Source: Streptomyces sp. 11x1
GTDB lineage: Bacteria; Actinomycetota; Actinomycetes; Streptomycetales; Streptomycetaceae
Length of the DNA stretch: 64,000 nt
NCBI RefSeq assembly: GCF_032598905.1
Contig: NZ_CP122458.1
Coordinates: forward strand, 9,325,001-9,389,000
Reading direction: 5' to 3'
The notes beneath the pieces are model-generated. The model was not told where the DNA came from, searched no databases, and was given only the letters and a program-made list of their open reading frames with translations. A program made the translations under genes and the position numbers. Of the stretch, positions 1 to 64,000 are shown piece after piece (position 1 is the stretch's first letter; each line of letters starts with the position of its first letter).

Positions 1-155
1 CGGAACACGATCTCCTTGAGCGCCACCTCGCAGTCCAGCTGACGGTCGTGCGCCAGCCAGACATGGCCCATGCCGCCGCTGCCCAGCTGGTTCAGCAGGA
101 GATAGCGGTCGGCGATGACCCGGCCGGCTCCCGAATACGGTGCGCCTGACTGCAT
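1..155 (-). CDS. Serine/threonine protein kinase, N-terminal fragment
   Basis: The first 51 residues of a Hanks-type kinase can be read before the left edge cuts the gene. A glycine-rich ATP loop (LGSGGMGHVW) follows a short leader with DRYLLLNQ, and EVALKEI supplies the VAIK-type lysine. The ATG at 155 lies 16 bases after the stop of the DUF6777 lipoprotein gene upstream, so the two are probably co-transcribed. Such kinases phosphorylate Ser/Thr on cytoplasmic targets and often carry a membrane segment and sensor domain at the C-terminus, but that part is outside the window. Confidence 0.9.
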   Translation of the reverse strand, partial: MQSGAPYSGAGRVIADRYLLLNQLGSGGMGHVWLAHDRQLDCEVALKEIVF

Positions 156-171
156 CGGTCACTCCCAGGGG

Positions 172-1701
172 TCAGATCCACATGAACCGGGCCGGTTCCT
201 GCACGGGGGCGCCCGGCGCCCCCGCATCGCTCGGATCCCCCGGACTCCCGGGGACGTCGGAGGGCGGATCACCGGTCGGATCGGGAGCGCTCGTGGGGAC
301 GTCGGTGGGCGGGCCGCTCTCCTGCGGCGGAGCCGGGTCGGGGTCGCGCGTGGTCGGCGGGGGTGTCGAGGGTTCGGTGGACGCGGGAGCGGAGGTGGGG
401 GTGGGGGTGGGGTCCGGTGACAGCGTGCGGGGCGTCTCGTCCGTGGGCGGGGGAGTGGTGGGCCCCATGGGCGACGACACGTCGTCCGTGGGGGAGCCTC
501 CGCCCGAAGGGATCGTGCCCGGGTCCGTCGGCGACGACCTGTCGTCCGTCGGTGACTCTCCCGTCGGCGATCCGCCCGACGACGAGCCGTCCGAGGACGA
601 ACCTCCCGTGTCCGAGGGCTCTGTCGGCCCCGGATCCGTGCTCGAGGATCCGCCGTCGGAGTCCGACCCACCGTCCGTCGTCGCGCCACCGCTCGGTCCC
701 GAGCCGCCGTCCGTGCCCTGTTCGGACGCGGATCCGACGGTGCCGTCTCCCGAAGCCCCGTCCGGCCACTCCACGTGCAGTGCCACCGGGGCGCCGAACT
801 CCAGCCGGGCGCCCGGCCCGGGGCTCGACCCGGTCACCGGCGCGTCGCTCGGCGGCATCGCGTCCCCGGCGACCGTCACCGCCAGGCCCCGCTCCGCCAT
901 GGCCGCGCTCGCCTCGCCGAAGGTCATCCCCCCTACCTTCGGCACGGACTGCCGCGCACGTGCGTCGAACGTCGTGTCGGACTCGCCCGTGGTGCCGACC
1001 TCGCGGCTGATGCCCCGGTCCGGGTCCTCGACATCGACGAGCTTGATCTCCTTCAACTGCTCGGGCGCGGGTTCGACGACGACCACCGCGGCCTGGTCGT
1101 AGCTGTCCCACTCCTTGTTGTCGCCCGTGAACTCCACCTTGATGCGGCCCGGGTCCGCGGCGAACGAGCGCAGCGGATTTCCGCAGCTGCACTTGACGGC
1201 CGGCAGCCCCTGATCGTCCACCAATACAGCGATCCCGGCTTCCAGCAGCGCGTCGAAGGGGACGGCCCTGCCCTTTTTGTAGTCGTGGTTCTTCACGAGG
1301 GTGTCGTGGCGCAGCAGAACAGGTGTGAGGTCGTCGAGATAATCCGGGATGCGGTCGACGCCGACTCCGACGATCCGGGCCCATTGTTGAGCCTTTTTCT
1401 TGTTCTCGGGAGCGGTGAGGAAATCCTCCAGCTTGCCGACGTCACAGATCTTCGGTTTCCGTGTGCCCCCGTACAGGCCGGGGGTGCTGCCCTGCTGAAG
1501 GCCGCTGTGCGGCGCCAGTGACCGCAGGTCCGGCTCGTCCCGGCCGAGCCGTTCGCCCTCGTCGAAGAAAGGAGCGAGGGACGGCACCCCCGCGGCCACC
1601 GCCGTCACCGCGAGCAGTGACGGGCCCGACTCCCCGCAACCGCCGAGGACCAGTACGCCCACCAATAGCAAAGATGTTCGCAAGCGTGCGCGAATTGTCA
1701 T
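172..1701 (-). CDS. DUF6777-type secreted lipoprotein
   Basis: Encodes 509 residues. The N-terminus is a lipoprotein signal (RLRTSLLLVGVLVLGGC) with the lipobox cysteine near residue 22, so the protein should be anchored outside the membrane. Residues about 50-290 form a globular region with paired cysteines (KCSCGN), including a PASTA-like stretch near 250-310 (VGGMTFGEASAAMAERGL). The rest, from about 310, is a low-complexity Gly/Ser/Asp/Thr then Pro/Thr-rich tail that probably spans the cell wall. I recognise the DUF6777 family, which is common in Streptomyces; no enzymatic role is known to me. The ATG at 1701 has GGGAG in front. The kinase gene starts 16 bases downstream, which suggests a wall-sensing pair, though that is inference. 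Confidence 0.8.
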   Translation of the reverse strand: MTIRARLRTSLLLVGVLVLGGCGESGPSLLAVTAVAAGVPSLAPFFDEGERLGRDEPDLRSLAPHSGLQQGSTPGLYGGTRKPKICDVGKLEDFLTAPENKKKAQQWARIVGVGVDRIPDYLDDLTPVLLRHDTLVKNHDYKKGRAVPFDALLEAGIAVLVDDQGLPAVKCSCGNPLRSFAADPGRIKVEFTGDNKEWDSYDQAAVVVVEPAPEQLKEIKLVDVEDPDRGISREVGTTGESDTTFDARARQSVPKVGGMTFGEASAAMAERGLAVTVAGDAMPPSDAPVTGSSPGPGARLEFGAPVALHVEWPDGASGDGTVGSASEQGTDGGSGPSGGATTDGGSDSDGGSSSTDPGPTEPSDTGGSSSDGSSSGGSPTGESPTDDRSSPTDPGTIPSGGGSPTDDVSSPMGPTTPPPTDETPRTLSPDPTPTPTSAPASTEPSTPPPTTRDPDPAPPQESGPPTDVPTSAPDPTGDPPSDVPGSPGDPSDAGAPGAPVQEPARFMWI

Positions 1702-1869
1702 GACCGCTCCCCCTTGCGGTTTCCCCCGTCACCTCGCAGAGCGTATGCGAGGCTCACGCATCATGCTACTGAAGGGCAAAGCCTTTCCGTCAAGAGAAAT
1801 AGAAAGGGGCACGTTTCTGTGGCCAAAGAAAAGAATGGGAGCGCATCTGGCAAGAAAAAGAAATGTGAC
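1702..1869. other. AT-richer intergenic region upstream of the DUF6777 gene
   Basis: These 168 bases separate two minus-strand genes and are clearly richer in A/T than their surroundings, especially from about 1790 to 1868 with A-rich runs such as aaaagaaaag. A promoter for the DUF6777-kinase pair is expected here. I could not assign convincing -10/-35 boxes and saw no strong hairpin. Confidence 0.4.
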
Positions 1870-2814
1870 TCAGTGACCACGTGCGTTGAGTGAGGCGAGA
1901 TAGGCGTTGTACGCCTCCAGCTCCTTGTCGCCGTCCCGGTCGGCCGCGCGGTCCGTGCGCCGGGCCTGCCGCTGCTCGGAGTTGTACCACTGGAAGAGCA
2001 GCGCCAGCAGCACAAGGACCGAGGGGATCTCGCTGAAGGCCCAGGCGATGCCGCCGGCCGCGTTCTGGTCGGACAGGGCGTCGATGCCGAGGGAGGCGGG
2101 CGGGTTCTCGTACGTCTTCACCATCGGCGCGGACGCCATCATCAGCGCGATGCCGAAGAAGGCGTGGAACGGCATGCCCGCGAACAGCTCCAGCATCCGC
2201 ATCAGATAGCCGGGCCGGTGCGGGCCCGGGTCCACGCCCATGATCGGCCAGAAGAAGAACAGCCCGACCAGCAGGAAGTGCGTCATCATCACGATGTGCC
2301 CCGGCGTCGACCCCATCAGGAAGTCGAACAGCGGCGTGAAGTACAGACCATAGAGGCTCGCGATGAACATCGGGATCGTGAACGCCGGATGCGTGACGAT
2401 CTTCATGTACCAGCTGTGCAGGAACATCAGCAGCAGCTCGCGCGGCCCCTTCCGCCCCTTCCCCGCCACCGGCAGCGCCCGCAGCGCCAGGGTGATCGGC
2501 GCCCCCAGCAGCAGCACGATCGGCGCCAGCATGCTGATCACCATGTGCTGCACCATGTGCACGCTGAACATGACCATGCCGTAGTCGTTCAGCCCGGTGC
2601 ACGTCACCAGCATCACCAGCAGCACACCCACGACGAACGCGATCGTCCGCCCCACCGGCCACTTGTCCCCGCGCCGCACGAGCCGTACGACGCCCCAGGC
2701 GTACAGCCCGAGGCCCACCAGGCACGCGATCAGGAAGAACGGATCCGCCGACCACGAGAGCCCTCGCCCGAGAGTGAAGGGCAAGAGCCCCGTCCCATGC
2801 CCGCTGTGATCCAT
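1870..2814 (-). CDS. ctaG: Cytochrome c oxidase assembly protein, CtaG/caa3 type
   Basis: A 314-residue multi-pass membrane protein of the caa3_CtaG family, which helps insert copper into cytochrome oxidase. The ATG at 2814 (MDHSGHGTG) is chosen over an upstream in-frame start because AGGAG precedes it. About seven hydrophobic segments are visible, beginning with ADPFFLIACLVGLGLYAWGV. The conserved histidines VHMVQHMVISMLAP and the FHAFFGIALM segment are typical of the family. The C-terminus is charged and cytoplasmic. It is followed by the AT-rich spacer before the lipoprotein gene and preceded by a dispersed repeat that separates it from pfkA. Confidence 0.9.
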   Translation of the reverse strand: MDHSGHGTGLLPFTLGRGLSWSADPFFLIACLVGLGLYAWGVVRLVRRGDKWPVGRTIAFVVGVLLVMLVTCTGLNDYGMVMFSVHMVQHMVISMLAPIVLLLGAPITLALRALPVAGKGRKGPRELLLMFLHSWYMKIVTHPAFTIPMFIASLYGLYFTPLFDFLMGSTPGHIVMMTHFLLVGLFFFWPIMGVDPGPHRPGYLMRMLELFAGMPFHAFFGIALMMASAPMVKTYENPPASLGIDALSDQNAAGGIAWAFSEIPSVLVLLALLFQWYNSEQRQARRTDRAADRDGDKELEAYNAYLASLNARGH

Positions 2815-2905
2815 CCGCCGGCTCCTGTTTCGTGGGGGTTGAGCGCTGTACGTCCGCCCCAAGAGTAGAACCGCCCCCGGTCACGATCATGACCGGGGGC
2901 AAGCC

Positions 2906-2960
2906 TTGAAGGGGCGCGGGGAACTGCGCGACCAGCCACGAACCACCCGCAGCCGACGAA
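2906..2960 (+). repeat. Dispersed intergenic repeat, copy 1 (short form)
   Basis: Copy of the family with core ggggcgcggggaactgcgcg, followed by accagccacg and then cccgcagccgac. It lies between ctaG and pfkA. The GC-rich arms cgcg...cgcg can pair. Other copies are near 6990, 9138, 9917, 13766 and 20246. Confidence 0.75.
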
Positions 2961-2991
2961 CCACCTGCTGAACCGAGCTCCTAGTCGGAAC

Positions 2992-4017
2992 TCACAGCAC
3001 ACACTCCGCCTCGGCGTACCGCTCCGACGGCACCGTCTTCAACGTCTCCACCGCCTCCGCGAGCGGCACCATCACGATGTCGGTCCCCCGCAGCGCGGTC
3101 ATGTGCCCGAACTCACCCCGGTGCACGGCCTCCACCGCGTGCCACCCGAACCGCGTCGCCAGCACCCGGTCGTACGCGGTCGGCGTACCGCCCCGCTGCA
3201 CATGCCCGAGGATCACCGGCCGCGCCTCCTTGCCGAGGCGCTGCTCCAGCTCGATCGACAGCTGCCGCGCGATCCCGGCGAACCGCTCGTGGCCGTAGAT
3301 GTCCTTGCCGCCCTCGTCGAAGTCCATCGACCCGGCCTTCGGCTTCGCCCCCTCCGCGGCGACGACGATCGCGAACCGCTTGCCCGCCGAGAACCGCGCG
3401 GCGACCTTCGTGGCCAACTCCTCGATGTCAAAGGGCCGTTCCGGTACGACGATGGCGTGCGCGCCGGCCGCCATGCCGGAGTGGAGCGCGATCCAGCCGG
3501 TGTGGCGGCCCATGACCTCCACGACCAGGACGCGCTGGTGGGACTCGGCGGTGGTCTTCAGCCGGTCCAGCGCCTCCGTCGCGACGCCCACGGCCGTGTC
3601 GAAGCCGAACGTGACGTCCGTGACCGCGATGTCGTTGTCGATGGTCTTCGGTACGCCCACGACCGGCAGGCCGCTGTCCGACATCAGCCGGGCCGCCTTC
3701 AGCGTGCCCTCACCGCCGATGGGGATGATCGCGTCGAGCCCGAGCTCCTCGACGTGGCCCTTCGCCCGCGCCACCCCGTCCCGCAGGTGCGAGGGCTGCA
3801 CCCGGGAGGAACCGAGGATCGTGCCGCCGCGGGCCAGGATGCCGGACACCGCGTCCAGGTCGAGCTTGAGGTAGTCGCAGTCCAGCAGACCTTTCCAGCC
3901 GTCCCGGAAACCGATGACCTCGTCGCCGTGGTCGACGACGGCGCGGTGCACGACGGACCGGATGACGGCGTTCAGCCCCGGGCAGTCGCCGCCGGACGTG
4001 AGGACACCAATACGCAT
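2992..4017 (-). CDS. pfkA: 6-phosphofructokinase
   Basis: A 341-residue cytoplasmic glycolytic enzyme that phosphorylates fructose 6-phosphate. MRIGVLTSGGDCPGLNAVIR opens the protein and fixes the start at 4017, although the frame stays open upstream. The phosphoryl-donor loop reads GGEGTLKAA with Gly where ATP-dependent enzymes have Gly104 of the E. coli numbering. The next motif is PKTIDNDI, with Lys at position 124. This Gly/Lys mix is known for actinomycete PFKs that use ATP despite resembling pyrophosphate enzymes in sequence. The catalytic TIDND aspartates and the MGRHTGW substrate motif are intact. Streptomyces usually carry several pfkA paralogues; which one this is cannot be settled here. 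Confidence 0.95.
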   Translation of the reverse strand: MRIGVLTSGGDCPGLNAVIRSVVHRAVVDHGDEVIGFRDGWKGLLDCDYLKLDLDAVSGILARGGTILGSSRVQPSHLRDGVARAKGHVEELGLDAIIPIGGEGTLKAARLMSDSGLPVVGVPKTIDNDIAVTDVTFGFDTAVGVATEALDRLKTTAESHQRVLVVEVMGRHTGWIALHSGMAAGAHAIVVPERPFDIEELATKVAARFSAGKRFAIVVAAEGAKPKAGSMDFDEGGKDIYGHERFAGIARQLSIELEQRLGKEARPVILGHVQRGGTPTAYDRVLATRFGWHAVEAVHRGEFGHMTALRGTDIVMVPLAEAVETLKTVPSERYAEAECVL

Positions 4018-4262
4018 AGCCCGAATACCTTCTCGACGTGGGCCGGGGACCGGACCACGCTGTCCGGCTGGAATCCCCGCCACCCTACCGGCGGCAGGGG
4101 GCGGGGCCGTAGCGGGCGTCCGCCTGCTGGACGGCCCCGCACAGGTGAGCGGAGCCCTGGTCAGACGGGCATTCACAGGTGAGCGGGAGCCCCTACGGAT
4201 GGGCCTTTCGCACGAGCGGTGCTGAACCGTTTCTCAAGGGCCCCGGCCCCCGCCCGGACGCG
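4018..4262. other. pfkA upstream region with a direct repeat
   Basis: These 245 bases lie upstream of pfkA and downstream of gatD. An imperfect direct repeat, cacaggtgagcgg(g)agccc, occurs at about 4140-4158 and 4175-4194, 35 bases apart and 120-175 bases before the pfkA start. It could be a regulator site, but nothing identifies the protein. I found no reading frame with support. Confidence 0.35.
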
Positions 4263-4991
4263 CTACGCGGGCTGCTGGGCCGCCGAGATCCGCTCGTCGC
4301 GCAGCGCCTCGAACCAGCGGTCGTCGGTCGGCGGCAGCGCGTTCACGTCCAGCGCCAGCTTCAGCAGCAGGTCCGCGATCTGCGGGTTCCGCGCCAGCAC
4401 CGGCCCGTGCATGTACGTGCCGAAGACGGTGTCGTTGTACGCGCCCTCCGTGCCGTCGCCCGTGCCGTTGCCCTTGCCGAGGCGGACCTGTGCGAGGGGG
4501 CGGGCGGTGGGGCCGAGGTGGGTGACGCCCTGGTGGTTCTCGAACCCGGTCAGCTGCGGCAGCCCGAGGCGCGGGTCGATGTCCGCGAGGACGTCGCCGA
4601 CGCACCGTTCGCCCTCGCCCCGGGTCGTGGTCACGTCGAGCAGGCCGAGGCCCGGCTCACGCTGGCCGAGGTCGTTGACGAACTCGTGGCCGAGGATCTG
4701 GTACCCGGCGCAGACGGCGAAGACGATCGCGCCGTTGTTCACCGCCTGGTACAGATGCCGGTCACGGCGCAGGCGCTCGGCCGCGAGCCGCTGCGGCCGG
4801 TCCTCGCCGCCGCCGATCAGATAGATGTCGCCGGAGGTCGGGATCGGCTGGTCGCTGCGCACGTCCAGCCGGGCCACGTCCAGGCCGCGCTGCCGCGCGC
4901 GGCGCTCGACGACGAGGACGTTGCCCTGGTCGCCGTAGGTGCTGAGCAGGTCCGGGTAGACCCAGACGACCCGCAGACTGTTGTCGCTCAT
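4263..4991 (-). CDS. gatD: Lipid II isoglutaminyl synthase, glutaminase subunit GatD
   Basis: A 242-residue class I glutamine amidotransferase of the CobB/CobQ type. GatD takes ammonia from glutamine and passes it to MurT, which amidates D-Glu to D-isoGln in the lipid II stem peptide. The nucleophile lies in FAVCAGYQILG and the catalytic histidine in GTYMHGPVLA. The N-terminus (VVWVYPDLLSTYGDQGN) is characteristic. murT is directly upstream on the same strand, 48 bases away, as in other Gram-positive bacteria. Confidence 0.95.
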   Translation of the reverse strand: MSDNSLRVVWVYPDLLSTYGDQGNVLVVERRARQRGLDVARLDVRSDQPIPTSGDIYLIGGGEDRPQRLAAERLRRDRHLYQAVNNGAIVFAVCAGYQILGHEFVNDLGQREPGLGLLDVTTTRGEGERCVGDVLADIDPRLGLPQLTGFENHQGVTHLGPTARPLAQVRLGKGNGTGDGTEGAYNDTVFGTYMHGPVLARNPQIADLLLKLALDVNALPPTDDRWFEALRDERISAAQQPA

Positions 4992-5039
4992 GAAGTCAGT
5001 GCCCCTCAGAGTCGTTCATGGTCGTTCGTGGCCGGGTGC

Positions 5040-6278
5040 TCAGTTGCCCACGCGACGGCGCAGGTCCTGGAACGCGGTGTAGTTCGCGATGACCTCGATC
5101 CGGCCCGGCGGGCACATCTGCACCGCCTGGTCGAGGGTGTCGCAGACCTGGAAGTGCTGACCCGCCACTTCCAGACGCACCGCGAGGTCCAGCTTGCGGT
5201 CGCCGAGCACGAAGATCGGGTGGCCGGTCAGCCGGGTGTAGTCGACGTCCCAGAGCCACGAGGTGTCGGTGCCGTCGGCGCCGCGCGCGTTCACCGACAG
5301 GATCACCGGCGACGGCGGCGGGTCGATCAGCGAGAACGTCTCCAGCCAGCCCGCCGGGTTCTTGGCGAGCAGCAGCCGCAGATCCCGCTGCATGAACTGC
5401 ACCACGTCGTACCGTCCGGCGACCGCCTGCACCTGGTACATGCGTTCCAGGGCGACCTGCGGCGGCACACCGAAGACGGCGGCGGTGGCGGCCGACGAGG
5501 CGGCGTTGGCCTTGTTGGCGCGACCCGGCAGCTGCAGATGGATCGGCCAGGCCGAACCGTGCGGGTCGAGGACGTGGTCGCCGGAGAGCGCCCAGCTCGG
5601 TGTGGGGCGGCGGAAACCGCACTCGCCGCAGAACCAGTCGTCGCCGGGGCGCTGCATCACACCACCGCAGGACGGGCAGGACCAGGCGTCGTCCTTCCAC
5701 ATCTGGCCGACCGCGACCCAGACCACGTTCGGCGAGGACGAGGCCGCCCACACGATCAGCGGGTCGTCGCAGTTGGCCACGACGACGGCCTTGGTGCCGG
5801 CCAGGCCCTCCCGCCAGGCCTCCGCCATCATCCGGGTCTCGGCGGCACGGTCGAGCTGGTCGCGGGAGAGGTTGAGCAGTGCGATGCACTTGGGGTCGGT
5901 GTCGCGCGCGACACCGGCCAGGTACTTCTCGTCGACCTCGATGACCGCGAACTTGGCGTCCGAGTTCCCGGCGAGCGCCGAGGTGATGCCCGCGGGCATG
6001 TTGGCGCCGAGCGCGTTGGAGACGACGGGGCCCGCGGCCCGCAGCGCCTCGGCGATCAGCCGGGTCGTGGTGGTCTTGCCGTTGGTGGCGGAGACCAGGA
6101 TGACGTCCAGGCTCTGCGCGAGCCTGGCGAGGAGGTCGGGGTCGAGTTTCAGTGCCACCCGGCCGCCGATCACAGATCCGCTACCGCGTCCAGCGGCACG
6201 CGATGCCGCCGCGACCGCCTTGCCCGCCGTCACGGCCAGCTTGGCCCGCGGCGTGAGCGGGTCCGAGTTGCCTGCCAT
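5040..6278 (-). CDS. murT: Lipid II isoglutaminyl synthase, Mur-ligase-like subunit MurT
   Basis: A 412-residue Mur ligase homologue. The ATG at 6278 is preceded by AAGGAGG at a good distance, so the longer open frame is rejected. The ATP loop is SATNGKTTTTRLIAEAL. A four-cysteine ribbon typical of MurT is present (CPSCGG, then CGECGF about 13 residues later). NLSRDQLDRAAE matches the central ligase domain, and the C-terminal DUF1727 region ends in NYTAFQDLRR. It works with GatD at the inner face of the membrane to amidate lipid II. Together the pair forms a two-gene operon. Confidence 0.95.
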   Translation of the reverse strand: MAGNSDPLTPRAKLAVTAGKAVAAASRAAGRGSGSVIGGRVALKLDPDLLARLAQSLDVILVSATNGKTTTTRLIAEALRAAGPVVSNALGANMPAGITSALAGNSDAKFAVIEVDEKYLAGVARDTDPKCIALLNLSRDQLDRAAETRMMAEAWREGLAGTKAVVVANCDDPLIVWAASSSPNVVWVAVGQMWKDDAWSCPSCGGVMQRPGDDWFCGECGFRRPTPSWALSGDHVLDPHGSAWPIHLQLPGRANKANAASSAATAAVFGVPPQVALERMYQVQAVAGRYDVVQFMQRDLRLLLAKNPAGWLETFSLIDPPPSPVILSVNARGADGTDTSWLWDVDYTRLTGHPIFVLGDRKLDLAVRLEVAGQHFQVCDTLDQAVQMCPPGRIEVIANYTAFQDLRRRVGN

Positions 6279-6430
6279 CAGTTCTCGATCCTCCTTGCGT
6301 ACAGCGCCGCGCCCAGTCCCGGCAACGTGTGGACCAAAGACTATCGAGATCCACTCACGCGCCCGAATCTCGACCGGGCCGTCACCCTGGTCGGACCGGC
6401 GATATCGGGTCTGAACGTACCCTTGCGGCC

Positions 6431-6970
6431 ATGCGAAGCGGCTCGATTCCCGGCGCCCGAGGGCGCGTTCTCCCCATGACACTGCTCGGGGACCCCGTAT
6501 TGCAGGCGCCTTGTGAAGAGGTGACGGAGTTCGGGACCGAACTGGTGCGGCTTGTGGAGGACATGTTCGCGACCATGTACGACGCGCGAGGGGTGGGGCT
6601 CGCCGCGAACCAGGTGGGCCGGGGGCTGCGCGTCTTCGTGTACGACTGCCCGGACGACGAGGACGTGCGTCATCTCGGCCATGTGGTGAACCCCCGGCTC
6701 GTCTCGACCGGGGGGATCGTACTGCGGGGACCCGAGGGTTGTCTGTCGCTGCCCGGGCTGGAGGCGGGGGTGGAGCGGTACGACGAGGCCGTGGTCGAGG
6801 GGTTCACGGTGGACGGGGACCGGGTGCGGGTGTCGGGGAGCGGGTTCTTCGCGCGGTGTCTGCAGCACGAGTGCGATCACCTCGAGGGCCGGGTGTATGT
6901 GGACCGGCTGTCGGGGTGGCGGCGTTCTCGGGTGTTGCGGAAGGCCGCCCGGGCGCCGTGGGGGCGGTGA
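6431..6970 (+). CDS. def: Peptide deformylase
   Basis: A 179-residue metalloenzyme that removes the N-formyl group from new proteins. All three family motifs are present: GVGLAANQVG, EGCLSLPG (metal-binding Cys) and QHECDHLEG (two metal-binding His and the catalytic Glu). The start at 6431 (MRSGSIPGARGR) is the likeliest, with MTLLGDP further in as an alternative. The gene diverges from murT across about 150 bases and ends just before a repeat hairpin. Streptomyces commonly have several def paralogues. Confidence 0.93.
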   Translation: MRSGSIPGARGRVLPMTLLGDPVLQAPCEEVTEFGTELVRLVEDMFATMYDARGVGLAANQVGRGLRVFVYDCPDDEDVRHLGHVVNPRLVSTGGIVLRGPEGCLSLPGLEAGVERYDEAVVEGFTVDGDRVRVSGSGFFARCLQHECDHLEGRVYVDRLSGWRRSRVLRKAARAPWGR

Positions 6971-6989
6971 GTTCGCGGGCGGGTGGCAG

Positions 6990-7037
6990 GCTCGTCGTGG
7001 CTGGTCGCGCAGTTCCCCGCGCCCCTGAAGGGGCGCG
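6990..7037 (-). repeat. Dispersed intergenic repeat, copy 2, with hairpin
   Basis: Reverse-oriented copy (gtcgtggctggtcgcgcagt then tccccgcgcccc). It ends in a perfect 8-bp stem, cgcgcccc at 7018-7025 and ggggcgcg at 7030-7037, around a tgaa loop. It sits between the convergent ends of def and the TetR gene and could stop transcription from both. Confidence 0.75.
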
Positions 7038-7066
7038 TCGCCCGACCATGTGATCAAGTGACCCTT

Positions 7067-7711
7067 TCAGAAACCCGGGCCGCCGACCTTGTCGCCCGCG
7101 GCCGCCAGGCGGCCCCAGAGGAGGTCCGCGAGGCTGCGGACCAACTCCGCCCTGGTGAGGGGGCGTTCGCCGAGCCACCAGTCGCCCGCGGCGTGCATCA
7201 TGCCTACGATGCCGTGGCCCCATACACGTGCCAGTTGACGGCTGTCGGGGCCGAGGTCGAGGCGGTCGTCGATGACCGTGCCGAGTTCCTCGCCCATGCG
7301 CCGCAGGAGGGGGGCCGAGTGCTTGCCGACGTCGAAGCCCTGGTCGCCGGGCTGGCCGCCCTCGGCGGGGTGCATGAGGAAGCGGTACACCTGGGGGCGG
7401 GCCTCGATGGCCGCCAGATAGGTGTCGAGGGTCGCCTCGACGCGTTCACGGCGCTCCGCGGGGGCGTCCAGCGCGGCCCGCAGGGAATCGAGGAGCGCAT
7501 CGGTGTGCCGCTGGGCGAGGGCGGCGTAGAGTCCGCCCTTGTCGCCGAAGTGGCGGTACAGAATCGGCTTGGTGATGCCGGCTTCGGCGGCGATGGCGTT
7601 CATCGACGCTCCGGGGCCGTCGCGGAGCACGACTCGGTCCGCGGCCTCCAGCAGCTCGCGACGACGGCGGTCGGCGGACCGCTCCTGGTCGGTCCGCTGC
7701 GTGGTGTCCAT
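7067..7711 (-). CDS. TetR-family transcriptional regulator
   Basis: A 214-residue regulator. The helix-turn-helix spans about residues 25-65 (MNAIAAEAGITKPILYRHFGDKG). The C-terminal ligand domain (ARVWGHGIVGMMHAAGDWWLGERP) resembles TetR proteins that sit beside acyl-CoA dehydrogenase genes. The ATG at 7711 has GGGGGAGA upstream. The divergent neighbour is an acyl-CoA dehydrogenase, and the shared intergenic region carries two palindromes, so it probably represses that gene and itself in response to an acyl-CoA. The ligand is inferred, not seen. Confidence 0.9.
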   Translation of the reverse strand: MDTTQRTDQERSADRRRRELLEAADRVVLRDGPGASMNAIAAEAGITKPILYRHFGDKGGLYAALAQRHTDALLDSLRAALDAPAERRERVEATLDTYLAAIEARPQVYRFLMHPAEGGQPGDQGFDVGKHSAPLLRRMGEELGTVIDDRLDLGPDSRQLARVWGHGIVGMMHAAGDWWLGERPLTRAELVRSLADLLWGRLAAAGDKVGGPGF

Positions 7712-7809
7712 GAGTCTCTCCCCCAAATGCTGATGACGGTGACGCCTTGCGCAAACTAACACTGATCGGCGTGACCCGATCGAACGGGCTACCGAGCACT
7801 GCTCGGGAG

Positions 7810-7857
7810 TTGACTTTTCCTACCGACCGGTAACAGACTCCAGTTACCGTAGGTAAC
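7810..7857. promoter_or_regulatory. Probable TetR operators in the divergent promoter
   Basis: Two inverted repeats lie just upstream of the acyl-CoA dehydrogenase. One is taccg-ac-cggta at 7821-7832; the other is gttacc-gta-ggtaac at 7843-7857. Both share the TACC/GGTA core, so they look like two sites for one dimeric repressor. A -35-like ttgact is at 7810-7815; the -10 is unclear. Confidence 0.65.
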
Positions 7858-7884
7858 ATCTTAGTGCAGTGCTGGAGGCGCGTC

Positions 7885-9111
7885 ATGGCCGAGTTCACCA
7901 TGGAACTCAACGAGGAACAGCGAGAGGTCCGCGACTGGCTCCACGGATTCGCCGCCGACGTGATCCGCCCCGCGGCCGCCGAGTGGGACGAGCGCGAGGA
8001 GACCCCCTGGCCGGTGATCCAGGAGGCCGCCAAGGTCGGCATCTACTCCCTCGACTTCTACGCCCAGCAGTACTTCGATCCGACCGGCCTCGGCATCCCC
8101 ATGGCCATGGAGGAGCTGTTCTGGGGCGACGCGGGCATCGCCCTGTCCATCGTCGGCACCGGCCTCGCCGCCGTCGGCGTCCTCGCCAACGGCACCGAGG
8201 AGCAGGTCGGCACCTGGATCCCCCAGATGTACGGTGACGCGAACGATGTCAAGGTCGCCGCGTTCTGCTCCTCCGAGCCGGACGCCGGTTCCGACGTCGC
8301 CTCCATGCGCACCCGCGCGGTCTACGACGAGGCCAAGGACGAGTGGGTCCTCAACGGCACCAAGACCTGGGCGACCAACGGCGGTATCGCCAACGTCCAC
8401 GTCGTGGTCGCCGTGGTCGACCCCGAGCTCGGCTCCAAGGGCCACGCGTCCTTCATCGTCCCGCCGAACACGCCCGGACTGTCCCAGGGCCAGAAGTTCA
8501 AGAAGCACGGCATCCGGGCCTCCCACACCGCCGAGGTCGTCCTGGAGGACGTCCGCGTCCCCGGCTCCTGCCTCCTCGGCGGCAAGGAGAAGCTCGACGA
8601 GCGGCTGGCGCGGGCCCGTGAGCGGGCCAAGGCCGGGGGCGAGCGGGTGAAGAACGCGGCGATGGCCACGTTCGAGGCCTCCCGCCCGGCCGTGGGCGCC
8701 ATGGCGGTGGGCACCGCCCGTGCCGCGTACGAGGTCGCCCTCGACTACGCCAAGACCCGTGAGCAGTTCGGCCGGCCCATCATCGACAACCAGGGCGTCG
8801 CCTTCCAGCTCGCGGACATGCGGACCTCCGTCGACGCGGCGCGGCTGCTGGTGTGGCGGGCGTCCTGGATGGCGATCAACGGCAAGCAGTTCACGGCGGC
8901 CGAGGGGTCCCAGTCGAAGCTGTTCGCGAGCGAGACGGCGAAGAAGGTGACCGCGCAGGCGATCCAGATCCTCGGCGGCAACGGGTACACGCGGGAGTAC
9001 CCGGTCGAGCGGATGCACCGGGACGCGGCTATCTACACCATCTTCGAGGGTACGAGTGAGGTGCAGCGGCTGGTGATCGCCCGGACCCTGTCGGGAATGC
9101 CGATCCGGTAG
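7885..9111 (+). CDS. Acyl-CoA dehydrogenase
   Basis: A 408-residue FAD flavoenzyme that introduces an alpha,beta double bond into acyl-CoA, the first step of beta-oxidation. The start at 7885 (MAEFTMELNEEQREVRDW) has GGAGG in front. The middle domain has AFCSSEPDAGSDVASM, and the C-terminal domain has YAKTREQFGRPI and ILGGNGYTREYPVERM. The catalytic Glu is expected in TIFEGTSEVQRLVIAR. A charged stretch near residues 240-260 (ARARERAKAGGERVKN) is longer than in short-chain enzymes. It diverges from the TetR gene and is probably its target. Confidence 0.93.
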   Translation: MAEFTMELNEEQREVRDWLHGFAADVIRPAAAEWDEREETPWPVIQEAAKVGIYSLDFYAQQYFDPTGLGIPMAMEELFWGDAGIALSIVGTGLAAVGVLANGTEEQVGTWIPQMYGDANDVKVAAFCSSEPDAGSDVASMRTRAVYDEAKDEWVLNGTKTWATNGGIANVHVVVAVVDPELGSKGHASFIVPPNTPGLSQGQKFKKHGIRASHTAEVVLEDVRVPGSCLLGGKEKLDERLARARERAKAGGERVKNAAMATFEASRPAVGAMAVGTARAAYEVALDYAKTREQFGRPIIDNQGVAFQLADMRTSVDAARLLVWRASWMAINGKQFTAAEGSQSKLFASETAKKVTAQAIQILGGNGYTREYPVERMHRDAAIYTIFEGTSEVQRLVIARTLSGMPIR

Positions 9112-9137
9112 CGGCGTGGGGGTGCGTGTGTCGGTCG

Positions 9138-9218
9138 GGCTGCGGGAGCGTCGTGGTTGCTCGCGCCCACGCGGCGCAGCCGCATATCGACACGGCCCCG
9201 CGCCCCTTCAGGGCTCGG
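9138..9218 (-). repeat. Dispersed intergenic repeat, copy 3 (long form)
   Basis: Read on the minus strand, this copy begins with ggggcgcggggc and ends with cgcgagcaaccacgac, like the short form. The five bases aactg are replaced by about 30 bases that carry their own hairpin (gcggc-tgc-gccgc). It separates the acyl-CoA dehydrogenase from the TenA-like gene. Confidence 0.7.
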
Positions 9219-9265
9219 GCTGTCATCAGCGGTGACGACACGTCCCCCCCCGACAGGAGTGCCTG

Positions 9266-9997
9266 ATGACGCGTACGGCCGGTGAAGTGCTGGAAGAAAT
9301 GACCGCGCGGCTCGCCCCAGGACCCGATGCCAATCCGCTGCTGCCCCTGATCGCCTCCGGTGCGGCCGATCTCGACACCCTCGCCGTGCTCGCCATGGAG
9401 CAGAGGCTGGTGATCGCCGCGGATCTGCTCTCCTTCCGTCATCTGGCCGAGCGGTCGGCCGTCGAGGATCCGGCCTGCGCCCCCTTCTTCGAGATGCTCG
9501 CGGAGGGGGAGGAGGTGGCGGCCGGGCGGCTCGGGGCGCTCGCGCAGGCGTGCGGGGTGGACGAGGAGAGGGCGGCGGCGTACGAGCCGCTGCCGGGCTG
9601 TCAGGCCTACCCGTCGTACGTCGCCCGGCTCGCACTCGGTGCCGCCCCGGCCGACGTCGTGCTAGCGCTCAGCGCCAACTTCGCCTCCTGGGGAGGCTAT
9701 TGCGCGACGATCGCCAAGTCCCTCCGCGACCGCTGCGCCTTCACCGACGAGGCCTGCGGCTTCTTCGACTTCTTCGCCGAGCCATCCCCGGAACTGGAGG
9801 AGCGGGCGAGGGCGGCAGTCCGGACGGGGACCGGCACGGGGCGGATCGACGAAGAGGCGGCCTACCGATACGGCCGCCTGCTGCAAAGCTACGAATCGAT
9901 GTTCTGGCACACACTCGCGCCCCGTCAGGGGCGCGGGGAACTGCGCGAGCAACCACGAACCACCTGCAGCCGACCTACGACCGAGACGCGGCCCTAG
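9266..9997 (+). CDS. TenA/PqqC-like (haem-oxygenase-fold) protein
   Basis: A 243-residue, mostly helical protein that resembles the TenA/THI-4 superfamily (EQRLVIAADLLSFRHLAERS and NFASWGGYCATIAKSLRD). Members bind small aromatic or thiamine-related ligands or di-iron; the substrate here is unknown. CAGGAG precedes the ATG at 9266. The last 25 or so residues (APRQGRGELREQPRTT) are encoded by a copy of the dispersed repeat, which has carried the frame past the family's normal end after YESMFWHTL. The stop codon overlaps that of the convergent DUF6213 gene inside a shared ctag. Confidence 0.75.
   Translation: MTRTAGEVLEEMTARLAPGPDANPLLPLIASGAADLDTLAVLAMEQRLVIAADLLSFRHLAERSAVEDPACAPFFEMLAEGEEVAAGRLGALAQACGVDEERAAAYEPLPGCQAYPSYVARLALGAAPADVVLALSANFASWGGYCATIAKSLRDRCAFTDEACGFFDFFAEPSPELEERARAAVRTGTGTGRIDEEAAYRYGRLLQSYESMFWHTLAPRQGRGELREQPRTTCSRPTTETRP
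9917..9975 (+). repeat. Dispersed repeat, copy 4, inside a coding 3' end
   Basis: Perfect 7-bp stem gcgcccc (9917-9923) and ggggcgc (9928-9934) around gtca, followed by ggggaactgcgcgagcaacc and the cctgcagccgac tail. Unlike the other copies it is translated, as the C-terminus of the TenA-like protein. Confidence 0.75.
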
Positions 9998-10230
9998 CCG
10001 GAGGCGGCCCCGCTGCTGTGCGCGATGCACGCCACGTCGATCCGGTCCGCGAGCTTCGCCAGCTCGATCGTCAGAGCCGCCACCGTGTCCTCGTCGAGCT
10101 CCTCACCCGCCTCCACCAGGTGCAGCCAGCGCCCGCCCACCGTCCGCAGCAGTTTGCTCACATCGGCCGCAGACACCTGCAGGGTCCCGCGGTCGTCGAC
10201 GATCAGAGGCAGAGTCACTTCGCGGTTCAC
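9994..10230 (-). CDS. DUF6213 family protein
   Basis: A small 78-residue soluble protein (VTLPLIVDDRGTLQVSAADV, then GGRWLHLVEAGEE). I recognise it as the conserved Streptomyces family DUF6213, of unknown function. It carries no signal or membrane segment. It is convergent with the TenA-like gene: the two stop codons share the palindrome ctag at 9994-9997. The dehydrogenase gene on the same strand ends 25 bases upstream, so they may be co-transcribed. Confidence 0.8.
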   Translation of the reverse strand: MNREVTLPLIVDDRGTLQVSAADVSKLLRTVGGRWLHLVEAGEELDEDTVAALTIELAKLADRIDVACIAHSSGAASG

Positions 10231-10255
10231 AACGGGGATGGTAGCCGCGGAACGC

Positions 10256-11641
10256 TCACGCCCCGTGCCATACGGTGGTGATGTTGCAGAACTCCCGGAT
10301 TCCGTGTCCGGACAGCTCGCGCCCGTATCCCGACCGCTTGACCCCGCCGAACGGGAACGCCGGGTGGGAGGCGGTCATCCCGTTGACGTAGACCGCGCCG
10401 GCGTCCAGGTCCCGGACGAAGCGGTCGACCTCGGCGCTGTCCCGGGTCCACACGTTGGAGCTCAGCCCGAAGGGCGTGTCGTTGGCGATCGCGATCGCTT
10501 CGTCGAGGTCGGCCACCCGGTACAGCGTGGCGACGGGACCGAAGGTCTCCTCCTGGTGGACGCGCATCTCGGGGGTGATGTCGGCGAGGACGGTCGGCGG
10601 GTAGAACCAGCCCGGCCCGTCGGGGCGTTCGGCACCGCACAGCACGGTGGCCCCGCTCTCCACGGCCTCGTCGACCAGTTCCTCCAGGTCCTTGCGGCCC
10701 CGCTCGCTGGAGAGCGGGCCGACATCGGTGTCCTCGTCCAGCGGGTCGCCGACCTTCAACGCCTTCATGGCCTCGACGAACCGCTCGGCGAAGGCGTCGT
10801 AGACGTCGTCGTGCACGATGAACCGCTTGGCGGCGATGCACGACTGACCGGTGTTCTGCACCCGGGCCGTCACCGCGATCCGGGCCGCCTCCTCGACGTC
10901 GGCGGACGGCATCACCACGTACGGGTCACTGCCGCCCAGTTCCAGGACGGTCTTCTTGACCTCGTCCCCGGCGACCGAGGCGACCGCCCGGCCGGCCGGC
11001 TCGCTGCCGGTGAGGGTGGCGGCCTTCACACGGGGGTCGCGCAGGATGTCCTCGACGGCGCGCGAGCCGACGAGCAGGGTCTGGAAGCAGCCCTCGGGGA
11101 AGCCCGCCCGGCGGAAGAGGTCCTCCAGGTAGAGCGCGGTCTGCGGGACGTTGGAGGCGTGCTTCAGCAGGCCCACGTTGCCGGCCATCAGGGCGGGCGC
11201 GGCGAACCGGATCACCTGCCAGAGCGGGAAGTTCCACGGCATCACGGCGAGCACCGGGCCGAGCGGGCGGTAGCGGACCAGGACCCGGGAGGCGCCCGAG
11301 TCCTTCACGTCCGCGTCGGACGGCTCCACGTCGGTGAGCAGCACCTCGGCGTGGTCGGCGTACCAGCGCATCGCCTTCGCGCATTTGGCGGCCTCGGCGC
11401 GGGCCTGCTTGACGGGCTTGCCCATCTCCGTGGTCATCGTCCGCGCGACGTCCTCGGCGTCCTCGTCGAGGAGGTCGGCGGCCCGGCGCAGCAGCCGGGC
11501 GCGCTCCGCGAAGGAGGTGGTCCGGTAGGTGCGGAAGGTGGCGTCGGCGGTGGCGAGGCGGTGCTCGATCTCCTCCTCGCCCAGGGCGTCGTACGTCTTG
11601 AGGGTCTCGCCGTTCGCCGGGTTGACCGTGGCGATGGGCAT
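10256..11641 (-). CDS. NAD(P)-dependent aldehyde dehydrogenase, succinate-semialdehyde type
   Basis: A 461-residue aldehyde dehydrogenase. AGGAGG precedes the ATG at 11641. The catalytic pair is present: Glu in VLELGGSDPYVV and Cys in NTGQSCIAAKR. The cofactor region PWNFPLWQ and the motifs EETFGPVA and PFGGVKRSGYGRELS match the GabD-like class, which oxidises succinate semialdehyde to succinate. Its length agrees with the short GabD2 subgroup. Substrate is inferred from family resemblance only. Confidence 0.88.
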   Translation of the reverse strand: MPIATVNPANGETLKTYDALGEEEIEHRLATADATFRTYRTTSFAERARLLRRAADLLDEDAEDVARTMTTEMGKPVKQARAEAAKCAKAMRWYADHAEVLLTDVEPSDADVKDSGASRVLVRYRPLGPVLAVMPWNFPLWQVIRFAAPALMAGNVGLLKHASNVPQTALYLEDLFRRAGFPEGCFQTLLVGSRAVEDILRDPRVKAATLTGSEPAGRAVASVAGDEVKKTVLELGGSDPYVVMPSADVEEAARIAVTARVQNTGQSCIAAKRFIVHDDVYDAFAERFVEAMKALKVGDPLDEDTDVGPLSSERGRKDLEELVDEAVESGATVLCGAERPDGPGWFYPPTVLADITPEMRVHQEETFGPVATLYRVADLDEAIAIANDTPFGLSSNVWTRDSAEVDRFVRDLDAGAVYVNGMTASHPAFPFGGVKRSGYGRELSGHGIREFCNITTVWHGA

Positions 11642-11704
11642 GCTGGCCTCCTGCGTGGACTGTCCTTCGACCTTCCCGCGCTACGGAGCACGCCGCAACG
11701 CGAC

Positions 11705-12172
11705 TCAGTCCGAGTGCTCCAGAAGACGGTCGAGAAACTCCGCCTGCGCCGGGACGATCACGGCCCGGGCCCGTTCGACGCTGAGCCACTCCACGCGGTC
11801 CAGCTCCGGGAACTCCTGGAGTCGGCCGGACCTCGGCGGCCACTCCATGCGGAAGGTGCCCGGCACGACGGTGGCCGGGTCGAGGTCCGCCTCGATCGCC
11901 CAGGCCGTCACGATCTTGCCGTTCTTCTGCCGCACCTCGCCCAGCGGTACGGCCTCCCCGTCGGGCGGGGCCAGCCCCAGCTCCTCCTGGAACTCCCGGC
12001 GGGCCGCGTCCCAGGCGGGCTCGTCCGGTTCGTACTCGCCCTTGGGCACGCTCCACGCCCCCGCGTCCTTCTGCGCGAAATACGGGCCGCCCATATGGCC
12101 GAGCAGCACCTCGACGCCGTGCTCGGTGCGGCGGTGCAGCAGCAGGCCGGCACTGCGCTTGGGGGTGGTCAA
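11705..12172 (-). CDS. NUDIX hydrolase, coupled to the DNA ligase gene
   Basis: A 155-residue NUDIX protein. The complete NUDIX box Gx5Ex7REUxEExGU is present (GEYEPDEPAWDAARREFQEE, continuing LGL). No ATG is available near the family's usual start. I choose the TTG at 12172 (TTPKRSAGLLLHRR follows), which overlaps the ligase stop in ttga, implying translational coupling. The protein probably hydrolyses a nucleoside diphosphate derivative. Its tie to a ligase suggests nucleotide-pool cleaning or 5'-end processing during repair, but that is inference. Confidence 0.85.
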   Translation of the reverse strand: MTTPKRSAGLLLHRRTEHGVEVLLGHMGGPYFAQKDAGAWSVPKGEYEPDEPAWDAARREFQEELGLAPPDGEAVPLGEVRQKNGKIVTAWAIEADLDPATVVPGTFRMEWPPRSGRLQEFPELDRVEWLSVERARAVIVPAQAEFLDRLLEHSD

Positions 12173-13707
12173 CGCGTCACCTCGGGGTGTGCGGCGATCA
12201 GGGTCTCGACCGTATCGGCTTCGGCGGGGGTCTTGTCCTCGCGATAGCGGATCACGCGGGCGAAACGCAGGGTGACACCGGCCGGGTAGCGGGTGGAGCG
12301 CTGCAGGCCGTCGTAGGCGATCTCGACGACGAGTTCGGGGCGTACGGTCACGCCCCAGCCGTGCCGCTCCACGGCCAGCTCCGTCAGCCGCTCGGTCTGC
12401 CAGGCCAGCAACGCGTCGGTCATGCCCTTGAAGGTCTTGCCGAGCATGGCGAAGGAGCCGTCGGCGGTGCGGGCGCCGAGATGCAGGTTGGAGAGCCTGC
12501 CCGTGCGGCGGCCGTGCCCCCACTCTGCGGCCAGGACCACCAGGTCCAGGGTGTGCACGGGCTTGACCTTCAACCACGAGGCACCGCGCCGGCCCGCGCT
12601 GTAGGGGGCGTCGAGCGCCTTCAGCACGACGCCCTCGTGACCGCGTTCCAGCGTGGCGGCGAGGAAGCCCTCCGCCTCGGTGAGGTCGCCGGGGCCGTGC
12701 ACCAGGGTGCGTCGGACGCGCATCGGCGCGGGGACGAAGCGGGCCAGCTCGGTGTGGCGGTCGGTGAAGGGCAGGTCCAGCAGGTCTTGGCCGTCGACGG
12801 AGAGCGCGTCGAAGAAGACCGGTGATACGGGTACCTGCTCGGCCACCGTCGCCACGTCCAGCCGGGAGCCGACCCGTGCGGCGGTCTCCTGGAAGGAACG
12901 CGGCCGGCCGTTCTCGTCGAACGCGATCACCTCTCCGTCCAGGATGAACCGCTCACCCCGCAACTCCAGTGCGGCGGCGGTTAGTTCGGGCAGCCGGTCG
13001 GTGATGTCGTCCAGGGTGCGGGTGTAGAGGCGTACGCGGTCGCCGTCGCGGTGGACCTGGACGCGGATGCCGTCGAGCTTCTCCTCGACCGCGCACTCGC
13101 CCAGCTTGGCCACGGCCTCCGCGACGGAGGAGGCGCTGTGCGCCAGCATCGGCTGGACGGGCCGCCCCACGGTGAGCCGGAACCCGTCCAGGGCCGACGC
13201 GCCCTCCGCCAGCAGTGCCTGGGCCACGGTCTGGAGCGAGCCGGCCAGCATCACCGCCCGGCGTACGTCGGCGGCGGGCGCCCCGGTGGCGCCGGCCAGC
13301 CCCTCCACGGCGAGGGCGTCCAGGGCGCCCTGGCGGACCTCACCGGTGAGCAGGCCGAACAGGTAGCGCTGCTCCTCCTCCATGGCCGCCGCCAGCAACT
13401 CGCCGACCAGGCGCCTTCGTTCGGCCTGCGCACCGGTGCCGGCGACCGCGCCGATCACCGTCAGCCGGGCGTCCACCTCGCGGACCGTGAGGGTGGGGGT
13501 GGTGGCCGGCAGGATCTGCTGGTCCAGGACCTTCCAGCCGATACCGAGTCTGCCCTGGGGCAGCCGGCCCGCGAGGTACGGGATGACGATCGGGACGTCC
13601 GCGGCGTCCGCGTCCCGGAAGAGTTCGGCGAGCAGGGCGGCCTTGCGGGACCGGGCCGAGGCGGCGGCGATCTCTTGCGACACGCGGGCGAGCCGGGCGA
13701 AGAGCAT
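12169..13707 (-). CDS. ATP-dependent DNA ligase
   Basis: A 512-residue LigB-type ligase that seals DNA nicks via an enzyme-AMP intermediate. The N-terminal DNA-binding domain (about 1-190) precedes the nucleotidyltransferase core with EEKLDGIRVQVHR, in which the motif I lysine is the AMP acceptor. Other motifs seen are LYTRTLDDITDRLPEL, FILDGEVIAF, EGVVLKALDAPY and SWLKVKP. The C-terminal OB fold follows. NAD-dependent LigA is the essential ligase in such bacteria, so this one likely serves repair. No primase or Ku gene is next to it. Confidence 0.93.
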   Translation of the reverse strand: MLFARLARVSQEIAAASARSRKAALLAELFRDADAADVPIVIPYLAGRLPQGRLGIGWKVLDQQILPATTPTLTVREVDARLTVIGAVAGTGAQAERRRLVGELLAAAMEEEQRYLFGLLTGEVRQGALDALAVEGLAGATGAPAADVRRAVMLAGSLQTVAQALLAEGASALDGFRLTVGRPVQPMLAHSASSVAEAVAKLGECAVEEKLDGIRVQVHRDGDRVRLYTRTLDDITDRLPELTAAALELRGERFILDGEVIAFDENGRPRSFQETAARVGSRLDVATVAEQVPVSPVFFDALSVDGQDLLDLPFTDRHTELARFVPAPMRVRRTLVHGPGDLTEAEGFLAATLERGHEGVVLKALDAPYSAGRRGASWLKVKPVHTLDLVVLAAEWGHGRRTGRLSNLHLGARTADGSFAMLGKTFKGMTDALLAWQTERLTELAVERHGWGVTVRPELVVEIAYDGLQRSTRYPAGVTLRFARVIRYREDKTPAEADTVETLIAAHPEVTR

Positions 13708-13765
13708 GGAGCCATGGTCCTACGGAGTTTCGCCGGGCGCCTATTGGGGTGGGGACGCGGGTTTC

Positions 13766-13838
13766 GTCGGCGGGTGCGGGTGGGTGAGGCTTCTCGCGCA
13801 GTTCCCCGCGCCCCTACGGGCGATGGCCCTTCGGGCCG
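13766..13838 (-). repeat. Dispersed intergenic repeat, copy 5, with hairpins
   Basis: Reverse-oriented copy (ttctcgcgcagttccccgcg then cccc) followed by two short stems: cgccc-ctac-gggcg and ggccc-ttc-gggcc. It lies between the ligase start and the thioredoxin-reductase-like gene's stop, both on the minus strand. Confidence 0.65.
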
Positions 13839-13843
13839 CTCGA

Positions 13844-14791
13844 TCAACCCGCGTCCAGGTCTGCCGTCAGGAGGTCTCCGTTGATCGTGGCCCCCGCTCG
13901 GTAGCCCGAGGAGGCCGCGTTGATCACCTGTTCCGAGAAGCCCATCGCGTTGCCGGCCGCCCAGACTTCGGGGATCGTGGTTCGGCCGGTCGGGTCGACC
14001 ACCGGGTAGGCGCCGAACGGGGTCTCGGTCAGCTCGGCGCCCAGTTTTTCCAGGAGGGTCGTCTGCGGGACCGGGCGGGGGGCGGCGAAGAGCACCGAGC
14101 GAGCGTGGGTCGTGCCGTCGGCGAGCCTGACGCCGGTGAGACGGTCGTCCGCCACGACCAGGCCCGCGACCTCGCCGGGGACCACCCGGACCCCGGCTGC
14201 CGCGAGGCGGCGCAGGTCGTCGTCGGAGAGGTCGGATTCGGCGACGGTGTGCAGGAACAGGGTCACGTCCTTGGACCACTGGGAGACCATCAGGGCCTGG
14301 TGGACGCTCAGCGGGGTCGTCGCGAGGACACCGAAGGGCTGGTCGCGGACCTCCCAGCCGTGGCAGTAGGGGCAGTGGAGCACGTCCCGGCCGAAGCGTT
14401 CGGCGACGCCGGGGACGGCCGGGAGTTCGTCCTTCAGCCCCGTGGCGAAGACCAGGCGCCGGGCGCGCACGGTCCGGCCGTCCGCGAGGGCGACGGTGAA
14501 GGTCCGGCCGTCGTCGTCCCGCGTCACGTCGGCCGCCCGGCCCCGGACCAGTGCCACGCCGTAGCGGGCGATCTCCTCCCGGCCGACGGCCAGGAACTCC
14601 GCCGGGGACATCCCGTCCCGCGACAGGAAGCCCTGCATGTGCGCGGCGGGTGCGTTGCGGGGCTCGCCCGCGTCGACGACCAGGGTGCGGCGCCGGGCCC
14701 GGCCCAGGACCAGGGCGGCGGAGAGCCCCGCCGCGCCGCCGCCGATGACGATCACTTCGTACTGCTCGGCCATGTCGTACTGCTCGGTCAT
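13844..14791 (-). CDS. Thioredoxin-reductase-like NAD(P)/FAD oxidoreductase
   Basis: A 315-residue flavoprotein. The FAD-binding motif is VIVIGGGAAGLSAALVLGRA near residues 12-31. The redox pair is in HCPYCHGWEV, matching the CxxC of bacterial thioredoxin reductases, and a closing FAD motif is VWAAGNAMG. The ATG at 14791 is chosen because GGAGG stands 8 bases before it; a second ATG at 14773 is possible. It diverges from an XRE-cupin regulator across 78 bases, an arrangement repeated for this family in actinomycetes. The electron acceptor is unknown. Confidence 0.88.
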   Translation of the reverse strand: MTEQYDMAEQYEVIVIGGGAAGLSAALVLGRARRRTLVVDAGEPRNAPAAHMQGFLSRDGMSPAEFLAVGREEIARYGVALVRGRAADVTRDDDGRTFTVALADGRTVRARRLVFATGLKDELPAVPGVAERFGRDVLHCPYCHGWEVRDQPFGVLATTPLSVHQALMVSQWSKDVTLFLHTVAESDLSDDDLRRLAAAGVRVVPGEVAGLVVADDRLTGVRLADGTTHARSVLFAAPRPVPQTTLLEKLGAELTETPFGAYPVVDPTGRTTIPEVWAAGNAMGFSEQVINAASSGYRAGATINGDLLTADLDAG

Positions 14792-14834
14792 GGTGACCAC
14801 CTCCACGACCGACGGTCGCGCGAGCGCTGCCGCA

Positions 14835-14863
14835 TTGACAAATGTCTTTGCCGAAACTGCAAT
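14835..14863 (+). promoter_or_regulatory. Promoter for a probably leaderless regulator mRNA
   Basis: A consensus -35 ttgaca at 14835-14840 is followed, 17 bases later, by a -10-like tgcaat at 14858-14863. Transcription would start about 14870, the first base of the regulator's ATG. No spaced Shine-Dalgarno sequence is available, which fits a leaderless transcript. Confidence 0.55.
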
Positions 14864-14869
14864 GAAGGC

Positions 14870-15478
14870 ATGAGTGGTACGAGTGACACGAACGAGGGTG
14901 CGAGCGGCACGGACGAGGTGCTCGCCGGAGTCGGGCCGCGGCTGCGGCGGATCCGCAAGGAGCGGGAGGCGACGCTCGCGGGACTGTCGGAGGCGACCGG
15001 TATCTCGGTGAGCACGCTGTCCCGGCTGGAGTCGGGGCTGCGCAAGCCCAGTCTGGAGCTGTTGCTGCCGATCGCGCGGGCCCACCAGGTGCCGCTGGAC
15101 GAGCTGATCGGGGAGCCGCCGGTCGGTGATCCGCGGGTGCGGTCCAAGCCGATCCAGCGGCACGGGCGGACGTACTGGCCGCTCACCCGGCAGCCGGGCG
15201 GCCTCCAGGCCTTCAAGGTGCGTGTCGAGCCCCAGGGGCGACAGGAGCCGGAACCGCGCACCCATGAGGGCTACGAGTGGCTGTATGTGATGTCCGGCAA
15301 GCTGCGGGTCGTGCTCGGCGAGCATGATGTGGTGATGGTCGCCGGGGAGGCCGCCGAGTTCGACACCCGGGTCCCGCATTGGTTCGGCGCGGCGGGGGAG
15401 GAGCCGGTGGAGTTCCTCAGTCTGTTCGGGCCGCAGGGGGAGCGGATGCATGTCCGGGCCAGGCCCGCACGGTCGTGA
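14870..15478 (+). CDS. XRE-family regulator with C-terminal cupin domain
   Basis: A 202-residue DNA-binding protein. The helix-turn-helix is at about residues 25-75 (TLAGLSEATGISVSTLSRLE). A small cupin barrel follows (HEGYEWLYVMSGKLRVVLGE, then FDTRVPHWFGAA), which binds a small ligand. It is divergent from the thioredoxin-reductase-like gene and probably controls it and itself. The chosen ATG lies where a promoter predicts the transcript to begin. Confidence 0.9.
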   Translation: MSGTSDTNEGASGTDEVLAGVGPRLRRIRKEREATLAGLSEATGISVSTLSRLESGLRKPSLELLLPIARAHQVPLDELIGEPPVGDPRVRSKPIQRHGRTYWPLTRQPGGLQAFKVRVEPQGRQEPEPRTHEGYEWLYVMSGKLRVVLGEHDVVMVAGEAAEFDTRVPHWFGAAGEEPVEFLSLFGPQGERMHVRARPARS

Positions 15479-15592
15479 CGCACGCTACTGCGTCCCGACT
15501 GTTCCCCGGAGGGCAAGCGACCGCTTAGTATGCATGCGGCAGTCGGCCCCGGGGCCGACGAAGCAGTCCGGAGCAGTCCGTGGAGGCACCGC

Positions 15593-16570
15593 ATGCAGGC
15601 ATGGCAAGTGCACGAGAACGGCGAGCCGAGCGAGGTGATGCGGCTCCACGACGCGGAGCGGCCCACGCCCGGTGACGGCCAGGTCCTGCTGAAGGTGCGC
15701 GCCGCGAACATCAACTTCCCCGACGTGCTGATGTGCCGGGGGCACTACCAGGTCCGGCCGCCGCTGCCGTTCACGCCGGGCGTGGAGATCTGCGGGGAGA
15801 CGGAGGACGGACGCCGGGTCCTCGCCAATCCGGCGCTGCCGTACGGCGGCCTCGCCGAGTACGCGGTCGCCGACGCCGCCGCCCTGCTGCCCGCACCCGA
15901 CTCGCTCGACGACGCCGAGGCCGCGGCCCTGCACATCGGCTACCAGACGGGCTGGTTCGGCCTCCACCGCCGGGCCCGCCTCGAAGCGGGGGAGACCCTG
16001 CTCGTCCACGCTGCCGCCGGAGGGGTCGGCAGCGCGGCGGTGCAGCTCGGCAAGGCCGCGGGCGCGACGGTCATCGGTGTCGTGGGCGGCGCCGACAAGG
16101 CCGTCGTGGCCCGCGAGCTGGGCTGCGACGTGGTGATCGACCGGCGGAGCGAGGACGTCGTCTCCGCCGTGAAGGAAGCCACCGGAGGCCGGGGCGCGGA
16201 CGTGATCTACGACCCCGTGGGCGGCGAGGCCTACACACAGTCGACCAAGGTCGTCGCCTTCGAGGGACGCATCGTGGTCGTCGGCTTCGCGAGCGGGACG
16301 ATCCCCAGCCCCGGCCTCAACCACGCCCTCGTCAAGAACTACTCGATCCTCGGCCTGCACTGGGGCCTGTACAACACCAAGAACCCGAAGCTGGTCCAGC
16401 ACTGCCACGAGCAGCTCACCGAGCTGGCGGCCCGGGGCGTCGTCAAGCCGCTGGTGAGCGAGCGCGCACCGCTCGACGGGGCCGCGGCCGCCGTGCAGCG
16501 CGTCGCCGACGGCGTGACCACCGGCCGGGTGGTCGTGGTGCCCTCGCCGGAGAACGGAGCCGCCGCATGA
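15593..16570 (+). CDS. Zinc-free quinone oxidoreductase (NADPH, MDR family)
   Basis: A 325-residue medium-chain reductase of the Qor type. GGAGG precedes the ATG at 15593 (MQAWQVHENGEPSEV). The N-terminal catalytic domain has NINFPDVLMCRG. The cofactor fold has LLVHAAAGGVGSAAVQLGKA. The zinc-binding cysteines of true alcohol dehydrogenases are absent. Its stop overlaps the start of the next gene (atga), so it is the first gene of a coupled three-gene operon with two acyl-CoA dehydrogenases. A role in reducing an enoyl or quinone intermediate of the same acyl pathway is likely but inferred. Confidence 0.9.
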   Translation: MQAWQVHENGEPSEVMRLHDAERPTPGDGQVLLKVRAANINFPDVLMCRGHYQVRPPLPFTPGVEICGETEDGRRVLANPALPYGGLAEYAVADAAALLPAPDSLDDAEAAALHIGYQTGWFGLHRRARLEAGETLLVHAAAGGVGSAAVQLGKAAGATVIGVVGGADKAVVARELGCDVVIDRRSEDVVSAVKEATGGRGADVIYDPVGGEAYTQSTKVVAFEGRIVVVGFASGTIPSPGLNHALVKNYSILGLHWGLYNTKNPKLVQHCHEQLTELAARGVVKPLVSERAPLDGAAAAVQRVADGVTTGRVVVVPSPENGAAA

Positions 16571-17751
16571 CCGACGCAAGTGACCTCAGGCGCCGCACCG
16601 CCGAGTTGCTGGCCGCGTACCCGCCCGCCACCACCGACCGCCTGGACTTCCTGCGCGCCCGCTTCGACGCCGGCCTCGCCTGGGTGCACTACCCCGAGGG
16701 CCTCGGCGGCCTCGGCGCCCCGCGTTCCCTCCAGGCCGTGGTGGACGCCGACCTGGAGGCGGAGGGCGCCCCCGACAACGACCCCCGCCGTATCGGCATC
16801 GGCCTCGGCATGGCCGCGCCGACGATCCTCGCCTACGGCACGCAGGAGCAGAAGCGGCAGTACCTGCGGCCGCTGTGGACCGGGGAGGAGGTCTGGTGCC
16901 AGCTCTTCAGCGAGCCCGGCGCCGGGTCCGACCTCGCCGCGCTCGGCACCCGGGCCGTCCGCGAGGGCGACGGCGACTGGGTGGTCAACGGGCAGAAGGT
17001 GTGGACGTCCAGCGCCCACGTCGCCCGCTGGGCCATCCTCATCGCCCGCACCGACCCGGACGTGCCCAAGCACCGGGGCATCACCTACTTCATCTGCGAC
17101 ATGACCGACCCCGGCATCGAGGTCAGGCCCCTGCGGCAGGTCACCGGCGAGGCCGAGTTCAACGAGGTGTTCATCACCGACGTCCGCATCCCGGACGCGC
17201 GCCGCCTCGGCGAGATCGGCGACGGCTGGAAGGTCGCGCAGACCACCCTCAACAACGAGCGCGTCGCCATCGGCGGCATGCGGCTGCCCCGCGAGGGCGG
17301 CATGATCGGCCCGGTGGCCAAGACCTGGCGCGAACACCCCGAACTGCGCACCCACGACCTCCACCAGCGGCTGCTCAAGCTCTGGGTCGAGTCCGAGGCC
17401 GCCCGTCTCACGGCCGAACGGCTGCGCCAGCAGCTCGTCGCCGGTCAGCCCGGCCCCGAGGGCGCCGGCATGAAGCTCGCCTTCGCCCGCCTCAACCAGG
17501 AGATCAGCGGCCTGGAGGTCGAACTCCGGGGCGAGGAAGGCCTGTTGTACGACGACTGGACCATGCGCCGCCCCGAGCTGGTCGACTTCGTCGGCCGGGA
17601 CGCCGGCTACCGCTACCTCCGTTCCAAGGGCAACAGCATCGAGGGCGGGACCACCGAGGTCCTGCTGAACATCGTCGCCGAGCGCGTCCTGGGCCTGCCC
17701 GGCGAACCGCGCACCGACAAGGACGTCGCGTGGAAGGACCTGTCCCGATGA
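16567..17751 (+). CDS. Acyl-CoA dehydrogenase, first subunit of a coupled pair
   Basis: A 394-residue enzyme read from the ATG at 16567, which overlaps the upstream stop. It has the N-terminal FAD motif CQLFSEPGAGSDLAALGTRA, VNGQKVWTSSAH and the active-site region GNSIEGGTTEVLLNIVAERV. It resembles FadE-type enzymes of sterol or branched-chain degradation that work with a second, diverged subunit. The next gene overlaps by atga and encodes such a partner, so an alpha2beta2 complex is possible. Confidence 0.9.
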   Translation: MTDASDLRRRTAELLAAYPPATTDRLDFLRARFDAGLAWVHYPEGLGGLGAPRSLQAVVDADLEAEGAPDNDPRRIGIGLGMAAPTILAYGTQEQKRQYLRPLWTGEEVWCQLFSEPGAGSDLAALGTRAVREGDGDWVVNGQKVWTSSAHVARWAILIARTDPDVPKHRGITYFICDMTDPGIEVRPLRQVTGEAEFNEVFITDVRIPDARRLGEIGDGWKVAQTTLNNERVAIGGMRLPREGGMIGPVAKTWREHPELRTHDLHQRLLKLWVESEAARLTAERLRQQLVAGQPGPEGAGMKLAFARLNQEISGLEVELRGEEGLLYDDWTMRRPELVDFVGRDAGYRYLRSKGNSIEGGTTEVLLNIVAERVLGLPGEPRTDKDVAWKDLSR

Positions 17752-18842
17752 CGACACCGAGGGCACAGCCCGACCTCCTGTACTCGGAGGACGAAGAAGC
17801 TCTCCGGGCGGCCGTCCGCGACCTGCTGAGCGACCACTGCGACGCGGCCGGCGTCATCGCCCGCGTCGAGTCGGACGCCCCGCACGACCGTGAACTGTGG
17901 AAGCTGCTCGCCGACGGCATGGGCCTCGCCGGGCTGCTCGTCCCCGAGGAACTCGGCGGACAGGGCGCCACCCACCGTGAAGTCGCCGTCGTCCTGGAGG
18001 AGTTGGGGCGGTCCGTCGCCCCGGTGCCGTACCTCACCAGCGCCGTCGTCGCCACCGAGGCACTGCTCGCCGCCGACGCCCGCGACCTGCTCGGCGAACT
18101 GGCGTCGGGGCGGCGGATCGGCGCCCTGGCGGTCGCCCTGAACGTCTCCGCCGGCAGCGCCTACCAGGTCGTACGGTTCGAGGACGGTGCCCTGCACGGG
18201 CGGCTGACCGGCATCGCGGACGCGGCCGTCGCCGACGTGCTGCTGGTGCCCGCCGACGACGGGGGCCTCTACGCGGTCGACGCCACCGCCGCGACCGTCA
18301 CCCCGCAGGTGTCGCTGGACCTGACCCGGCCGGTGGCCGAGGTGACCCTCGACGGTGCGCCGGGCCGCCTCCTCGGGGACGCCGAGCCCGCCGTGCGCCG
18401 CGCCCTGCGGGCCGGGGCCGGACTCCTCGCCTCCGAGCAACTCGGCCTCGCCGAATGGACGTTGACCGAGACGGTCCGCTACCTCAAGCAACGCAAGCAG
18501 TTCAACCGGCCCGTCGGCGGCTTTCAAGCGCTCAAGCACCGCCTCGCGCAGCTGTGGCTGGAGGTCGTCAACCTGCGGGCCACCGCCCGGAACGCGGCCG
18601 ACCAGCTCGCCACCTCGGGCGACGACGCCGACCTCGCCGTGGCCGTCGCCCAGGCCTTCGCGGCACCCGTCGCCGTCCACGCGGCCGAGGAGGCGCTGCA
18701 ACTGCACGGCGGAATCGGCATGACCTGGGAACACCCGGTCCACCTGTACCTGAAGCGGGCGAAGGCCGACTCGATCGCGTACGGCACCGCGGGCGCCCAC
18801 CGGGCCGCCCTGGCCGAACTGGTCGACCTCCAAGCCCCCTGA
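17748..18842 (+). CDS. Acyl-CoA dehydrogenase, second subunit of a coupled pair
   Basis: A 364-residue paralogue, shorter than usual. The FAD-contacting middle domain is reduced: the SEPGAGSD-type motif seen in the first subunit is missing here. The C-terminal domain is kept (YLKQRKQFNRPVGGFQALKH and LHGGIGMTWEHPVHLYLKRA). Loss of the middle FAD motif fits the partner role known from heteromeric FadE pairs. Its start overlaps the preceding stop and a strong terminator follows. Confidence 0.88.
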   Translation: MTTPRAQPDLLYSEDEEALRAAVRDLLSDHCDAAGVIARVESDAPHDRELWKLLADGMGLAGLLVPEELGGQGATHREVAVVLEELGRSVAPVPYLTSAVVATEALLAADARDLLGELASGRRIGALAVALNVSAGSAYQVVRFEDGALHGRLTGIADAAVADVLLVPADDGGLYAVDATAATVTPQVSLDLTRPVAEVTLDGAPGRLLGDAEPAVRRALRAGAGLLASEQLGLAEWTLTETVRYLKQRKQFNRPVGGFQALKHRLAQLWLEVVNLRATARNAADQLATSGDDADLAVAVAQAFAAPVAVHAAEEALQLHGGIGMTWEHPVHLYLKRAKADSIAYGTAGAHRAALAELVDLQAP

Positions 18843-18861
18843 CGTACAACGGAAGAAGAGC

Positions 18862-18897
18862 GCGGAGAGCCCGCCCCACCTGGGGCGGGCTTCTCCG
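18862..18897 (+). terminator. Rho-independent-type hairpin after the dehydrogenase operon
   Basis: Perfect 10-bp stem agcccgcccc (18868-18877) and ggggcgggct (18882-18891) around acct, extended by cggag/ctccg with one bulged base. No long T tract follows, as is usual in Streptomyces. Confidence 0.8.
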
Positions 18898-19035
18898 TGC
18901 GTTCACCCGCGGCCCGGTGAACGCGGGTGAACGCACGACGGCGGTCCGGCCAACTCCCCGCACGGACCTGCTCATCGGCCCCTTCCAGCTCGCATACTCG
19001 CTGGGTCCGCAACCGGCCCATCCGGGAGGCAGAGC

Positions 19036-19905
19036 ATGGCCCTCACCACCCGCCGCAGAGCCCTCACCACCCTCGGCGCCGCCCTCACGGGCGCCATCGC
19101 CCTGCCCGCCACGAGCGCGCTGGCCGGCGAACAGAAGCACCGGCCACGCCCGTTGTGGCGGGCCCACGCGCACAACGACTACGAGCACCCGCGGCCCCTC
19201 CTCGACGCCCTCGACCACCGCTTCGGCAGCGTCGAGGCCGACATCTTCCTCGTCGGCGACCAACTCCTCGTCGCCCACGACCCCGCGGACCTCGACCCCG
19301 CCCGCACCCTCGAAGCCCTCTACCTGGAGCCGCTCGCCGCACGGGTGCGCGCCAACCGGGGTTCGGTCCACCGGGGGCACCGCAGGCCGCTGCAGCTCCT
19401 CATCGACATCAAGACCGAAGGCTCGTCCACGTACCTCGAAATCGACCGCCATCTGCGGCATTACCGGCACCTGTTCACCACGTACGCGCACGGGCGGGTC
19501 CGTCAGGGCGCGGTCACGGCCGTGATCTCCGGGGACCGGGCCGCCCGGGTGCCCATGGAGGCACAGACGGTGCGGCGTGCCTTCTACGACGGGCGGCTTG
19601 CCGACCTCGTGTCCACGACGCCGGCGCCGGCCTCCTTCATCCCGCTGATCTCCGACAACTGGCTGCTCAACTTCACCTGGCAGGGCGTGGGTCCCTTCCC
19701 GGGAGCCGAACGCGAAAGGCTCCGGCAGATCGTCTCGACGGCGCACGGACGCGGTCAGCGGGTGCGGTTCTGGGCGACGCCCGATCTGGCGGGGCCGGCG
19801 CGGGACGCGCTGTGGGGTGAGTTGCTGGCCGCGGGTGTCGACCACCTCAACACCGATGACCTCGCGGGTCTTGAGGAGTTCCTGGACGCACGCGGGGTGG
19901 CGTAG
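19036..19905 (+). CDS. Secreted PI-PLC/glycerophosphodiesterase-like phosphodiesterase
   Basis: A 289-residue exported enzyme with a Tat-like signal (TTRRRALTTLGAALTG then ATSALAG). The mature protein opens with WRAHAHNDYEHPRPLLDAL, the catalytic His region of the GDPD/PI-PLC TIM barrel. SVEADIFLVGDQLLVAHDP supplies the metal-binding Glu/Asp and the second catalytic His, and LLIDIKTEG is a further conserved strand. The C-terminus has GVDHLNTDDLAGLEEFL. It probably cleaves phosphodiester head groups outside the cell. GGGAGG precedes the ATG. Confidence 0.87.
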   Translation: MALTTRRRALTTLGAALTGAIALPATSALAGEQKHRPRPLWRAHAHNDYEHPRPLLDALDHRFGSVEADIFLVGDQLLVAHDPADLDPARTLEALYLEPLAARVRANRGSVHRGHRRPLQLLIDIKTEGSSTYLEIDRHLRHYRHLFTTYAHGRVRQGAVTAVISGDRAARVPMEAQTVRRAFYDGRLADLVSTTPAPASFIPLISDNWLLNFTWQGVGPFPGAERERLRQIVSTAHGRGQRVRFWATPDLAGPARDALWGELLAAGVDHLNTDDLAGLEEFLDARGVA

Positions 19906-20032
19906 GCGCGACGAACCCCGACGCGGTCGACACCACTCGTTCGGCGGACGGCTCCGCCGCACGGGCTAACCCTCCGGTGCGCCACACTTGCGGCCGAATG
20001 CCGCGAAATGGGCGTGGCGGAGGAGGTTGACG

Positions 20033-20227
20033 ATGGCCGTTTCCATCTCTGTGGTGGTGTTGCTCGGGATCCTGACGGTGGTCTTCATGCGCAATGGTGC
20101 GCTGAAGTTCTCGCACGCAGCGGTCTGTGTGCTGTTGGGGTTCTCCATGGCGGGCACGAGTCTGGCGCCGACCGTCCACAACGGGCTCACGGCCACGGCG
20201 GACATCGTGAGCAGCGTGAAGCCATGA
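20033..20227 (+). CDS. Small two-helix membrane protein
   Basis: A 64-residue protein beginning MAVSISVVVLLGILTVVFMR, with a strong ggaggagg ribosome site. A first membrane helix covers residues 3-19. A second spans about 27-47 (SHAAVCVLLGFSMAGTSL). Similar short proteins are widespread in Streptomyces, but I know of no function. It may be transcribed alone; a dispersed repeat follows its stop. Confidence 0.7.
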   Translation: MAVSISVVVLLGILTVVFMRNGALKFSHAAVCVLLGFSMAGTSLAPTVHNGLTATADIVSSVKP

Positions 20228-20245
20228 GGGTGAGGTGACGCTTTT

Positions 20246-20293
20246 CAGGGGCGCGGGGAACTGCGTGAGCAGCCCACCGGCCCCGCGGCCGAC
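20246..20293 (+). repeat. Dispersed intergenic repeat, copy 6
   Basis: Core ggggcgcggggaactgcgtg followed by agcagcccac and a gcggccgac tail. It lies between the convergent ends of the small membrane protein gene and the phosphodiester glycosidase gene. It is the last copy I could find in the window. Confidence 0.7.
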
Positions 20294-20301
20294 AACGTGC
20301 C

Positions 20302-21528
20302 TCACGCCTTGGTGAACACGCCGATACCGTTCGGGACGGCCCGCTCGGCGCCGTCGCTGGGGTGGTTGCGGACGGTGACCGTCGTCGTCCCCGGGGCGCG
20401 GGCCACGAGCGTGGAGGAGCCGCCGCCGTCCAGGCTGAACGCGTCGACCGCGCCCAGGCCCCGCATCGTGTCGGCGACCTCCGCGATGGTCAGCCCGGTG
20501 CGGTAGGCCGCCGCGCCGTCCAGGGCGAGCAGCAGCAGGCGGCGGCCCCCGTCGGCGACGCCCGCGGCCGTGCGGACCGCCGAGGTCGTGGCGTCGAGGC
20601 CGGGCAGCGGCAGGCCGCCCCGCAGGACCGGGTAGCCGCCGAGCGCGAACGCGTACGGCGTGCCCGTCGAGGAGACGAGGAGGTGCCGTACCTCCACCGC
20701 GTCACCGGGGGCGAGCTTGCGCAGCTGCTGCGCGCCCGCCTCGCGTCCGACCAGGACGGTCGTGCCGGCGGCGATCGCCCCGCTGCCGGGGGTACCCGCC
20801 GTACCGACCACGCGGCCGTCCTCGACCAGCACCTCGTGCGTGTCGGTGCTGCACGGCGCGGCCCGGTCGGTGTCGGTGCCGCAGACCGCGCGCATCCGGG
20901 AGACGCTGCCCCAGTCCGTGGTGAACGCGCCCACGGAGCCGACCGGCAGGGCGTACTGGTTGAGGCCGCGCAGCGAGAGGTCGCCCTCGGCGGTGGTGAC
21001 GGAACCGTCGAGGGCGATGCGGTCGAGGCGGGCCCTACCGTCGGCGGTGACGCCCAGCACGTCCGTGGTGCCGGTGCCCGGCGGCAGGGCCGGACCGAAG
21101 CGCTGGCCCCTCGGCACGGCGGCCTTGAGCGCGTGCCCGGCGGCGATCGCGGGGCCGACCGTCGCCCCGGTGGCGGCGACGCCGGGGTGCTGGGTCTCGG
21201 TGATGTTGAAGAAGTCGCCGTTGACCCCGGCCACGGCACCCGCCGCGGTGGCCAGCCGGGACACGGTCGCGCGCGAGGCCACCTTCCCCGGGTACAGCAG
21301 CCCGACGCCCACCTGGGGATTGCTCAGGTCGACCGTCAGCACATGGGCGTGCGTCACGCCCTTGGCCGCCCGGATGTCGAACTGGCTGTACTGCACGCCC
21401 GGTGCCAGGGCGACGGCCCTGGGCGCGCCGCCGGCCGGTGCCGCCCCCACGAGGGCCGCCCCGGCCAGCACGCTCCACGTCGAGAGAACCGTCAGTACCG
21501 TTCTGAGCCGTCGAGCACGACGTGTCAC
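20302..21528 (-). CDS. Secreted phosphodiester glycosidase (NAGPA) family protein
   Basis: A 408-residue exported protein starting with GTG (VTRRARRLRTVLTVL). A Sec signal runs to about residue 35 (GAAPAGGA). The NAGPA-type domain shows AGVNGDFFNITETQHPGVAA, YPVLRGG and the terminal FSLDGGGSSTLVAR, all diagnostic. In mammals the domain removes GlcNAc from a phosphodiester; bacterial members probably cleave sugar-phosphate diesters of wall polymers or polysaccharides. The stand-alone gene is followed by a repeat. Confidence 0.88.
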   Translation of the reverse strand: MTRRARRLRTVLTVLSTWSVLAGAALVGAAPAGGAPRAVALAPGVQYSQFDIRAAKGVTHAHVLTVDLSNPQVGVGLLYPGKVASRATVSRLATAAGAVAGVNGDFFNITETQHPGVAATGATVGPAIAAGHALKAAVPRGQRFGPALPPGTGTTDVLGVTADGRARLDRIALDGSVTTAEGDLSLRGLNQYALPVGSVGAFTTDWGSVSRMRAVCGTDTDRAAPCSTDTHEVLVEDGRVVGTAGTPGSGAIAAGTTVLVGREAGAQQLRKLAPGDAVEVRHLLVSSTGTPYAFALGGYPVLRGGLPLPGLDATTSAVRTAAGVADGGRRLLLLALDGAAAYRTGLTIAEVADTMRGLGAVDAFSLDGGGSSTLVARAPGTTTVTVRNHPSDGAERAVPNGIGVFTKA

Positions 21529-21585
21529 GGTGCCCCCTGATGCCTCGTCAAATGTCCCAGGACTCAGGGGAAGTGCACCAGACGA

Positions 21586-21960
21586 CTACCGGCCGGGCGG
21601 GGGCTCCGCCTCGACGACGCGGGAACGGATGAGAAAACGCACCCCTTCGGGTGCCTCCAGGGAGAACCCGCTGCCCCGCCCCGGCACCACGTCCACGATG
21701 AGGCGGGTGTGACTCCACACCTCGTACTGGCCGCGGGACATCCAGAACCCCACCGTCTCGTCGACCCCGTCGACGGTCAGCTCCGCGAGGAGGACGTCCG
21801 AGTTTCCCGTACGGAACTCGCCGTCGGGGTAGCACATGGGGGCGCTGCCGTCGCAGCAGCCGCCCGACTGGTGGAACATCAACGGGCCGTGGGCCGCCCG
21901 CAGCCGCCGGACGAGATCGGCGGCCGCGGGGGTCAGCTGTACGCGCGGGACGACATCCAT
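21586..21960 (-). CDS. DUF779 family protein
   Basis: A 124-residue cytoplasmic protein recognised by FHQSGGCCDGSAPMCYPDGE and FWMSRGQYEVWSHTRLIVDV. The clustered cysteines suggest metal or redox chemistry. DUF779 genes normally follow an aldehyde dehydrogenase gene; here the neighbours are a glycosidase and a lyase, so it is an orphan. The function is unknown. Confidence 0.85.
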   Translation of the reverse strand: MDVVPRVQLTPAAADLVRRLRAAHGPLMFHQSGGCCDGSAPMCYPDGEFRTGNSDVLLAELTVDGVDETVGFWMSRGQYEVWSHTRLIVDVVPGRGSGFSLEAPEGVRFLIRSRVVEAEPPPGR

Positions 21961-22006
21961 GCGCGCAGTGAACGCCTCGCCAGGTTGCGAGGACGTTGCG
22001 TGCCCC

Positions 22007-23503
22007 TCAGCTCTGCCGCCCGCCGCCGGAACCGGTGCGGCGGCGCAGCAGGAGGAGGCCGCCCGTCAGGGCCGCGAGGCCGCTCGCGGCCGTCCAGGCC
22101 GGGAAGTCGGAGGTGCCTGTCGCGGCCAGGTCCTCGCCCCGGCCGTTCTGGGCGCCGGCGGAGGGGGAGGCGGACGACGCGCTCGTCTTCGCGCCGGAGC
22201 CGGAGCCGGAGCCTGCGGCCGTGGACGTGGACGTGGACGTGGACGTGGACGGGGGCGCGCTCGCCTCGGCGGCCGTGGCCCGGTCCCGGGTGAACGCCAG
22301 CGTGCCGAAGCCCAGTTGGTCGTAGCCCCCGCTGTTGGGGCCGTAGTCGCCGCCACCGCCCTCGGGGGCCGCCCTGGCCGCCGTCCGGGCGAGGTAGGAG
22401 GCGTCGAGGCCCCGCCGCTTGGTGTAGTGGTTGGCGATCATCGCCCAGATGGGGCGCGTCATGTTCGGGTCGACAGCGGCTGCGTCGGACGCGGTCTCCC
22501 TCCCCGACCACCCGTCGACCGCGCCCTTGGCGCGGGTGTTGGCCGTGTAGGGCACCTCCCCGCCCATGGCCCACTTGGCCACGTACTGGGCGCCCTTGAG
22601 GAAGCGGTTGTCGTCGTAGCCGTACAGGTCGATGCCCTGGTTCCAGGCCATCTCGCAGAAGGTGCCCATCAGGCCGACACCGAGCAGCGCGTGGCCCTGG
22701 TCGCGGCCGGCCTCCAGCCACTCGGCGAGGCCGTCCTCGTGCACGACGGGGATGGCCTTCCTGACGGCGCCGAGACCCTCGCCGTTCTTGAAGTAGTCCA
22801 CGGCGCGGGCCACTTGGGCCTTGTCGTCGCAGAAGATGCCGCCGGCCAGGACACAGGCCATGTTGGCGAGGTCCCAGTTGGGCCAGTAGTTGGTGATCAC
22901 CGCGCCGTTGTGGCGGACCGGGAAGTCGTCGCTGAGCGGGGCGAAGACCTCGCTCAGCATCTCCTGGAAGCGGTCGAGCGCGAAGTCCGGGTGGTCGCGC
23001 ACGAGCTCGGCGGCGTTGGCGAACTGGTAGCCGTACAGACCGGCGGCCAGGAAGCGGTCGGCGTTGCCCGCCAGGGAGGTGAGCTTCGCCGACCAGTCGT
23101 TGAGGATCGCCACGGCGGTGTCGGCGTGGGCGTCCTCGCCGGAGACGTGGTGGCGCAGGCCGTTCTGGTAGGCGGCGTGGATGTCGTTGTAGAGGGTCAC
23201 GTAGTTCTGGCCGGTGCCGCCGCGGACCACGGTCGTCTGCGGGTTGGCCCTCCAGCCGCTCTGCGCGTGCCGGTTGGCGGTCAGCCGGGCGAAGCCCGCC
23301 GTGTACGGCTGGGCGCCCGCCTTCACCTTGGCCGCCATCCGGGCCAGATCCGCTGTGGTGTGGAGCAGACCGGGGTGCGCGAAGCCGCTGCCCGCGGCCG
23401 AGGCGGGCGTCGCCGCCAGGCCCGTGCCGGCCCCCAGGCCCGCCGCACCCGCGGCGATACCGGCGATCTTCAGCGTGCTCCGGCGGCTGATCTCTGCAGT
23501 CAC
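22007..23503 (-). CDS. Wall-anchored alginate-lyase-family protein
   Basis: A 498-residue protein with GTG start. A Tat signal opens it (SRRSTLKIAGIAAGAAGLGA). The catalytic part, about residues 40-400, belongs to the alpha/alpha-barrel alginate lyase superfamily (NYWPNWDLANMACVLAGG; EDGLAEWLEAGRDQGHALLG; WNQGIDLYGYDDNRFL). A Ser/Thr/Gly linker built from 6-base repeats follows. The end is a sorting signal: LAATG, a hydrophobic helix (WTAASGLAALTGGLLLL) and RRR. LAxTG is the class E sortase motif of Streptomyces, so the enzyme should be covalently attached to peptidoglycan. Substrate (alginate or another polyuronide) is unproved. Confidence 0.85.
   Translation of the reverse strand: MTAEISRRSTLKIAGIAAGAAGLGAGTGLAATPASAAGSGFAHPGLLHTTADLARMAAKVKAGAQPYTAGFARLTANRHAQSGWRANPQTTVVRGGTGQNYVTLYNDIHAAYQNGLRHHVSGEDAHADTAVAILNDWSAKLTSLAGNADRFLAAGLYGYQFANAAELVRDHPDFALDRFQEMLSEVFAPLSDDFPVRHNGAVITNYWPNWDLANMACVLAGGIFCDDKAQVARAVDYFKNGEGLGAVRKAIPVVHEDGLAEWLEAGRDQGHALLGVGLMGTFCEMAWNQGIDLYGYDDNRFLKGAQYVAKWAMGGEVPYTANTRAKGAVDGWSGRETASDAAAVDPNMTRPIWAMIANHYTKRRGLDASYLARTAARAAPEGGGGDYGPNSGGYDQLGFGTLAFTRDRATAAEASAPPSTSTSTSTSTAAGSGSGSGAKTSASSASPSAGAQNGRGEDLAATGTSDFPAWTAASGLAALTGGLLLLRRRTGSGGGRQS
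22188..22250. repeat. Hexanucleotide repeats encoding the wall-spanning linker
   Basis: Two adjacent 6-base arrays: ccggag repeated about four times (22191-22213) and gtggac repeated five times (22221-22250). On the coding strand they give alternating SG and ST residues. Unit gain or loss keeps the frame, so linker length could vary between strains. Confidence 0.7.
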
Positions 23504-23656
23504 GTGGGGGTCCTCGGGTCTCGGCTACGGGGCGTGGCTCGCTTGCGTCGGCCCGCGCGAGCGGCTGCGAACAGGAGACGCACCGACCCCCGGGGCGGAT
23601 ATCAGAAACCGGGGCGGTGCGTCCCGCGCCGTACCGAGGGCGTCGTACCCGACGGG

Positions 23657-24200
23657 TCAGGCACCCGGGGTCCAGCCGCCCAGCCAGTCCGCGACCTCCT
23701 GGTCGGCGGCCTTGTCGAGGGTGTAGGTGTAGTACGTCTTCGGGTCGAAGGCCGTGCCGCCGCTCTCGTTGCGCCCCGAGGCGCCGGAGAAGACGTTGCC
23801 GCGCCGGACCAGGGCGGCCGTCGCGTCCTTGGTGACGGGGTTCCGCATGCCCTGGAAGTAGCTGTTCTCCCGGACCATCTTCGTGTTGCCGCGCGCGTTG
23901 TTGCCGTACGAGGAGGCGATCTCCGTGCCGGAGACGTCCTCCGGGAAGCTGTTGTGCAGGTGCGCGTGCGCGTGCGCGACGTTGTCGGTGGAGGGGTTGC
24001 GCTGTTCTGTCTCGCGGAACCAGTCGTGGTGGATCGTCAGGTCGGTGGTGGTGTCGGTGGTCCAACCGATGCCGAAGGTCTTGTTGTTCTGGCTCAGCTT
24101 GTTCCAGGAGACCGTGACGTAGGTGGTGTCCTCGCGGCTGTCGATCAGACCGTCCGCCATGTGCCGCAGATCGTTGTGGTCGATCCAGGCCACGAGCGCC
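23657..24200 (-). pseudogene. Pectate lyase (PL1) remnant, C-terminal part
   Basis: The frame encodes the C-terminal two-thirds of a right-handed beta-helix pectate lyase: AWIDHNDLRHMADGLIDSRE, DTTYVTVSWNKLSQNNKTFG, HHDWFRETEQRNPSTDNVAH. The order WIDH, DGLID, VTVSW, RNPS is typical of PL1. Upstream of about 24200 the frame stays open but the translation no longer resembles a lyase: no signal peptide and no N-terminal coils. The gene appears truncated at its 5' end. It lies upstream of the alginate-lyase-like gene on the same strand. Confidence 0.7.
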
Positions 24201-24634
24201 GTCTTCCTTCTGCGGTGGCGGGGCTTGCCGTGGTTGTCGCTCACGCGTCGCTTCCGTTCCGTGTGGGGGGCGTCAGCCGAGCAGTCGCCGCCGCACAGGA
24301 CGAGGTTGCCGTCGGGCGGCGCGAATTCCGTTCGGAGGAACGGAACTTCCGACCGGAGGCGACCGTGGCCGAGAATCGACCCTCGGGTCGAGAAGGGAAC
24401 GGTGCAATCCGCTCGGGTCGCGACCGTGCCGGCCGTTGACACGTGTGCGCAGGTCAGGGCGGGGCTGTCACAGCAATACATCGATTTCGTTGTTCACTTG
24501 ACTACCGGGCGTCACACGCGATTGGCTCCGCCCAGCGAAAGTCGGCCAGTCATCGCACGTCATCGCGGTGATGACGGCTCTTCAGCTCTCCACAGACGTC
24601 CCACCCCGGTCGCACAGCGAGGTGCCGCGCCCCC
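24201..24634. promoter_or_regulatory. Intergenic region with an inverted repeat before the binding-protein gene
   Basis: A 434-base stretch without a supported gene. It contains a perfect inverted repeat, ttccgttc-ggag-gaacggaa, at 24326-24345, of the size of a repressor site. It could have served the lost pectate lyase promoter or the sugar-binding lipoprotein gene that starts at 24635. The 24470-24560 part is less GC-rich and may hold that gene's promoter. Confidence 0.45.
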
Positions 24635-25642
24635 ATGAACCCACCCCCCGCACCCCACAGAATCCGCACGGCGTTCCGTGCCACGGCGCTCGCCGCCGCC
24701 GTCTGTCTGACCGTCGCCGGCTGCTCGGTGCTCGGCGGCTCGCAGGCGGATTCGGACACGGGCGCGTCGGGACCCTCGGGCGGGATGAAGATCGCGCTGA
24801 TCACGCACAGCGCCGAAGGGGACGCTTTCTGGGACCTGGTCCGCAACGGCGCGGAGGTCGCGGCGGCCAAGGACGGTGTCGAGCTGACCTTCGTCAGCGA
24901 CCCCGACCCCGCCGGCCAGGCCAAGCTGGTGCGGGACGCGATCGCCGACAAGGTCGACGGCATCGCGGTGACCCTCGCCAAGCCGGCGGCGATGCGCGGC
25001 GCGGTCGCCGAGGCCCGCGCCGCCGGGATACCCGTGGTGGGCCTCAACTCCGGTATCGACGCCTGGCAGGCACAGGGGCTGCTGGCCTTCTACGGCCAGG
25101 ACGAGAGTGTCGCCGGCCGGGCCCTCGGCAACGAACTCGACGCCCGCGCCGCCAAGCACGCGCTGTGCGTCATCCACGAGCGCGGCAACGTCGCCGTGGA
25201 GGCCCGCTGTGCAGGTGTGCGCAAGACCTTCGCCGGGCAGACCGAGAACCTCTACGTCGACGGCACCGACATGGACTCGGTGACCGACTCCATCGCCGCG
25301 AGGCTCCGTCAGGACCCCACGATCGACGAGGTCGTGACCCTCGGCGCACAGTTCGCGCTCGCCGCCGTGGACTCCGTGGACGATGCCGGCAGCAAGGCCG
25401 AGGTCGCCACCTTCGACCTCAACAAGGACCTGGTCGAGGCGGTCAAGGACGGCGACGTCCAGTTCGCGGTGGACCAGCAGCCCTACCTCCAGGGCTATCT
25501 CGCCGTCGACGGACTCTGGCTCTACCGGACCAACGGCAACACCAGTGGCGGCGGGGTCGAGCCCGTGCTCACCGGCCCGGCGTTCGTCACCAAGAAGAAC
25601 ATCGCGGGCATCGCCGAGTTCGCGGCGAACGGCACCCGTTGA
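24635..25642 (+). CDS. Sugar ABC transporter substrate-binding lipoprotein (solitary)
   Basis: A 335-residue extracytoplasmic binding protein of the ribose/galactose class. The lipobox is CLTVAGCS with the cysteine near residue 31. The fold shows MKIALITHSAEGDAFWDLVR, ADKVDGIAVTLAKPAAM, GIPVVGLNSGIDAW and VKDGDVQFAVDQQPYLQGYL, the typical hinge and sugar-contact regions. No permease or ATPase gene adjoins it. The next gene in the same direction is the conservon kinase, 240 bases downstream past a hairpin. It may feed an unlinked transporter or present a sugar to the kinase; both are inference. Confidence 0.88.
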   Translation: MNPPPAPHRIRTAFRATALAAAVCLTVAGCSVLGGSQADSDTGASGPSGGMKIALITHSAEGDAFWDLVRNGAEVAAAKDGVELTFVSDPDPAGQAKLVRDAIADKVDGIAVTLAKPAAMRGAVAEARAAGIPVVGLNSGIDAWQAQGLLAFYGQDESVAGRALGNELDARAAKHALCVIHERGNVAVEARCAGVRKTFAGQTENLYVDGTDMDSVTDSIAARLRQDPTIDEVVTLGAQFALAAVDSVDDAGSKAEVATFDLNKDLVEAVKDGDVQFAVDQQPYLQGYLAVDGLWLYRTNGNTSGGGVEPVLTGPAFVTKKNIAGIAEFAANGTR

Positions 25643-25669
25643 CACCGGCAAACGGAACCTACCGTTCGG

Positions 25670-25712
25670 ACACGACCGTGGCCCGGAATCCAAGCATCCG
25701 GAACGGTCGTGT
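25670..25712 (+). terminator. Hairpin after the binding-protein gene
   Basis: Perfect 10-bp arms acacgaccgt (25670-25679) and acggtcgtgt (25703-25712). The loop contains a second stem ccgga/tccgg. It separates the binding protein from the conservon transcript. Confidence 0.65.
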
Positions 25713-25881
25713 AACGGCGACCCCAAACTTACGGCCACCCCTGCGACGTGCGTTCACTTGTGCGGATAACATCCTGCGCATCCCCAGTGCGCCGTACTGA
25801 CAGGTGTCCGCCCACCACTACGGGACCCTGTCGCCCCGCCCCCGATCCCTTCCGCTCCCCGCCAACCGCCCAAGGACGACG

Positions 25882-28308
25882 ATGCCCCCACGGACCGGCG
25901 CCCGGCGCCGTCTCGGCTCCATACGTCTCTCGCTGATCCTCCTGGCTCTGATCCCCAGCGTCACACTGGCCGTGAGCTGGGGTGTGACGACGACCCAGAT
26001 GTTCTCGGAGGGCCTGCGGCTGCGGACGCAGACCGGACTGAGCAAGTCGACCGGCGCGATGGGCACCGACGCGGCCCTCGCCCTGCAACGCGAGCGCGCC
26101 CTGTCGGCCGCCTACATGGGGGCCCGGGGCAGCTCCATGGCCGCCTTGGAACGGCAGCGCCGGGAGACCGACCGGGCGGTCGCCAAACTCGACCGTCGCG
26201 CCGGCGAGATCGAGGACGCCCCCGCCCGCATCGGCGATCAGCTGTACGCGGTCATGGGCGCCTCGAACAGCCTGGAGTACTACCGGGACCAGGTGGACAA
26301 CCCCACCGACATCACGCCCGAGCAGATCCTGGACCACTACAGCTCGATCATCGACGGCCAGATCCACGCCTTCCAGGCGCTCTCCCAGGTCGACGACGGA
26401 GACCTCACCTCGCAGGCCGGTCCGCTCGTCACCCTCGCGCAGGCCGCGGAGCTGGTCTCCCAGGAGGACGCGATCCTCACCCTCAACTGGCCCTCGGGCC
26501 AGTTCGACGAGCCGACCCGGGAGCGCTTCGCCCAGGTCGTCAGCGCCCGCCGCTGGCTCGTCGACAACCAGCTCGTGCCCTCGCTGGACGGCGAGGTGAA
26601 GATCTACGTCGAGAGGATCGTCCAGGGCCGGGACTGGCAGCGGCTCCAGGCCATCGAGGACCAGGTTCTCGGGGCCCGCCCCACGGGTACCGGGGCCGCG
26701 CGGAAGACCGAACTGCCGGACGCCCAGGCCGGCTGGAACGCCTCGATGGCGAAGCTGTCCGCCCAGTACGAGGAGTTGATCCGCAGCCAGACGCAGGCGC
26801 TGCTGGACCGCAGCGGCGAGGAGGCCCGCGGGCTGCTGATCACGGCCGGTTCGCTCAGCGCCGGCGGGCTCGGCGCGCTGCTGCTGTGCGTCGTGATGTC
26901 CTGGCGCATCACCCGCTCCCTGTCCCGGCGGCTCACCGGCCTGCGCACGGCCACCCTGAGCCTCGCCGAGCACCGGCTGCCCGACGTCGTCGCCCGCCTC
27001 GACCGGGGCGAGAAGGTCGACGTGGACGAGGCCGCGGCGCCGCTCGACTACGGCACCGACGAACTCGGCCAGGTCGCCAAGGCGTTCAACGCCGCCCAGC
27101 GCACCGCCGTGCACACCGCCGTGGAACTCGCCGATACCCGGCGCGGCTTCCAACGCGTCATCCTCGGCATCGCACGGCAGAGCCAGAACCTGGTCAACCT
27201 CCAGCTCACCAAGCTCGACAAGCTGGAGCGCCAGCACCAGGACCCGGAGATCCTCAAGGGCCTGTACGAACTGGACTCCACCGCGAGCCAGTTGCGCCGC
27301 TACGAGGAGAACCTGGTCATCATCAGCGGCGAGCGCCCCGGCCGCAGCTGGACCGAACCGGTCGCGCTGATCGACATCCTGCGCAGCGCCGTCGGCGAGG
27401 TCGCCCAGTACCAGCGGGTGGAGGTGCACACCGACGACGAGGTGTGGATCGCCCCGCCCGCCGTGGCCGACGTCATCCACCTTCTCGCCGAACTCATCGA
27501 CAACGCCACCTCCTACTCGCCCGCGCCCAGCCCGGTGGGCGTCCGCGCCGCGATCGTCGCCAAGGGCCTCGCCCTAGAGGTGGAGGACCGGGGGCTCGGC
27601 ATGTCCGAGGAGGACTACGCGGCGTTCAACGCCCAGCTGGCGGTGCCCCCGCAGTTCGACGTCGTCGCGCTCGCCGACGACCTCCGGCTCGGCATGTTCG
27701 TCATCGCCCGGCTCGCCAACCGGCACGGCATCACCGTCACCCTGCGCGCCTCGCCGTACGGCGGCACCACCGCGATCGTGCTGATCCCGGACGAGATCGT
27801 GGTGCGCGAGGCCCCCGCCCCCGACGAGGACGGCGCCGACCCGGTCGAACCGCCGTCCCGTGCCTCGCTGGTGGCGGCCCGCGTCTCCGCCGCCACGGCG
27901 GAGCCCCGTCCCGAATCCGTACGGCAGGACACCGACGGTACGCCGGAGGAACGATCCGCCACGCACGCGCGGGCCGCCGACACCGTCGAGGAGGCGAACG
28001 GGACACGACCGGCCCCCACGGGCAAGCCGCGGGCGGACAAGCCCCGGGCCGGGAAGAAGGGCGGCCTGATGCCGTTGCCCCGCCGGATACCGCAGACCAG
28101 TCTGGCGGCGGAGCTGAAGGAGGAGGCGGGGCCCTGCCCCGACGACGACGCCGACGACTTCACCGCCGAGCGGGCCGCCTCCTCGCTCGCCGGGTTCCAG
28201 CGCGGAACGCTCCAGGCACGTGACGACGAGACGGAACCGGATCTTCCAGCAGGGGAGGACAGCGCATCCGAAGACCCAGGAGACCGAGTCCCCGCCTCCG
28301 GCACCTGA
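25882..28308 (+). CDS. cvnA: Conservon sensor kinase CvnA, nitrate-sensor type
   Basis: An 808-residue membrane sensor. AAGGA precedes the ATG at 25882. A first helix (LSLILLALIPSVTLAVSWGV) leads to a large extracellular NIT-like helical domain (about 40-310). A second helix (GGLGALLLCVVMSW) and HAMP follow, then an ATPase domain with ELIDNATSYS (N box) and VEDRGLGMS (G1). The segment that normally holds LDH..R before RR.ENL reads LDSTASQLRRYEENL, so the expected acceptor histidine is a serine. The last 200 residues are charged, Pro-rich and probably disordered. It heads a cvnABCD operon of the type that signals like an eukaryotic G-protein system. Confidence 0.92.
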   Translation: MPPRTGARRRLGSIRLSLILLALIPSVTLAVSWGVTTTQMFSEGLRLRTQTGLSKSTGAMGTDAALALQRERALSAAYMGARGSSMAALERQRRETDRAVAKLDRRAGEIEDAPARIGDQLYAVMGASNSLEYYRDQVDNPTDITPEQILDHYSSIIDGQIHAFQALSQVDDGDLTSQAGPLVTLAQAAELVSQEDAILTLNWPSGQFDEPTRERFAQVVSARRWLVDNQLVPSLDGEVKIYVERIVQGRDWQRLQAIEDQVLGARPTGTGAARKTELPDAQAGWNASMAKLSAQYEELIRSQTQALLDRSGEEARGLLITAGSLSAGGLGALLLCVVMSWRITRSLSRRLTGLRTATLSLAEHRLPDVVARLDRGEKVDVDEAAAPLDYGTDELGQVAKAFNAAQRTAVHTAVELADTRRGFQRVILGIARQSQNLVNLQLTKLDKLERQHQDPEILKGLYELDSTASQLRRYEENLVIISGERPGRSWTEPVALIDILRSAVGEVAQYQRVEVHTDDEVWIAPPAVADVIHLLAELIDNATSYSPAPSPVGVRAAIVAKGLALEVEDRGLGMSEEDYAAFNAQLAVPPQFDVVALADDLRLGMFVIARLANRHGITVTLRASPYGGTTAIVLIPDEIVVREAPAPDEDGADPVEPPSRASLVAARVSAATAEPRPESVRQDTDGTPEERSATHARAADTVEEANGTRPAPTGKPRADKPRAGKKGGLMPLPRRIPQTSLAAELKEEAGPCPDDDADDFTAERAASSLAGFQRGTLQARDDETEPDLPAGEDSASEDPGDRVPASGT

Positions 28309-28356
28309 CGTCCTCACGACTCCCTCCCCGCAGACCGCTCATTGAAGGACACACAG

Positions 28357-28785
28357 ATGACACGCCCCATTCCCGCCACCCACAGCCAGCTCGACCAGCT
28401 GCTCACCGGACTGGTGGACCGGGTCGCCGAGGTCGACCACGCCGTCGTGCTCTCCGAGGACGGACTGGTCGTCAGCAAGTCCACCGCGTTCCTGCGCGAC
28501 GACGCCGAACGGCTGGCGGCGACCGCGTCCGGCCTGATGAGCCTCAGCAAGGGCGTCAGCATGGACTTTCGCGGCGGCCCCGTCCGCCAGTTGCTCATCG
28601 AGATGGGCAACGCCTTCCTGATCCTCACCAACGCCGGACCCGGCGCCAACCTCGCCGTGCTGACCCGGCAGGGCGCCGACGTCGGCGTGGTCGCGTACCA
28701 GATGAACATGCTGGTGAAGAAGATCGGCGAGCACCTCAGCGCGGCCCCGCGCGCCGGTGTCGTCGCGGCCGACAGCGGCGAGTGA
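28357..28785 (+). CDS. cvnB: Conservon roadblock/LC7 protein CvnB
   Basis: A 142-residue roadblock/LC7-fold protein (LDQLLTGLVDRVAEVDHAVV, then QLLIEMGNAFLILTNAG). GAAGGA precedes the ATG at 28357. In conservons such proteins act as partners or GTPase-activating factors for CvnD at the membrane. It follows cvnA by 48 bases and is separated from cvnC by one base. Confidence 0.93.
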   Translation: MTRPIPATHSQLDQLLTGLVDRVAEVDHAVVLSEDGLVVSKSTAFLRDDAERLAATASGLMSLSKGVSMDFRGGPVRQLLIEMGNAFLILTNAGPGANLAVLTRQGADVGVVAYQMNMLVKKIGEHLSAAPRAGVVAADSGE

Positions 28786-28786
28786 G

Positions 28787-29143
28787 GTGAACGGAGGCGA
28801 CGCGGCGGGCCGGCTGGTTCGCCCGTTCACCCTGACGGGCGGCCGGACCCGGCCCGCCCGTGGCGACTTCACCCTCATCACCATGGTGACGGCCGTGGAC
28901 CCGCAGCCGGCCGGGGGCACCCGGCCGCAGCCGGAGCACGCGCGGATCGTCAAGCTGTGCGCGAAGCCGATCGTGGTGGCGGAGCTGGCCAGCAAGCTCG
29001 ACCTCCCGGTCAGTGTGGTCGCCATCATGCTCTGCGACCTGCTGGAGGCGGGCCGGATCAGCGTCCGCCAGCCACGCCTGATCGCCCGCGCCCCCGACCT
29101 GGACCTGCTGAAGAAAGTGAGGGACGGCCTTGGCCGGCTCTGA
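28787..29143 (+). CDS. cvnC: Conservon DUF742 protein CvnC
   Basis: A 118-residue DUF742 protein. The GTG at 28787 gives a start just before RLVRPFTLTGGRTRP, the diagnostic N-terminal motif. The C-terminal winged-helix-like part reads HARIVKLCAKPIVVAELASK. Its end overlaps the start of cvnD by 14 bases. The biochemical role of DUF742 is unresolved; it is always found with CvnB and CvnD. Confidence 0.9.
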   Translation: MNGGDAAGRLVRPFTLTGGRTRPARGDFTLITMVTAVDPQPAGGTRPQPEHARIVKLCAKPIVVAELASKLDLPVSVVAIMLCDLLEAGRISVRQPRLIARAPDLDLLKKVRDGLGRL

Positions 29144-29711
29144 CCCCACCGCACAGGGCACCGCCGCACCCGACACGGTGAAGATCCTCATCGCCGGCGG
29201 CTTCGGCGTCGGAAAGACGACCATGGTCGGGTCGGTCAGCGAGATCGTCCCGCTGCGCACCGAGGAACCCCTCACCACCGCCGGGCTCGGGGTCGACGAC
29301 CTCGACGGCATCCCCGAGAAGAACGCCACCACGGTGGCCCTCGACTTCGGCCGGATCAGCATCGGCCAGGACCTGGTGCTCTATCTGTTCGGCACGCCCG
29401 GCCAGCAGCGGTTCTGGTTCATGTGGAACGACCTCGCGATCGGTGCCCTCGGCGCGGTCGTCCTCATCGACGTACGCCGCCCCGAGTCCAGCTTCGCCGC
29501 GATCGACTTCTTCGAACGCCGCAAGATCCCCTTCGTCGTCGGCGTCAACGGCTTCTACGGCGAGCACCCCTACGAGCCCGACGACATCCGCGAGTCCCTG
29601 GCCCTTCCCGAGAACACCCCGGTCCTCCTCTTCGACGCCCGCGAACGCACCTCGTGCCGCGACGTCCTGATCGCCCTCCTGGACCGACTGATCGCGGCGT
29701 CGGCCCGCTGA
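29130..29711 (+). CDS. cvnD: Conservon GTPase CvnD
   Basis: A 193-residue Ras-like GTPase. The P-loop is AGGFGVGKTTMVGS. The switch II region FGTPGQQRFWFMWND lacks the classic DxxG aspartate, and VGVNGFYG stands where NKxD is expected; both are usual for CvnD proteins. I use the TTG at 29130 (AGSDPTAQG follows), inside the end of cvnC, because no ATG or GTG lies before the P-loop. It is the last gene of the conservon; no cytochrome P450 gene follows as in some conservons. Confidence 0.92.
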   Translation: MAGSDPTAQGTAAPDTVKILIAGGFGVGKTTMVGSVSEIVPLRTEEPLTTAGLGVDDLDGIPEKNATTVALDFGRISIGQDLVLYLFGTPGQQRFWFMWNDLAIGALGAVVLIDVRRPESSFAAIDFFERRKIPFVVGVNGFYGEHPYEPDDIRESLALPENTPVLLFDARERTSCRDVLIALLDRLIAASAR

Positions 29712-29765
29712 GCGGTGGGCACGGGCGCCCCGGACGGGCCATGGAGGAGCGCAGGAGTGCTCCTA

Positions 29766-29981
29766 CTAGGCCCTGTCGTCGCATTCCCGCCTGCCCCGCG
29801 ACGCCATGCACGCGCTCTCGACGCACCGGGCACCGACCCGAGTACGTCCGGTACGCGGGTCAGTGCCCGGCACGCCGAGAGCACGCTCCCCCGGTCTCGG
29901 CTCCGCTCGACCGGGAGGTACCCCCACGACGCCGCGGGGCCGCCCTTCGGGCGACGACGGGAATGTGACGACAGGGCCTAG
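29766..29981. mobile_element. MITE-like foldback element with CTAG ends
   Basis: The 24-base ends (29766-29789 and 29958-29981) are inverted repeats with one mismatch, beginning ctaggccctgtcgtc. A nested inverted repeat lies inside (cgggcaccgacccg near 29825 and cgggtcagtgcccg near 29856, one mismatch), so most of the 216 bases can fold into one long hairpin. There is no coding capacity. The ctag at each end could be a 4-base target duplication of the YTAR kind made by IS5-group transposases. It sits just after cvnD. Confidence 0.7.
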
Positions 29982-30099
29982 AAGCGTCCTGAAGATCTTG
30001 AAAATGCGCCCGGCTTGCCCTACTTGATGGCGATTGACATTTACCGGCAATCCAGGGTGAGTCGGGCGGCCAGAGCAAGATCTTCAGCGGTCTCCTAGG
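29977..30099. mobile_element. Second small inverted-repeat element abutting the MITE
   Basis: Perfect 12-base inverted repeat ctgaagatcttg (29989-30000) and caagatcttcag (30076-30087). The similarity extends to cctag ends over about 24 bases with a few mismatches. It shares its left ctag with the preceding element. Its right end supplies the stop codon of the TetR gene (30095-30097). It looks like a decayed insertion sequence or another MITE; no transposase remains. Confidence 0.55.
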
Positions 30100-30700
30100 G
30101 ACGGACCTCCTCGCGCACCATCCCGGCCACGTGCTCGGTGATGGTGTCGAGGATGTCCGTCCACGCCGCGTCGTCGCCGAGGACCAGGAAGTTCAGGGTG
30201 AGGCCGTCGGTCATGGCGGCGAGGTAACGGGCCAGGACCGGTACGGGCACGGTCAGTTCGAAGCCCATCGACCTGCGCAACTGTTCGATGAGGTCGGCGT
30301 AGGTGACCTGGTACATCTCGTACTGGCGCCGGGCCAGGTGTTCGAAGCCGGGCTCGCGCAGGGCGTACTGGGTGAGTTCGTAGGTCAGCATGTGCTCGCC
30401 CGGGTGGGCGGAGACATGGTCCCAGTAGGCCTGGAAACCGGCCCGGACGGTCTCCCTGAGGGTGTCCCGGGGCCGGATCGCCTCCCGTACGAGGGTGACG
30501 TAGTGCCCGGTGATGGTGGTGATCACGGACTCGATCAGTTCCTGCTTCGACTCGAAGCAGTAGTGGAAGACGCTCAGTGACACGCCCGCCTCGGCCGCGA
30601 TGGACCGGGTCGTCGTCCTGGGGACGCCGTCCCGGGTCATCGCGCGGATCGCGGCCTCGGTGAGCTGTCTGCGCCGCTCGGCCGACGGCAGGCGTGCCAT
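30095..30700 (-). CDS. TetR-family transcriptional regulator
   Basis: A 201-residue regulator with the helix-turn-helix at about residues 25-60 (TTTRSIAAEAGVSLSVFHYC). The C-terminal domain (HPGEHMLTYELTQYALREPG) resembles the TetR_C_6/BetI-like group. GAGGA precedes the ATG at 30700. It follows the amidohydrolase-like gene by 31 bases on the same strand, so the two may share a transcript. Its last codons run into the abutting inverted-repeat element. The ligand is unknown. Confidence 0.88.
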   Translation of the reverse strand: MARLPSAERRRQLTEAAIRAMTRDGVPRTTTRSIAAEAGVSLSVFHYCFESKQELIESVITTITGHYVTLVREAIRPRDTLRETVRAGFQAYWDHVSAHPGEHMLTYELTQYALREPGFEHLARRQYEMYQVTYADLIEQLRRSMGFELTVPVPVLARYLAAMTDGLTLNFLVLGDDAAWTDILDTITEHVAGMVREEVRP

Positions 30701-30731
30701 GTGCGTTCCTCATCTCCCCCGTGGTCCGCGA

Positions 30732-32792
30732 TCAGCCGCTGTAGACGCCTACCTCGTAGAGGGAGTAGCCCCAGTCGGTGCCGCGGTCGGTCCCGAGCAT
30801 TCGAACATATCTGGCCGGCACGGCGGTGAACCCGGCCGTGTCCAGACCGCCGTCGCCGGAGGTCGTGGACCATACGGTCTTCCAGGTCGAGCCGTCGGTG
30901 GAGACCTCGATCCGGTATGCCTTGCCGTAGGCCCGCTCCCAGTCCAGCGTGACCTTCTTGATCACGCGCGAGGAGCCGAGGTCGAGCTGCAGCCACTGGC
31001 TGTCGCTCCAGTCGCTCGCCCAGCGGGTGGAGCCGTCGCCGTCCACCGCCCGGCCGGGCTGGTAGCTGGTGAAGGGGTTCGACTCGGACGAACTGGCCGT
31101 CGCCGACGCACCCTTGGCGAGGTTCACGCCCGCCCGGTGGGCCTCGGAGGCACCCCAGGTGCCCAGGTAGGACTCGGCGCCCTTGAAGAGGTCGTCCACC
31201 ACGCCCTGGCCGCCGACGAGCCGGATGTCCTCGATCCAGTCCGGGACCATGCCCACATGGGCGGCACCGTCGGTGTTGTAGTTCCAGGTGCGCTGACCCG
31301 TGGTCTGCCTGTCGATCGTCGAGCCGCCGTCGACGCTCCTGAAGGGGTACGTCACCGGGTTGGAGGTGTTCGCGCCGCGCGGGGCGGGGTGGTCACCGAT
31401 GCCGTTGAAGTCCGTACCGAAGCCGTAGCCCACGTCGTACTTGGCCCGCAGCGCGTCGGTGCGCTTCGCCTCCTCGCTGAACTCCGCCGACCCGTGCATG
31501 TACTGGGCGACGAAACCGCCGAGGGAGTAGACCCGCTCCGTCCAGTTCAGGTCCATCCAGCTGTGCGAGGACAGCACGCCCGGGTAGGACGCGGCCTCGA
31601 ACATGTCCAGAACCTGGCCGGTGGCCTTGACGCTCATGTGGTCGATCTCGAGCATCATCTTGCGCTTCATCATGCCCTGCACGGCGTACTCACCGAGATC
31701 GGTCAGCCCCCGTACGTTGCACTGCGCGTTCTCGTCGTACTCCGGCACCTCGGTGCCCGCCGGCAGGTCCTCCTCGGCCTCCGTCGACGCCCCACCGATG
31801 GGGTTGTCCTTCTGCGGGCCCTTGCACTTCTCCGTCTGCCAGAAGGTGCCCGTCGACAGGAACTGGCCGACGTTGATCGCCGTACCGAGACCGTGCTCGT
31901 CGAAGCGGACGCCGCACAGCGCGTTGTCGAACTTGTGGCACAGGAACATGCTGCGCACACCCAGGTCGTACAGCTCGTCGAGGCCCTTGTCGATGTCCTC
32001 CTTGCTGCACTGCGGGATGTCGAGGATCTGCTTGCAGCCGAACGGCTCGGAGGTCTCCACGCCCAGGACGACGGCGAGCTTGCCCTGCTTGATCACCTCA
32101 CGGGCCTGCGCGCTGTCGGTGACGATCCGGAACCAGCCCTTGCCGGTGCCGCCGTACTGCGCGTCGATGTACGCCTGGAGGTCGTACGTCAGCTTCGCCT
32201 GGAGCCGGATCGAGGTCATCTCGTCGCAGCTGCGGTCCTTGAACGGGTAGACCGAGCAGATCATCCCGTTGGTGACCAGGTCGTTGACCAGCACCCGCTG
32301 GCCGCCGCGCCAGGCGCGCTCGATCCAGGCGTAGTAGTTGGCCTGGTGGGTCATCGAGTCGTACGCCGGCCAGTCCTTGAACGTCGGGTAGCCGACCGGG
32401 TCGTGCTTGCCGTCGCCGCCGTGGGTGATGTAGTCGAAGATCGCGAGGGAGCCGTCAGGGTAGTGCTCGGGACAGTCCTTCAGCGCGTCCGCGATACCGG
32501 ACGTCGAGAACACCTTGCCGCAGATGAGCCGGCCGCCGAACGCCTCGTTGGAGAACAGGTGGTTGTGCGCGTCGACGAACCCGCGCACGTCCCCCGCCGC
32601 ATCGGTGCCCTTGAACGGCTCGCCCGTCACGTTGATCTGGGAGTCGGGCGACGGCCGTGAGGTGGGCAGCCACCATTCGGCGGTGGCGGCCGAACTCGAC
32701 GACGGGCTGAGCAGCATGCCCATCGTGGTCAGGAACAGCGCCAGCACCATGAGGGGTCTGCGGCTGCGATGGGCGCGTGGAGTCCTGGTCAT
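30732..32792 (-). CDS. Secreted metal-dependent amidohydrolase-like protein with F5/8C domain
   Basis: A 686-residue exported protein. The ATG at 32792 is preferred over a GTG six bases upstream because GAGG lies 8 bases before it. A Sec signal runs to SSSAATA. The catalytic part has FVDAHNHLFSNEAFGG, KLAVVLGVETSEPFGC and MMLEIDHMSVKATGQ, in keeping with the TIM-barrel amidohydrolase/dipeptidase superfamily, though the substrate is unknown. From about residue 550 a discoidin (F5/8 type C, CBM32-like) domain follows (ATASSSESNPFTSYQPGRAV; YLRT-type ending LYEVGVYSG). The domain probably binds sugars at the surface. TetR follows directly. Confidence 0.82.
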   Translation of the reverse strand: MTRTPRAHRSRRPLMVLALFLTTMGMLLSPSSSSAATAEWWLPTSRPSPDSQINVTGEPFKGTDAAGDVRGFVDAHNHLFSNEAFGGRLICGKVFSTSGIADALKDCPEHYPDGSLAIFDYITHGGDGKHDPVGYPTFKDWPAYDSMTHQANYYAWIERAWRGGQRVLVNDLVTNGMICSVYPFKDRSCDEMTSIRLQAKLTYDLQAYIDAQYGGTGKGWFRIVTDSAQAREVIKQGKLAVVLGVETSEPFGCKQILDIPQCSKEDIDKGLDELYDLGVRSMFLCHKFDNALCGVRFDEHGLGTAINVGQFLSTGTFWQTEKCKGPQKDNPIGGASTEAEEDLPAGTEVPEYDENAQCNVRGLTDLGEYAVQGMMKRKMMLEIDHMSVKATGQVLDMFEAASYPGVLSSHSWMDLNWTERVYSLGGFVAQYMHGSAEFSEEAKRTDALRAKYDVGYGFGTDFNGIGDHPAPRGANTSNPVTYPFRSVDGGSTIDRQTTGQRTWNYNTDGAAHVGMVPDWIEDIRLVGGQGVVDDLFKGAESYLGTWGASEAHRAGVNLAKGASATASSSESNPFTSYQPGRAVDGDGSTRWASDWSDSQWLQLDLGSSRVIKKVTLDWERAYGKAYRIEVSTDGSTWKTVWSTTSGDGGLDTAGFTAVPARYVRMLGTDRGTDWGYSLYEVGVYSG

Positions 32793-33144
32793 ACTCACGT
32801 CCTCGGTCGGGGGTGCGCGGTCGATCGGCCAGACCGTTCCGGGACACGGTGAACATTCACGACGCCTCAGGCCTGCCCGGGCGCGTTTGTCATGGCTGGC
32901 ACAAGCGATGTGACGAGAATCGCCACTGCGGTGATCCGAGTCAATAGTCCGGGACGGTTGACCTGGAGGCGCCCTCGGCCCTACGAGGGGGTGGCGCTTC
33001 GTCGAATTCCCGTGTGGGGGCGGGGGATTGCCGGGCGGGGCGGCGGAGTGCCGTGCGGCGGTGCAGGAGTTCCCCTGCGGAGTCGGGGGCCGTCCGAGGT
33101 GGTCGCTGACCTTTGCCCTGGGCGACGGGCGTCCTCGCTCGGGA
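32793..33144. other. Intergenic region between amidohydrolase and LacI remnant
   Basis: About 350 bases. The first 180 should hold the promoter of the amidohydrolase gene. The remainder continues the open frame of the LacI remnant on the minus strand beyond its recognisable end (after VIRQSVRPP) but codes for nothing I recognise. No strong hairpin was seen. Confidence 0.35.
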
Positions 33145-33462
33145 AGGCGGGCGTACCGACTGCCGGATCACCAGCTGCGTGCTCAGCACCACGTGGTCGT
33201 CGCCGCCCGGGCGCTCCTCGTGCTTCAGCGCCAACCGGACCGCCGTGAGCCCCGGATCCTCGTACGGCACCCGGACCGTGGTCAGTGTGGGGGAGGGGTC
33301 GGCGGCGAACGGGATGTCGTTGAAGCCGATCAGGGGGACGTCGCCGGGGCGTCGAGCCGGCGTGTACTGCTCTGCCGAGACCTCTCTGTCGGGGCCGTCG
33401 ATCAGTGCGACGCTTCGCTGGACGGCGCCGCACGTCCGCCGCGGCGCCGTCACGACAGCGGG
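33145..33462 (-). pseudogene. LacI-family regulator remnant
   Basis: The translation keeps scattered parts of a LacI/GalR sugar-binding domain: SVALIDGPDREVSAEQ, then PLIGFNDIPFAADPSPTLTT, VRVPYEDPGLTAVRLAL and STQLVIRQSVRPP. The first and second blocks are normally about 60 residues apart, so an internal deletion has occurred. The DNA-binding headpiece is missing; the frame begins inside the promoter of the mannanase gene. It is probably the decayed local regulator of the neighbouring glycosidase genes. Confidence 0.75.
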
Positions 33463-33527
33463 ACCGTGGAGCCCCTGTGCCACAGTCCGCGCGCGATGAC
33501 TTGACGTGTACGCGTTCAAATGGGTGT

Positions 33528-33543
33528 ATGGGAGCGCTCCCAT
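33528..33543. promoter_or_regulatory. CebR-like operator upstream of the mannanase gene
   Basis: A perfect palindrome tgggagcgctccca (33529-33542), flanked by a/t that extend it to 16 bases. This is the consensus known for CebR of Streptomyces and CelR of Thermobifida, which repress cellulose-degrading genes until cellobiose is present. It lies about 90 bases before the GTG of the mannanase gene. Confidence 0.85.
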
Positions 33544-33633
33544 GAACCCATGGCCCCCCCCGCCACCCTCCACCGCCCCACCCACACACCCGCCGTCCGA
33601 CACTCTCGGCGCTCACCCCCACCTGGAGCCGCA

Positions 33634-35307
33634 GTGAGACCGACAAGCAGCACCCAGCGCAGGAATCCCCTCGGCAGCCTCCTGGCCGGGCTCGCGAGCC
33701 TGGTCGCGCTCACCCTCCTCGGCGTCCTCGCCCCGGCCGTCGCCCTGGCACAGCCGGCCCCCGGCGTCCGGGCCACCGGCCTGCACATCAGCGAGGGCCG
33801 GCTGCTGGAGGCAGGCGGCAACGACTTCGTGATGCGCGGCGTCAACCACGCCCACACCTGGTACCCGAACGAGACGCAGTCGTTGGCCGACGTCAAGGCG
33901 CTGGGCGCCAACACCGTCCGCGTCGTCCTCTCCGACGGGCACCGCTGGACGAAGAACAGCCCGGCCGACGTGGCGAACGTCGTCGCCCAGTGCAAGGCCA
34001 ACCGCCTCATCTGCGTCCTGGAGGTGCACGACACCACCGGATACGGCGAGGAGGCCGCCGCCGGCACGCTCGACCACGCTGCCGACTACTGGATCGGCCT
34101 CAAGGGCGTCCTCGCCGGCGAGGAGGACTACGTCATCGTCAACATCGGCAACGAGCCCTGGGGCAACACCAACCCCGAGGGCTGGACCGCCCCCACCAAG
34201 GCCGCCGTGCAGAAGCTGCGGGCCGCCGGCTTCCAGCACACGATCATGGTGGACGCGCCGAACTGGGGCCAGGACTGGCAGGGCGTCATGCGCGCCAACG
34301 CGCAGTCCGTGTACGACGCCGACACCACCGGCAACCTGATCTTCTCCATCCACATGTACAGCGTCTTCGACACGGCCGCCGAGATCACCGACTACCTGGG
34401 CGCCTTCGTGAACGCCGGACTGCCCCTGCTCATCGGTGAGTTCGGCGGACCCGCCGACCAGTGGGGCGACCCCGACGAGGACACCATGATGGCCGCCGCC
34501 GAGCAGCTCGACCTCGGCTATCTGGCCTGGTCCTGGAGCGGCAACACCGATCCGATCCTCGACCTGTCGATCGGCTTCGACCCGACGCGGCTCAGCGCCT
34601 GGGGCCGGCGCATCTTCAACGGCGCCAACGGCATCGCGCAGACGGCGAAGGAGGCCACGGTCTTCGGCGGCGGCACCCCCGGTGACACCCAGCCGCCGAG
34701 CACCCCCGGCACCCCGGCCGCCTCGGCGGTGACGGCGACCTCCGCCACGCTCTCCTGGACCGCCGCCACCGACAACGTCGGCGTCACCGGCTACGACATC
34801 GTCCGGGTGAGCGGCTCCACCGAGACGAAGCTCGCGGCCTCCACCACCAACTCCGTCACCCTCACCGGCCTCACCGCCGACACGGCGTACACCTTCGCCG
34901 TCTACGCCCGGGACGCCGCCGGGAACCGGTCGGCGCGCTCGGCGACCGTGAACGTCACCACGGACGAGGGCGGCAACACCCCCGCCGGGAACTGCTCCGT
35001 GACCTACCGGGCCACCAACGAGTGGCCGGGCGGCTTCCAGGGCGAGATCGTCATCCGCAACACGGGCGCCACCGCCGTCAGCGGCTGGACCCTGGCCTTC
35101 GCCTTCGCCGACGGGCAGAAGATCACCAACATGTGGGGCGGGACCGCCGCACAGAGCGGGGGTGCGGTGAGCGTGAGGCCCGCCTCCTACACCTCCACCG
35201 TCCCGGCCGCGGGATCCGTGACGGTCGGGTTCACCGGGAGCAAGGGCACGACCAACACCGCGCCGACGGCCTTCACGCTCAACGGGGCGAGCTGCGCGAT
35301 CAGTTGA
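33634..35307 (+). CDS. Secreted beta-mannanase (GH5) with Fn3 and CBM2
   Basis: A 557-residue modular enzyme that cuts internal beta-1,4-mannosyl links. The GTG at 33634 is used because GGAG precedes it and a signal peptide (SLLAGLASLVALTLLGVL, ending ALAQPA) follows directly. The GH5 barrel, about 45-350, opens with ATGLHISEGRLLEAGGNDFV as in GH5_8 mannanases; the acid/base is Glu in NIGNEPWGN and the nucleophile Glu in LIGEFGGP. A fibronectin III domain (PPSTPGTPAASAVTATSATL) and a C-terminal cellulose-binding CBM2 (CSVTYRATNEWPGGFQGEIV) follow. Upstream is a CebR-like box and a LacI remnant. Confidence 0.92.
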   Translation: MRPTSSTQRRNPLGSLLAGLASLVALTLLGVLAPAVALAQPAPGVRATGLHISEGRLLEAGGNDFVMRGVNHAHTWYPNETQSLADVKALGANTVRVVLSDGHRWTKNSPADVANVVAQCKANRLICVLEVHDTTGYGEEAAAGTLDHAADYWIGLKGVLAGEEDYVIVNIGNEPWGNTNPEGWTAPTKAAVQKLRAAGFQHTIMVDAPNWGQDWQGVMRANAQSVYDADTTGNLIFSIHMYSVFDTAAEITDYLGAFVNAGLPLLIGEFGGPADQWGDPDEDTMMAAAEQLDLGYLAWSWSGNTDPILDLSIGFDPTRLSAWGRRIFNGANGIAQTAKEATVFGGGTPGDTQPPSTPGTPAASAVTATSATLSWTAATDNVGVTGYDIVRVSGSTETKLAASTTNSVTLTGLTADTAYTFAVYARDAAGNRSARSATVNVTTDEGGNTPAGNCSVTYRATNEWPGGFQGEIVIRNTGATAVSGWTLAFAFADGQKITNMWGGTAAQSGGAVSVRPASYTSTVPAAGSVTVGFTGSKGTTNTAPTAFTLNGASCAIS

Positions 35308-35374
35308 CCTCGCCCGGGTCGGGTGACCGTGCTTGCGAGGCGCCGGTTCCTGCCAGGTGGCCGTCCCTCGCGAG

Positions 35375-35413
35375 GTGACCGGCGGGGGCCTGCTCGCGGC
35401 CCCCGCCGGTCAC
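35375..35413. terminator. Strong bidirectional terminator between two glycosidase genes
   Basis: A perfect 16-bp stem: gtgaccggcgggggcc (35375-35390) and ggcccccgccggtcac (35398-35413) around tgctcgc. It separates the convergent mannanase and GH30 genes. Confidence 0.88.
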
Positions 35414-35429
35414 GTCGGCGCCGGTCACG

Positions 35430-38400
35430 TCAGCGCCGTACGAGCGTGATCCGGTAGGTCCGGGTCCGTGAGCCGTCCTCGCTCTTCACCGTGACGACGG
35501 CGGTCGTCCGGCCGACGCGGTCCACCGTGACGGTCGCGTACGGATCGCGCGGCGTCGCGGTGACCTTCGCCCGGGCCGGGTCGTCGGCGGCCACCCGGTA
35601 GGCGGTGGTGTCGGGGTCGAAGGCCCCGATCGGCCGGCCGTCGACCTCGACGGCGGTGGCGGCGGGGTCCGAGGAGACGCCGGGGCTCTTGGCCAACACC
35701 TCGATCTCACCCATGGTGATGTAGCCGCCCTGACGCGCGGTCATGACCACGCGCACACCGGTCACCGGGCCCGCGTCGAGCGGGACGTCGATCACCGGGG
35801 TGCCCTCGGTGCCGACCGCGACGGGGTCGCCCGCGTCGGTCCACGGCCCGTTCTCCGCGGCCTGGACCTGCACCGTCAGCCTCTCCGGGAAGGAGACATT
35901 GGTCCCGTCCCGGTGGAAGTGTGCGACGACCCGGGTGAGGTCGCGGGCCTTCGGGAGGCCGAAGGTGATGGTGTCGGACGGATTCTTGGTGCCCGACCGC
36001 CAGTTGGACCAGGCCTTCTCCGCAGTGGTGCCGTTGCGCAGCCGCTCGGCGGAGTAGCCGCTCTCGGTGTAGGTGGCGCCCACGGAGACCTTCGGGTCGG
36101 TCGCGATGTTGCTCTGCGTCGCCTCGGTGACCTGGACGCGTACGGTGGCGTCGGCGGTGGTGCCGCCGACGACCTCGGCGCTGCCCGTCAAGGTCACCAC
36201 CCCCGCCTCGTCGAACGCCCCCTCGGGTACCGCGTCCCAGCGCACCGGGAGGGTGGTCCGGCCGCCGTGCCGGCCGACGCCGACGACCGTGGACGGCAGC
36301 TCCGGGACGCCGCCCGCGTACGTCTTGGCGCGGCCGGGCAGGGTCGAGGCGATCGTGTCGACGGTGACGAGGACCTTCGCGGGGTGCGTCCTGCCGAGGG
36401 CGTCGGTCGCCTCACCCGTCACCCGCACCGTCCCGGGCTTGCGCCACTTCCGGTCCGACGGCAGTTCCCACACGACGGGCAGGCTGCCGCGGGCGCCGTC
36501 CCGGTACACCGGGGACACCGTCTCCGGCAGCTTCGGCCGCAGCCCGGGGACGGTGAACGCCTCGGCCCGTTCGGTGCGCAGCACGGTCTCGTCGGTCACC
36601 GTCCAGCGCTGGTTGGCGGCGGAGGTCGGGGTGTACGTCGACACCTTGGCGCCGTCGGCCGAGGACTGCCCGGTGACGTCGACGAGGCGGCCGGTGGCGG
36701 CGTTCACGAAGGTCCAACTGCCGTCGCCCGTGGTCGACATGATCCACTGGGCGGCCGCGGGGACCTCGCCGTCGGCCGGGTCCTCCAGAACGGCCTGGTT
36801 GTCACGGACCGCGAGCTGCCCGCCGGTGCCGGCGTTGGTGAGGGCGTACCGCTCGCGGTTGTCGCGGCCGGGGGTCAACTTCTCCACCGACCACAGCTGC
36901 CGGGCGCTCGCGGCGTCGGTGGTGCGGATGACGACGCCGGTGCCGTCCTCCGACGGGGTCAGCGACTTGCCGCTCTGTGCGCCCTGGAGCCGGTACACGT
37001 GGTCGGGCTGGACGAGGGCGGCGTCCTTCGCCACCCCGCTGACGCCGTCGACGAGGAAGGTGGTGACGGACTTGGCCGGCACGTCGAGGGTGGCGGCACG
37101 GTCCTTCACCCGGACCGGTGTGCCCTCGACGAGGGCCCCGTCGGCGCTCGTCACGACGGGGGTGACGGTGGCGCGGGAGGAGACCTTGCCGAAGCGCGAG
37201 AGGTCCAGGGTCACCGAGCGCCCGGTCGTGCCGCTGTTGACGTGGACCACGGAGGCCGCGCGGCCGGACTTCCTGACGGCGGCGACGCTGGAGGGGTCGT
37301 CGACCTTCACGAAGCGGTCGCCGGGACGGATGTGGTGGGTGAAGTTGCGAATGGTGTGGAACTTGGAGTTGGCCCGGACCGGGCAGGTCTCCAGGGTGTC
37401 CGTGGCCGTGCAGTTGAACGGCACATGGATGCTGCCCCAGTTCTTGCCGGCGGCGGCCTGCGGGATCGAGTCCTCGATCGGCTGCCAGAACACCCAGGCG
37501 GAGGGCTCCAGTTCCCGCATGTCGTCGACCATGCGGGTCGCGATCCCGAGCCCCGGTTCCATGCTCGTGAAGTCGGTGCCGGTGCCCCAGGTGCCCTCGA
37601 CCTCGCTCATCCAGAGCTTCTTGTCGGCGCCCTTGGCGATGTCACGGGCGCTGGTGCGCATGCCGGTGCCGTAGGTGTGCACGTTCAGCTGGAGGACCGC
37701 CGCCCGCGCGGAGGCGTCGTACGCGTTCCAGTTCTGGGTGAAGATCGTGGGGTTGGTCTCGTCCATCGCCGAGATCTCGGCGTCGGTCGCCGCTGCCTGG
37801 AGCGCCTTGTCGAGCGCGAGGACGACCTTCTGCTGGAGCGCGGGGCCGGCGTGCGCGCCCTCCTGGCGGCCTCCGGTGGGTTGGCCGTTCGCGCCGATCT
37901 GGGTGCCCCAGTAGTTGGTGTTGGGCTCGTTCAGCGGCGCGATGGTGTCGAAGTCGATGCCGTGCCGCTTCTCCAACTCCTCGGTGACGCGCACCAGATA
38001 CGTGGCGAACTCGTCGACGCGGTCGGCCCGGATCTGGTCCGTGTTCGCGTCGAAGCCGCCGGAGACATAGCCGCTGACGGTCTGGAACCAGGGCGGCGAG
38101 TTGCTGAACGCCTCCCAGGTGTCGACCTTGTCCTTGATCTGGTCGACCCACCAGCGCTGGCCCGAGTCGGCGTCCCAGTCCCAGTGGTCGGGGTTGTTCG
38201 GGTCCCACCACTCCATGTCCTGACGGGTGGTGCCCTCGGGGGCCTTCCAGAAACCGTCCATGGTCGCGCCGGCCTTCATGTAGTCCTTGCGGACGTCCGG
38301 GGCGTTGCCGCCGCCGATGTTGTAGCGCGCGATGGTGAGACCGAGGCCGTCCTCGCCGAACAGCATGTCGACGAGCCGTCTTCGGACGGGTTCCGGGTAG

Positions 38401-38612
38401 TTCCCCGTGGCGTTGGCGAACCAGACGAGGCTGGTGCCCCAGCCCTCGAACTCCTGCTGCCGGTACGACGGGTCGATCCGCACGGTGACCGCGCTCGACG
38501 TCACCGGGGCCGACGTGTCCGCGCTCGCCGGGGGCGCGGACACGAGGCTCGCGCCGAGGACCAGGGGGGCCGTGGCTGCCAGGGCCCGGGCGATGCGATG
38601 TCGTGGGGTCAC
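35430..38612 (-). CDS. Large secreted GH30 glycosidase, beta-1,6-galactanase-like
   Basis: A 1060-residue exported enzyme. GGAAGGAG precedes the GTG at 38612 and a signal ends near PPASADTS. The GH30 barrel (about 45-500) has FEGWGTSLVWFANATGNYPE, LTIARYNIGGGNAPDV, the acid/base Glu in APLNEPNTNYWG and the nucleophile Glu in KLWMSEVEGTWG. It resembles subfamily 5 endo-beta-1,6-galactanases. Then come a ricin-type lectin region (VYRLQGAQSGKSLTP; about 555-690), Ig-like Big_4 repeats (about 710-830), a discoidin-like sugar-binding domain (about 840-985) and a terminal cadherin-like sandwich. The likely substrate is arabinogalactan side chains. A palindromic operator lies 78 bases upstream. Confidence 0.88.
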   Translation of the reverse strand: MTPRHRIARALAATAPLVLGASLVSAPPASADTSAPVTSSAVTVRIDPSYRQQEFEGWGTSLVWFANATGNYPEPVRRRLVDMLFGEDGLGLTIARYNIGGGNAPDVRKDYMKAGATMDGFWKAPEGTTRQDMEWWDPNNPDHWDWDADSGQRWWVDQIKDKVDTWEAFSNSPPWFQTVSGYVSGGFDANTDQIRADRVDEFATYLVRVTEELEKRHGIDFDTIAPLNEPNTNYWGTQIGANGQPTGGRQEGAHAGPALQQKVVLALDKALQAAATDAEISAMDETNPTIFTQNWNAYDASARAAVLQLNVHTYGTGMRTSARDIAKGADKKLWMSEVEGTWGTGTDFTSMEPGLGIATRMVDDMRELEPSAWVFWQPIEDSIPQAAAGKNWGSIHVPFNCTATDTLETCPVRANSKFHTIRNFTHHIRPGDRFVKVDDPSSVAAVRKSGRAASVVHVNSGTTGRSVTLDLSRFGKVSSRATVTPVVTSADGALVEGTPVRVKDRAATLDVPAKSVTTFLVDGVSGVAKDAALVQPDHVYRLQGAQSGKSLTPSEDGTGVVIRTTDAASARQLWSVEKLTPGRDNRERYALTNAGTGGQLAVRDNQAVLEDPADGEVPAAAQWIMSTTGDGSWTFVNAATGRLVDVTGQSSADGAKVSTYTPTSAANQRWTVTDETVLRTERAEAFTVPGLRPKLPETVSPVYRDGARGSLPVVWELPSDRKWRKPGTVRVTGEATDALGRTHPAKVLVTVDTIASTLPGRAKTYAGGVPELPSTVVGVGRHGGRTTLPVRWDAVPEGAFDEAGVVTLTGSAEVVGGTTADATVRVQVTEATQSNIATDPKVSVGATYTESGYSAERLRNGTTAEKAWSNWRSGTKNPSDTITFGLPKARDLTRVVAHFHRDGTNVSFPERLTVQVQAAENGPWTDAGDPVAVGTEGTPVIDVPLDAGPVTGVRVVMTARQGGYITMGEIEVLAKSPGVSSDPAATAVEVDGRPIGAFDPDTTAYRVAADDPARAKVTATPRDPYATVTVDRVGRTTAVVTVKSEDGSRTRTYRITLVRR

Positions 38613-38689
38613 GACACTCCTTCCACAACACAGAGGCGAACGCGATCTCGTTGGCATGCCCAAAACACGTGCTTGGCATTCAGGAAACT

Positions 38690-38701
38690 GAAAGCGCTTT
38701 C
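38690..38701. promoter_or_regulatory. LacI-type palindrome upstream of the GH30 gene
   Basis: Perfect 12-base palindrome gaaagcgctttc, 78 bases before the GH30 start. The central gcgc with AAA/TTT arms is the shape of a LacI/GalR operator but differs from the CebR-like box at 33529, so another regulator is likely. Confidence 0.6.
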
Positions 38702-39049
38702 TAGCCCTTGTGTGCACGGATTCACGCGAATTCGCCTGACCCGGAACGTCCCCAGCGGCACCTGGACCGGCACGCGGGCCGCCGCCCTGGTCCGGCAGTA
38801 CGACGGGGCGAACGCGAAGTCTCCACCGGGGTCGGCCATTTCTGGCCGTACGGGCTCAACTGCGACAACGAGTTCTCCGGCACGGCGGCCGACCGGCACG
38901 TCCGGATCGTCTCCGCGATGGTCAGCGACGGGCTCTGACTCCCGTGACGGCAGCGGCGGTTGGTGCCCGGTGACAAAGGCACGGACGGTGGCTGCGTTGT
39001 TGTGAGCACGGGGCGGTCGGGCCGCGCTCGCGGTCCTACCGTCCCCAGC
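38702..39049 (+). pseudogene. Short degraded coding remnant before the secreted hydrolase gene
   Basis: Two frames carry protein-like pieces in tandem: NVPSGTWTGTRAAALVRQYD near 38747-38806, then in another frame HFWPYGLNCDNEFSGTAADR with VRIVSAMVSDGL ending in a TGA at 38936-38938. This looks like a frameshifted gene end. I do not recognise the parent. After 38940 no gene is seen before the next start, and no Shine-Dalgarno sequence precedes that start. Confidence 0.35.
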
Positions 39050-40780
39050 ATGAACACGACTCACAGCAGAGGAAAGACCTCACGACCACTGCGCAGCGCC
39101 GCGCTGGCGGTGCTGCTGACCGTCGGGGCGGTCACCGGCGCCGCCCCGGACGCCCGGGGCGAGAGCGCGCGCACCGAGACGGCCGTCGCGTCGACGAGCC
39201 CCGTCGACGACGTGACCGAGACCCTGGTCCGGGTGCGGGCACCCCTGCCGGCGTCCTTCGGAGCGCGGCCGGCGGCGTGCGACTGGCTGTCGTACCTGCG
39301 CTACCGATCCGCCGACGGGCCCGCGGCCTCGGCGGACGCGGACCGGATCCTCGTCGCCCAGCCGGGCATCCTGGAAGGCGCCGGAGCCTTCGACAGCGTC
39401 GCCCGCAACACCGTCGCCCGCGCCGCCGCACGGGGCCGGCACATCGAGTTCTGGGCCCTGGACCGACGCTCCAACTGCCTGGAGGACCGCACCGGCGTCG
39501 CCTCCGGCGACCAGCACACGGCCGTCGACTACTACTACCGGGACAAGCGGGTCGACGGCCGCACCTTCGACGGCTACGTCGGCAACGCCGACCTGGGCTG
39601 GACGGCGAAGCTCGGGATCGAGCGGACCGTCCGCGACCAGTACGACCTGCTCACCGCCGAACTGCCCGACCAGCGGGTGCGCGAGGAGAAGGTGCTGTGC
39701 GGCGGGCACTCGCTCGGCGGAGTCATCACCGGGTACTTCGCGACCGCCGACTTCGACGGCGACCGGACCACCACGGCCGACGCCGGGCACCGCCAGTGCG
39801 CCGGCTACTTCGCGCTCGACACCACCGTCTCCACCTCGCTCGCCGACCTCAGCGGCAGCATCCCCGACGACACCAACCTGCCCGACATCGGCCTCGGCTA
39901 CGGCGCCGTGCAGGCCGGGCTCGACAGCGGAATCCTCTCCCGCACGCTGTCCGCGCCGGTGCTCCTCAACCCCGAGATGATGACCCTGCTGGCCATCGCC
40001 GGCCTCGGCGCGCTGCAGGACCTGGACGGAGAGGCCACCCTGCCCCGGTACCTGCCCCTCAACACCAACATCGAGGTCACCAACCGCTTCCTGTTCTCCG
40101 AGGACACCGCCACCTTCCTCTCCGGCTCACCGGCGGTGCGGGACTTCCGGCTCACCAACGAGGCGATCCTCGGCGCGCTGATGGACGACCACTCCGTACC
40201 GCTGGCGTTCCTCCAGAGCAGCGTGGGCTTCTTCGACGGCGGGCCGATCGCCGACAAGAACTTCCCCGTCGCCAACGGGAGTTCCGCTGAACCGGCGCTG
40301 TTCGGCAGCGAGTACAAAGCCATCCCCGACCGGCCGGGCGGCCCCCTCTACACCTGGCGCGACTACGACCGGGTCGGCGACCCCGACGACCCCGGGTACC
40401 GGTCGGCCGACGGCACCCCGTTCACCGACGCGGGCAAGGAGGTCACCGACATCCAGGAGTTGGCCCGCAGCATGGCACAGCAACCGCTGGACTTCACCGA
40501 GCAGTACTTCCCCACCAAGCTCGTCACCGACCTCCAACTCGCCACCTCGCCCCAGGTGAAGCGCCTCGTCGTCCACCCGGACGGCCTCACCGCCGACCCG
40601 ACGCTCACCGTCCTCGCGGGCGACGGCCTGCTCGCGGGCCGCGTCCCGGCCGACCTCGACCCCGTCGTCGCCGACGGCTACCAGCACCTCGACGTGCTCA
40701 CCGCGGCACCTGTCCAGAACAACGGCCGCTCCGAGCCCGTCTCCACCAGCCTGACGGAGTTCGCGAGGAACCCCGCGTAG
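39050..40780 (+). CDS. Secreted alpha/beta hydrolase
   Basis: A 576-residue exported protein. A signal peptide covers about residues 15-40 (LRSAALAVLLTVGAVTGAAP). The nucleophile elbow is CGGHSLGGVITGYF near residue 220, the GHSxGG form of lipases and esterases. RILVAQPGILEGAGAFDSVA resembles the oxyanion region. The C-terminal third includes PQVKRLVVHPDGLTADPTLT and DGYQHLDVLTAAP, where the catalytic His is expected. Substrate is unknown; the size is large for a simple esterase. The ATG at 39050 lacks a clear ribosome site. Confidence 0.75.
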   Translation: MNTTHSRGKTSRPLRSAALAVLLTVGAVTGAAPDARGESARTETAVASTSPVDDVTETLVRVRAPLPASFGARPAACDWLSYLRYRSADGPAASADADRILVAQPGILEGAGAFDSVARNTVARAAARGRHIEFWALDRRSNCLEDRTGVASGDQHTAVDYYYRDKRVDGRTFDGYVGNADLGWTAKLGIERTVRDQYDLLTAELPDQRVREEKVLCGGHSLGGVITGYFATADFDGDRTTTADAGHRQCAGYFALDTTVSTSLADLSGSIPDDTNLPDIGLGYGAVQAGLDSGILSRTLSAPVLLNPEMMTLLAIAGLGALQDLDGEATLPRYLPLNTNIEVTNRFLFSEDTATFLSGSPAVRDFRLTNEAILGALMDDHSVPLAFLQSSVGFFDGGPIADKNFPVANGSSAEPALFGSEYKAIPDRPGGPLYTWRDYDRVGDPDDPGYRSADGTPFTDAGKEVTDIQELARSMAQQPLDFTEQYFPTKLVTDLQLATSPQVKRLVVHPDGLTADPTLTVLAGDGLLAGRVPADLDPVVADGYQHLDVLTAAPVQNNGRSEPVSTSLTEFARNPA

Positions 40781-40793
40781 TCCCCCGTGTTCC

Positions 40794-40831
40794 AGCGGGC
40801 AGGATGCCGTCACGGACAGGTCCTGCCCGCT
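40794..40831 (+). terminator. Terminator after the secreted hydrolase gene
   Basis: Perfect 11-bp arms agcgggcagga (40794-40804) and tcctgcccgct (40821-40831) with a 16-base loop, starting 14 bases after the stop codon and followed by tgccgtctt. Confidence 0.8.
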
Positions 40832-40970
40832 TGCCGTCTTTGACCTCCATACCCTCGCCGTCTTCGACGTCGAGTCCGATCCGCCGTCTTCCCCGCAACA
40901 ACTCCCCTGCGCATGACCCACTACGTCATGATTCTGGGGCTACGAGCATGTTGGAAGGCAAGGGGAGACG

Positions 40971-42275
40971 ATGACCGACGACCGCAAGACGACCGTGCCC
41001 GTGTGGACGCTGGCGACCGCTGACGTCCGGGTGCCGGGGTTGACCGCGGGCGAGTCGATGACGGCCGAGCGGCTGGCTGAACTGCGCGGAGTGCTGGCCG
41101 TCCTGGCCGACGAGCCGATCGTCACTCTCGAGGTGCATCCGCTGCCCGACAAGATCGACCGCGGCCGTGGCATCCCGCTCGACGCCGCGAGCCCCTTGGC
41201 GCAGCACCTCTCGCAGTTCATCACCCAATCGGCGCGTAGCTCCCTCACGGCGGCCAGGGCGACCACTTCCGGCGAGAACCTGTACCGCATGGTGGTCCCG
41301 GCGAAGGTCGCCGCCCAGTTCGGGCGGGGCCTCGTTCGTTCGATGCCCTCCAAGGCGGCGGCCGGTGGTATCCACGGCGCACTGATGAACGCCAAGGGCA
41401 TCGCCGCCAATGCGACGTTCGTACCGGTCGGAGGAGCTGCGGCGGCCGGCACGGCCGGCGGGGCCGGTGCGACCGCCGGTGCCGTGGCCGCCGGTGGCAC
41501 GGCGCTCACCGTGGCCGCTCCGCTCGTGCTCATGGCTGTGGCGGTGGGGGTGAGCGCGCACGCCGACCAGAAGCGTCAGCAGGCCATCGGCCGCATCACG
41601 GAACTGCTGGAGCAGCTTCAGCAGGACAAGCTCGACGACGAGCACAGTGCGCTCAACGGCTGCCGTGCCGCCATCGACAAGGCCACGGCCATCCTGCTCG
41701 ACCAGGGCAGGCTCGGTGTCTCGCTGGGACTCGACTCGGCGGTGCACACCATCGACACGGCGCTGAGCAAAGCCGACCTCCGTCTGTCCCGATGGCGGAG
41801 TGCGCTCGACAGGCTGCCCGAGGGTGAGGCCGTCGAACTCGGCACGCTGACCGGGTCGTTCCCCGGCGTCGAGGACCAGGGCGGCGCGTTCCGCACCCAC
41901 CTCGAACTCGCCTCCCTGGCGATCGCGCTGATGCGGCGGGTCGTGGTCCTCCAGGCCGTCGAGCACGCCCAGGGCGAACCCGGCAATCCTTTCGAGAACT
42001 TCACCCGTGCGCTCAAGCACGATCAGCAGCGCCTCGACGAGTTGGAGTCGGGCATCGCCGGTGTCCTGGTACGCCTGTCGGCACTGGAACTGGGCCGACC
42101 GAAGAAGCGACCGGTCTTCACGACAGGTGACGTCGATCGCCTCATGAGTGCCGCCCACCGCATTCATCAGCTGGGCGACGGCGTCACGCTCAACAGCCGC
42201 ACGACGGACATGGCGATCGACATCGCCCGCGACAAGGACGGCTCGGTGCTCGTGTTCCCCGTGCTGGCCGCGTAG
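40971..42275 (+). CDS. Unrecognised 434-residue protein with a central glycine/alanine hydrophobic segment
   Basis: AAGGGGAG precedes the ATG. I do not recognise the family. An N-terminal domain (about 1-120) contains VWTLATADVRVPGLTAGESM. Residues about 145-185 are a long Gly/Ala stretch (GGTALTVAAPLVLMAVAVGV) that could form one or two membrane helices. The C-terminal 240 residues are helical and charged, with coiled-coil potential (RQQAIGRITELLEQLQQDKL). No signal peptide is present. Membrane-inserting proteins with such Gly/Ala helices occur in effector and defence systems, but nothing here proves that. It stands alone between two terminators. Confidence 0.7.
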   Translation: MTDDRKTTVPVWTLATADVRVPGLTAGESMTAERLAELRGVLAVLADEPIVTLEVHPLPDKIDRGRGIPLDAASPLAQHLSQFITQSARSSLTAARATTSGENLYRMVVPAKVAAQFGRGLVRSMPSKAAAGGIHGALMNAKGIAANATFVPVGGAAAAGTAGGAGATAGAVAAGGTALTVAAPLVLMAVAVGVSAHADQKRQQAIGRITELLEQLQQDKLDDEHSALNGCRAAIDKATAILLDQGRLGVSLGLDSAVHTIDTALSKADLRLSRWRSALDRLPEGEAVELGTLTGSFPGVEDQGGAFRTHLELASLAIALMRRVVVLQAVEHAQGEPGNPFENFTRALKHDQQRLDELESGIAGVLVRLSALELGRPKKRPVFTTGDVDRLMSAAHRIHQLGDGVTLNSRTTDMAIDIARDKDGSVLVFPVLAA

Positions 42276-42297
42276 GCGCGAGCGCGCCGCCGTGTGG

Positions 42298-42330
42298 AAG
42301 GCCCAGGAGGATTCACTCCTCTTGGGCCTT
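42298..42330. terminator. Bidirectional terminator between the 434-residue gene and the cutinase gene
   Basis: 14-base arms aaggcccaggagga (42298-42311) and tcctcttgggcctt (42317-42330), with one G-T pair, around ttcac. The A and T ends suit termination in both directions. Confidence 0.85.
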
Positions 42331-42365
42331 CGCTCCGGCTGTGACCGTCGGCTGTGGCGGGGGCC

Positions 42366-43010
42366 TCAGACCTTCGTCGCGGCGAAGGCTGCCGCCGCGT
42401 CGGCGTTCGCGGAGTAGCCGAGGTGGGCGCCCACGTCACCGCCGCCGTTCTCGCACACGGGGTCTCCGGTCGCGCAGAAGTCGATGGTGCGGCTCTGGTA
42501 GGTGCCGGTGACGCTCTTGCCGATGGCCCGGATCGGGTTGCCGAACAGCAGGACCGCCGAGACCCTCGGTTCGAGCGCGGCGGGGATGGTGGCCACGATG
42601 GGGCTGCCGACGACCGCGCCCGCGCTGCTGATGCCGATGGAATTGTCGACGACGTTCGCGCCCTGCGAATAGCCGACCAGGATGAAACGCTGGCTCGGGC
42701 AGGACGCAGCCTGGCTCCTGACGTGGTTCACCAGATCCGTGTTGCCCTGCGCGGCCGATGTGAGAGAAAGGTCCGCGGGGTAGTTCACCTTGTAGCTGGA
42801 CAAAGATTTTCCGGTGATTTTCTTCTTCAGCGCGGAATACACGGGGTCGCCGACGATGAAGCCGAGCGTGCCCGGCTCGAAGGTGCCGCGAGCGGCGACG
42901 ACGTCGATGTCCGTGCAGGCCGCGGCGGCGGTGGCGGCGGGTGCCGAGGCGGTGGCCAGTCCGGCCCCGCCGACCAGCGAGAGTGCGGCGAGACACAAGC
43001 GGATACGCAT
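42366..43010 (-). CDS. Secreted cutinase-family esterase
   Basis: A 214-residue exported serine esterase. AAAGGA precedes the ATG; the signal ends near APAATAAAA. The mature protein begins CTDIDVVAARGTFEPGTLGF, typical of cutinases. The nucleophile is in ILVGYSQGANVVDNSIG. The catalytic Asp and His are expected in FCATGDPVCENGGGDVGAHL, with the disulfide cysteines. Cutinases cleave ester bonds of cutin or lipids. A cutinase-like protein (Rv3802c) also belongs to the mycobacterial mycolate locus, which matters because the Pks13-like genes are just upstream; but free-living Streptomyces cutinases are common too. Confidence 0.9.
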   Translation of the reverse strand: MRIRLCLAALSLVGGAGLATASAPAATAAAACTDIDVVAARGTFEPGTLGFIVGDPVYSALKKKITGKSLSSYKVNYPADLSLTSAAQGNTDLVNHVRSQAASCPSQRFILVGYSQGANVVDNSIGISSAGAVVGSPIVATIPAALEPRVSAVLLFGNPIRAIGKSVTGTYQSRTIDFCATGDPVCENGGGDVGAHLGYSANADAAAAFAATKV

Positions 43011-43186
43011 GGGGATCCTTTGAGGGTGGGGCGCGTGGAGCGCCTGCGGAAAGGACTTCCCGAAGTTATTCGCTGGGTCGGGCCGAGTGTTATGGACGGG
43101 AATTCAGTAATCGCTTTTCTTTTTGCGCCGGGATGAGTCCGTGGTGAGTCCGTCTCGTGCGCCGACGTTTCGTCCTCTCGATCTCG

Positions 43187-44419
43187 CTACGCGGTGAACG
43201 TGTCGTCCTCGCGCAGTGCCTCCGCGCGCAGGGCGAGGATCAGGTCCAGGCGGGTGCCGGAGTCGTGCAGGGCGTCGCCGAAGAGCTTCTCCAGCTGCCG
43301 CAGGCGGTAGCGGACCGTCTGCGGATGGATGTGGAGGCGGGCGGCGACATCGGGCACGTTGCTGCCGCTGAGCAGCCACGCCAGGAGGGTCTCGGCCAGT
43401 CGGCCCCGGGGGCCTTCCGCCACCGCGTCCAGCGGGGCCAGCGCCCGTGACCGGAGCTGCGCGAGCATCGGTTCGTCGCCGTACAGCAGAAGCGTCGACA
43501 GATGGTCGGCGCAGCGCACCACCCCCTGCCGGGGCAGGATCCCGCGCCCCATCAGACCGAGTGCGCGGGCGGCCCAGTGCAGAGAACGGGACGCGTCGGC
43601 GAGCGGGACCGTCGGGCCGATCGCGGCGGGCCTGCCGCGCAGCGCCAGCGTGAACGCCCGGCCCCCGAAACGGCCGGAACCCTCCGGGTCGGGCACCAGC
43701 ATCCGGGGTGGCCGGGAGCCCATGTCCACCAGCGCGCCCGCCGCCGCGAGCGGCCGTTCCGCCTCCCGCCGGTCCGGGGTGGCCGCCAACGCCACGACCG
43801 CGACCTGCCGCGGCACCGTCCACCGGGCGGCGTGCGCCAGGTCCCGCACCGCCTCCGGGGCCACCGGCCCCTCGCCGAGCAGGACGTCGAGCAGCCGCCT
43901 GCGCCGCCGCTCCAGCTCGTCCGTGCTGCGCAGCTGCGCCTCCGAGTAGCCGGCGGCCGCCGCCTCGGCGACCTCGTGCACGGTCCGGAACGCCAGCTCG
44001 CCCAGCGCCGCCACCACCGAGGAATCCAGGCCCAGTTGCTCCGCCGAACGGCCCATCAGCCGCCACGCGTGCAGGCCCCCCACCCGCAGCGCCGACTGCA
44101 ACGAGTCCAGGCCACGGCCCTCCAACGCCACGCCGCGCCCCAGCGCGTAGTACGTCGCCGTGATGGCCGCCCCCTGTCCGTGCGGATCGGCGATGTGGTC
44201 CACGAACAGCGTCAGCGCCTGCACGACCCCCGAGCGGAGATGCGCGCGGAACTCCCCGTCCGCGGGCTGGGCGTACTCCGGGACCTGCCGGCGCACCTCC
44301 TCCTCCACCTCGTCGGCGACGGCCTCCAACTGGCCGCGCAGCAGCCTGGCGAGCTCGGGCGGCACGGGGGCGGCACCGGGACCGTCCGGTGGACCGTGCG
44401 GCGGGGTGGGGGCAGCCAC
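43187..44419 (-). CDS. PucR-family transcriptional regulator
   Basis: A 410-residue regulator. AAAGGAGGG precedes the GTG at 44419, which I choose over a much longer open frame. The N-terminal sensory region spans about 1-180. A GGDEF-like PucR middle region follows. The C-terminal helix-turn-helix (LAETLLAWLLSGSNVPDVAA, then RLHIHPQTVRYRLRQLEKLF) is the HTH_30 type. It lies downstream of the esterase gene on the same strand, separated by 122 bases, and may regulate the lipid-synthesis genes. Confidence 0.9.
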   Translation of the reverse strand: MAAPTPPHGPPDGPGAAPVPPELARLLRGQLEAVADEVEEEVRRQVPEYAQPADGEFRAHLRSGVVQALTLFVDHIADPHGQGAAITATYYALGRGVALEGRGLDSLQSALRVGGLHAWRLMGRSAEQLGLDSSVVAALGELAFRTVHEVAEAAAAGYSEAQLRSTDELERRRRRLLDVLLGEGPVAPEAVRDLAHAARWTVPRQVAVVALAATPDRREAERPLAAAGALVDMGSRPPRMLVPDPEGSGRFGGRAFTLALRGRPAAIGPTVPLADASRSLHWAARALGLMGRGILPRQGVVRCADHLSTLLLYGDEPMLAQLRSRALAPLDAVAEGPRGRLAETLLAWLLSGSNVPDVAARLHIHPQTVRYRLRQLEKLFGDALHDSGTRLDLILALRAEALREDDTFTA

Positions 44420-44541
44420 GGCGGACCCTCCTTTCGCCCGGAGGCGGCTCACCCGCGGGCCGGTGCCCGTGGGGCGAGGGGCAAGTCCTGGGTTGGACGG
44501 ACGCTCCCTGCGCTCCGTTCCGTGCCCCGACGGCAGCGGCC

Positions 44542-45594
44542 TCACGCGGGCACTCCCAGCGCACCGGCGAGCATCGGCCACGACGCCGTGAACTCCCGCT
44601 TCCAGTACGCCCAGCTGTGTCCTCCGCCCGCGTAGAAATGGGTCGTCACCGGGATCCGTAGCAGCGCCAGCCTGTCCGTGAACGCGTGGGCGGACGGCCA
44701 CAGCGCGCTCTCGAGTGCCTCGGGGAGCCAGTCGCCGACGCCGCCGACCACTCCGCTGCCGCTCGACACGTACAGGGCGGTGCCGCGCAGCCCCGCCGCG
44801 CGCGAACGCGGGTTGAAGTCCCGCCAGGTGAGCACGTTCTGGAGGTGGTTGCCCCACAGCGACAGGGGCGCGAGTCCCTCGCGGGCCACGATGGCGCCCA
44901 TCAGGGTCGGCACGCCGGGGGCCGTCGTGTCGAGGATGCCGCTGTACGAGGCCGCCGCGGCGAAGACCCCCGGGTGCCGTGCCGCGTGCGCCATGGCCCC
45001 GTAGCCGCCCGTCGAGACACCGGCGACGACCCGGACCCCGGACGCCCGGTACTGCCGGGCGAGCAGCGCCGGGACCTCCCCGACCTGGAAGGTCTCGTAG
45101 TCCGGGCCGCTGCGCCAGGCGGTGGGGATGCCGGTCGGGCCCGCGTCCGGCATGGCCACGATCAGCTCACGGCCTGCCGTGAACGCCTCGATGTCCGTTT
45201 CCCGGGTCCATGACGTGTGGTCGTCGTGCGCGCCGTGGAGGAGGTACAGCACGGGATACGTCCGGGTGGGCCGCGCGTCGAAGGAAGTGGGGAGGATCAG
45301 CCGCACCGGGGCGCTGCGGCCCAGGGCGGCGGAGGGGAGGGAGACGTCGAGCGTCCGGGGGCCGAGGCGCGTGACGGTGGCGGGGCCGGGGACGGCGGTG
45401 GGGGCGGTGGTCCCGGGGGCCGTCCGGCCGGTGCGCCGGGCGAGGGGCCGGGACACGGTCGCCCCGGCGGTACCGGTGGTCGCGGCACCGAGGAGGGCGG
45501 CCAGTCCGGTCACGGCGGCCGCTCTGGTGACGGTGCGACGGGACGGCGCGGCGGTGCGGTCGGTCCGGTCGCTGGGGTCGATGGGCTCGGGCAC
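44542..45594 (-). CDS. Exported Ag85/esterase-D-type acyltransferase or esterase
   Basis: A 350-residue alpha/beta hydrolase of the esterase D family (PF00756), which includes the mycolyltransferases Ag85/Fbp. A Tat-like signal is present (SRRTVTRAAAVTGLAALLGA). The oxyanion region is YLLHGAHDDHTSW, the nucleophile Ser194 lies in AGVSTGGYGAMA, and the His in HFYAGGGHSWAYWKRE. The gene begins 21 bases after the Pks13-like gene on the same strand, so it is in the operon. By analogy with Fbp proteins it may transfer or hydrolyse the lipid product at the surface. It could instead be an ordinary esterase; family membership alone does not decide. Confidence 0.85.
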   Translation of the reverse strand: MPEPIDPSDRTDRTAAPSRRTVTRAAAVTGLAALLGAATTGTAGATVSRPLARRTGRTAPGTTAPTAVPGPATVTRLGPRTLDVSLPSAALGRSAPVRLILPTSFDARPTRTYPVLYLLHGAHDDHTSWTRETDIEAFTAGRELIVAMPDAGPTGIPTAWRSGPDYETFQVGEVPALLARQYRASGVRVVAGVSTGGYGAMAHAARHPGVFAAAASYSGILDTTAPGVPTLMGAIVAREGLAPLSLWGNHLQNVLTWRDFNPRSRAAGLRGTALYVSSGSGVVGGVGDWLPEALESALWPSAHAFTDRLALLRIPVTTHFYAGGGHSWAYWKREFTASWPMLAGALGVPA

Positions 45595-45615
45595 GGCGGC
45601 TCTCCTCGGCTCGGT

Positions 45616-48600
45616 TCAGGGGTGGTCGTCGGCGAGCTCCCACCGCAGATGGGCGGCGATCTCGTCGACGTGCGGGGGGTCGAGCAGCGACAGATGGTGC
45701 CCCGTGACCCGGACGACGGTCAGCCGCCGGCACAGCTCGTCCCAGCCGAGCGCCTCGTCGTCCCGCACGTACGCGGGGTCGCGCACGGTGTGCGGGGCGG
45801 GCTCGGTCGCCCGGTACAGCACCACCCGTCCGTCGTGGCGGCCCGGGCTGTGGGCCTCGCCGATCCGCAGGTCCACATAGGAGGTCCGCTGGTGCTCGAG
45901 GGCCGCGCGCGGCACGTCGACGGCCTCGCGCAGGGCCTCCAGCACGGTGTCGATCCGCGCGCCGTCGTCCTGTGTCACGGCCAACTCCGCGTACGGAAGC
46001 CGCAGTTCGACCCCGTAGGTGTCGGCGACATGGCGGGCGAAACCGGTGAGGTGGGCGCGGATCCGTGCGGCCGGCGTCTCCTCGGGGCGGGGGAGCGGGC
46101 GTACGGAGTCGATGAGCACCACCAGGCGTACGTCCCGTCCGGCGGCCGTGAGCTGCCGTGCCGTCTCCTGCGCGACGAAGCCGCCGAACGACCAACCGCC
46201 CAGCAGGCACGGGCCGTCGGGGTGCACGGCGGCCACGGCCTCGGCGTACCGCCGGGCCTTCTCGGCGACCGTACGAGCCTCGTCGACCCGCTCCAACCCG
46301 AACACCGGCCGCTCCCCGCCGAGCCGCTCGACGAGACCCCGGTAGACGTCGGTGGTCCCTCCGGCGGCGTGCACGAGGAAGAACGGGGGGTGGGAGCCGG
46401 AGGTGTGGAGGGGGCGGAGGAGGGGGTGGGCCGTGGCGGGGGAGCGCAGGGGAAGGGCGAGGGGGCGGAGTGGCTGAGGCGGCACAGGGGAGCCGGCGGC
46501 GGTGTGCGGCGGTGTCTGCCGCTGGACCTCCCCGTCCGCTGCCGCCTCCGCCGGCAGCGCCCGTTGGATGCGGGACGCCGTGGCCTCGACCGTGCCGGCG
46601 CCCAGCAGGTCCCGCAGGGGGAGCTCTATGTCGAACTCGCGCTCCAGGGCGGTGCGGACGCGGACGGCCATCAGGGAGTCCAGGCCCAGTTCGGCGAAGG
46701 CGGTGGCGGGGGTGATGCGGGCCGGCGGGTACCCGGTGACGGCGCTGATGTGGTGGCAGAGGCGGGCGGTGACGGAGGTGTCTTCCTCGGCGAGCCACGC
46801 CGTTGGCCCGAGGGCGGTGTGCGGGCCGGGACCGAGGTGTCCGTCCGGCTGCCGGTCGCCGTCCGGCGAGGGGACGGCGCGCGGGGCGCCGAACTCCGGC
46901 CCGGCGCCCCGGGACATCGGCCCTCCGGATCCCCCCTCCGCGGCACGGCCCTCACCCGCCGAGCCGTCCGAGCCCCGGACGCGGCGACCGGGGACCCCAC
47001 GGTTCTCCACGGTCACCCGCACCCCGCCGAACTCTCGGCCCCCGGTGCCCTCTGCGGTTCCCCAGCCCGTTCCCGCGCCTCCCGCTCGGCCGTCCGTCCA
47101 CCAGTGCCGTGTGTGCCGCCAGCGCGGCGCCGGCAGGTCGATGACGCGGCCCGGAGGGCGTGGGAGCCGCGCTCCGGCCGTGTGCAGGGCGGCCAGGCGG
47201 GTCAGGAAGTCGGCGGAGGTGTCGGCGTCCCGGTGGAGCGTGCCGAGGGCGAGGGCGCCGGGCGCGTTGTCCGTGATCGCCCGGGTCAGGACCGGGTGGG
47301 GGGAGAGTTCGACGAACACGGTGTGGCCGTCGGCGGCGGCCGCGGCGACCGCGCGGTCGAGACGGACGGGCCGCCGCAGATTGGCGGCCCAGTGCGCCGC
47401 GTCGAACAGGCAGTCGCCGCGCGGATCGTCCAGCACGGTGGAGTAGACCGGGATGCGGGGGAGCGCGCCCCGGACGTGGGCCAGCTCGGCCGTCAACTCC
47501 GGGAGCAGCGGGTCCACCTGGGCCGAGTGACCCGCCCCGACCACCCTCATCGCCCGCGCCGCCCGCCCCTCCTTCTCCAGCCGCCCCACCAGCCGGGTGA
47601 CCGACTCCCCGTCCCCGGTCACCACCTTCTGGCAGGGAGAGGAGTGCACGGCGACCTGGACTCCCGGGAAGTCCCTTGCCAGCAGAGGGAGTTCGCTGTC
47701 GTCGAGGTCGACCACCGCCATCGCCCCGCCCCGCAGCCCGCTGAGCAGCCGGGCCCGTACGGCCACCACCCGGGCCGCGTCCGACACCTCGAGCGCGCCC
47801 GCGCACACCGCCGCGGCGACCTCGCCCAGGGAGTGCCCGATGACGGCGGCGGGCTCGACACCGTGCGCGCGCCACAGCTCCGCCAGGGCCAACTGCACAC
47901 CCAGGAGGACGGGTTGGGCCACCGCCAGTCGGTCGAGGTCGCCGCCGGAGGCCAGGTGGTCGTAGAGGGAGAGCCCGCATTCGGGGGCCAGCAGCCCGTC
48001 CAGTTTCTCCACGACCGCGGTGAAGGCGGGCTCCTCGGTGAGGAGCCGGCGTCCCATGCCGGTCCACTGGCTGCCGTACCCGGAGAACACCCACACGGGC
48101 CCGCGCCCGACGACGTCACGGTCGCCCACCAGCACCCGCGCATGGGGTCGCCCCGCCGCCAACGCCCGCAGTCCGTCGGTCAGTTCGGCCCGGTCGGCGG
48201 CGACGACCGCCGCCCGCACCGGCCCTCGTCCCGCCCGTCCGGCGAGGGTTCTGGCCACGTCTGCGGGGTGCGCGGCGGCGCCCTCGGGCGTGTCCGCCCA
48301 GTCGGCGAGCCGGGCGGCGGTGTCGCGGACCCGGTCGGCGTCGACGTCGGAGAGGAGGTGGAGCCGGGCCGGGGCTTCCTCGGCCGGAGGCGGGAGCGGG
48401 GCGCCGGGCCGCCATTCCTCCAGTACGGCATGGGCGTTGGTGCCGCCGAACCCGAACCCGGAGACCCCGGCGGTGGCCGTGCCGCCGTACCGGGGCCACG
48501 GCTCGGCCTCGGTCACGACCCGCAGCCGTTCGTCGCCGTCCAGGGCGCTGCCCTCGGCGCAGTGCAGCGAGGGCGGGATCAGGTCGTGGTGGAGCGCGAG

Positions 48601-50109
48601 CACGGTCTTCACCAGCCCGGCGATGCCCGCGGCGGACTCCAGGTGACCCAGGTTGCCCTTGACCGAGCCGAGGAGCAGGGGCTGGCCGGGGTCGCGGCCC
48701 GTACCGAGGACGGCGCCCAGCGCGCCCGCCTCGATAGGGTCGCCGAGGGGTGTGCCGGTGCCGTGCGCCTCGACGTGGTCGATGTGCGCGGGGGAGAGCC
48801 CGGCTCGCGCGTAGGCGGTCCGCAACAGGTCCTGCTGGGCGGCCGGGTTGGGGGCCAGGAGGCCGTTGGAGTGGCCGTCGGAGTTGACGGCGGTGGCCCG
48901 GACCACGGCGAGGATCCGGTCGCCGTCCCGTTCGGCGTCGGACAGGCGTCTCATCAGGACGGCGGCGCAGCCCTCGCCCCGGCCGATGCCGTCGGCCGCC
49001 TTGGAGAACGGCTTGCACCGGCCGTCCTGCGCGAGGGCGCCCGCCCGCCGGAACGCGACGGTGACGGTCGGGGAGAGCAGCAGGTTCACCCCGGCGGCGA
49101 TCGCGAGGTCGCTCTCGCCCGTGCGCAGACTGACGCACGCGTGGTGCACGGCCACCAGCGACGACGAACACGCGGTGTCGACGGCCATGCTCGGCCCCCT
49201 GGTGTCCAGGACGTACGCCAGTCGGCCCGCCGTCACGCTCAGCGCCCCGCCGGCCGGTGCCCAGGGGGCGACGGTGGCCGGGTCGGCGCCGGTGAGCTGC
49301 CCGTACTCGGGCGCGGAGACACCGACGAAGATGCCGGTGGCGCTGCCCGCGAGGGAATCGGCGGGGACGGCGGCGTGGTCGAGGGTCTCCCGCACGACCT
49401 CCAGCAGGATCCGCTGCTGCGGGTCCATCACCGCGGCCTCGCGCGGGGTGGTACGGAAGAAGTCGGCGTCGAACCCGGCGATGTCGTCGAGGTAGCCGCC
49501 GTACGGGAGTGCGTCGGCGGGCGGGTACGGCGTGAAGTCCCGCCACCGGTCGTCCGGGACCCGCCGGATCGCGTCGACACCGTCGAGGAGCGATCGCCAG
49601 TACTCCGCCGGTCCGTGCACCCCGCCCGGCAGCCGGCACCCGACCCCGACGACCGCGACCGGCTCACCGGATGCGGGCGCCCGCCGTGCCGGGGCTCTCG
49701 GAGCGGGGTCCGGGGCCGTCGGAGCGAAGTTCGCGGCCGGGACTGCGTCCGGCACCGGAACCGGCCGCGCCTCCGTGGCGCACACCCGTGCCACCAGCGC
49801 GTCCCCGGTGGGCGCCTCCCACAGCAGCGTCGCCGGTAGTTCCCGGCCCGTCGCCCGGGACAGTTCCCCGGCCAGGACGACCGCGTCCCGGGAGGACATC
49901 CCGAGATCCGCGAGCGGCCGGTCAATCGGAACCTCCTCGGTGGCCAGGCCGCTCCAGTCGGCCACCCGCGCCGCGACCAGCCGCCGGACCGCACCTTCCC
50001 CGCCGTCGGCGGACAGCCGGCGCGGACCGCCCCCGCCGGCCTCCGCGCCCCCTCTTCCGCGCCCGTCGGGGCTGTCGCCGTCGACCCCACCCTCGCCCAC
50101 GACCCTCAT
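45616..50109 (-). CDS. Pks13-like type I polyketide synthase (ACP-KS-AT-ACP-TE)
   Basis: A 1497-residue synthase. The N-terminal carrier domain (about 35-110) reads LADLGMSSRDAVVLAGELSR, with Ser73 as the likely pantetheine site; the SSRDAV form is that of Pks13. The ketosynthase (150-570) has Cys314 in VDTACSSS, His449 in EAHGTGT and His489 in KGNLGHLES. The acyltransferase (670-960) has Ser760 in GHSLGE, an RARL motif and GAGH at the extender-specificity position. A second carrier domain holds Ser1145 in ELGLDSLMAV, and the thioesterase has Ser1307 in GGWSFGG. No reductase, dehydratase or methyltransferase is present, so the product should be a beta-keto condensation product. The start overlaps the ligase stop in atga. 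Confidence 0.92.
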   Translation of the reverse strand: MRVVGEGGVDGDSPDGRGRGGAEAGGGGPRRLSADGGEGAVRRLVAARVADWSGLATEEVPIDRPLADLGMSSRDAVVLAGELSRATGRELPATLLWEAPTGDALVARVCATEARPVPVPDAVPAANFAPTAPDPAPRAPARRAPASGEPVAVVGVGCRLPGGVHGPAEYWRSLLDGVDAIRRVPDDRWRDFTPYPPADALPYGGYLDDIAGFDADFFRTTPREAAVMDPQQRILLEVVRETLDHAAVPADSLAGSATGIFVGVSAPEYGQLTGADPATVAPWAPAGGALSVTAGRLAYVLDTRGPSMAVDTACSSSLVAVHHACVSLRTGESDLAIAAGVNLLLSPTVTVAFRRAGALAQDGRCKPFSKAADGIGRGEGCAAVLMRRLSDAERDGDRILAVVRATAVNSDGHSNGLLAPNPAAQQDLLRTAYARAGLSPAHIDHVEAHGTGTPLGDPIEAGALGAVLGTGRDPGQPLLLGSVKGNLGHLESAAGIAGLVKTVLALHHDLIPPSLHCAEGSALDGDERLRVVTEAEPWPRYGGTATAGVSGFGFGGTNAHAVLEEWRPGAPLPPPAEEAPARLHLLSDVDADRVRDTAARLADWADTPEGAAAHPADVARTLAGRAGRGPVRAAVVAADRAELTDGLRALAAGRPHARVLVGDRDVVGRGPVWVFSGYGSQWTGMGRRLLTEEPAFTAVVEKLDGLLAPECGLSLYDHLASGGDLDRLAVAQPVLLGVQLALAELWRAHGVEPAAVIGHSLGEVAAAVCAGALEVSDAARVVAVRARLLSGLRGGAMAVVDLDDSELPLLARDFPGVQVAVHSSPCQKVVTGDGESVTRLVGRLEKEGRAARAMRVVGAGHSAQVDPLLPELTAELAHVRGALPRIPVYSTVLDDPRGDCLFDAAHWAANLRRPVRLDRAVAAAAADGHTVFVELSPHPVLTRAITDNAPGALALGTLHRDADTSADFLTRLAALHTAGARLPRPPGRVIDLPAPRWRHTRHWWTDGRAGGAGTGWGTAEGTGGREFGGVRVTVENRGVPGRRVRGSDGSAGEGRAAEGGSGGPMSRGAGPEFGAPRAVPSPDGDRQPDGHLGPGPHTALGPTAWLAEEDTSVTARLCHHISAVTGYPPARITPATAFAELGLDSLMAVRVRTALEREFDIELPLRDLLGAGTVEATASRIQRALPAEAAADGEVQRQTPPHTAAGSPVPPQPLRPLALPLRSPATAHPLLRPLHTSGSHPPFFLVHAAGGTTDVYRGLVERLGGERPVFGLERVDEARTVAEKARRYAEAVAAVHPDGPCLLGGWSFGGFVAQETARQLTAAGRDVRLVVLIDSVRPLPRPEETPAARIRAHLTGFARHVADTYGVELRLPYAELAVTQDDGARIDTVLEALREAVDVPRAALEHQRTSYVDLRIGEAHSPGRHDGRVVLYRATEPAPHTVRDPAYVRDDEALGWDELCRRLTVVRVTGHHLSLLDPPHVDEIAAHLRWELADDHP

Positions 50110-51857
50110 CCCTCGCTCTCCACCGCGTAGGCACCCGCCAGGTAGCGCTCACGGGTCGACGTCCGCGAGACCTTTCCGCTGGACGTCCGGGGCACCGCCC
50201 CCGGCGGGACGAGGACGACGTCGGCGAGCCGCAACCCGTGCCGGGCGGAGACGGCCGCGCGCACGGTCCGCACGAGGGCGGGCACGTCGATGTCGGCGAG
50301 CGGCACCGTCCGCGCGTGCTCCGCGACGACGACCACCCGCTCCCCGGCACCGCCCGGTACACCGAACGCGGCGAGCCGGTCGCGCCGTACGGCAGGGTGC
50401 GCCTCCTGGGCCGTGGCCTCCACGTCCTGCGGGTAGTGGTTGCGCCCGTCGACGACGATGAGGTCCTTCAGTCGCCCGGTGACGATCAGTTGCCCCTCCA
50501 GGACCGTCCCCAGGTCGCCGGTCCGCAGCCATGCGCCCGGACCGGACGCGGTGTCCGCGAGCACGGCGCCGAAGACCTGCCGGGTCTGCCGGTCCCGATT
50601 CCGGTAGCCCCGGCCGACATTGGGGCCCTGCACCCAGATCTCGCCGACCTCGCCCTCGGCCGGCGCGACCCGGGACACCGGGTCGGCGATCCGGACCCGC
50701 TGGCCCGCCGGCGCACCGCAGCCGGCCAGCAGCACGGCCCTCGGGTCCTCGGGGCGCGCGGGCAGGGCCTTGCCGGCGGCCAGCGCGTCCCGGTCGAGCG
50801 CGAATCCGCGCAACGGCTCACCGGGCCGGGCCGCGCTGACGAAGACGGTCGCCTCGGCCAGGCCGTACGACGGACAGTGCGTCTCCGGGACGAGGCCCTG
50901 CGCGGCGAACGCCGCGTGGAAGCGGTCGGCGGTGCCGGGACGGACCGGCTCGCTGCCGTTGATCAGCGCCAGCACCCCGTCCAGGCGCAGCCCCGCCTTC
51001 TGCGCCTCGGTGACCGCCGAGGCGCAGTAGTCGTAGGCGAAGTTGGGCGCCGCGCTCAGGGCGCTCGGGTACGCGGCCAGCAGCCGCAGCCAGCGCACCG
51101 GCTCGTGCAGGAACGCCACCGGGTCCATGAGCACCGACAACAGCCCCCGCACCACAGGCGCCGCCACACTCAGCACCAGCCCCATGTCGTGGTAGAGCGG
51201 CAGCCAGCCCACACAGGTCGCCGGGCGGGCGTCGGCACCGTAGGCGGACAGCGCCTGGCGGGCGTTGGCGACGACATTGGCATGGGTGATCTCGACTCCC
51301 GCCGGGGTCCGGGTGGAGCCGGAGGTGTACTGGAGGTACGCGACGGCGGTGGCATCGGGCGTGGACGGCGGCCGTTCGTCATCGGCGGCCGAGTCCGGGA
51401 TCCGGTCCACGGCGACGACCCGGACCGCCCGGCCCTCGCACAACTCCTCGACCTCCGCCAGGACTTGGCTCGTCGTGACGACGACCGCCGGGGACGCGTC
51501 GGCCAGCACCGCCGAGAGCCGGTCGCCCTGCCCGGGCAGACCGGGCGGATACAGCGGTACGGCGACCAGGCGGGCGGCGAGCGCCCCGAGGAAGGCGGTG
51601 ACGTACTCCGTCCCCTGCGGGCACAGCACCGCGACCCGCTCCCCGGGCTCGGCCTCCGCCGCGAGCCGGGCGGCCGCGGCCCGCACCCGCAGATCCAGCC
51701 GACGCCAGGTCAGGGTGCGGTGGACGCCGCGCGACTGCGGCGCGGGATGGTCGACGAAGGTGAACGCCCGGCGGTCGGGAGTGGTCTCGGCCCAGTGGCG
51801 CACATACTCCGGCAGACTCCGGAACGCGGGCGCGAGCGGGGGGCGGCGGCTGTCCAT
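50106..51857 (-). CDS. Fatty acyl-AMP ligase, FadD32-like
   Basis: A 583-residue adenylate-forming enzyme that activates a fatty acid as acyl-AMP and loads it on a carrier domain rather than on CoA. The family motifs are YLQYTSGSTRTPAGVEITHA, GWLPLYHDMGLVL, APNFAYDYCA, WLRTGDLG and VDGRNHYPQDVEATAQEAH; all match FadD32-type ligases. The ATG at 51857 (MDSRRPPLAPAFRSLPEYV) is the family's start. Its stop overlaps the Pks13-like start, so the two are translationally coupled. It most likely loads the N-terminal ACP of that synthase. Confidence 0.93.
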   Translation of the reverse strand: MDSRRPPLAPAFRSLPEYVRHWAETTPDRRAFTFVDHPAPQSRGVHRTLTWRRLDLRVRAAAARLAAEAEPGERVAVLCPQGTEYVTAFLGALAARLVAVPLYPPGLPGQGDRLSAVLADASPAVVVTTSQVLAEVEELCEGRAVRVVAVDRIPDSAADDERPPSTPDATAVAYLQYTSGSTRTPAGVEITHANVVANARQALSAYGADARPATCVGWLPLYHDMGLVLSVAAPVVRGLLSVLMDPVAFLHEPVRWLRLLAAYPSALSAAPNFAYDYCASAVTEAQKAGLRLDGVLALINGSEPVRPGTADRFHAAFAAQGLVPETHCPSYGLAEATVFVSAARPGEPLRGFALDRDALAAGKALPARPEDPRAVLLAGCGAPAGQRVRIADPVSRVAPAEGEVGEIWVQGPNVGRGYRNRDRQTRQVFGAVLADTASGPGAWLRTGDLGTVLEGQLIVTGRLKDLIVVDGRNHYPQDVEATAQEAHPAVRRDRLAAFGVPGGAGERVVVVAEHARTVPLADIDVPALVRTVRAAVSARHGLRLADVVLVPPGAVPRTSSGKVSRTSTRERYLAGAYAVESEG

Positions 51858-52008
51858 CGGGCATGGCTCCTCACGGCGCGGGACGGCTTGCGGTCGCGGC
51901 GGCCACGGCGGAAGACGGCGGTGACGGCCGTGGCGGGGGTTCGGCTGATGGCGGCGCCGGGCGCGGGACTCGGCGCGCACGACGGGGCGCGCACGGGCGG
52001 AGGCGCGC
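51858..52008. other. Spacer inside the lipid-synthesis operon
   Basis: These 151 bases separate the carboxylase and ligase genes. Acyl-CoA carboxylase beta genes are sometimes followed by a small epsilon-subunit gene, but no such short frame is convincing here. No clear hairpin was seen, so transcription may run through. Confidence 0.4.
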
Positions 52009-53631
52009 TCAGAGCGGGATGTTGCCGTGGCGCCGTTCCGGCATCGGGGCCCGCTTGCCGCGCAGGGCGCGCAGGGCGCGGCAGATGTGGGCACGGGTGT
52101 CGTGCGGGGCGATGACGGCGTCCACGTACCCGTGCTCGGCGGCGAGGTACGGCGTCCCGTACGTGCTCTCGTACGCGGTGACCAGGCGGGCCCGCAGCGC
52201 CTCGGGGTCCTCCGCGGCGGCGAGTTCGCGGCGGTGCAGGACCCCCACCGCGCCCTCGGCGCCCATGACGGCGATCCGGGCGGTGGGCCAGGCGAGGTTG
52301 ATGTCGGCGCCGAGGTGCTTGGAGCCCATCACCGCGTATCCGCCGCCGTACGCCTTGCGCACCACCACCGTGACTTTGGGGACGGTCGCCTCGGCGTAGG
52401 CGTACAGCAGTTTGGCGCCGCGCCGGATGATGCCGGCCTGCTCCTGGCGGACGCCCGAGAGATAGCCGGGGACGTCGGCGAAGGTCAGCAGGGGGATGCC
52501 GAACGCGTCGCAGAACCGCACGAACCGCGCGGCCTTCTCGGAGGCGTCGATGTCGAGGACCCCGGCCGAGCGCAGCGGCTGGTTGGCGACGACACCGACC
52601 GAGGCGCCCTCGACGAGAGCCAGCGCGCAGATGATGTTCGGCGCGAACAGCGCCTGGATCTCCAGGAGTTCACCGTCGTCGACGACCGCGCGCAGCACGT
52701 CCCGCATGTCGTACGCCTGGCCGGGCCGGTCCGGCACCACCGTGTCGAGGCACGGCCCCGCCGGCGCGGCACCCGGCGCGTACTGCGGGGGCCGCTCCAG
52801 GTTGTTGGCGGGCAGGTACGACAGCAGGTCGCGTACGGTGTCGAGGGCGTCGACCTCGTCGGCGGCGAGGAAGTGGGCGTTGCCGTTGACGGTGTTGCTG
52901 GCGCGGGCGCCGCCCAGCTCCTCGGCGCTGGTGCGTTCGCCGGTGACGGTCTCGATGACGTCGGGTCCGGTGACGAACATGTGCGAGGCGCCGTCCACCA
53001 TCACGGTGAAGTCGGTGATGGCCGGGGAGTACGCGGCCCCGCCCGCGCAGGGGCCCAGCACGACCGAGATCTGCGGGATCACTCCGGACGCCTGGACGTT
53101 GCGGCGCACCAGTTCGGCGTAGAGGGCGAGGGAGGTGACGCCCTCCTGGATGCGGGCGCCGCCGCCGTCGTTGAGCCCGATGACCGGACAGCCGGTCTTC
53201 AGGGCGAGGTCCATCAGCGCGAGCGTCTTCTCCCCGAAGGCCTCGCCCATGCTGCCGCCGTACACCGTGGCGTCCTGGGCGAAGACGCAGACCTGACGGC
53301 CGTCGATCGTGCCGTGGCCGGTGACCACCCCGTCGCCGTAGGGGCGCCGGACGCCGTCCCCGGTGGGCCGTGCCCGCACGAACAGGCCCGTCTCCGTGAA
53401 CGAGCCGGCGTCCAGCAGCAGATCGATCCGCTCGCGGGCCCCGTGCTCCCCGCGTCTCCTGGGCCCGACCGGCAGGAGGGCCCGCGTCCGGCGGCCCTCC
53501 AACTCCGCGATGCGGTCGGCGGTTCGGTCGCGGGCGGGCTCAGGGACCGGCTGGGCGACCGGCGCGGACACGCGGCCGGGCGCACGTTCCGCCACCTGCC
53601 TCGTCCGGGATGTCGTCACCTCTAGCGTCAC
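52009..53631 (-). CDS. Acyl-CoA carboxylase carboxyltransferase beta subunit, AccD4/PccB type
   Basis: A 540-residue carboxyltransferase that moves CO2 from carboxybiotin to the alpha carbon of an acyl-CoA. Visible motifs are GLNDGGGARIQEGV, SVVLGPCAGGAAYSPAITDF, SNTVNGNAHFLAADE and PGYLSGVRQEQAGIIRRGAK, ending GNIPL as in PccB proteins. The GTG at 53631 has GGAGG at good spacing; a GTG six bases upstream overlaps that site. The biotinylated alpha subunit is not in the window. Its place ahead of the ligase and the Pks13-like gene suggests that it makes the carboxyacyl-CoA extender. Confidence 0.9.
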   Translation of the reverse strand: MTLEVTTSRTRQVAERAPGRVSAPVAQPVPEPARDRTADRIAELEGRRTRALLPVGPRRRGEHGARERIDLLLDAGSFTETGLFVRARPTGDGVRRPYGDGVVTGHGTIDGRQVCVFAQDATVYGGSMGEAFGEKTLALMDLALKTGCPVIGLNDGGGARIQEGVTSLALYAELVRRNVQASGVIPQISVVLGPCAGGAAYSPAITDFTVMVDGASHMFVTGPDVIETVTGERTSAEELGGARASNTVNGNAHFLAADEVDALDTVRDLLSYLPANNLERPPQYAPGAAPAGPCLDTVVPDRPGQAYDMRDVLRAVVDDGELLEIQALFAPNIICALALVEGASVGVVANQPLRSAGVLDIDASEKAARFVRFCDAFGIPLLTFADVPGYLSGVRQEQAGIIRRGAKLLYAYAEATVPKVTVVVRKAYGGGYAVMGSKHLGADINLAWPTARIAVMGAEGAVGVLHRRELAAAEDPEALRARLVTAYESTYGTPYLAAEHGYVDAVIAPHDTRAHICRALRALRGKRAPMPERRHGNIPL

Positions 53632-53898
53632 AGCCACCTCCGAAGTGGCTTACGAATATGGCAGCGAAGGAGGGGGCGACCGGACCGATCCCCGTTCTGT
53701 TTGCGGGAGATGAGTCCTTCGGGGCCCGGGTTCGTCCGTGGGTGACAAGGGTCCGGCGCGACTCCTGTGTCAGGCCCGGTGTCACCTACGCCTGCGCGGG
53801 CAGACCCTCACCGACACCGGTATCACCGTCACCCCGAACGTCGACCAGCCGGGCCGCACCCAGTTCACCGAGCGCTGACCCGTGGGAAGGGTGAGGGC
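53632..53898. other. Divergent intergenic region with a possible gene remnant
   Basis: This holds the promoter of the lipid-synthesis operon (a less GC-rich part, cttacgaatatggc, near 53649) and that of the aminotransferase. At about 53791-53878 one plus-strand frame reads LRGQTLTDTGITVTPNVDQP and ends GRTQFTER at a TGA. It looks like the end of a lost gene, but I do not recognise it. Confidence 0.4.
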
Positions 53899-55080
53899 AT
53901 GGACATCGACGCACTGCGCCGGGACACCCCCGGCACCGCCCACCGAATCCATCTCAACAACGCCGGAGCGGCCCTGGTCTCCCGGCAGACCCTGGACGCC
54001 GTCACCGCCCACCTGGAACTGGAGGCGACCATCGGCGGCTACGAGGCGGCACGGCAGGAGCAGGACCGCATCGACGCCACCTACACCGACCTCGCCCGCC
54101 TGATCGGCGGACGCCCCGACGAGATCGCCCTGTTCGACAACTCCACCCACGCCTGGAGCGCCGCGTTCTACGCGCTCACCTTCAAGCCGGGCGACCGCAT
54201 CCTCACCGGCCGGGCCGAGTACGGCAGCAATGTGCTCGCCTACCTCCAGGCCGCCCGGCGCACCGGCGCGGAGATCGTCGTCGTCCCCGACGATCCGTCC
54301 GGACAGCTCGACACCGCCGCCCTCGCCGACCTGATCGACGAACGCACCCGACTGGTCGGAATCAGCCACATCCCCACCAGCGGCGGCCTGATCAACCCGG
54401 CGGCCGAGATCGGCCGGATCACCCGCGCCGCCGGGGTCCCCTACCTCCTCGACGCCACCCAGTCCGTGGGCCAGTTCCCGGTGGACGTCGAGACCATCGG
54501 CTGCGACATGCTCAGCGCCACCGGCCGCAAGTTCCTGCGCGGCCCGCGCGGCACGGGCTTCCTCTGGGTGCGCACCGAGGCGCTGGAGTACCTCGACCCG
54601 AACGTCATCGAGATCCACTCGGCGACCTGGGACGGCGGACGCGGCTTCACCTGGCAGCCCGGCGCCCGCCGCTTCGAGACCTGGGAGACCGGCTACGCCA
54701 GTGTCCTGGGCCTCGACACGGCCGTGCGCCAGGCCCTCGACCTGGGCCTGGACCGCATCGGCGACCGCGCCCTGGCCCTGGGCGCGTACCTGCGCGACCG
54801 GCTCGACGCCCTGCCCGGCGTCACCACCCACGACCTCGGCGAACACCGCTGCGCCATCGTGACCGCCAAGGTCGACGGCCTGGCCGCGACCGAGGTCGCC
54901 GCCGGTCTCGCCCGGCACGGGATCAACGTCACCACCACCTTCCCGGAGCACACCCAGTTCGACACCGAACACCGGGGCGTGCACCCCCTGGTGCGGCTCT
55001 CCCCGCACTACTACAACACCGAGGCCGAACTCGACCGCACCGTCGAGGTCATGGCCGACCTCGCCCGCACCGCACGCTGA
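53899..55080 (+). CDS. Class V aminotransferase
   Basis: A 393-residue PLP enzyme of the isopenicillin-N-epimerase/cysteine-desulfurase-like class. AAGGGTGAGGG precedes the ATG at 53899. LNNAGAALVSRQTLDAVTAH starts the fold. The cofactor aspartate is in PYLLDATQSVGQFPVDV and the Schiff-base lysine in SATGRKFLRGPRGTGFLW. The end includes HPLVRLSPHYYNTEAELDR. Whether it desulfurates, racemises or transaminates is not decidable. It diverges from the lipid-synthesis operon. Confidence 0.9.
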   Translation: MDIDALRRDTPGTAHRIHLNNAGAALVSRQTLDAVTAHLELEATIGGYEAARQEQDRIDATYTDLARLIGGRPDEIALFDNSTHAWSAAFYALTFKPGDRILTGRAEYGSNVLAYLQAARRTGAEIVVVPDDPSGQLDTAALADLIDERTRLVGISHIPTSGGLINPAAEIGRITRAAGVPYLLDATQSVGQFPVDVETIGCDMLSATGRKFLRGPRGTGFLWVRTEALEYLDPNVIEIHSATWDGGRGFTWQPGARRFETWETGYASVLGLDTAVRQALDLGLDRIGDRALALGAYLRDRLDALPGVTTHDLGEHRCAIVTAKVDGLAATEVAAGLARHGINVTTTFPEHTQFDTEHRGVHPLVRLSPHYYNTEAELDRTVEVMADLARTAR

Positions 55081-55109
55081 CACCCGACCGACCGACGGGC
55101 CGCCGTCCG

Positions 55110-55961
55110 TCAGGTCGGCGGCTCCGCGAGGAACTCCCGGGCGCCGCGCAGCCGGGTGCGCAGACCCCGGCGGGTGACCCGGCTGTCCAGCCGGACGTCG
55201 AGGGCTCCCCGCCGGGCGCCGTCGACCTGGCGTCCGGCGGGCAGCCGGGCCGGATCGAGGCCGTCGCGGCGGGCGACGAGGACGCCCAGCTCGTGCCGGG
55301 TGAGGGCGTCCGGCCCGGCGACGTGCCGCACGCCGACCACCTCGGACGCGGCCAGTTCCAGGAGCGCGGCGGCCAGGTCGGCCACCTGCACCGGACAGCG
55401 CACCACATCGGTGAAGAGCACACCGTCGCGGGCACCCGCCACGAGATCGTGCACATGCTGTTCGTGCACGGACAGCGAGCGGCCGTCCCCGATGATCAGC
55501 GAGGTCCGCACCACGACGGCGTCCGGTGCCAGCAGCCGGACGCCGGTCTCCGCCGCCGCCTTCGCGGCGCCGTACGGGGTGACGGGATCCGGGAGACACG
55601 TCTCGTCGTAGCGGCCCGCGTCACCCGAGAACACGGCGTCGCTCGACACATGGACCAGCCGGCAGCCCCGCGCGGCCACGGCCGCCGCCACTCGGACCCC
55701 GCCCTCGGCGGTGACCTCCCAGTCCGGGCCGCCGCTCGACGCGTTGACGACGACCGAGGGAGCAACCCGCGCCATCACCTCGGCCGGCCGCGCGGGGTCC
55801 CGGAGGTCGAGGGCGTGCCAGGAGACGTCCGGTGGGACGTTTCGACGGGTGTCCGGCGGGCGGGCGGCGTAGGTCGCGCACGTCTCGTGTCCCGCCGCCA
55901 CGGCCCGGCGCGCCAACTCGCCGCCCAGGAAACCGCTGCCGCCGATGATCAGAAGCCTCAT
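55110..55961 (-). CDS. RmlD-like sugar-nucleotide reductase (extended SDR)
   Basis: A 283-residue NAD(P)-dependent reductase resembling dTDP-4-dehydrorhamnose reductase. The nucleotide fold is MRLLIIGGSGFLGGELARRA. The substrate region has LVHVSSDAVFSGDAGRYDET and the catalytic Tyr-Lys in PYGAAKAAAE. The ATG at 55961 is chosen over an upstream TTG. No other deoxysugar genes adjoin it, so it may act on another substrate. It converges with the aminotransferase gene. Confidence 0.85.
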   Translation of the reverse strand: MRLLIIGGSGFLGGELARRAVAAGHETCATYAARPPDTRRNVPPDVSWHALDLRDPARPAEVMARVAPSVVVNASSGGPDWEVTAEGGVRVAAAVAARGCRLVHVSSDAVFSGDAGRYDETCLPDPVTPYGAAKAAAETGVRLLAPDAVVVRTSLIIGDGRSLSVHEQHVHDLVAGARDGVLFTDVVRCPVQVADLAAALLELAASEVVGVRHVAGPDALTRHELGVLVARRDGLDPARLPAGRQVDGARRGALDVRLDSRVTRRGLRTRLRGAREFLAEPPT

Positions 55962-55992
55962 GGCGGGCAACGGTATGCCCCCCAGAAGTCCC

Positions 55993-56556
55993 TCAGGACT
56001 CCTTGCCGCGGCCGCTCAGCGCGTCGCGCATCCGGTCGACGAGGCCGAGGCCCGGCGCCAGGATCTTGTTGGCCGGAGGCTTGACCGGGGCGGCCGGGTG
56101 GGGGCGGGTCGGCGCCAGCTTCTTGGCGCGGCGGACCTTGTCACCGAGGTCGTTCAGCACCGAGTCGGAACAGGCCTTCGCCAACTGCGGGAAGAGATTG
56201 CTCTCCTCGTCCCGCACATGGTGGCGGACCTCGGCCATCAACTGCGTGACCAGCCGGTCGAACTCGGGGTCGTCGGCGGCGCGCCGCTCCAGGTCCTTCA
56301 TGGTGCGCTCGGCGGCGGAGTGATCCGCCAACTCCCGGTCGGCGACCGCGTCCCCGTTGCTCAGGTGCTCGCGGACCGCCGGGTAGAGGTAGGCCTCCTC
56401 CGCGACGGCATGTCGTACCAACTCGATGGTGACCAGATCGACGAATTCCTTGCGCTTCGGGTCCCCGGAAGGCAATTCCTCGATTTTGCCGAAGAGTTCC
56501 GCCACCTCCCGGTGGTCCGCCTTCAGTTCCTCGATCACGTCTCCGCCGTGTGCCAT
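55993..56556 (-). CDS. Hemerythrin HHE-domain protein
   Basis: A 187-residue four-helix protein with the HHE cation-binding pattern: ELKADHREVAELFGKI, LVRHAVAEEAYLYPAV, LADHSAAERTMKDLE and EVRHHVRDEESNLFPQL provide the His/Glu set for a di-iron site. A basic Pro-rich tail follows. AAGGAG precedes the ATG. Such proteins bind oxygen, nitric oxide or iron and are often stress-induced. It is followed by the reductase gene on the same strand. Confidence 0.92.
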   Translation of the reverse strand: MAHGGDVIEELKADHREVAELFGKIEELPSGDPKRKEFVDLVTIELVRHAVAEEAYLYPAVREHLSNGDAVADRELADHSAAERTMKDLERRAADDPEFDRLVTQLMAEVRHHVRDEESNLFPQLAKACSDSVLNDLGDKVRRAKKLAPTRPHPAAPVKPPANKILAPGLGLVDRMRDALSGRGKES

Positions 56557-56782
56557 TTCCGTCGCTCCTTGCCTGCGCGTCCCGGCGTTCGTCCCGGTCC
56601 GGACCTGTGGAGGTCAGTGAAACCCTCACCGTCCCGAATGCGTCGTATTGACGTCCGGTGAGTCAGTGCGGCGCACAGGTGTGGCCCAGGACACGTCCAT
56701 TCCGTGGCCTGCGCCATTTCAGGGAGACCGGCGCACGACTACGTTTTGCCACGCGTTCCCCAGTACCCACGGATGGCCCAGC

Positions 56783-57304
56783 GTGCTCGCAGATCTCTCC
56801 CCTCTCATAGCGGCGACCACCCAGTGGCTGACGCGCGCCTACCCGGCGGGCGGCGGCGCGCTGGACGGCGCGCTCTGCGAGGCACAGGCCCGGCAGGCCG
56901 TCACCGTCGCCGCCTGGCTCCGCTATCCCACACCGATGGACGTGGCCCTCGTCGGCATGGCCGGACCGGGCGGCTCCGCCCGGCTCGACTGGATCACGGG
57001 CCACGACGAGACCCCGGCCCCCGACGAGTACGCCTGGCGGACCTGGGTCGACGAGGTCGTGGCCAGCTGGGCGGCCTGCCTCCTGGCCGATGCCGAGCTG
57101 GCCCACGCCGCCGTGGACGCCCTCGACGGATCTCCGCACGCGGTCGGCCCGCCCGCCGCCTTCCGCCGCCTCCTCACCCCGGACGACCTCGACCGGCGGG
57201 CCGCCGCGCTCCTGCGCCACCCCGACCTGCTCGCGCCCATCGCGACCCTGCACCACTCGGGCCTGCTCGACGCGCTGCGACCGGGCCGGGCCGTGTCGGC
57301 CTGA
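56783..57304 (+). CDS. Hypothetical protein of 173 residues
   Basis: A soluble protein without recognised domains. I choose the GTG at 56783 (LADLSPLIAATTQWLTRAYP follows), but the ribosome site is weak (ggatgg) and the frame stays open upstream. It is Ala/Leu-rich and helical, with DALDGSPHAVGPPAAFRRLL and LLAPIATLHHSGLLDAL. Coding bias supports a real gene. It diverges from the hemerythrin gene and converges with the CE2-type esterase gene. Function unknown. Confidence 0.6.
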   Translation: MLADLSPLIAATTQWLTRAYPAGGGALDGALCEAQARQAVTVAAWLRYPTPMDVALVGMAGPGGSARLDWITGHDETPAPDEYAWRTWVDEVVASWAACLLADAELAHAAVDALDGSPHAVGPPAAFRRLLTPDDLDRRAAALLRHPDLLAPIATLHHSGLLDALRPGRAVSA

Positions 57305-57351
57305 GCCCGGCCGCACTCGGCAGTCCCGTCGCCCCCGCCTCGGGGCGCGCG

Positions 57352-58485
57352 TCACCAGCGCAGCGGCAGCTCCGCCAGGTGGGTGTCCAGGAGGCCGGAG
57401 ATGATCCGGTGGTCGTGGAGCGAGGGATGCCAGTCACAGCCCAGGAAGTCCAGGCCCGGATCGTCGTAGTACCAGTGGCTCACCCGGCCGTCGCCCCGCC
57501 GGCCCCGCTCCTCGACGATCCGCGCGGTGGCGTCCGCCAGCGCCGTGGTGTTCCACAGGCGGGGGGCGGCGACCACGAGGAACGTCCCGCGCCCGTACCG
57601 GGCGCGCAGTTTGTCGAGGAACCCGTGGTAGGCGCTCTCGTAGGCGGCGACCAATTCGGCCGTCGTGCTCCAGCGCTCCCCGGGGTTCAGGGGCGTCGAG
57701 AAGTCGTTGATACCGAGCCCGACCACGACCACCTGCGGACGCCAGCCGCGCGGCTTCCGCCAGACGTCGCCCTCGACGTTCAGCAGCGCCCGGTCGTAGT
57801 ACGTACGGAAGTCGGTTCCGGGCTCTCCGCCGTTGTAATTGCGGACCATGCCGCGCCCGGAGAAGGCGTTGGTCTGGAAATCGGCGTCCAACCTCCGCGC
57901 GGTGAGCGCGCCGAAGGCGAGATCGGCATTGCTGTTCCGGTTGACCCCGCCGGTGCCGGAACAGTCCCGGATCTCGGAGACATTGCCGTAACCGGCGGTG
58001 TACGAGTCGCCGATGAACTCGATCTGCCGTCGCCGCGCCGGGGGTCTCGGGAGGATCCCGCCGCCGGGAGCCGCGACGAACCCGCCGAACCGGCCGGCCG
58101 CCCACGGGCTCTCCGTGCGCTTCACGACCCGAACGCGATGGACGCCGTCGGCGAGCCCGTCGACCCATGAGACGGTACGGCCCGGGGTGACGAGCGTGGC
58201 GACGGTCGCCCCGTCGACCTGGACGTCGTAGTCGTTGTCGGCGTCATCGAGGACCACCCCGACGCCGGTGCCGTGAAAGCGTCCCTCGAAGGAGATGCCG
58301 GGCCAGCTGTACCGGACGGTGCCGTCGGCGGCTCGCCTGACCCGGCCCACCGTCTGGAAACGGGCCGCCGGGGCATCGGCGGCCCGCGCGGAGGACACGG
58401 TTGGGGACACGACGGTGGAGACGAGGCCCGCCGCCGCTGCGGCGACCATCGTCCGTCGGGACAAGGGGCGCGGTGTCGTCTGCAT
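57352..58485 (-). CDS. Secreted SGNH esterase, CE2 acetyl-xylan-esterase type
   Basis: A 377-residue exported esterase. GAAGGGAC precedes the ATG. The signal has a twin-arginine form (PLSRRTMVAAAAAGLVSTVV). An N-terminal jelly-roll domain (about 40-135) is followed by the SGNH domain with IEFIGDSYTAGYGN (Ser), VVGLGINDFSTPL (Asn region) and GCDWHPSLHDH (Asp and His). This two-domain layout is that of CE2 deacetylases acting on xylan or mannan. A CebR-like box lies 22 bases upstream, which places it in a cellobiose-controlled group with the mannanase. Confidence 0.9.
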   Translation of the reverse strand: MQTTPRPLSRRTMVAAAAAGLVSTVVSPTVSSARAADAPAARFQTVGRVRRAADGTVRYSWPGISFEGRFHGTGVGVVLDDADNDYDVQVDGATVATLVTPGRTVSWVDGLADGVHRVRVVKRTESPWAAGRFGGFVAAPGGGILPRPPARRRQIEFIGDSYTAGYGNVSEIRDCSGTGGVNRNSNADLAFGALTARRLDADFQTNAFSGRGMVRNYNGGEPGTDFRTYYDRALLNVEGDVWRKPRGWRPQVVVVGLGINDFSTPLNPGERWSTTAELVAAYESAYHGFLDKLRARYGRGTFLVVAAPRLWNTTALADATARIVEERGRRGDGRVSHWYYDDPGLDFLGCDWHPSLHDHRIISGLLDTHLAELPLRW

Positions 58486-58506
58486 GGCCGTCCCTTCGAC
58501 AGGGGT

Positions 58507-58522
58507 CTGGGAGCGCTCCCAT
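58507..58522. promoter_or_regulatory. CebR-like operator upstream of the CE2 esterase gene
   Basis: The palindrome tgggagcgctccca at 58508-58521 is identical, over all 14 bases, to the box upstream of the mannanase gene 25 kb away. It is 22 bases from the esterase ATG, between promoter and start. Confidence 0.85.
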
Positions 58523-58616
58523 GGTGCGAGCGCTATCGAAGGTGGCCGCCCCGTGGGCCACCGTCAACCGTCGTGACGACATCCGTCACACAGCCGACCG
58601 GTGCGCCCGCAGGTCG

Positions 58617-59254
58617 TCAGGACGTCGTCAACTCCGTAAGGTCCGCCAGCAGTTCGGAGACGGCCACCGGTCGATCTCGCCGAAACGCGACGTGACGTAC
58701 GAGCTCCGCAACTGTTCCGCCACCAGGGGCGCCACCCGCCGTGCCGATGCCCTCGGCGACGGTGGCGACCGTCGGCGTCGACCATCCGTCGTGGCTCAGC
58801 GCGGCCACCCCACCCAGCTGCCGGCTCTGCTGGGGGTCGTTGAGCGAGCCCAGCAGCATCGAGCGCAGGACGCGGTCGCGTGGCGGTCCGCCTCGGGGCC
58901 GCCCGCGCATTCGGCGAGCCATGCCGTCTCGCTGGGGACGAGGTAGGACGCGACGATCCGTCGGCGGGCGCTGCTCCGCAGGTCGGCCAGGGCCGCGACC
59001 ACGGCACGGTAGGTGTCCTCGTCCGCGGCCGCGAGCTGCGCCCGCAGCCGGTCGGGGACGGCGCGCACGCGCCAGGCGTTCCCCGCGAAGGCATTGCCCC
59101 GCGTGCGCTCCACGTACGGATCGAAGCGGTGGCGCCCGTGCTGGGTGACGTGCACCTCGATGTCGAACAGTGCCACGGTCGCCAGGGCGGCGAGCACCGG
59201 TCCCCGTGCCGCTATTGGTATCGCGGAAGTGATGCGAACGCGTGTGCCTGTCAT
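58617..59254 (-). pseudogene. Hypothetical gene broken by a frameshift
   Basis: Two minus-strand frames with good codon bias abut. The first (from an ATG at 59254) reads TRVRITSAIPIAARGPVLAA through RIVASYLVPSETAWLAECAG; the second continues as DRVLRSMLLGSLNDPQQSRQ to the stop at 58617. The change of frame is near 58880, inside a GC-rich stretch. Neither half alone is a complete protein. I do not recognise the family. It lies beside the TnpB element, whose arrival may have removed its promoter. A sequencing error is also possible. Confidence 0.5.
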
Positions 59255-59289
59255 TGCTGGTCGGGGTGGTGGCTGCGGGATCGGGGGGC

Positions 59290-60600
59290 GTTTGTACGGC
59301 TGTCGTACCTATGGTCCTTCACGGGGTTCGGGACGACACGATGTTCCGGCCGGGTGCCTGAGGGGGCGAGATGGCGCAGGTGGCGGCGGCTGCGGAGACC
59401 GTGCATGCCCGGTACACGTACCGGCTGCGCGTGTCGTCCACCGCCCGCACCGCACTGGCGGCGGAATGGGACCGGTGCCGCTGGGTGTGGAACGAATGCG
59501 TCGCCAAGTCCAGGGCCGTCCACCTGCACAACAAGGCCACCGGTGAGAAGGCGACGTGCGGCCCGGCTCAGCTCGACAGGATGCTGACCGAGGCCCGCGC
59601 CCGTACGCCGTGGCTGCGCGAGGGCTCGTCGGTGGTTCAGCAGCAGGCCATCCGCGACTTCGGCCGCTCCCGCGCCAAGGCGCACAAGGACATCGAAGCG
59701 TGCCTGCCCATGGCGCGTCGGGCGGGGATGCCGAAGTGGAAGTTCAAGCGCGAGGCGCTGGCGACCCTCAACTACACGCGGCGCGGGTTCCGGCTGAAGG
59801 ACGGGCGGCTTCATCTGGCGGGCGGCATCGTCGCAGGCGTGGTGTGGTCGCGGGACCTGCCGGCCGAGCCGTCCTCGGTGCGCGTGTACCAGGACAGCCT
59901 CGGGCACTGGTACGGCTCGTTCGTTGTTCCCGCCCAGGTCCAGCCCCTGCCGGAGACCGGCCGCGCACTCGGCGTCGACTGGGGCGTGAAGGAGACCGCG
60001 ACCACCACCTCCGACGCGCACGACCTCCCCCACGTCGGGCACGGCAGGAAAGCCAAGGTCCACCTGACCCGGTACGACCGGATGATGGCCCGCCGCAGGC
60101 CGAAGAAGGGGCAACCGGGATCGAAGGGCTACCGCGAGGCGAAGAGACTGCGGGCGAAGGCGCACAAGAAGGTCGCCAGGCAGCGAGAGGACACCGCTCG
60201 TAAGTGGGCCAAGAAGGTGGTCCGCGACCACGACGCCATCGCCGTCGAGGACTTCCGCCCGAAGTTCCTGGCCAGGACCACCATGGCCCGCAAGGCCGCC
60301 GACGCCGCCATCGGCGCCACCAAGGCCGCTCTGATCGAGATGAGCCGCAAGCACGGGCGGGACATCCGCCTCGTCCACCCCGCGTACACCACGATGGACT
60401 GCGCGCTCTGCGATGCGAGAGCCAAGCATCGCCTGCCGCTGGGTGAGCGCACCTACACCTGCACCGCGTGCGGAACCGCGTCCCCACGGGACAAGAACTC
60501 CGCACGCGTCATGCTCGTCCGGGCAGGTCTCAACCCGGTTGGCGCTGATGGAACGCCCTCGGGGAGGGGTACAGGAGCGAGAGGCGCCGGGCGCGGCGGG
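59290..60600 (+). mobile_element. IS200/IS605-group element carrying only tnpB
   Basis: Approximate limits. A small perfect hairpin, gtacg-gctgt-cgtac (59294-59308), lies ahead of tnpB, and another, ccctc-ggg-gaggg (about 60556), lies at its 3' end. Subterminal hairpins of this kind mark the ends of IS200/IS605 elements. There is no tnpA, so mobility would need a helper. Confidence 0.5.
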
Positions 60601-60639
60601 TCCGTGTCGTCACCTGGCCGGGCGCCGCAGGCGACGTAG
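59371..60639 (+). CDS. tnpB: TnpB RNA-guided nuclease of an IS605-type element
   Basis: A 422-residue TnpB. The RuvC residues are intact: Asp203 in LGVDWGVKET, Glu293 in IAVEDFRPKF and Asp374 in SPRDKNSARV. The zinc ribbon is complete, CALC near 344-347 and CTAC at 364-367. The N-terminal part (YTYRLRVSSTARTALAAEWD) matches the family. The C-terminus runs on about 35 residues (GAGRGGSVSSPGRAPQAT) through what should be the guide-RNA region and element end. GAGGGGG precedes the ATG. TnpB cuts DNA using an RNA made from its own 3' end, which helps to keep the element. Confidence 0.93.
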   Translation: MAQVAAAAETVHARYTYRLRVSSTARTALAAEWDRCRWVWNECVAKSRAVHLHNKATGEKATCGPAQLDRMLTEARARTPWLREGSSVVQQQAIRDFGRSRAKAHKDIEACLPMARRAGMPKWKFKREALATLNYTRRGFRLKDGRLHLAGGIVAGVVWSRDLPAEPSSVRVYQDSLGHWYGSFVVPAQVQPLPETGRALGVDWGVKETATTTSDAHDLPHVGHGRKAKVHLTRYDRMMARRRPKKGQPGSKGYREAKRLRAKAHKKVARQREDTARKWAKKVVRDHDAIAVEDFRPKFLARTTMARKAADAAIGATKAALIEMSRKHGRDIRLVHPAYTTMDCALCDARAKHRLPLGERTYTCTACGTASPRDKNSARVMLVRAGLNPVGADGTPSGRGTGARGAGRGGSVSSPGRAPQAT

Positions 60640-60640
60640 C
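60500..60640 (+). ncRNA. Predicted omega-RNA region at the tnpB 3' end
   Basis: In this family the guide RNA overlaps the end of tnpB and extends past the right end of the element. The segment holds a GC-rich stem near 60556 and departs from the conserved protein sequence after LNPVGADG. Exact ends, and the guide just past the element boundary, cannot be set from sequence alone. Confidence 0.4.
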
Positions 60641-60682
60641 GTGGGCGACCGGGCAGGTGGCGGTCGAGCCGGAGGCGGCGGG

Positions 60683-61321
60683 ATGTGCTGGAGCGCGACG
60701 GCCGATCTCGTGGCGGGTGCCGGTGTCGCCGCGGTCGGGGTGACCGGTGTGGTGCTGGCGCGCGACCGGCGGGATCTGCCGCTCGCCGCGCTGCCGTTGC
60801 TGCTCGGCGCCCACCAGATCGTGGAGTCGGTGGTCTGGTCCTCGGGCGGCGGCAGCGGGCCGGCGACCGTCGCCTGGGCCGTCGTCGCCCTGCCGCTGCT
60901 GGCCGTGTGGGTGCCGGCGGGCGTGTGGTGCGCGGCCCCGGCGCGAGCCCGTCCCCGGCTGGTCGTCCCGCTCGCCGTCGGCGTCGCGACCGCCGTGCCG
61001 CTCGCTCGGGCCCTCGCCACCGGCCCGGTGACCGCCGAGATCCGCGGCCACACCGTCGGCTACACGATCGACCTCGCCCACCCGGCACTCCTGGTCGCCT
61101 GCTACCTCCTCGCAACCGTCGGCTCCCTGCTCCTCTCCGGCGACCGGCGGCTCGTCGTGCTCGGCGCCCTGGCCGGCGTCGGAGCCGTGGTCTGCTGGGC
61201 CCTGTGGCGGCTGGAGTTCATCTCCACCTGGTGCGCCTTCGCGGCCGTGTGCTCGGTGGTGCTGCTCGGCTGGGTACGCGCCCGCGCGAGAGCGCCCTCG
61301 CGAACGCACCGCAGCGCCTGA
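60683..61321 (+). CDS. DUF6629 family membrane protein
   Basis: A 212-residue polytopic protein that begins MCWSATADLVAGAGVAAVGV, the signature of DUF6629. About seven hydrophobic helices follow, with LLLGAHQIVESVVWSSGGGS between the second and third. GGAGG lies 7 bases before the ATG. Function is unknown to me. It follows the TnpB element closely and is transcribed the same way. Confidence 0.85.
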   Translation: MCWSATADLVAGAGVAAVGVTGVVLARDRRDLPLAALPLLLGAHQIVESVVWSSGGGSGPATVAWAVVALPLLAVWVPAGVWCAAPARARPRLVVPLAVGVATAVPLARALATGPVTAEIRGHTVGYTIDLAHPALLVACYLLATVGSLLLSGDRRLVVLGALAGVGAVVCWALWRLEFISTWCAFAAVCSVVLLGWVRARARAPSRTHRSA

Positions 61322-61418
61322 CCTGACCCGACCTGGGCGGGGCCCTCGACGGCTCTTGGTGAATCAATCATCCATCGAACTGTTGACTTTCGGCTCGATC
61401 AGCCAGAGGATTTCGGAG

Positions 61419-62912
61419 GTGACACACTCCGCCGCCGGGCCCCTCGGCCCGGTTCTCCCCGCGGCCCTCGACGAGGCGGCCCACCGCTGCCTCGTCGCGG
61501 GCTTCGACGGTACGACGACCGTCCCCGACACCCTGAAACGGCTGATCGACCGCGGCCTGGGCGGGGTCATCCTGTTCACCCGCAACATCCGTGACGCCGA
61601 CCAGGTCAGCGAACTCACCGCCACCCTGCGGACGTTGCGGCCGGACCTGCTGATCGCCATCGACAACGAGGGCGGCGGCATCGGCCACCTGGTCGCCGCG
61701 GGCGCCCCCGAGGTACCCGGCTCATGGGCGCTCGGTGCCGCCGACGATCCCGGCCTGACCGCCGCGTGCGCCGACGCCCTCGCCGGACACCTGCTCTCGC
61801 TCGGGATCACCGTCTTGTACGCCCCCGTCGCCGACGTCCAGAGCCGGCCCGAGAACCCGATCGTGCGCACCCGCGCCTTCGGCGGCGACCCAGAGCTGGT
61901 CTCCCGGCATCTGCGCGCCTGGATCGAGGCCACCGAGGCGCGCGGCGTGGCCTCCTGCGCCAAGCACTTCCCCGGCCACGGCGGGACCGTCACCGACAGC
62001 CACCACGAACTGGCGGTGGACCCGCGGCCGTACGAGCGACTCGACCTCGTGCCCTTCCGGGCCGCCGTCCACACGGGCGTGCCCATGCTGATGAGCGCCC
62101 ATGTGGTCTTCCCGGCCCTCGACCCGGAGCTGCCCGCCACCCTCAGCCCGAGGATCCTCTCCGACCTGCTGCGTGGCGAACTCGGCTTCGACGGCGTCCT
62201 CGTCAGCGACGCGCTGGAGATGAAGGCCATCGCCGACCGCTACGGCGAGGCGGCCGGCGCCCGTCTCGCGCTCGCGGCCGGAGCCGACCAGGTCATCGTC
62301 GCCGTGCCGGATCTGGAGGTCAGCCTCGCCTGCCGGGACGCCGTGCTCGACGCGCTCGGAGCGGGCGACCTCGCGGAGGAGCGGGTGACCGAGGCCGCGG
62401 AGCGGGTACGCCGGCTCGCGCTGCGGTACGCGGTGCCGTACCGGCCGGGTGCCGTGGCCGCGTGGGACGCGCACGCCGGGCTGACGACGGCGCGGCGGGC
62501 CGTACGGAGCGGGGGCCCGTTGCCCCGGCCGGTGCCGGGCGCCCATGTCGTCGACTGCTTCCCACCTCCGCACCCCGCCCTCAACTGGGGCGGCGAGGAT
62601 CTGCTGACCGAGGTCCGCGCGCTCGACCCCACCGCCACGGGGACGGCGGTCGCCGGGGAGCCGGACGATCTCTCGGCCGTCGCGGGGGAGGCGCTGCGGG
62701 CCGCCGGGGCGCGTCCGCTGGTCCTCGCCCTGTGCGACGCCGAGCTGTACCCCTGGCAGGTCCGCCTCCGCGACCTGTTGCTGACCGCCCGGCCGGACGC
62801 GCTCGTGGTCTCGACCGGGTTGCCGGAGGCGGGTGACGCGGTGGCCGCGCACGGCAGGGGACGGGTGAATCTGCGGGCGGCGGCCGAGATCATCACGGGC
62901 CGGACGTTCTGA
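61419..62912 (+). CDS. GH3 beta-N-acetylglucosaminidase, NagZ-like
   Basis: A 497-residue glycosidase with GTG start at 61419 preceded by AGAGGA. The NagZ motif KHFPGHGGTVTDSHHEL is complete, with the catalytic His/Asp loop, and the nucleophile Asp is in GVLVSDALEMKAIADRYG. Substrate-binding IDNEGGGIGHLV is also present. No signal peptide is seen, so the enzyme is probably cytoplasmic and removes GlcNAc from wall fragments or imported sugars. A C-terminal GH3 sandwich-like domain runs from about 370. Confidence 0.9.
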   Translation: MTHSAAGPLGPVLPAALDEAAHRCLVAGFDGTTTVPDTLKRLIDRGLGGVILFTRNIRDADQVSELTATLRTLRPDLLIAIDNEGGGIGHLVAAGAPEVPGSWALGAADDPGLTAACADALAGHLLSLGITVLYAPVADVQSRPENPIVRTRAFGGDPELVSRHLRAWIEATEARGVASCAKHFPGHGGTVTDSHHELAVDPRPYERLDLVPFRAAVHTGVPMLMSAHVVFPALDPELPATLSPRILSDLLRGELGFDGVLVSDALEMKAIADRYGEAAGARLALAAGADQVIVAVPDLEVSLACRDAVLDALGAGDLAEERVTEAAERVRRLALRYAVPYRPGAVAAWDAHAGLTTARRAVRSGGPLPRPVPGAHVVDCFPPPHPALNWGGEDLLTEVRALDPTATGTAVAGEPDDLSAVAGEALRAAGARPLVLALCDAELYPWQVRLRDLLLTARPDALVVSTGLPEAGDAVAAHGRGRVNLRAAAEIITGRTF

Positions 62913-63292
62913 GGGGCGGTGTCCCTCCGGGCACCGATGGCCGGAGGGGGTGCGCGGGTGTGCGGGGTGCGGCGGGCGCGGGTGCACCGGCGCGGGGCGT
63001 GAGCGGGTGTGCGGCGTCCGGACATCCCGCCCCGCCCCGGACATCCCGCCCCGCCCCGGCTCTCCCCGGCTCGCCTGCCCGCCGGTTTGTCGGTTTGCCG
63101 GTTCGCAGGTCGTCGGCTCTCCTGTCGGCTCGGGGTCCGGCACGCCTGCCGCCCCGTTCCCTCGCCGGTTTCGCTTGTGGGCCTGCACGCTCGGCCCCGG
63201 CCCCGTCGGCATGCCTGCCTCGGCCGGCCTGCCATCCCGCCCGCGCGGCCGGTCCCGTGGGCGGCGCCGGGCGCTGCGCCCGGCCGCCGCTC
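62913..63292. other. Intergenic region with a tandem repeat
   Basis: 380 bases between convergent glycosidase genes. It contains two exact tandem copies of a 19-base unit (ccggacatcccgccccgcc) at 63018-63055, and T/G-rich ggtttgtcggtttgccggtt just after. The strand bias (C-rich, then G-poor) differs from coding DNA. No gene is supported; long frames here lack coding bias. Confidence 0.5.
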
Positions 63293-64000
63293 TCACTTCC
63301 CCTCGATCAACTCCGTGATTCCCCGTGCCGCCAGGTACGCGGTGTCCTCCGCGTGCTCCGCCAGGACCACCGCCGGGCGGGCCCCCTCCTGTCGTAGACG
63401 CATCCAGGTGTCGAAGAACGCGCCGCCCGGGCCGGAGACGGAGCGGGTGGACGGGGTGCAGTGCAGGACCAGGGCTGTCGTACGGGGCGCGGGCGAGGCG
63501 GAGGCGGCGCGCAGCTCGGCCACCGTCGTGGACAGGGCCTCCGCGATCGGTTTGGGGCGCCCGGTGGAGTCGAACAGACCGAGCGTGTACTCCAGTTCGG
63601 GGAAGTCGGCCAACGTGCGGTCGACGTCGTGGGAGCACCACCAGGTGACGCCCCACAGGTGGGTGCAGCCCGCCGCGTTCAGCAGGGTCGCGCGGGCGAA
63701 GTCGGGGGCGTCGGCGGCCGGGATGTGCGGCTCGGGGGCGCCGGTCTCCTGGACCCAGACCGGGCGGGCCGGGTCGGTGGCGTAGGCGGCGGCCAGCTCC
63801 GTGCCGTACTCCGCCAGGTGGTGCACCTCGGGTGAGCGCGGGCCGTAACGCCGGGCGCAGTCCGCGGAGAAGACCCAGGGGTGGACCGTGGTGAGGTCGC
63901 CCTTGCGGGCCGAGGCCTCGGGGGTGAACGGGTGGTCGTCGCCGTACCAGGCGGCGTCGTACGCCGAGTGGGTGACCAGGCCCCCTGCCTCGCCGAGCCC
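63293..64000 (-). CDS. Glycoside hydrolase, C-terminal part (cut by the right edge)
   Basis: The frame is open from the right edge to a stop at 63293 (235 residues seen). WVQETGAPEPHIPAADAPDF carries a catalytic-type Glu after a beta strand, and HLWGVTWWCSHDVDRTLADF with LEYTLGLFDSTGRPKPIAEA closes a GH-A clan TIM barrel (GH5-like). Upstream, HSAYDAAWYGDDHPFTPEAS and TTVHPWVFSADCARRYGPRS are barrel segments. The C-terminal 60 residues (TTALVLHCTPSTRSVSGPGG) form an extra alpha/beta unit. The N-terminus and family are outside what I can see. Confidence 0.8.
   Translation of the reverse strand, partial: GLGEAGGLVTHSAYDAAWYGDDHPFTPEASARKGDLTTVHPWVFSADCARRYGPRSPEVHHLAEYGTELAAAYATDPARPVWVQETGAPEPHIPAADAPDFARATLLNAAGCTHLWGVTWWCSHDVDRTLADFPELEYTLGLFDSTGRPKPIAEALSTTVAELRAASASPAPRTTALVLHCTPSTRSVSGPGGAFFDTWMRLRQEGARPAVVLAEHAEDTAYLAARGITELIEGK

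What the first reader, a model, noticed from the sequence alone, without database searches (positions are those of the whole stretch)
42366..53631. A mycolate-condensation-like locus in a Streptomyces-type genome
Four genes in a row on one strand encode an AccD4/PccB carboxyltransferase, a FadD32-like acyl-AMP ligase, a Pks13-like ACP-KS-AT-ACP-TE synthase (all active residues present) and an exported Ag85/esterase-D-family enzyme. A cutinase gene follows further on, as Rv3802c does in Mycobacterium. These are the functions that condense two fatty acids into mycolic acid and transfer it. Streptomyces are not known to make mycolates. No ketoreductase is nearby, so the expected product is an alpha-alkyl beta-keto acid or ester. 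The locus could make a new long-chain branched lipid, perhaps attached to a sugar or exported.
Basis: partly seen in the sequence, partly recalled or inferred. Interest (0 to 1): 0.92.

Follow-up and report, generated by a model that had tools for sequence, protein, structure and literature searches.

The report
Pks13-like branched-lipid locus in Streptomyces
A conserved Streptomyces gene cluster carries relatives of the two enzymes that join fatty acids into mycolic acids in mycobacteria, so soil bacteria thought to lack such lipids probably make a related branched fat of unknown structure.

Summary

The set is conserved. In 62 Streptomyces loci of this type, among those with enough flank, FAAL is present in 57 of 57, esterase 58/58, carboxyltransferase 55/57, cutinase 53/56.

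The condensing core is kin to the mycolate condensase (unrooted trees): KS-AT with Pks13 against 20 other PKSs (100/100), FAAL with FadD32 (98/94); TE scores 145 bits to Pks13, 72 to the next. With a distant outgroup the KS root is unresolved.

The rest is not mycolate machinery: the carboxyltransferase is PccB-like with an opened acyl pocket, the esterase lies outside the mycoloyltransferase clade, the cutinase is the orthologue of the suberinase Sub1.

Best reading: one Claisen condensation giving an alpha-alkyl beta-keto lipid, then transfer and export (acceptor and export inferred). Nine longer relatives add KR; five of them lack DH catalytic residues, predicting mycolic-type beta-hydroxy acids. 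In S. scabiei the locus is listed as a cryptic PKS cluster. A new branch of the Pks13/FadD32 kind, not a mycolate locus.

The parts
52009..53637 (-). Acyl-CoA carboxyltransferase beta subunit (CCT), PccB-like, with Val177/Ala435 in place of Phe/Asp in the acyl pocket
   Evidence: Pfam; pocket residues; tree. Start GTG 53637 or 53631
50106..51857 (-). Fatty acyl-AMP ligase (FAAL), grouping with FadD32 (open frame from 52094; probable start ATG 51857)
45616..50109 (-). Single-module synthase ACP-KS-AT-ACP-TE, Pks13-like; no KR or DH found
44542..45594 (-). PF00756 esterase/acyltransferase with a Tat-like signal, nearest solved structure PS1 of C. glutamicum
   Evidence: that PS1 is from C. glutamicum is recalled
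43187..44419 (-). PucR/CdaR-type transcriptional regulator (GTG start with AAGGAGG RBS)
42366..43010 (-). Secreted cutinase, orthologue of S. scabies Sub1 suberinase
38960..40780 (+). Probable secreted alpha/beta hydrolase (GHSLGG), no Pfam hit; conserved neighbour, membership uncertain

Best explanation
The locus encodes a Pks13/FadD32-type lipid condensase that works outside the mycolate bacteria. (1) The FAAL adenylates a fatty acid and loads it on the N-terminal ACP (inferred from family and from the Pks13-type ACP). (2) The CCT, with alpha subunit(s) encoded elsewhere (recalled for this enzyme class, not searched), carboxylates a second, longer-than-C4 acyl-CoA to an alkylmalonyl-CoA (inferred from two pocket residues). 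(3) The AT loads it on the C-terminal ACP and the KS makes one decarboxylative Claisen condensation, giving an alpha-alkyl beta-keto thioester (inferred from domain order and conserved residues). (4) The Pks13-like TE releases it, probably onto a hydroxyl acceptor such as a sugar or polyol, otherwise as an acid that decarboxylates to a ketone. (5) The exported esterase transfers or trims the acyl group outside the cell; PucR controls expression; the cutinase Sub1 is a companion secreted esterase. Shown here: gene set, conservation, kinship of the core, residues. Not shown: any product.
For: Domains and residues. KS-AT with Pks13 100/100 against 20 others; KS alone 95/92 against 35. FAAL with FadD32 98/94, 18 of 20 comparison FAALs outside. 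TE: Pks13 144.7 bits, next chain 71.9. 'SR' at the phosphopantetheine Ser in 56 of 56 short, 9 of 9 long and 20 of 20 Pks13 pattern hits upstream of the KS, against 1 of 22 in other PKSs. CCT pocket: Ala in 59 of 60 at the PccB Asp421 site (1 unreadable), no Phe in 60 at the Phe160 site (V54 A3 G3); AccD4 likewise (14 of 14 Ala, 0 of 14 Phe); 8 of 9 comparison CCTs keep Phe; MccB structure read in PMC5187497 section 9. AT motif GAGH in 56 of 58 readable short and 8 of 9 long, neither YASH nor HAFH. Linkage: FAAL 57/57, EST 58/58, CCT 55/57, PucR 55/57. Pks13 TE loads trehalose (passages of PMC9210659 and PMC11649247).
Against: The trees are unrooted; with a distant FabF-type outgroup the deep KS nodes collapse. 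Equivalog cut-offs are not met: Pks13 1176 of 2100 bits, FadD32 504 of 975, and the FAAL scores higher on a general FAAL model (562; cut-off 775 also not met). In solved structures named FadD32 ranks below two chains called acyl-CoA synthase and FadD23. A Pks13-model search of the own genome at 1e-200 listed six other modules (732-774 bits) and not this PKS, whose match is split into stretches. Carboxyltransferase and esterase are not from the mycolate families. No exporter or reductase in the operon. Two of 57 loci have no CCT nearby. AT specificity cannot be read firmly from one motif.
Confidence: 0.7

Rival explanations
1. An ordinary one-module polyketide synthase: a fatty-acyl starter extended with malonyl- or methylmalonyl-CoA to a beta-keto or alpha-methyl beta-keto lipid or a pyrone-type secreted metabolite, with the PccB-like enzyme merely topping up methylmalonyl-CoA.
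For: CCT tree position is with PccB-type enzymes; single-module architecture; listed as 'Type 1 PKS, cryptic' in S. scabiei.
Against: The two pocket positions tied to C4-or-less substrates are replaced in all readable rows; AT motif GAGH rather than YASH/HAFH; kinship of KS-AT, TE and FAAL to the Pks13 pair; constant linkage to an exported esterase.
Confidence: 0.17
2. Part of a plant-polyester programme: the lipid is a surfactant or adhesin (or the enzymes handle suberin fatty acids), and the cutinase Sub1 and esterase act on cutin or suberin rather than on the locus's own product.
For: Cutinase is Sub1, a suberinase by the title and abstract of PMC7104285; window neighbours include a GH5-CBM2 cellulase, a GH30-lectin protein, a CE2-type esterase and a GH3 protein.
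Against: The cutinase stays with the lipid genes in 53 of 56 loci, many of species I recall no plant disease for; within 10-kb flanks GH30 is found in 10 and CE2 in 9 of 71 loci; the S. scabiei gene SCAB_78961 did not respond to cello-oligosaccharides.
Confidence: 0.25
3. A true mycolate locus acquired from Corynebacteriales by horizontal transfer, making cell-wall mycolates.
For: Kinship of KS-AT, TE and FAAL with Pks13/FadD32.
Against: The Streptomyces type forms its own branch beside, not inside, Pks13 and FadD32; CCT, esterase and cutinase are not the mycolate ones; gene order differs.
Confidence: 0.03

Closest known systems
Pks13-FadD32-AccD4 mycolate condensation system (Corynebacteriales)
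   Same: ACP-KS-AT-ACP-TE order, Pks13-type N-ACP motif, KS-AT and TE kinship, FAAL grouping with FadD32, open-pocket carboxyltransferase, neighbouring PF00756 exported enzyme and cutinase
   Different: CCT is PccB-like; esterase outside the mycoloyltransferase clade; Sub1-type cutinase; PucR regulator; order CCT-FAAL-PKS-EST instead of fadD32-pks13-accD4; no room for a DH* domain (55-95 aa between my AT and ACP cut points in 10 short forms)
MccB-type medium-chain acyl-CoA carboxylase (stambomycin pathway; PMC5187497)
   Same: Asp to Ala and loss of Phe in the acyl pocket
   Different: serves a large modular PKS; here a single-module Pks13-like synthase with a FAAL; MccB itself was not in my tree
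S. scabiei 87-22 BGC 27a (SCAB_78881-79041), 'Type 1 PKS, cryptic, unknown' (PMC8914351)
   Same: very probably the same locus in S. scabiei: core gene SCAB_78961, and Sub1 three tags away by interpolation; L019 is its sequence
   Different: only listed there; no link to Pks13 seen in the passages read
PS1 mycoloyltransferase (PDB 6sx4)
   Same: best solved-structure match of the esterase, 4.4e-36 over residues 85-348
   Different: separate clade

Membership tests
Pks13 mycolic condensase | ACP-KS-AT-ACP-TE domain order with catalytic residues | tested here: met
Pks13 mycolic condensase | KS-AT groups with Pks13 to the exclusion of other actinobacterial PKS | tested here: met
   unrooted 100/100: 9 Pks13 rows and 16 locus rows (8 short, 7 long, query) versus 20 others; KS alone with a FabF-type outgroup is unresolved
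Pks13 mycolic condensase | NCBIfam NF040607 equivalog cut-off 2100 bits | tested here: not met
   1176.4 bits
Pks13 mycolic condensase | Pks13-type thioesterase | tested here: met
   144.7 bits against 71.9 for the next chain
Pks13 mycolic condensase | DH* domain between AT and second ACP | tested here: not met
   55-95 aa there in 10 of 11 short forms tried, against 185-216 in 18 of 21 Pks13 frames, by motif cut points
Pks13 mycolic condensase | Product is a mycolic acid precursor | not testable with these tools
   needs lipid chemistry
FadD32 | Groups with FadD32 among FAALs | tested here: met
   98/94 group of FadD32 plus locus FAALs, unrooted; beside FadD32, not inside it
FadD32 | NCBIfam NF038339 cut-off 975 bits | tested here: not met
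   504.3 bits
AccD4 | Groups with AccD4 | tested here: not met
   AccD4 (14 rows) separate at 100/100; locus CCTs with PccB types
AccD4 | Long-acyl pocket (no Phe160, no Asp421) | tested here: met
Ag85/PS1 mycoloyltransferase | PF00756 fold with invariant Ser, Glu and His | tested here: met
   S194, E295, H326 invariant in 26 aligned sequences; that these are the Ag85 triad is recalled
Ag85/PS1 mycoloyltransferase | Inside the mycoloyltransferase clade | tested here: not met
   split 98/96; four Streptomyces/Embleya plasmid esterases fall on the locus side
Rv3802c/Culp6 | NCBIfam NF050160 cut-off 570 bits | tested here: not met
   21.8 bits
Sub1 suberinase | Identity with cloned sub1 at the S. 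scabiei locus | tested here: met
   both published primers (annealing parts) match the L019 cutinase; the one mismatch is in the stop codon
Mycolate pathway at large | Arabinogalactan, MmpL3, CmrA in the genome | not tested
   no search made; the last genome search did not complete

The most novel reading that the evidence does not exclude
Mycolate condensation is one twig of a wider actinobacterial lipid-condensation family. Forms in Amycolatopsis, Herbihabitans, Saccharopolyspora, Planobispora and some Streptomyces are ACP-KS-AT-DH-KR-ACP-TE with the KR Ser, Tyr and Asn kept in 9 of 9; in 5 of 9 the DH His and Asp are lost, so those should make alpha-alkyl beta-hydroxy (mycolic-type) acids in one polypeptide, in bacteria regarded as mycolate-free. 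The non-catalytic DH* half-domain of Pks13 would be the relic of such an ancestor, its KR replaced by stand-alone CmrA, while the window's type lost both and makes beta-keto lipids.
Probability: 0.35. Interest if true: 0.9.

Novelty: new variant of a known kind. Interest (0 to 1): 0.74.

Why it matters
Mycolic acids mark the Corynebacteriales and are a major drug target; where their condensation machinery came from is, to my knowledge, not settled. A relative of the FAAL-condensase pair, conserved in dozens of Streptomyces and linked to an exported esterase, gives a comparison group for that origin and predicts a class of branched lipids for which I found no report. It also places a characterised suberinase, Sub1, beside a lipid synthase in 53 of 56 loci checked.

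Tried and rejected
A plain horizontal transfer from mycobacteria: rejected, the Streptomyces branch lies outside Pks13/FadD32. AccD4 orthology: rejected. Cutinase as Rv3802c counterpart: rejected as homology. Esterase as a true mycoloyltransferase: not supported (that tree warns of two long branches meeting). KS tree with FabF-type outgroup: deep nodes unresolved. tblastn of the PKS against plasmids at 1e-150: no match, although one record (L183) holds a relative, so that negative has no weight. Simple promoter/terminator scan: nothing. DH* by profile: 97.5% over 139 columns, but the post-AT linker alone gives 96.9% over 45 columns with the short forms, so only suggestive.

Rows dropped: trees used 12 to 15 of the 62 short loci (7, 8), 7 of 9 long (5 of 9 plus L162 and L183 in the FAAL tree; L162 was called long by FAAL similarity only), and 14, 9 or 8 of the Pks13 rows at hand; searches used 20 of 34 other KS-ATs. 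No AccD4 was found in region L148, so AccD4 rows are 14 of 15 regions. Linkage counts leave out loci whose flank was too short, and count a hit on the right side and strand anywhere in the flank held, not strict adjacency. Prevalence across the genus was not measured; one search matches six exact peptide patterns and is a lower bound.
Full report
What is there. On the minus strand the window carries, in order of transcription: a carboxyltransferase (52009-53637), a FAAL (50106-51857; open frame to 52094), an ACP-KS-AT-ACP-TE synthase (45616-50109), a PF00756 esterase with a Tat-like signal (44542-45594), a PucR-type regulator (43187-44419) and a cutinase (42366-43010). Gaps are 151, -4, 21, 122 and 176 bp. 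The window lies at 9.33-9.39 Mb of a 10.67-Mb genome in 2 contigs. A search of that genome gave three FAAL hits at 1e-30 and one hit, the gene itself, to this esterase at 1e-5.

Conservation. One scan of named genome contigs returned 71 loci: 65 Streptomyces, 2 Amycolatopsis, 2 Planobispora, 1 Herbihabitans, 1 Saccharopolyspora. I 'short' (window type, all Streptomyces) and 9 'long'. In short loci with enough flank, on the expected side and strand, FAAL is found in 57 of 57, esterase in 58 of 58, carboxyltransferase in 55 of 57, PucR in 55 of 57, cutinase in 53 of 56, and a secreted hydrolase beyond the cutinase in 49 of 56. The exceptions are L057 and L077 for CCT and PucR, plus L053 for the cutinase. 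In the 9 long loci an esterase of the same Pfam family (39-46% identical to the window's) is present in 9, a FAAL within 10 kb in 8, a CCT in 4; those 4 have the order FAAL-PKS-CCT-EST, as fadD32-pks13-accD4 has in the annotated Rhodococcus locus. Within the same flanks GH30 is found in 10, CE2 in 9 and the PLP enzyme in 5 of 71 loci.

Kinship of the synthase. The best solved structures are Pks13 (824 bits, next MAS 666), and the best NCBIfam model is Pks13, 1176 bits against a cut-off of 2100. In a Pks13-model search of the own genome at 1e-200, six other modules were listed and not this PKS, whose match is split into stretches. An unrooted KS tree puts Pks13 (14), short (15), long (7) and the query together at 95/92 against 35 other KSs. 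A KS-AT tree gives 100/100 against 20 others, with Pks13, the short type and several long lineages as an unresolved radiation. With a distant FabF-type outgroup the deep KS nodes collapse, so the root is not shown. Other signs agree: the TE matches Pks13 TE at 144.7 bits against 71.9 for the next chain, and the N-terminal ACP has Ser-Arg at the phosphopantetheine site as Pks13 does (56 of 56 short, 9 of 9 long and 20 of 20 Pks13 pattern hits upstream of the KS, against 1 of 22 in other PKSs). Catalytic motifs are conserved in most readable rows. The AT motif is GAGH in 56 of 58 readable short and 8 of 9 long forms; Pks13 has GASH.

Kinship of the ligase. The unrooted FAAL tree joins FadD32 (14 rows, with two other mycobacterial FAALs inside), short and long FAALs at 98/94; three further mycobacterial FAALs lie just outside (98/91) and the other 15 beyond. 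By plain score the FAAL fits a general FAAL model (562 bits) better than FadD32 (504), and among solved structures FadD32 by name ranks fourth and fifth.

The carboxyltransferase. It is not AccD4: AccD4 stands apart at 100/100 and the locus enzymes fall with PccB-type enzymes. Its pocket is opened nevertheless. The site of PccB Asp421 is Ala in 59 of 60 rows (one unreadable), and the site of Phe160 is Val in 54, Ala in 3, Gly in 3. AccD4 shows the same two features (14 of 14 Ala; 0 of 14 Phe), while 8 of 9 comparison enzymes keep Phe and none of those 8 has Ala at the Asp421 site (D 3, I 4, C 1). In MccB of the stambomycin pathway these two positions are held to admit chains longer than C4 (PMC5187497 section 9 read). 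Which MccB position maps to which window residue is my alignment through PccB numbering.

The esterase and cutinase. The esterase's best solved match is PS1 (4.4e-36), and Ser, Glu and His are invariant in 26 aligned relatives; NCBIfam gives only weak matches to a PHA depolymerase and S-formylglutathione hydrolase. In a tree it lies, with four Streptomyces/Embleya plasmid esterases, on the far side of a 98/96 branch from the Corynebacteriales mycoloyltransferases. Two of those four records show no PKS nearby; the other two are not annotated there. A crude twin-arginine pattern is found in 57 of 62 esterases with a readable motif. The cutinase is the orthologue of Sub1. The published primers match the S. 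scabiei 87.22 locus cutinase, the reverse one with a single difference in the stop codon. The tags fit: Sub1 is C9ZCR8, SCAB_78851 and SCAB_78891 are C9ZCR0 and C9ZCR4, so Sub1 should be SCAB_78931 by interpolation, three tags from the PKS SCAB_78961. Sub1's activity on suberin, cutin and PET is from the title and start of abstract of PMC7104285.

The long relatives. Pfam on 3 of the 9 synthases shows DH and KR between AT and ACP; motifs were read in all 9. The KR Ser, Tyr and Asn are kept in 9 of 9; the nucleotide motif is TGGxGxLG in 6, and one glycine is replaced (TGGLTGLG) in the three Streptomyces forms. The DH His and Asp are kept in the Amycolatopsis, Herbihabitans and Saccharopolyspora forms (4) and lost or altered in the two Planobispora and three Streptomyces forms (5). 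A KR-active, DH-dead form should give an alpha-alkyl beta-hydroxy acid, the mycolic motif; the Planobispora pair is the clearest case. Mt-Pks13 has a non-catalytic DH* half-domain after its AT (PMC11649247 section 21 read). Its profile aligns with the long forms' DH region (97.5%), though part of that is the common post-AT linker. This suggests, without proving it, that Pks13 descends from a DH-KR-bearing ancestor and that the window's type lost both domains.

Mechanism. FAAL-loaded starter plus CCT-made alkylmalonyl extender, one Claisen condensation, TE release onto an acceptor, then action of an exported esterase. In M. smegmatis without the mycolate reductase, beta-oxo precursors were still found esterified to the wall and ketones accumulated (abstract of PMC2568869; section 5 also read), which shows that an unreduced product of this kind can be made, transferred and decarboxylated. 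Acceptor, chain lengths and export are inference.

Literature. Ten searches showed, in their listings (titles and abstract starts; several capped, for example 20 of 1,416), no paper that links Pks13/FadD32 relatives to Streptomyces loci. The library holds open-licence papers only. PMC8914351 lists the S. scabiei cluster as BGC 27a, Type 1 PKS, cryptic, unknown, with no significant response of SCAB_78961 to cello-oligosaccharides (passages).

Verdict. It is a new branch of the Pks13/FadD32 kind.

Noticed in passing
L189 (Rhodococcus ruber plasmid pmega_4, NZ_CP145323.1 27238-58101): A 74-kb linear plasmid record carries a complete fadD32-pks13-carboxyltransferase locus with cutinase, PS1-like enzyme, glf and an arabinosyltransferase gene; a true plasmid copy or a chromosome piece is unclear.
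   Followed up: no
L197 (Streptomyces sp. NBC_00846 plasmid, carboxyltransferase at 7920-9578): A carboxyltransferase with both open-pocket residues (Ala, Ala) lies near a 28-kb type I PKS gene: a candidate alkylmalonyl-CoA supplier.
   Followed up: partly
L036/L062 and L031/L063: S. violaceoruber NRRL S-981 and S. cellulosae NRRL B-2687 each carry both the short and the long (DH-KR) type.
   Followed up: no
window 38960-40780 (+): Probable secreted alpha/beta hydrolase without a Pfam match, kept beyond the cutinase in 49 of 56 loci.
   Followed up: partly
window 59371-60639 (+): IS605 OrfB/TnpB-like gene (Cas12f1-like TNB domain).
   Followed up: no
L178, L180: Two Mycobacteriaceae FAALs, distinct from those genomes' pks13-linked copies, fall inside the FadD32 clade.
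   Followed up: no
window 53767-55080 (+): Class-V PLP enzyme (EgtE/SufS-like), divergent from the operon but found in only 5 of 71 related loci.
   Followed up: no
NZ_LT559118.1 (L183): An 11.85-Mb 'plasmid I' of Nonomuraea gerenzanensis looks like a chromosome; it holds a PKS stretch 49% identical to the window's (6124-8862, minus strand) beside an esterase of this family, with a FAAL about 15 kb away.
   Followed up: partly
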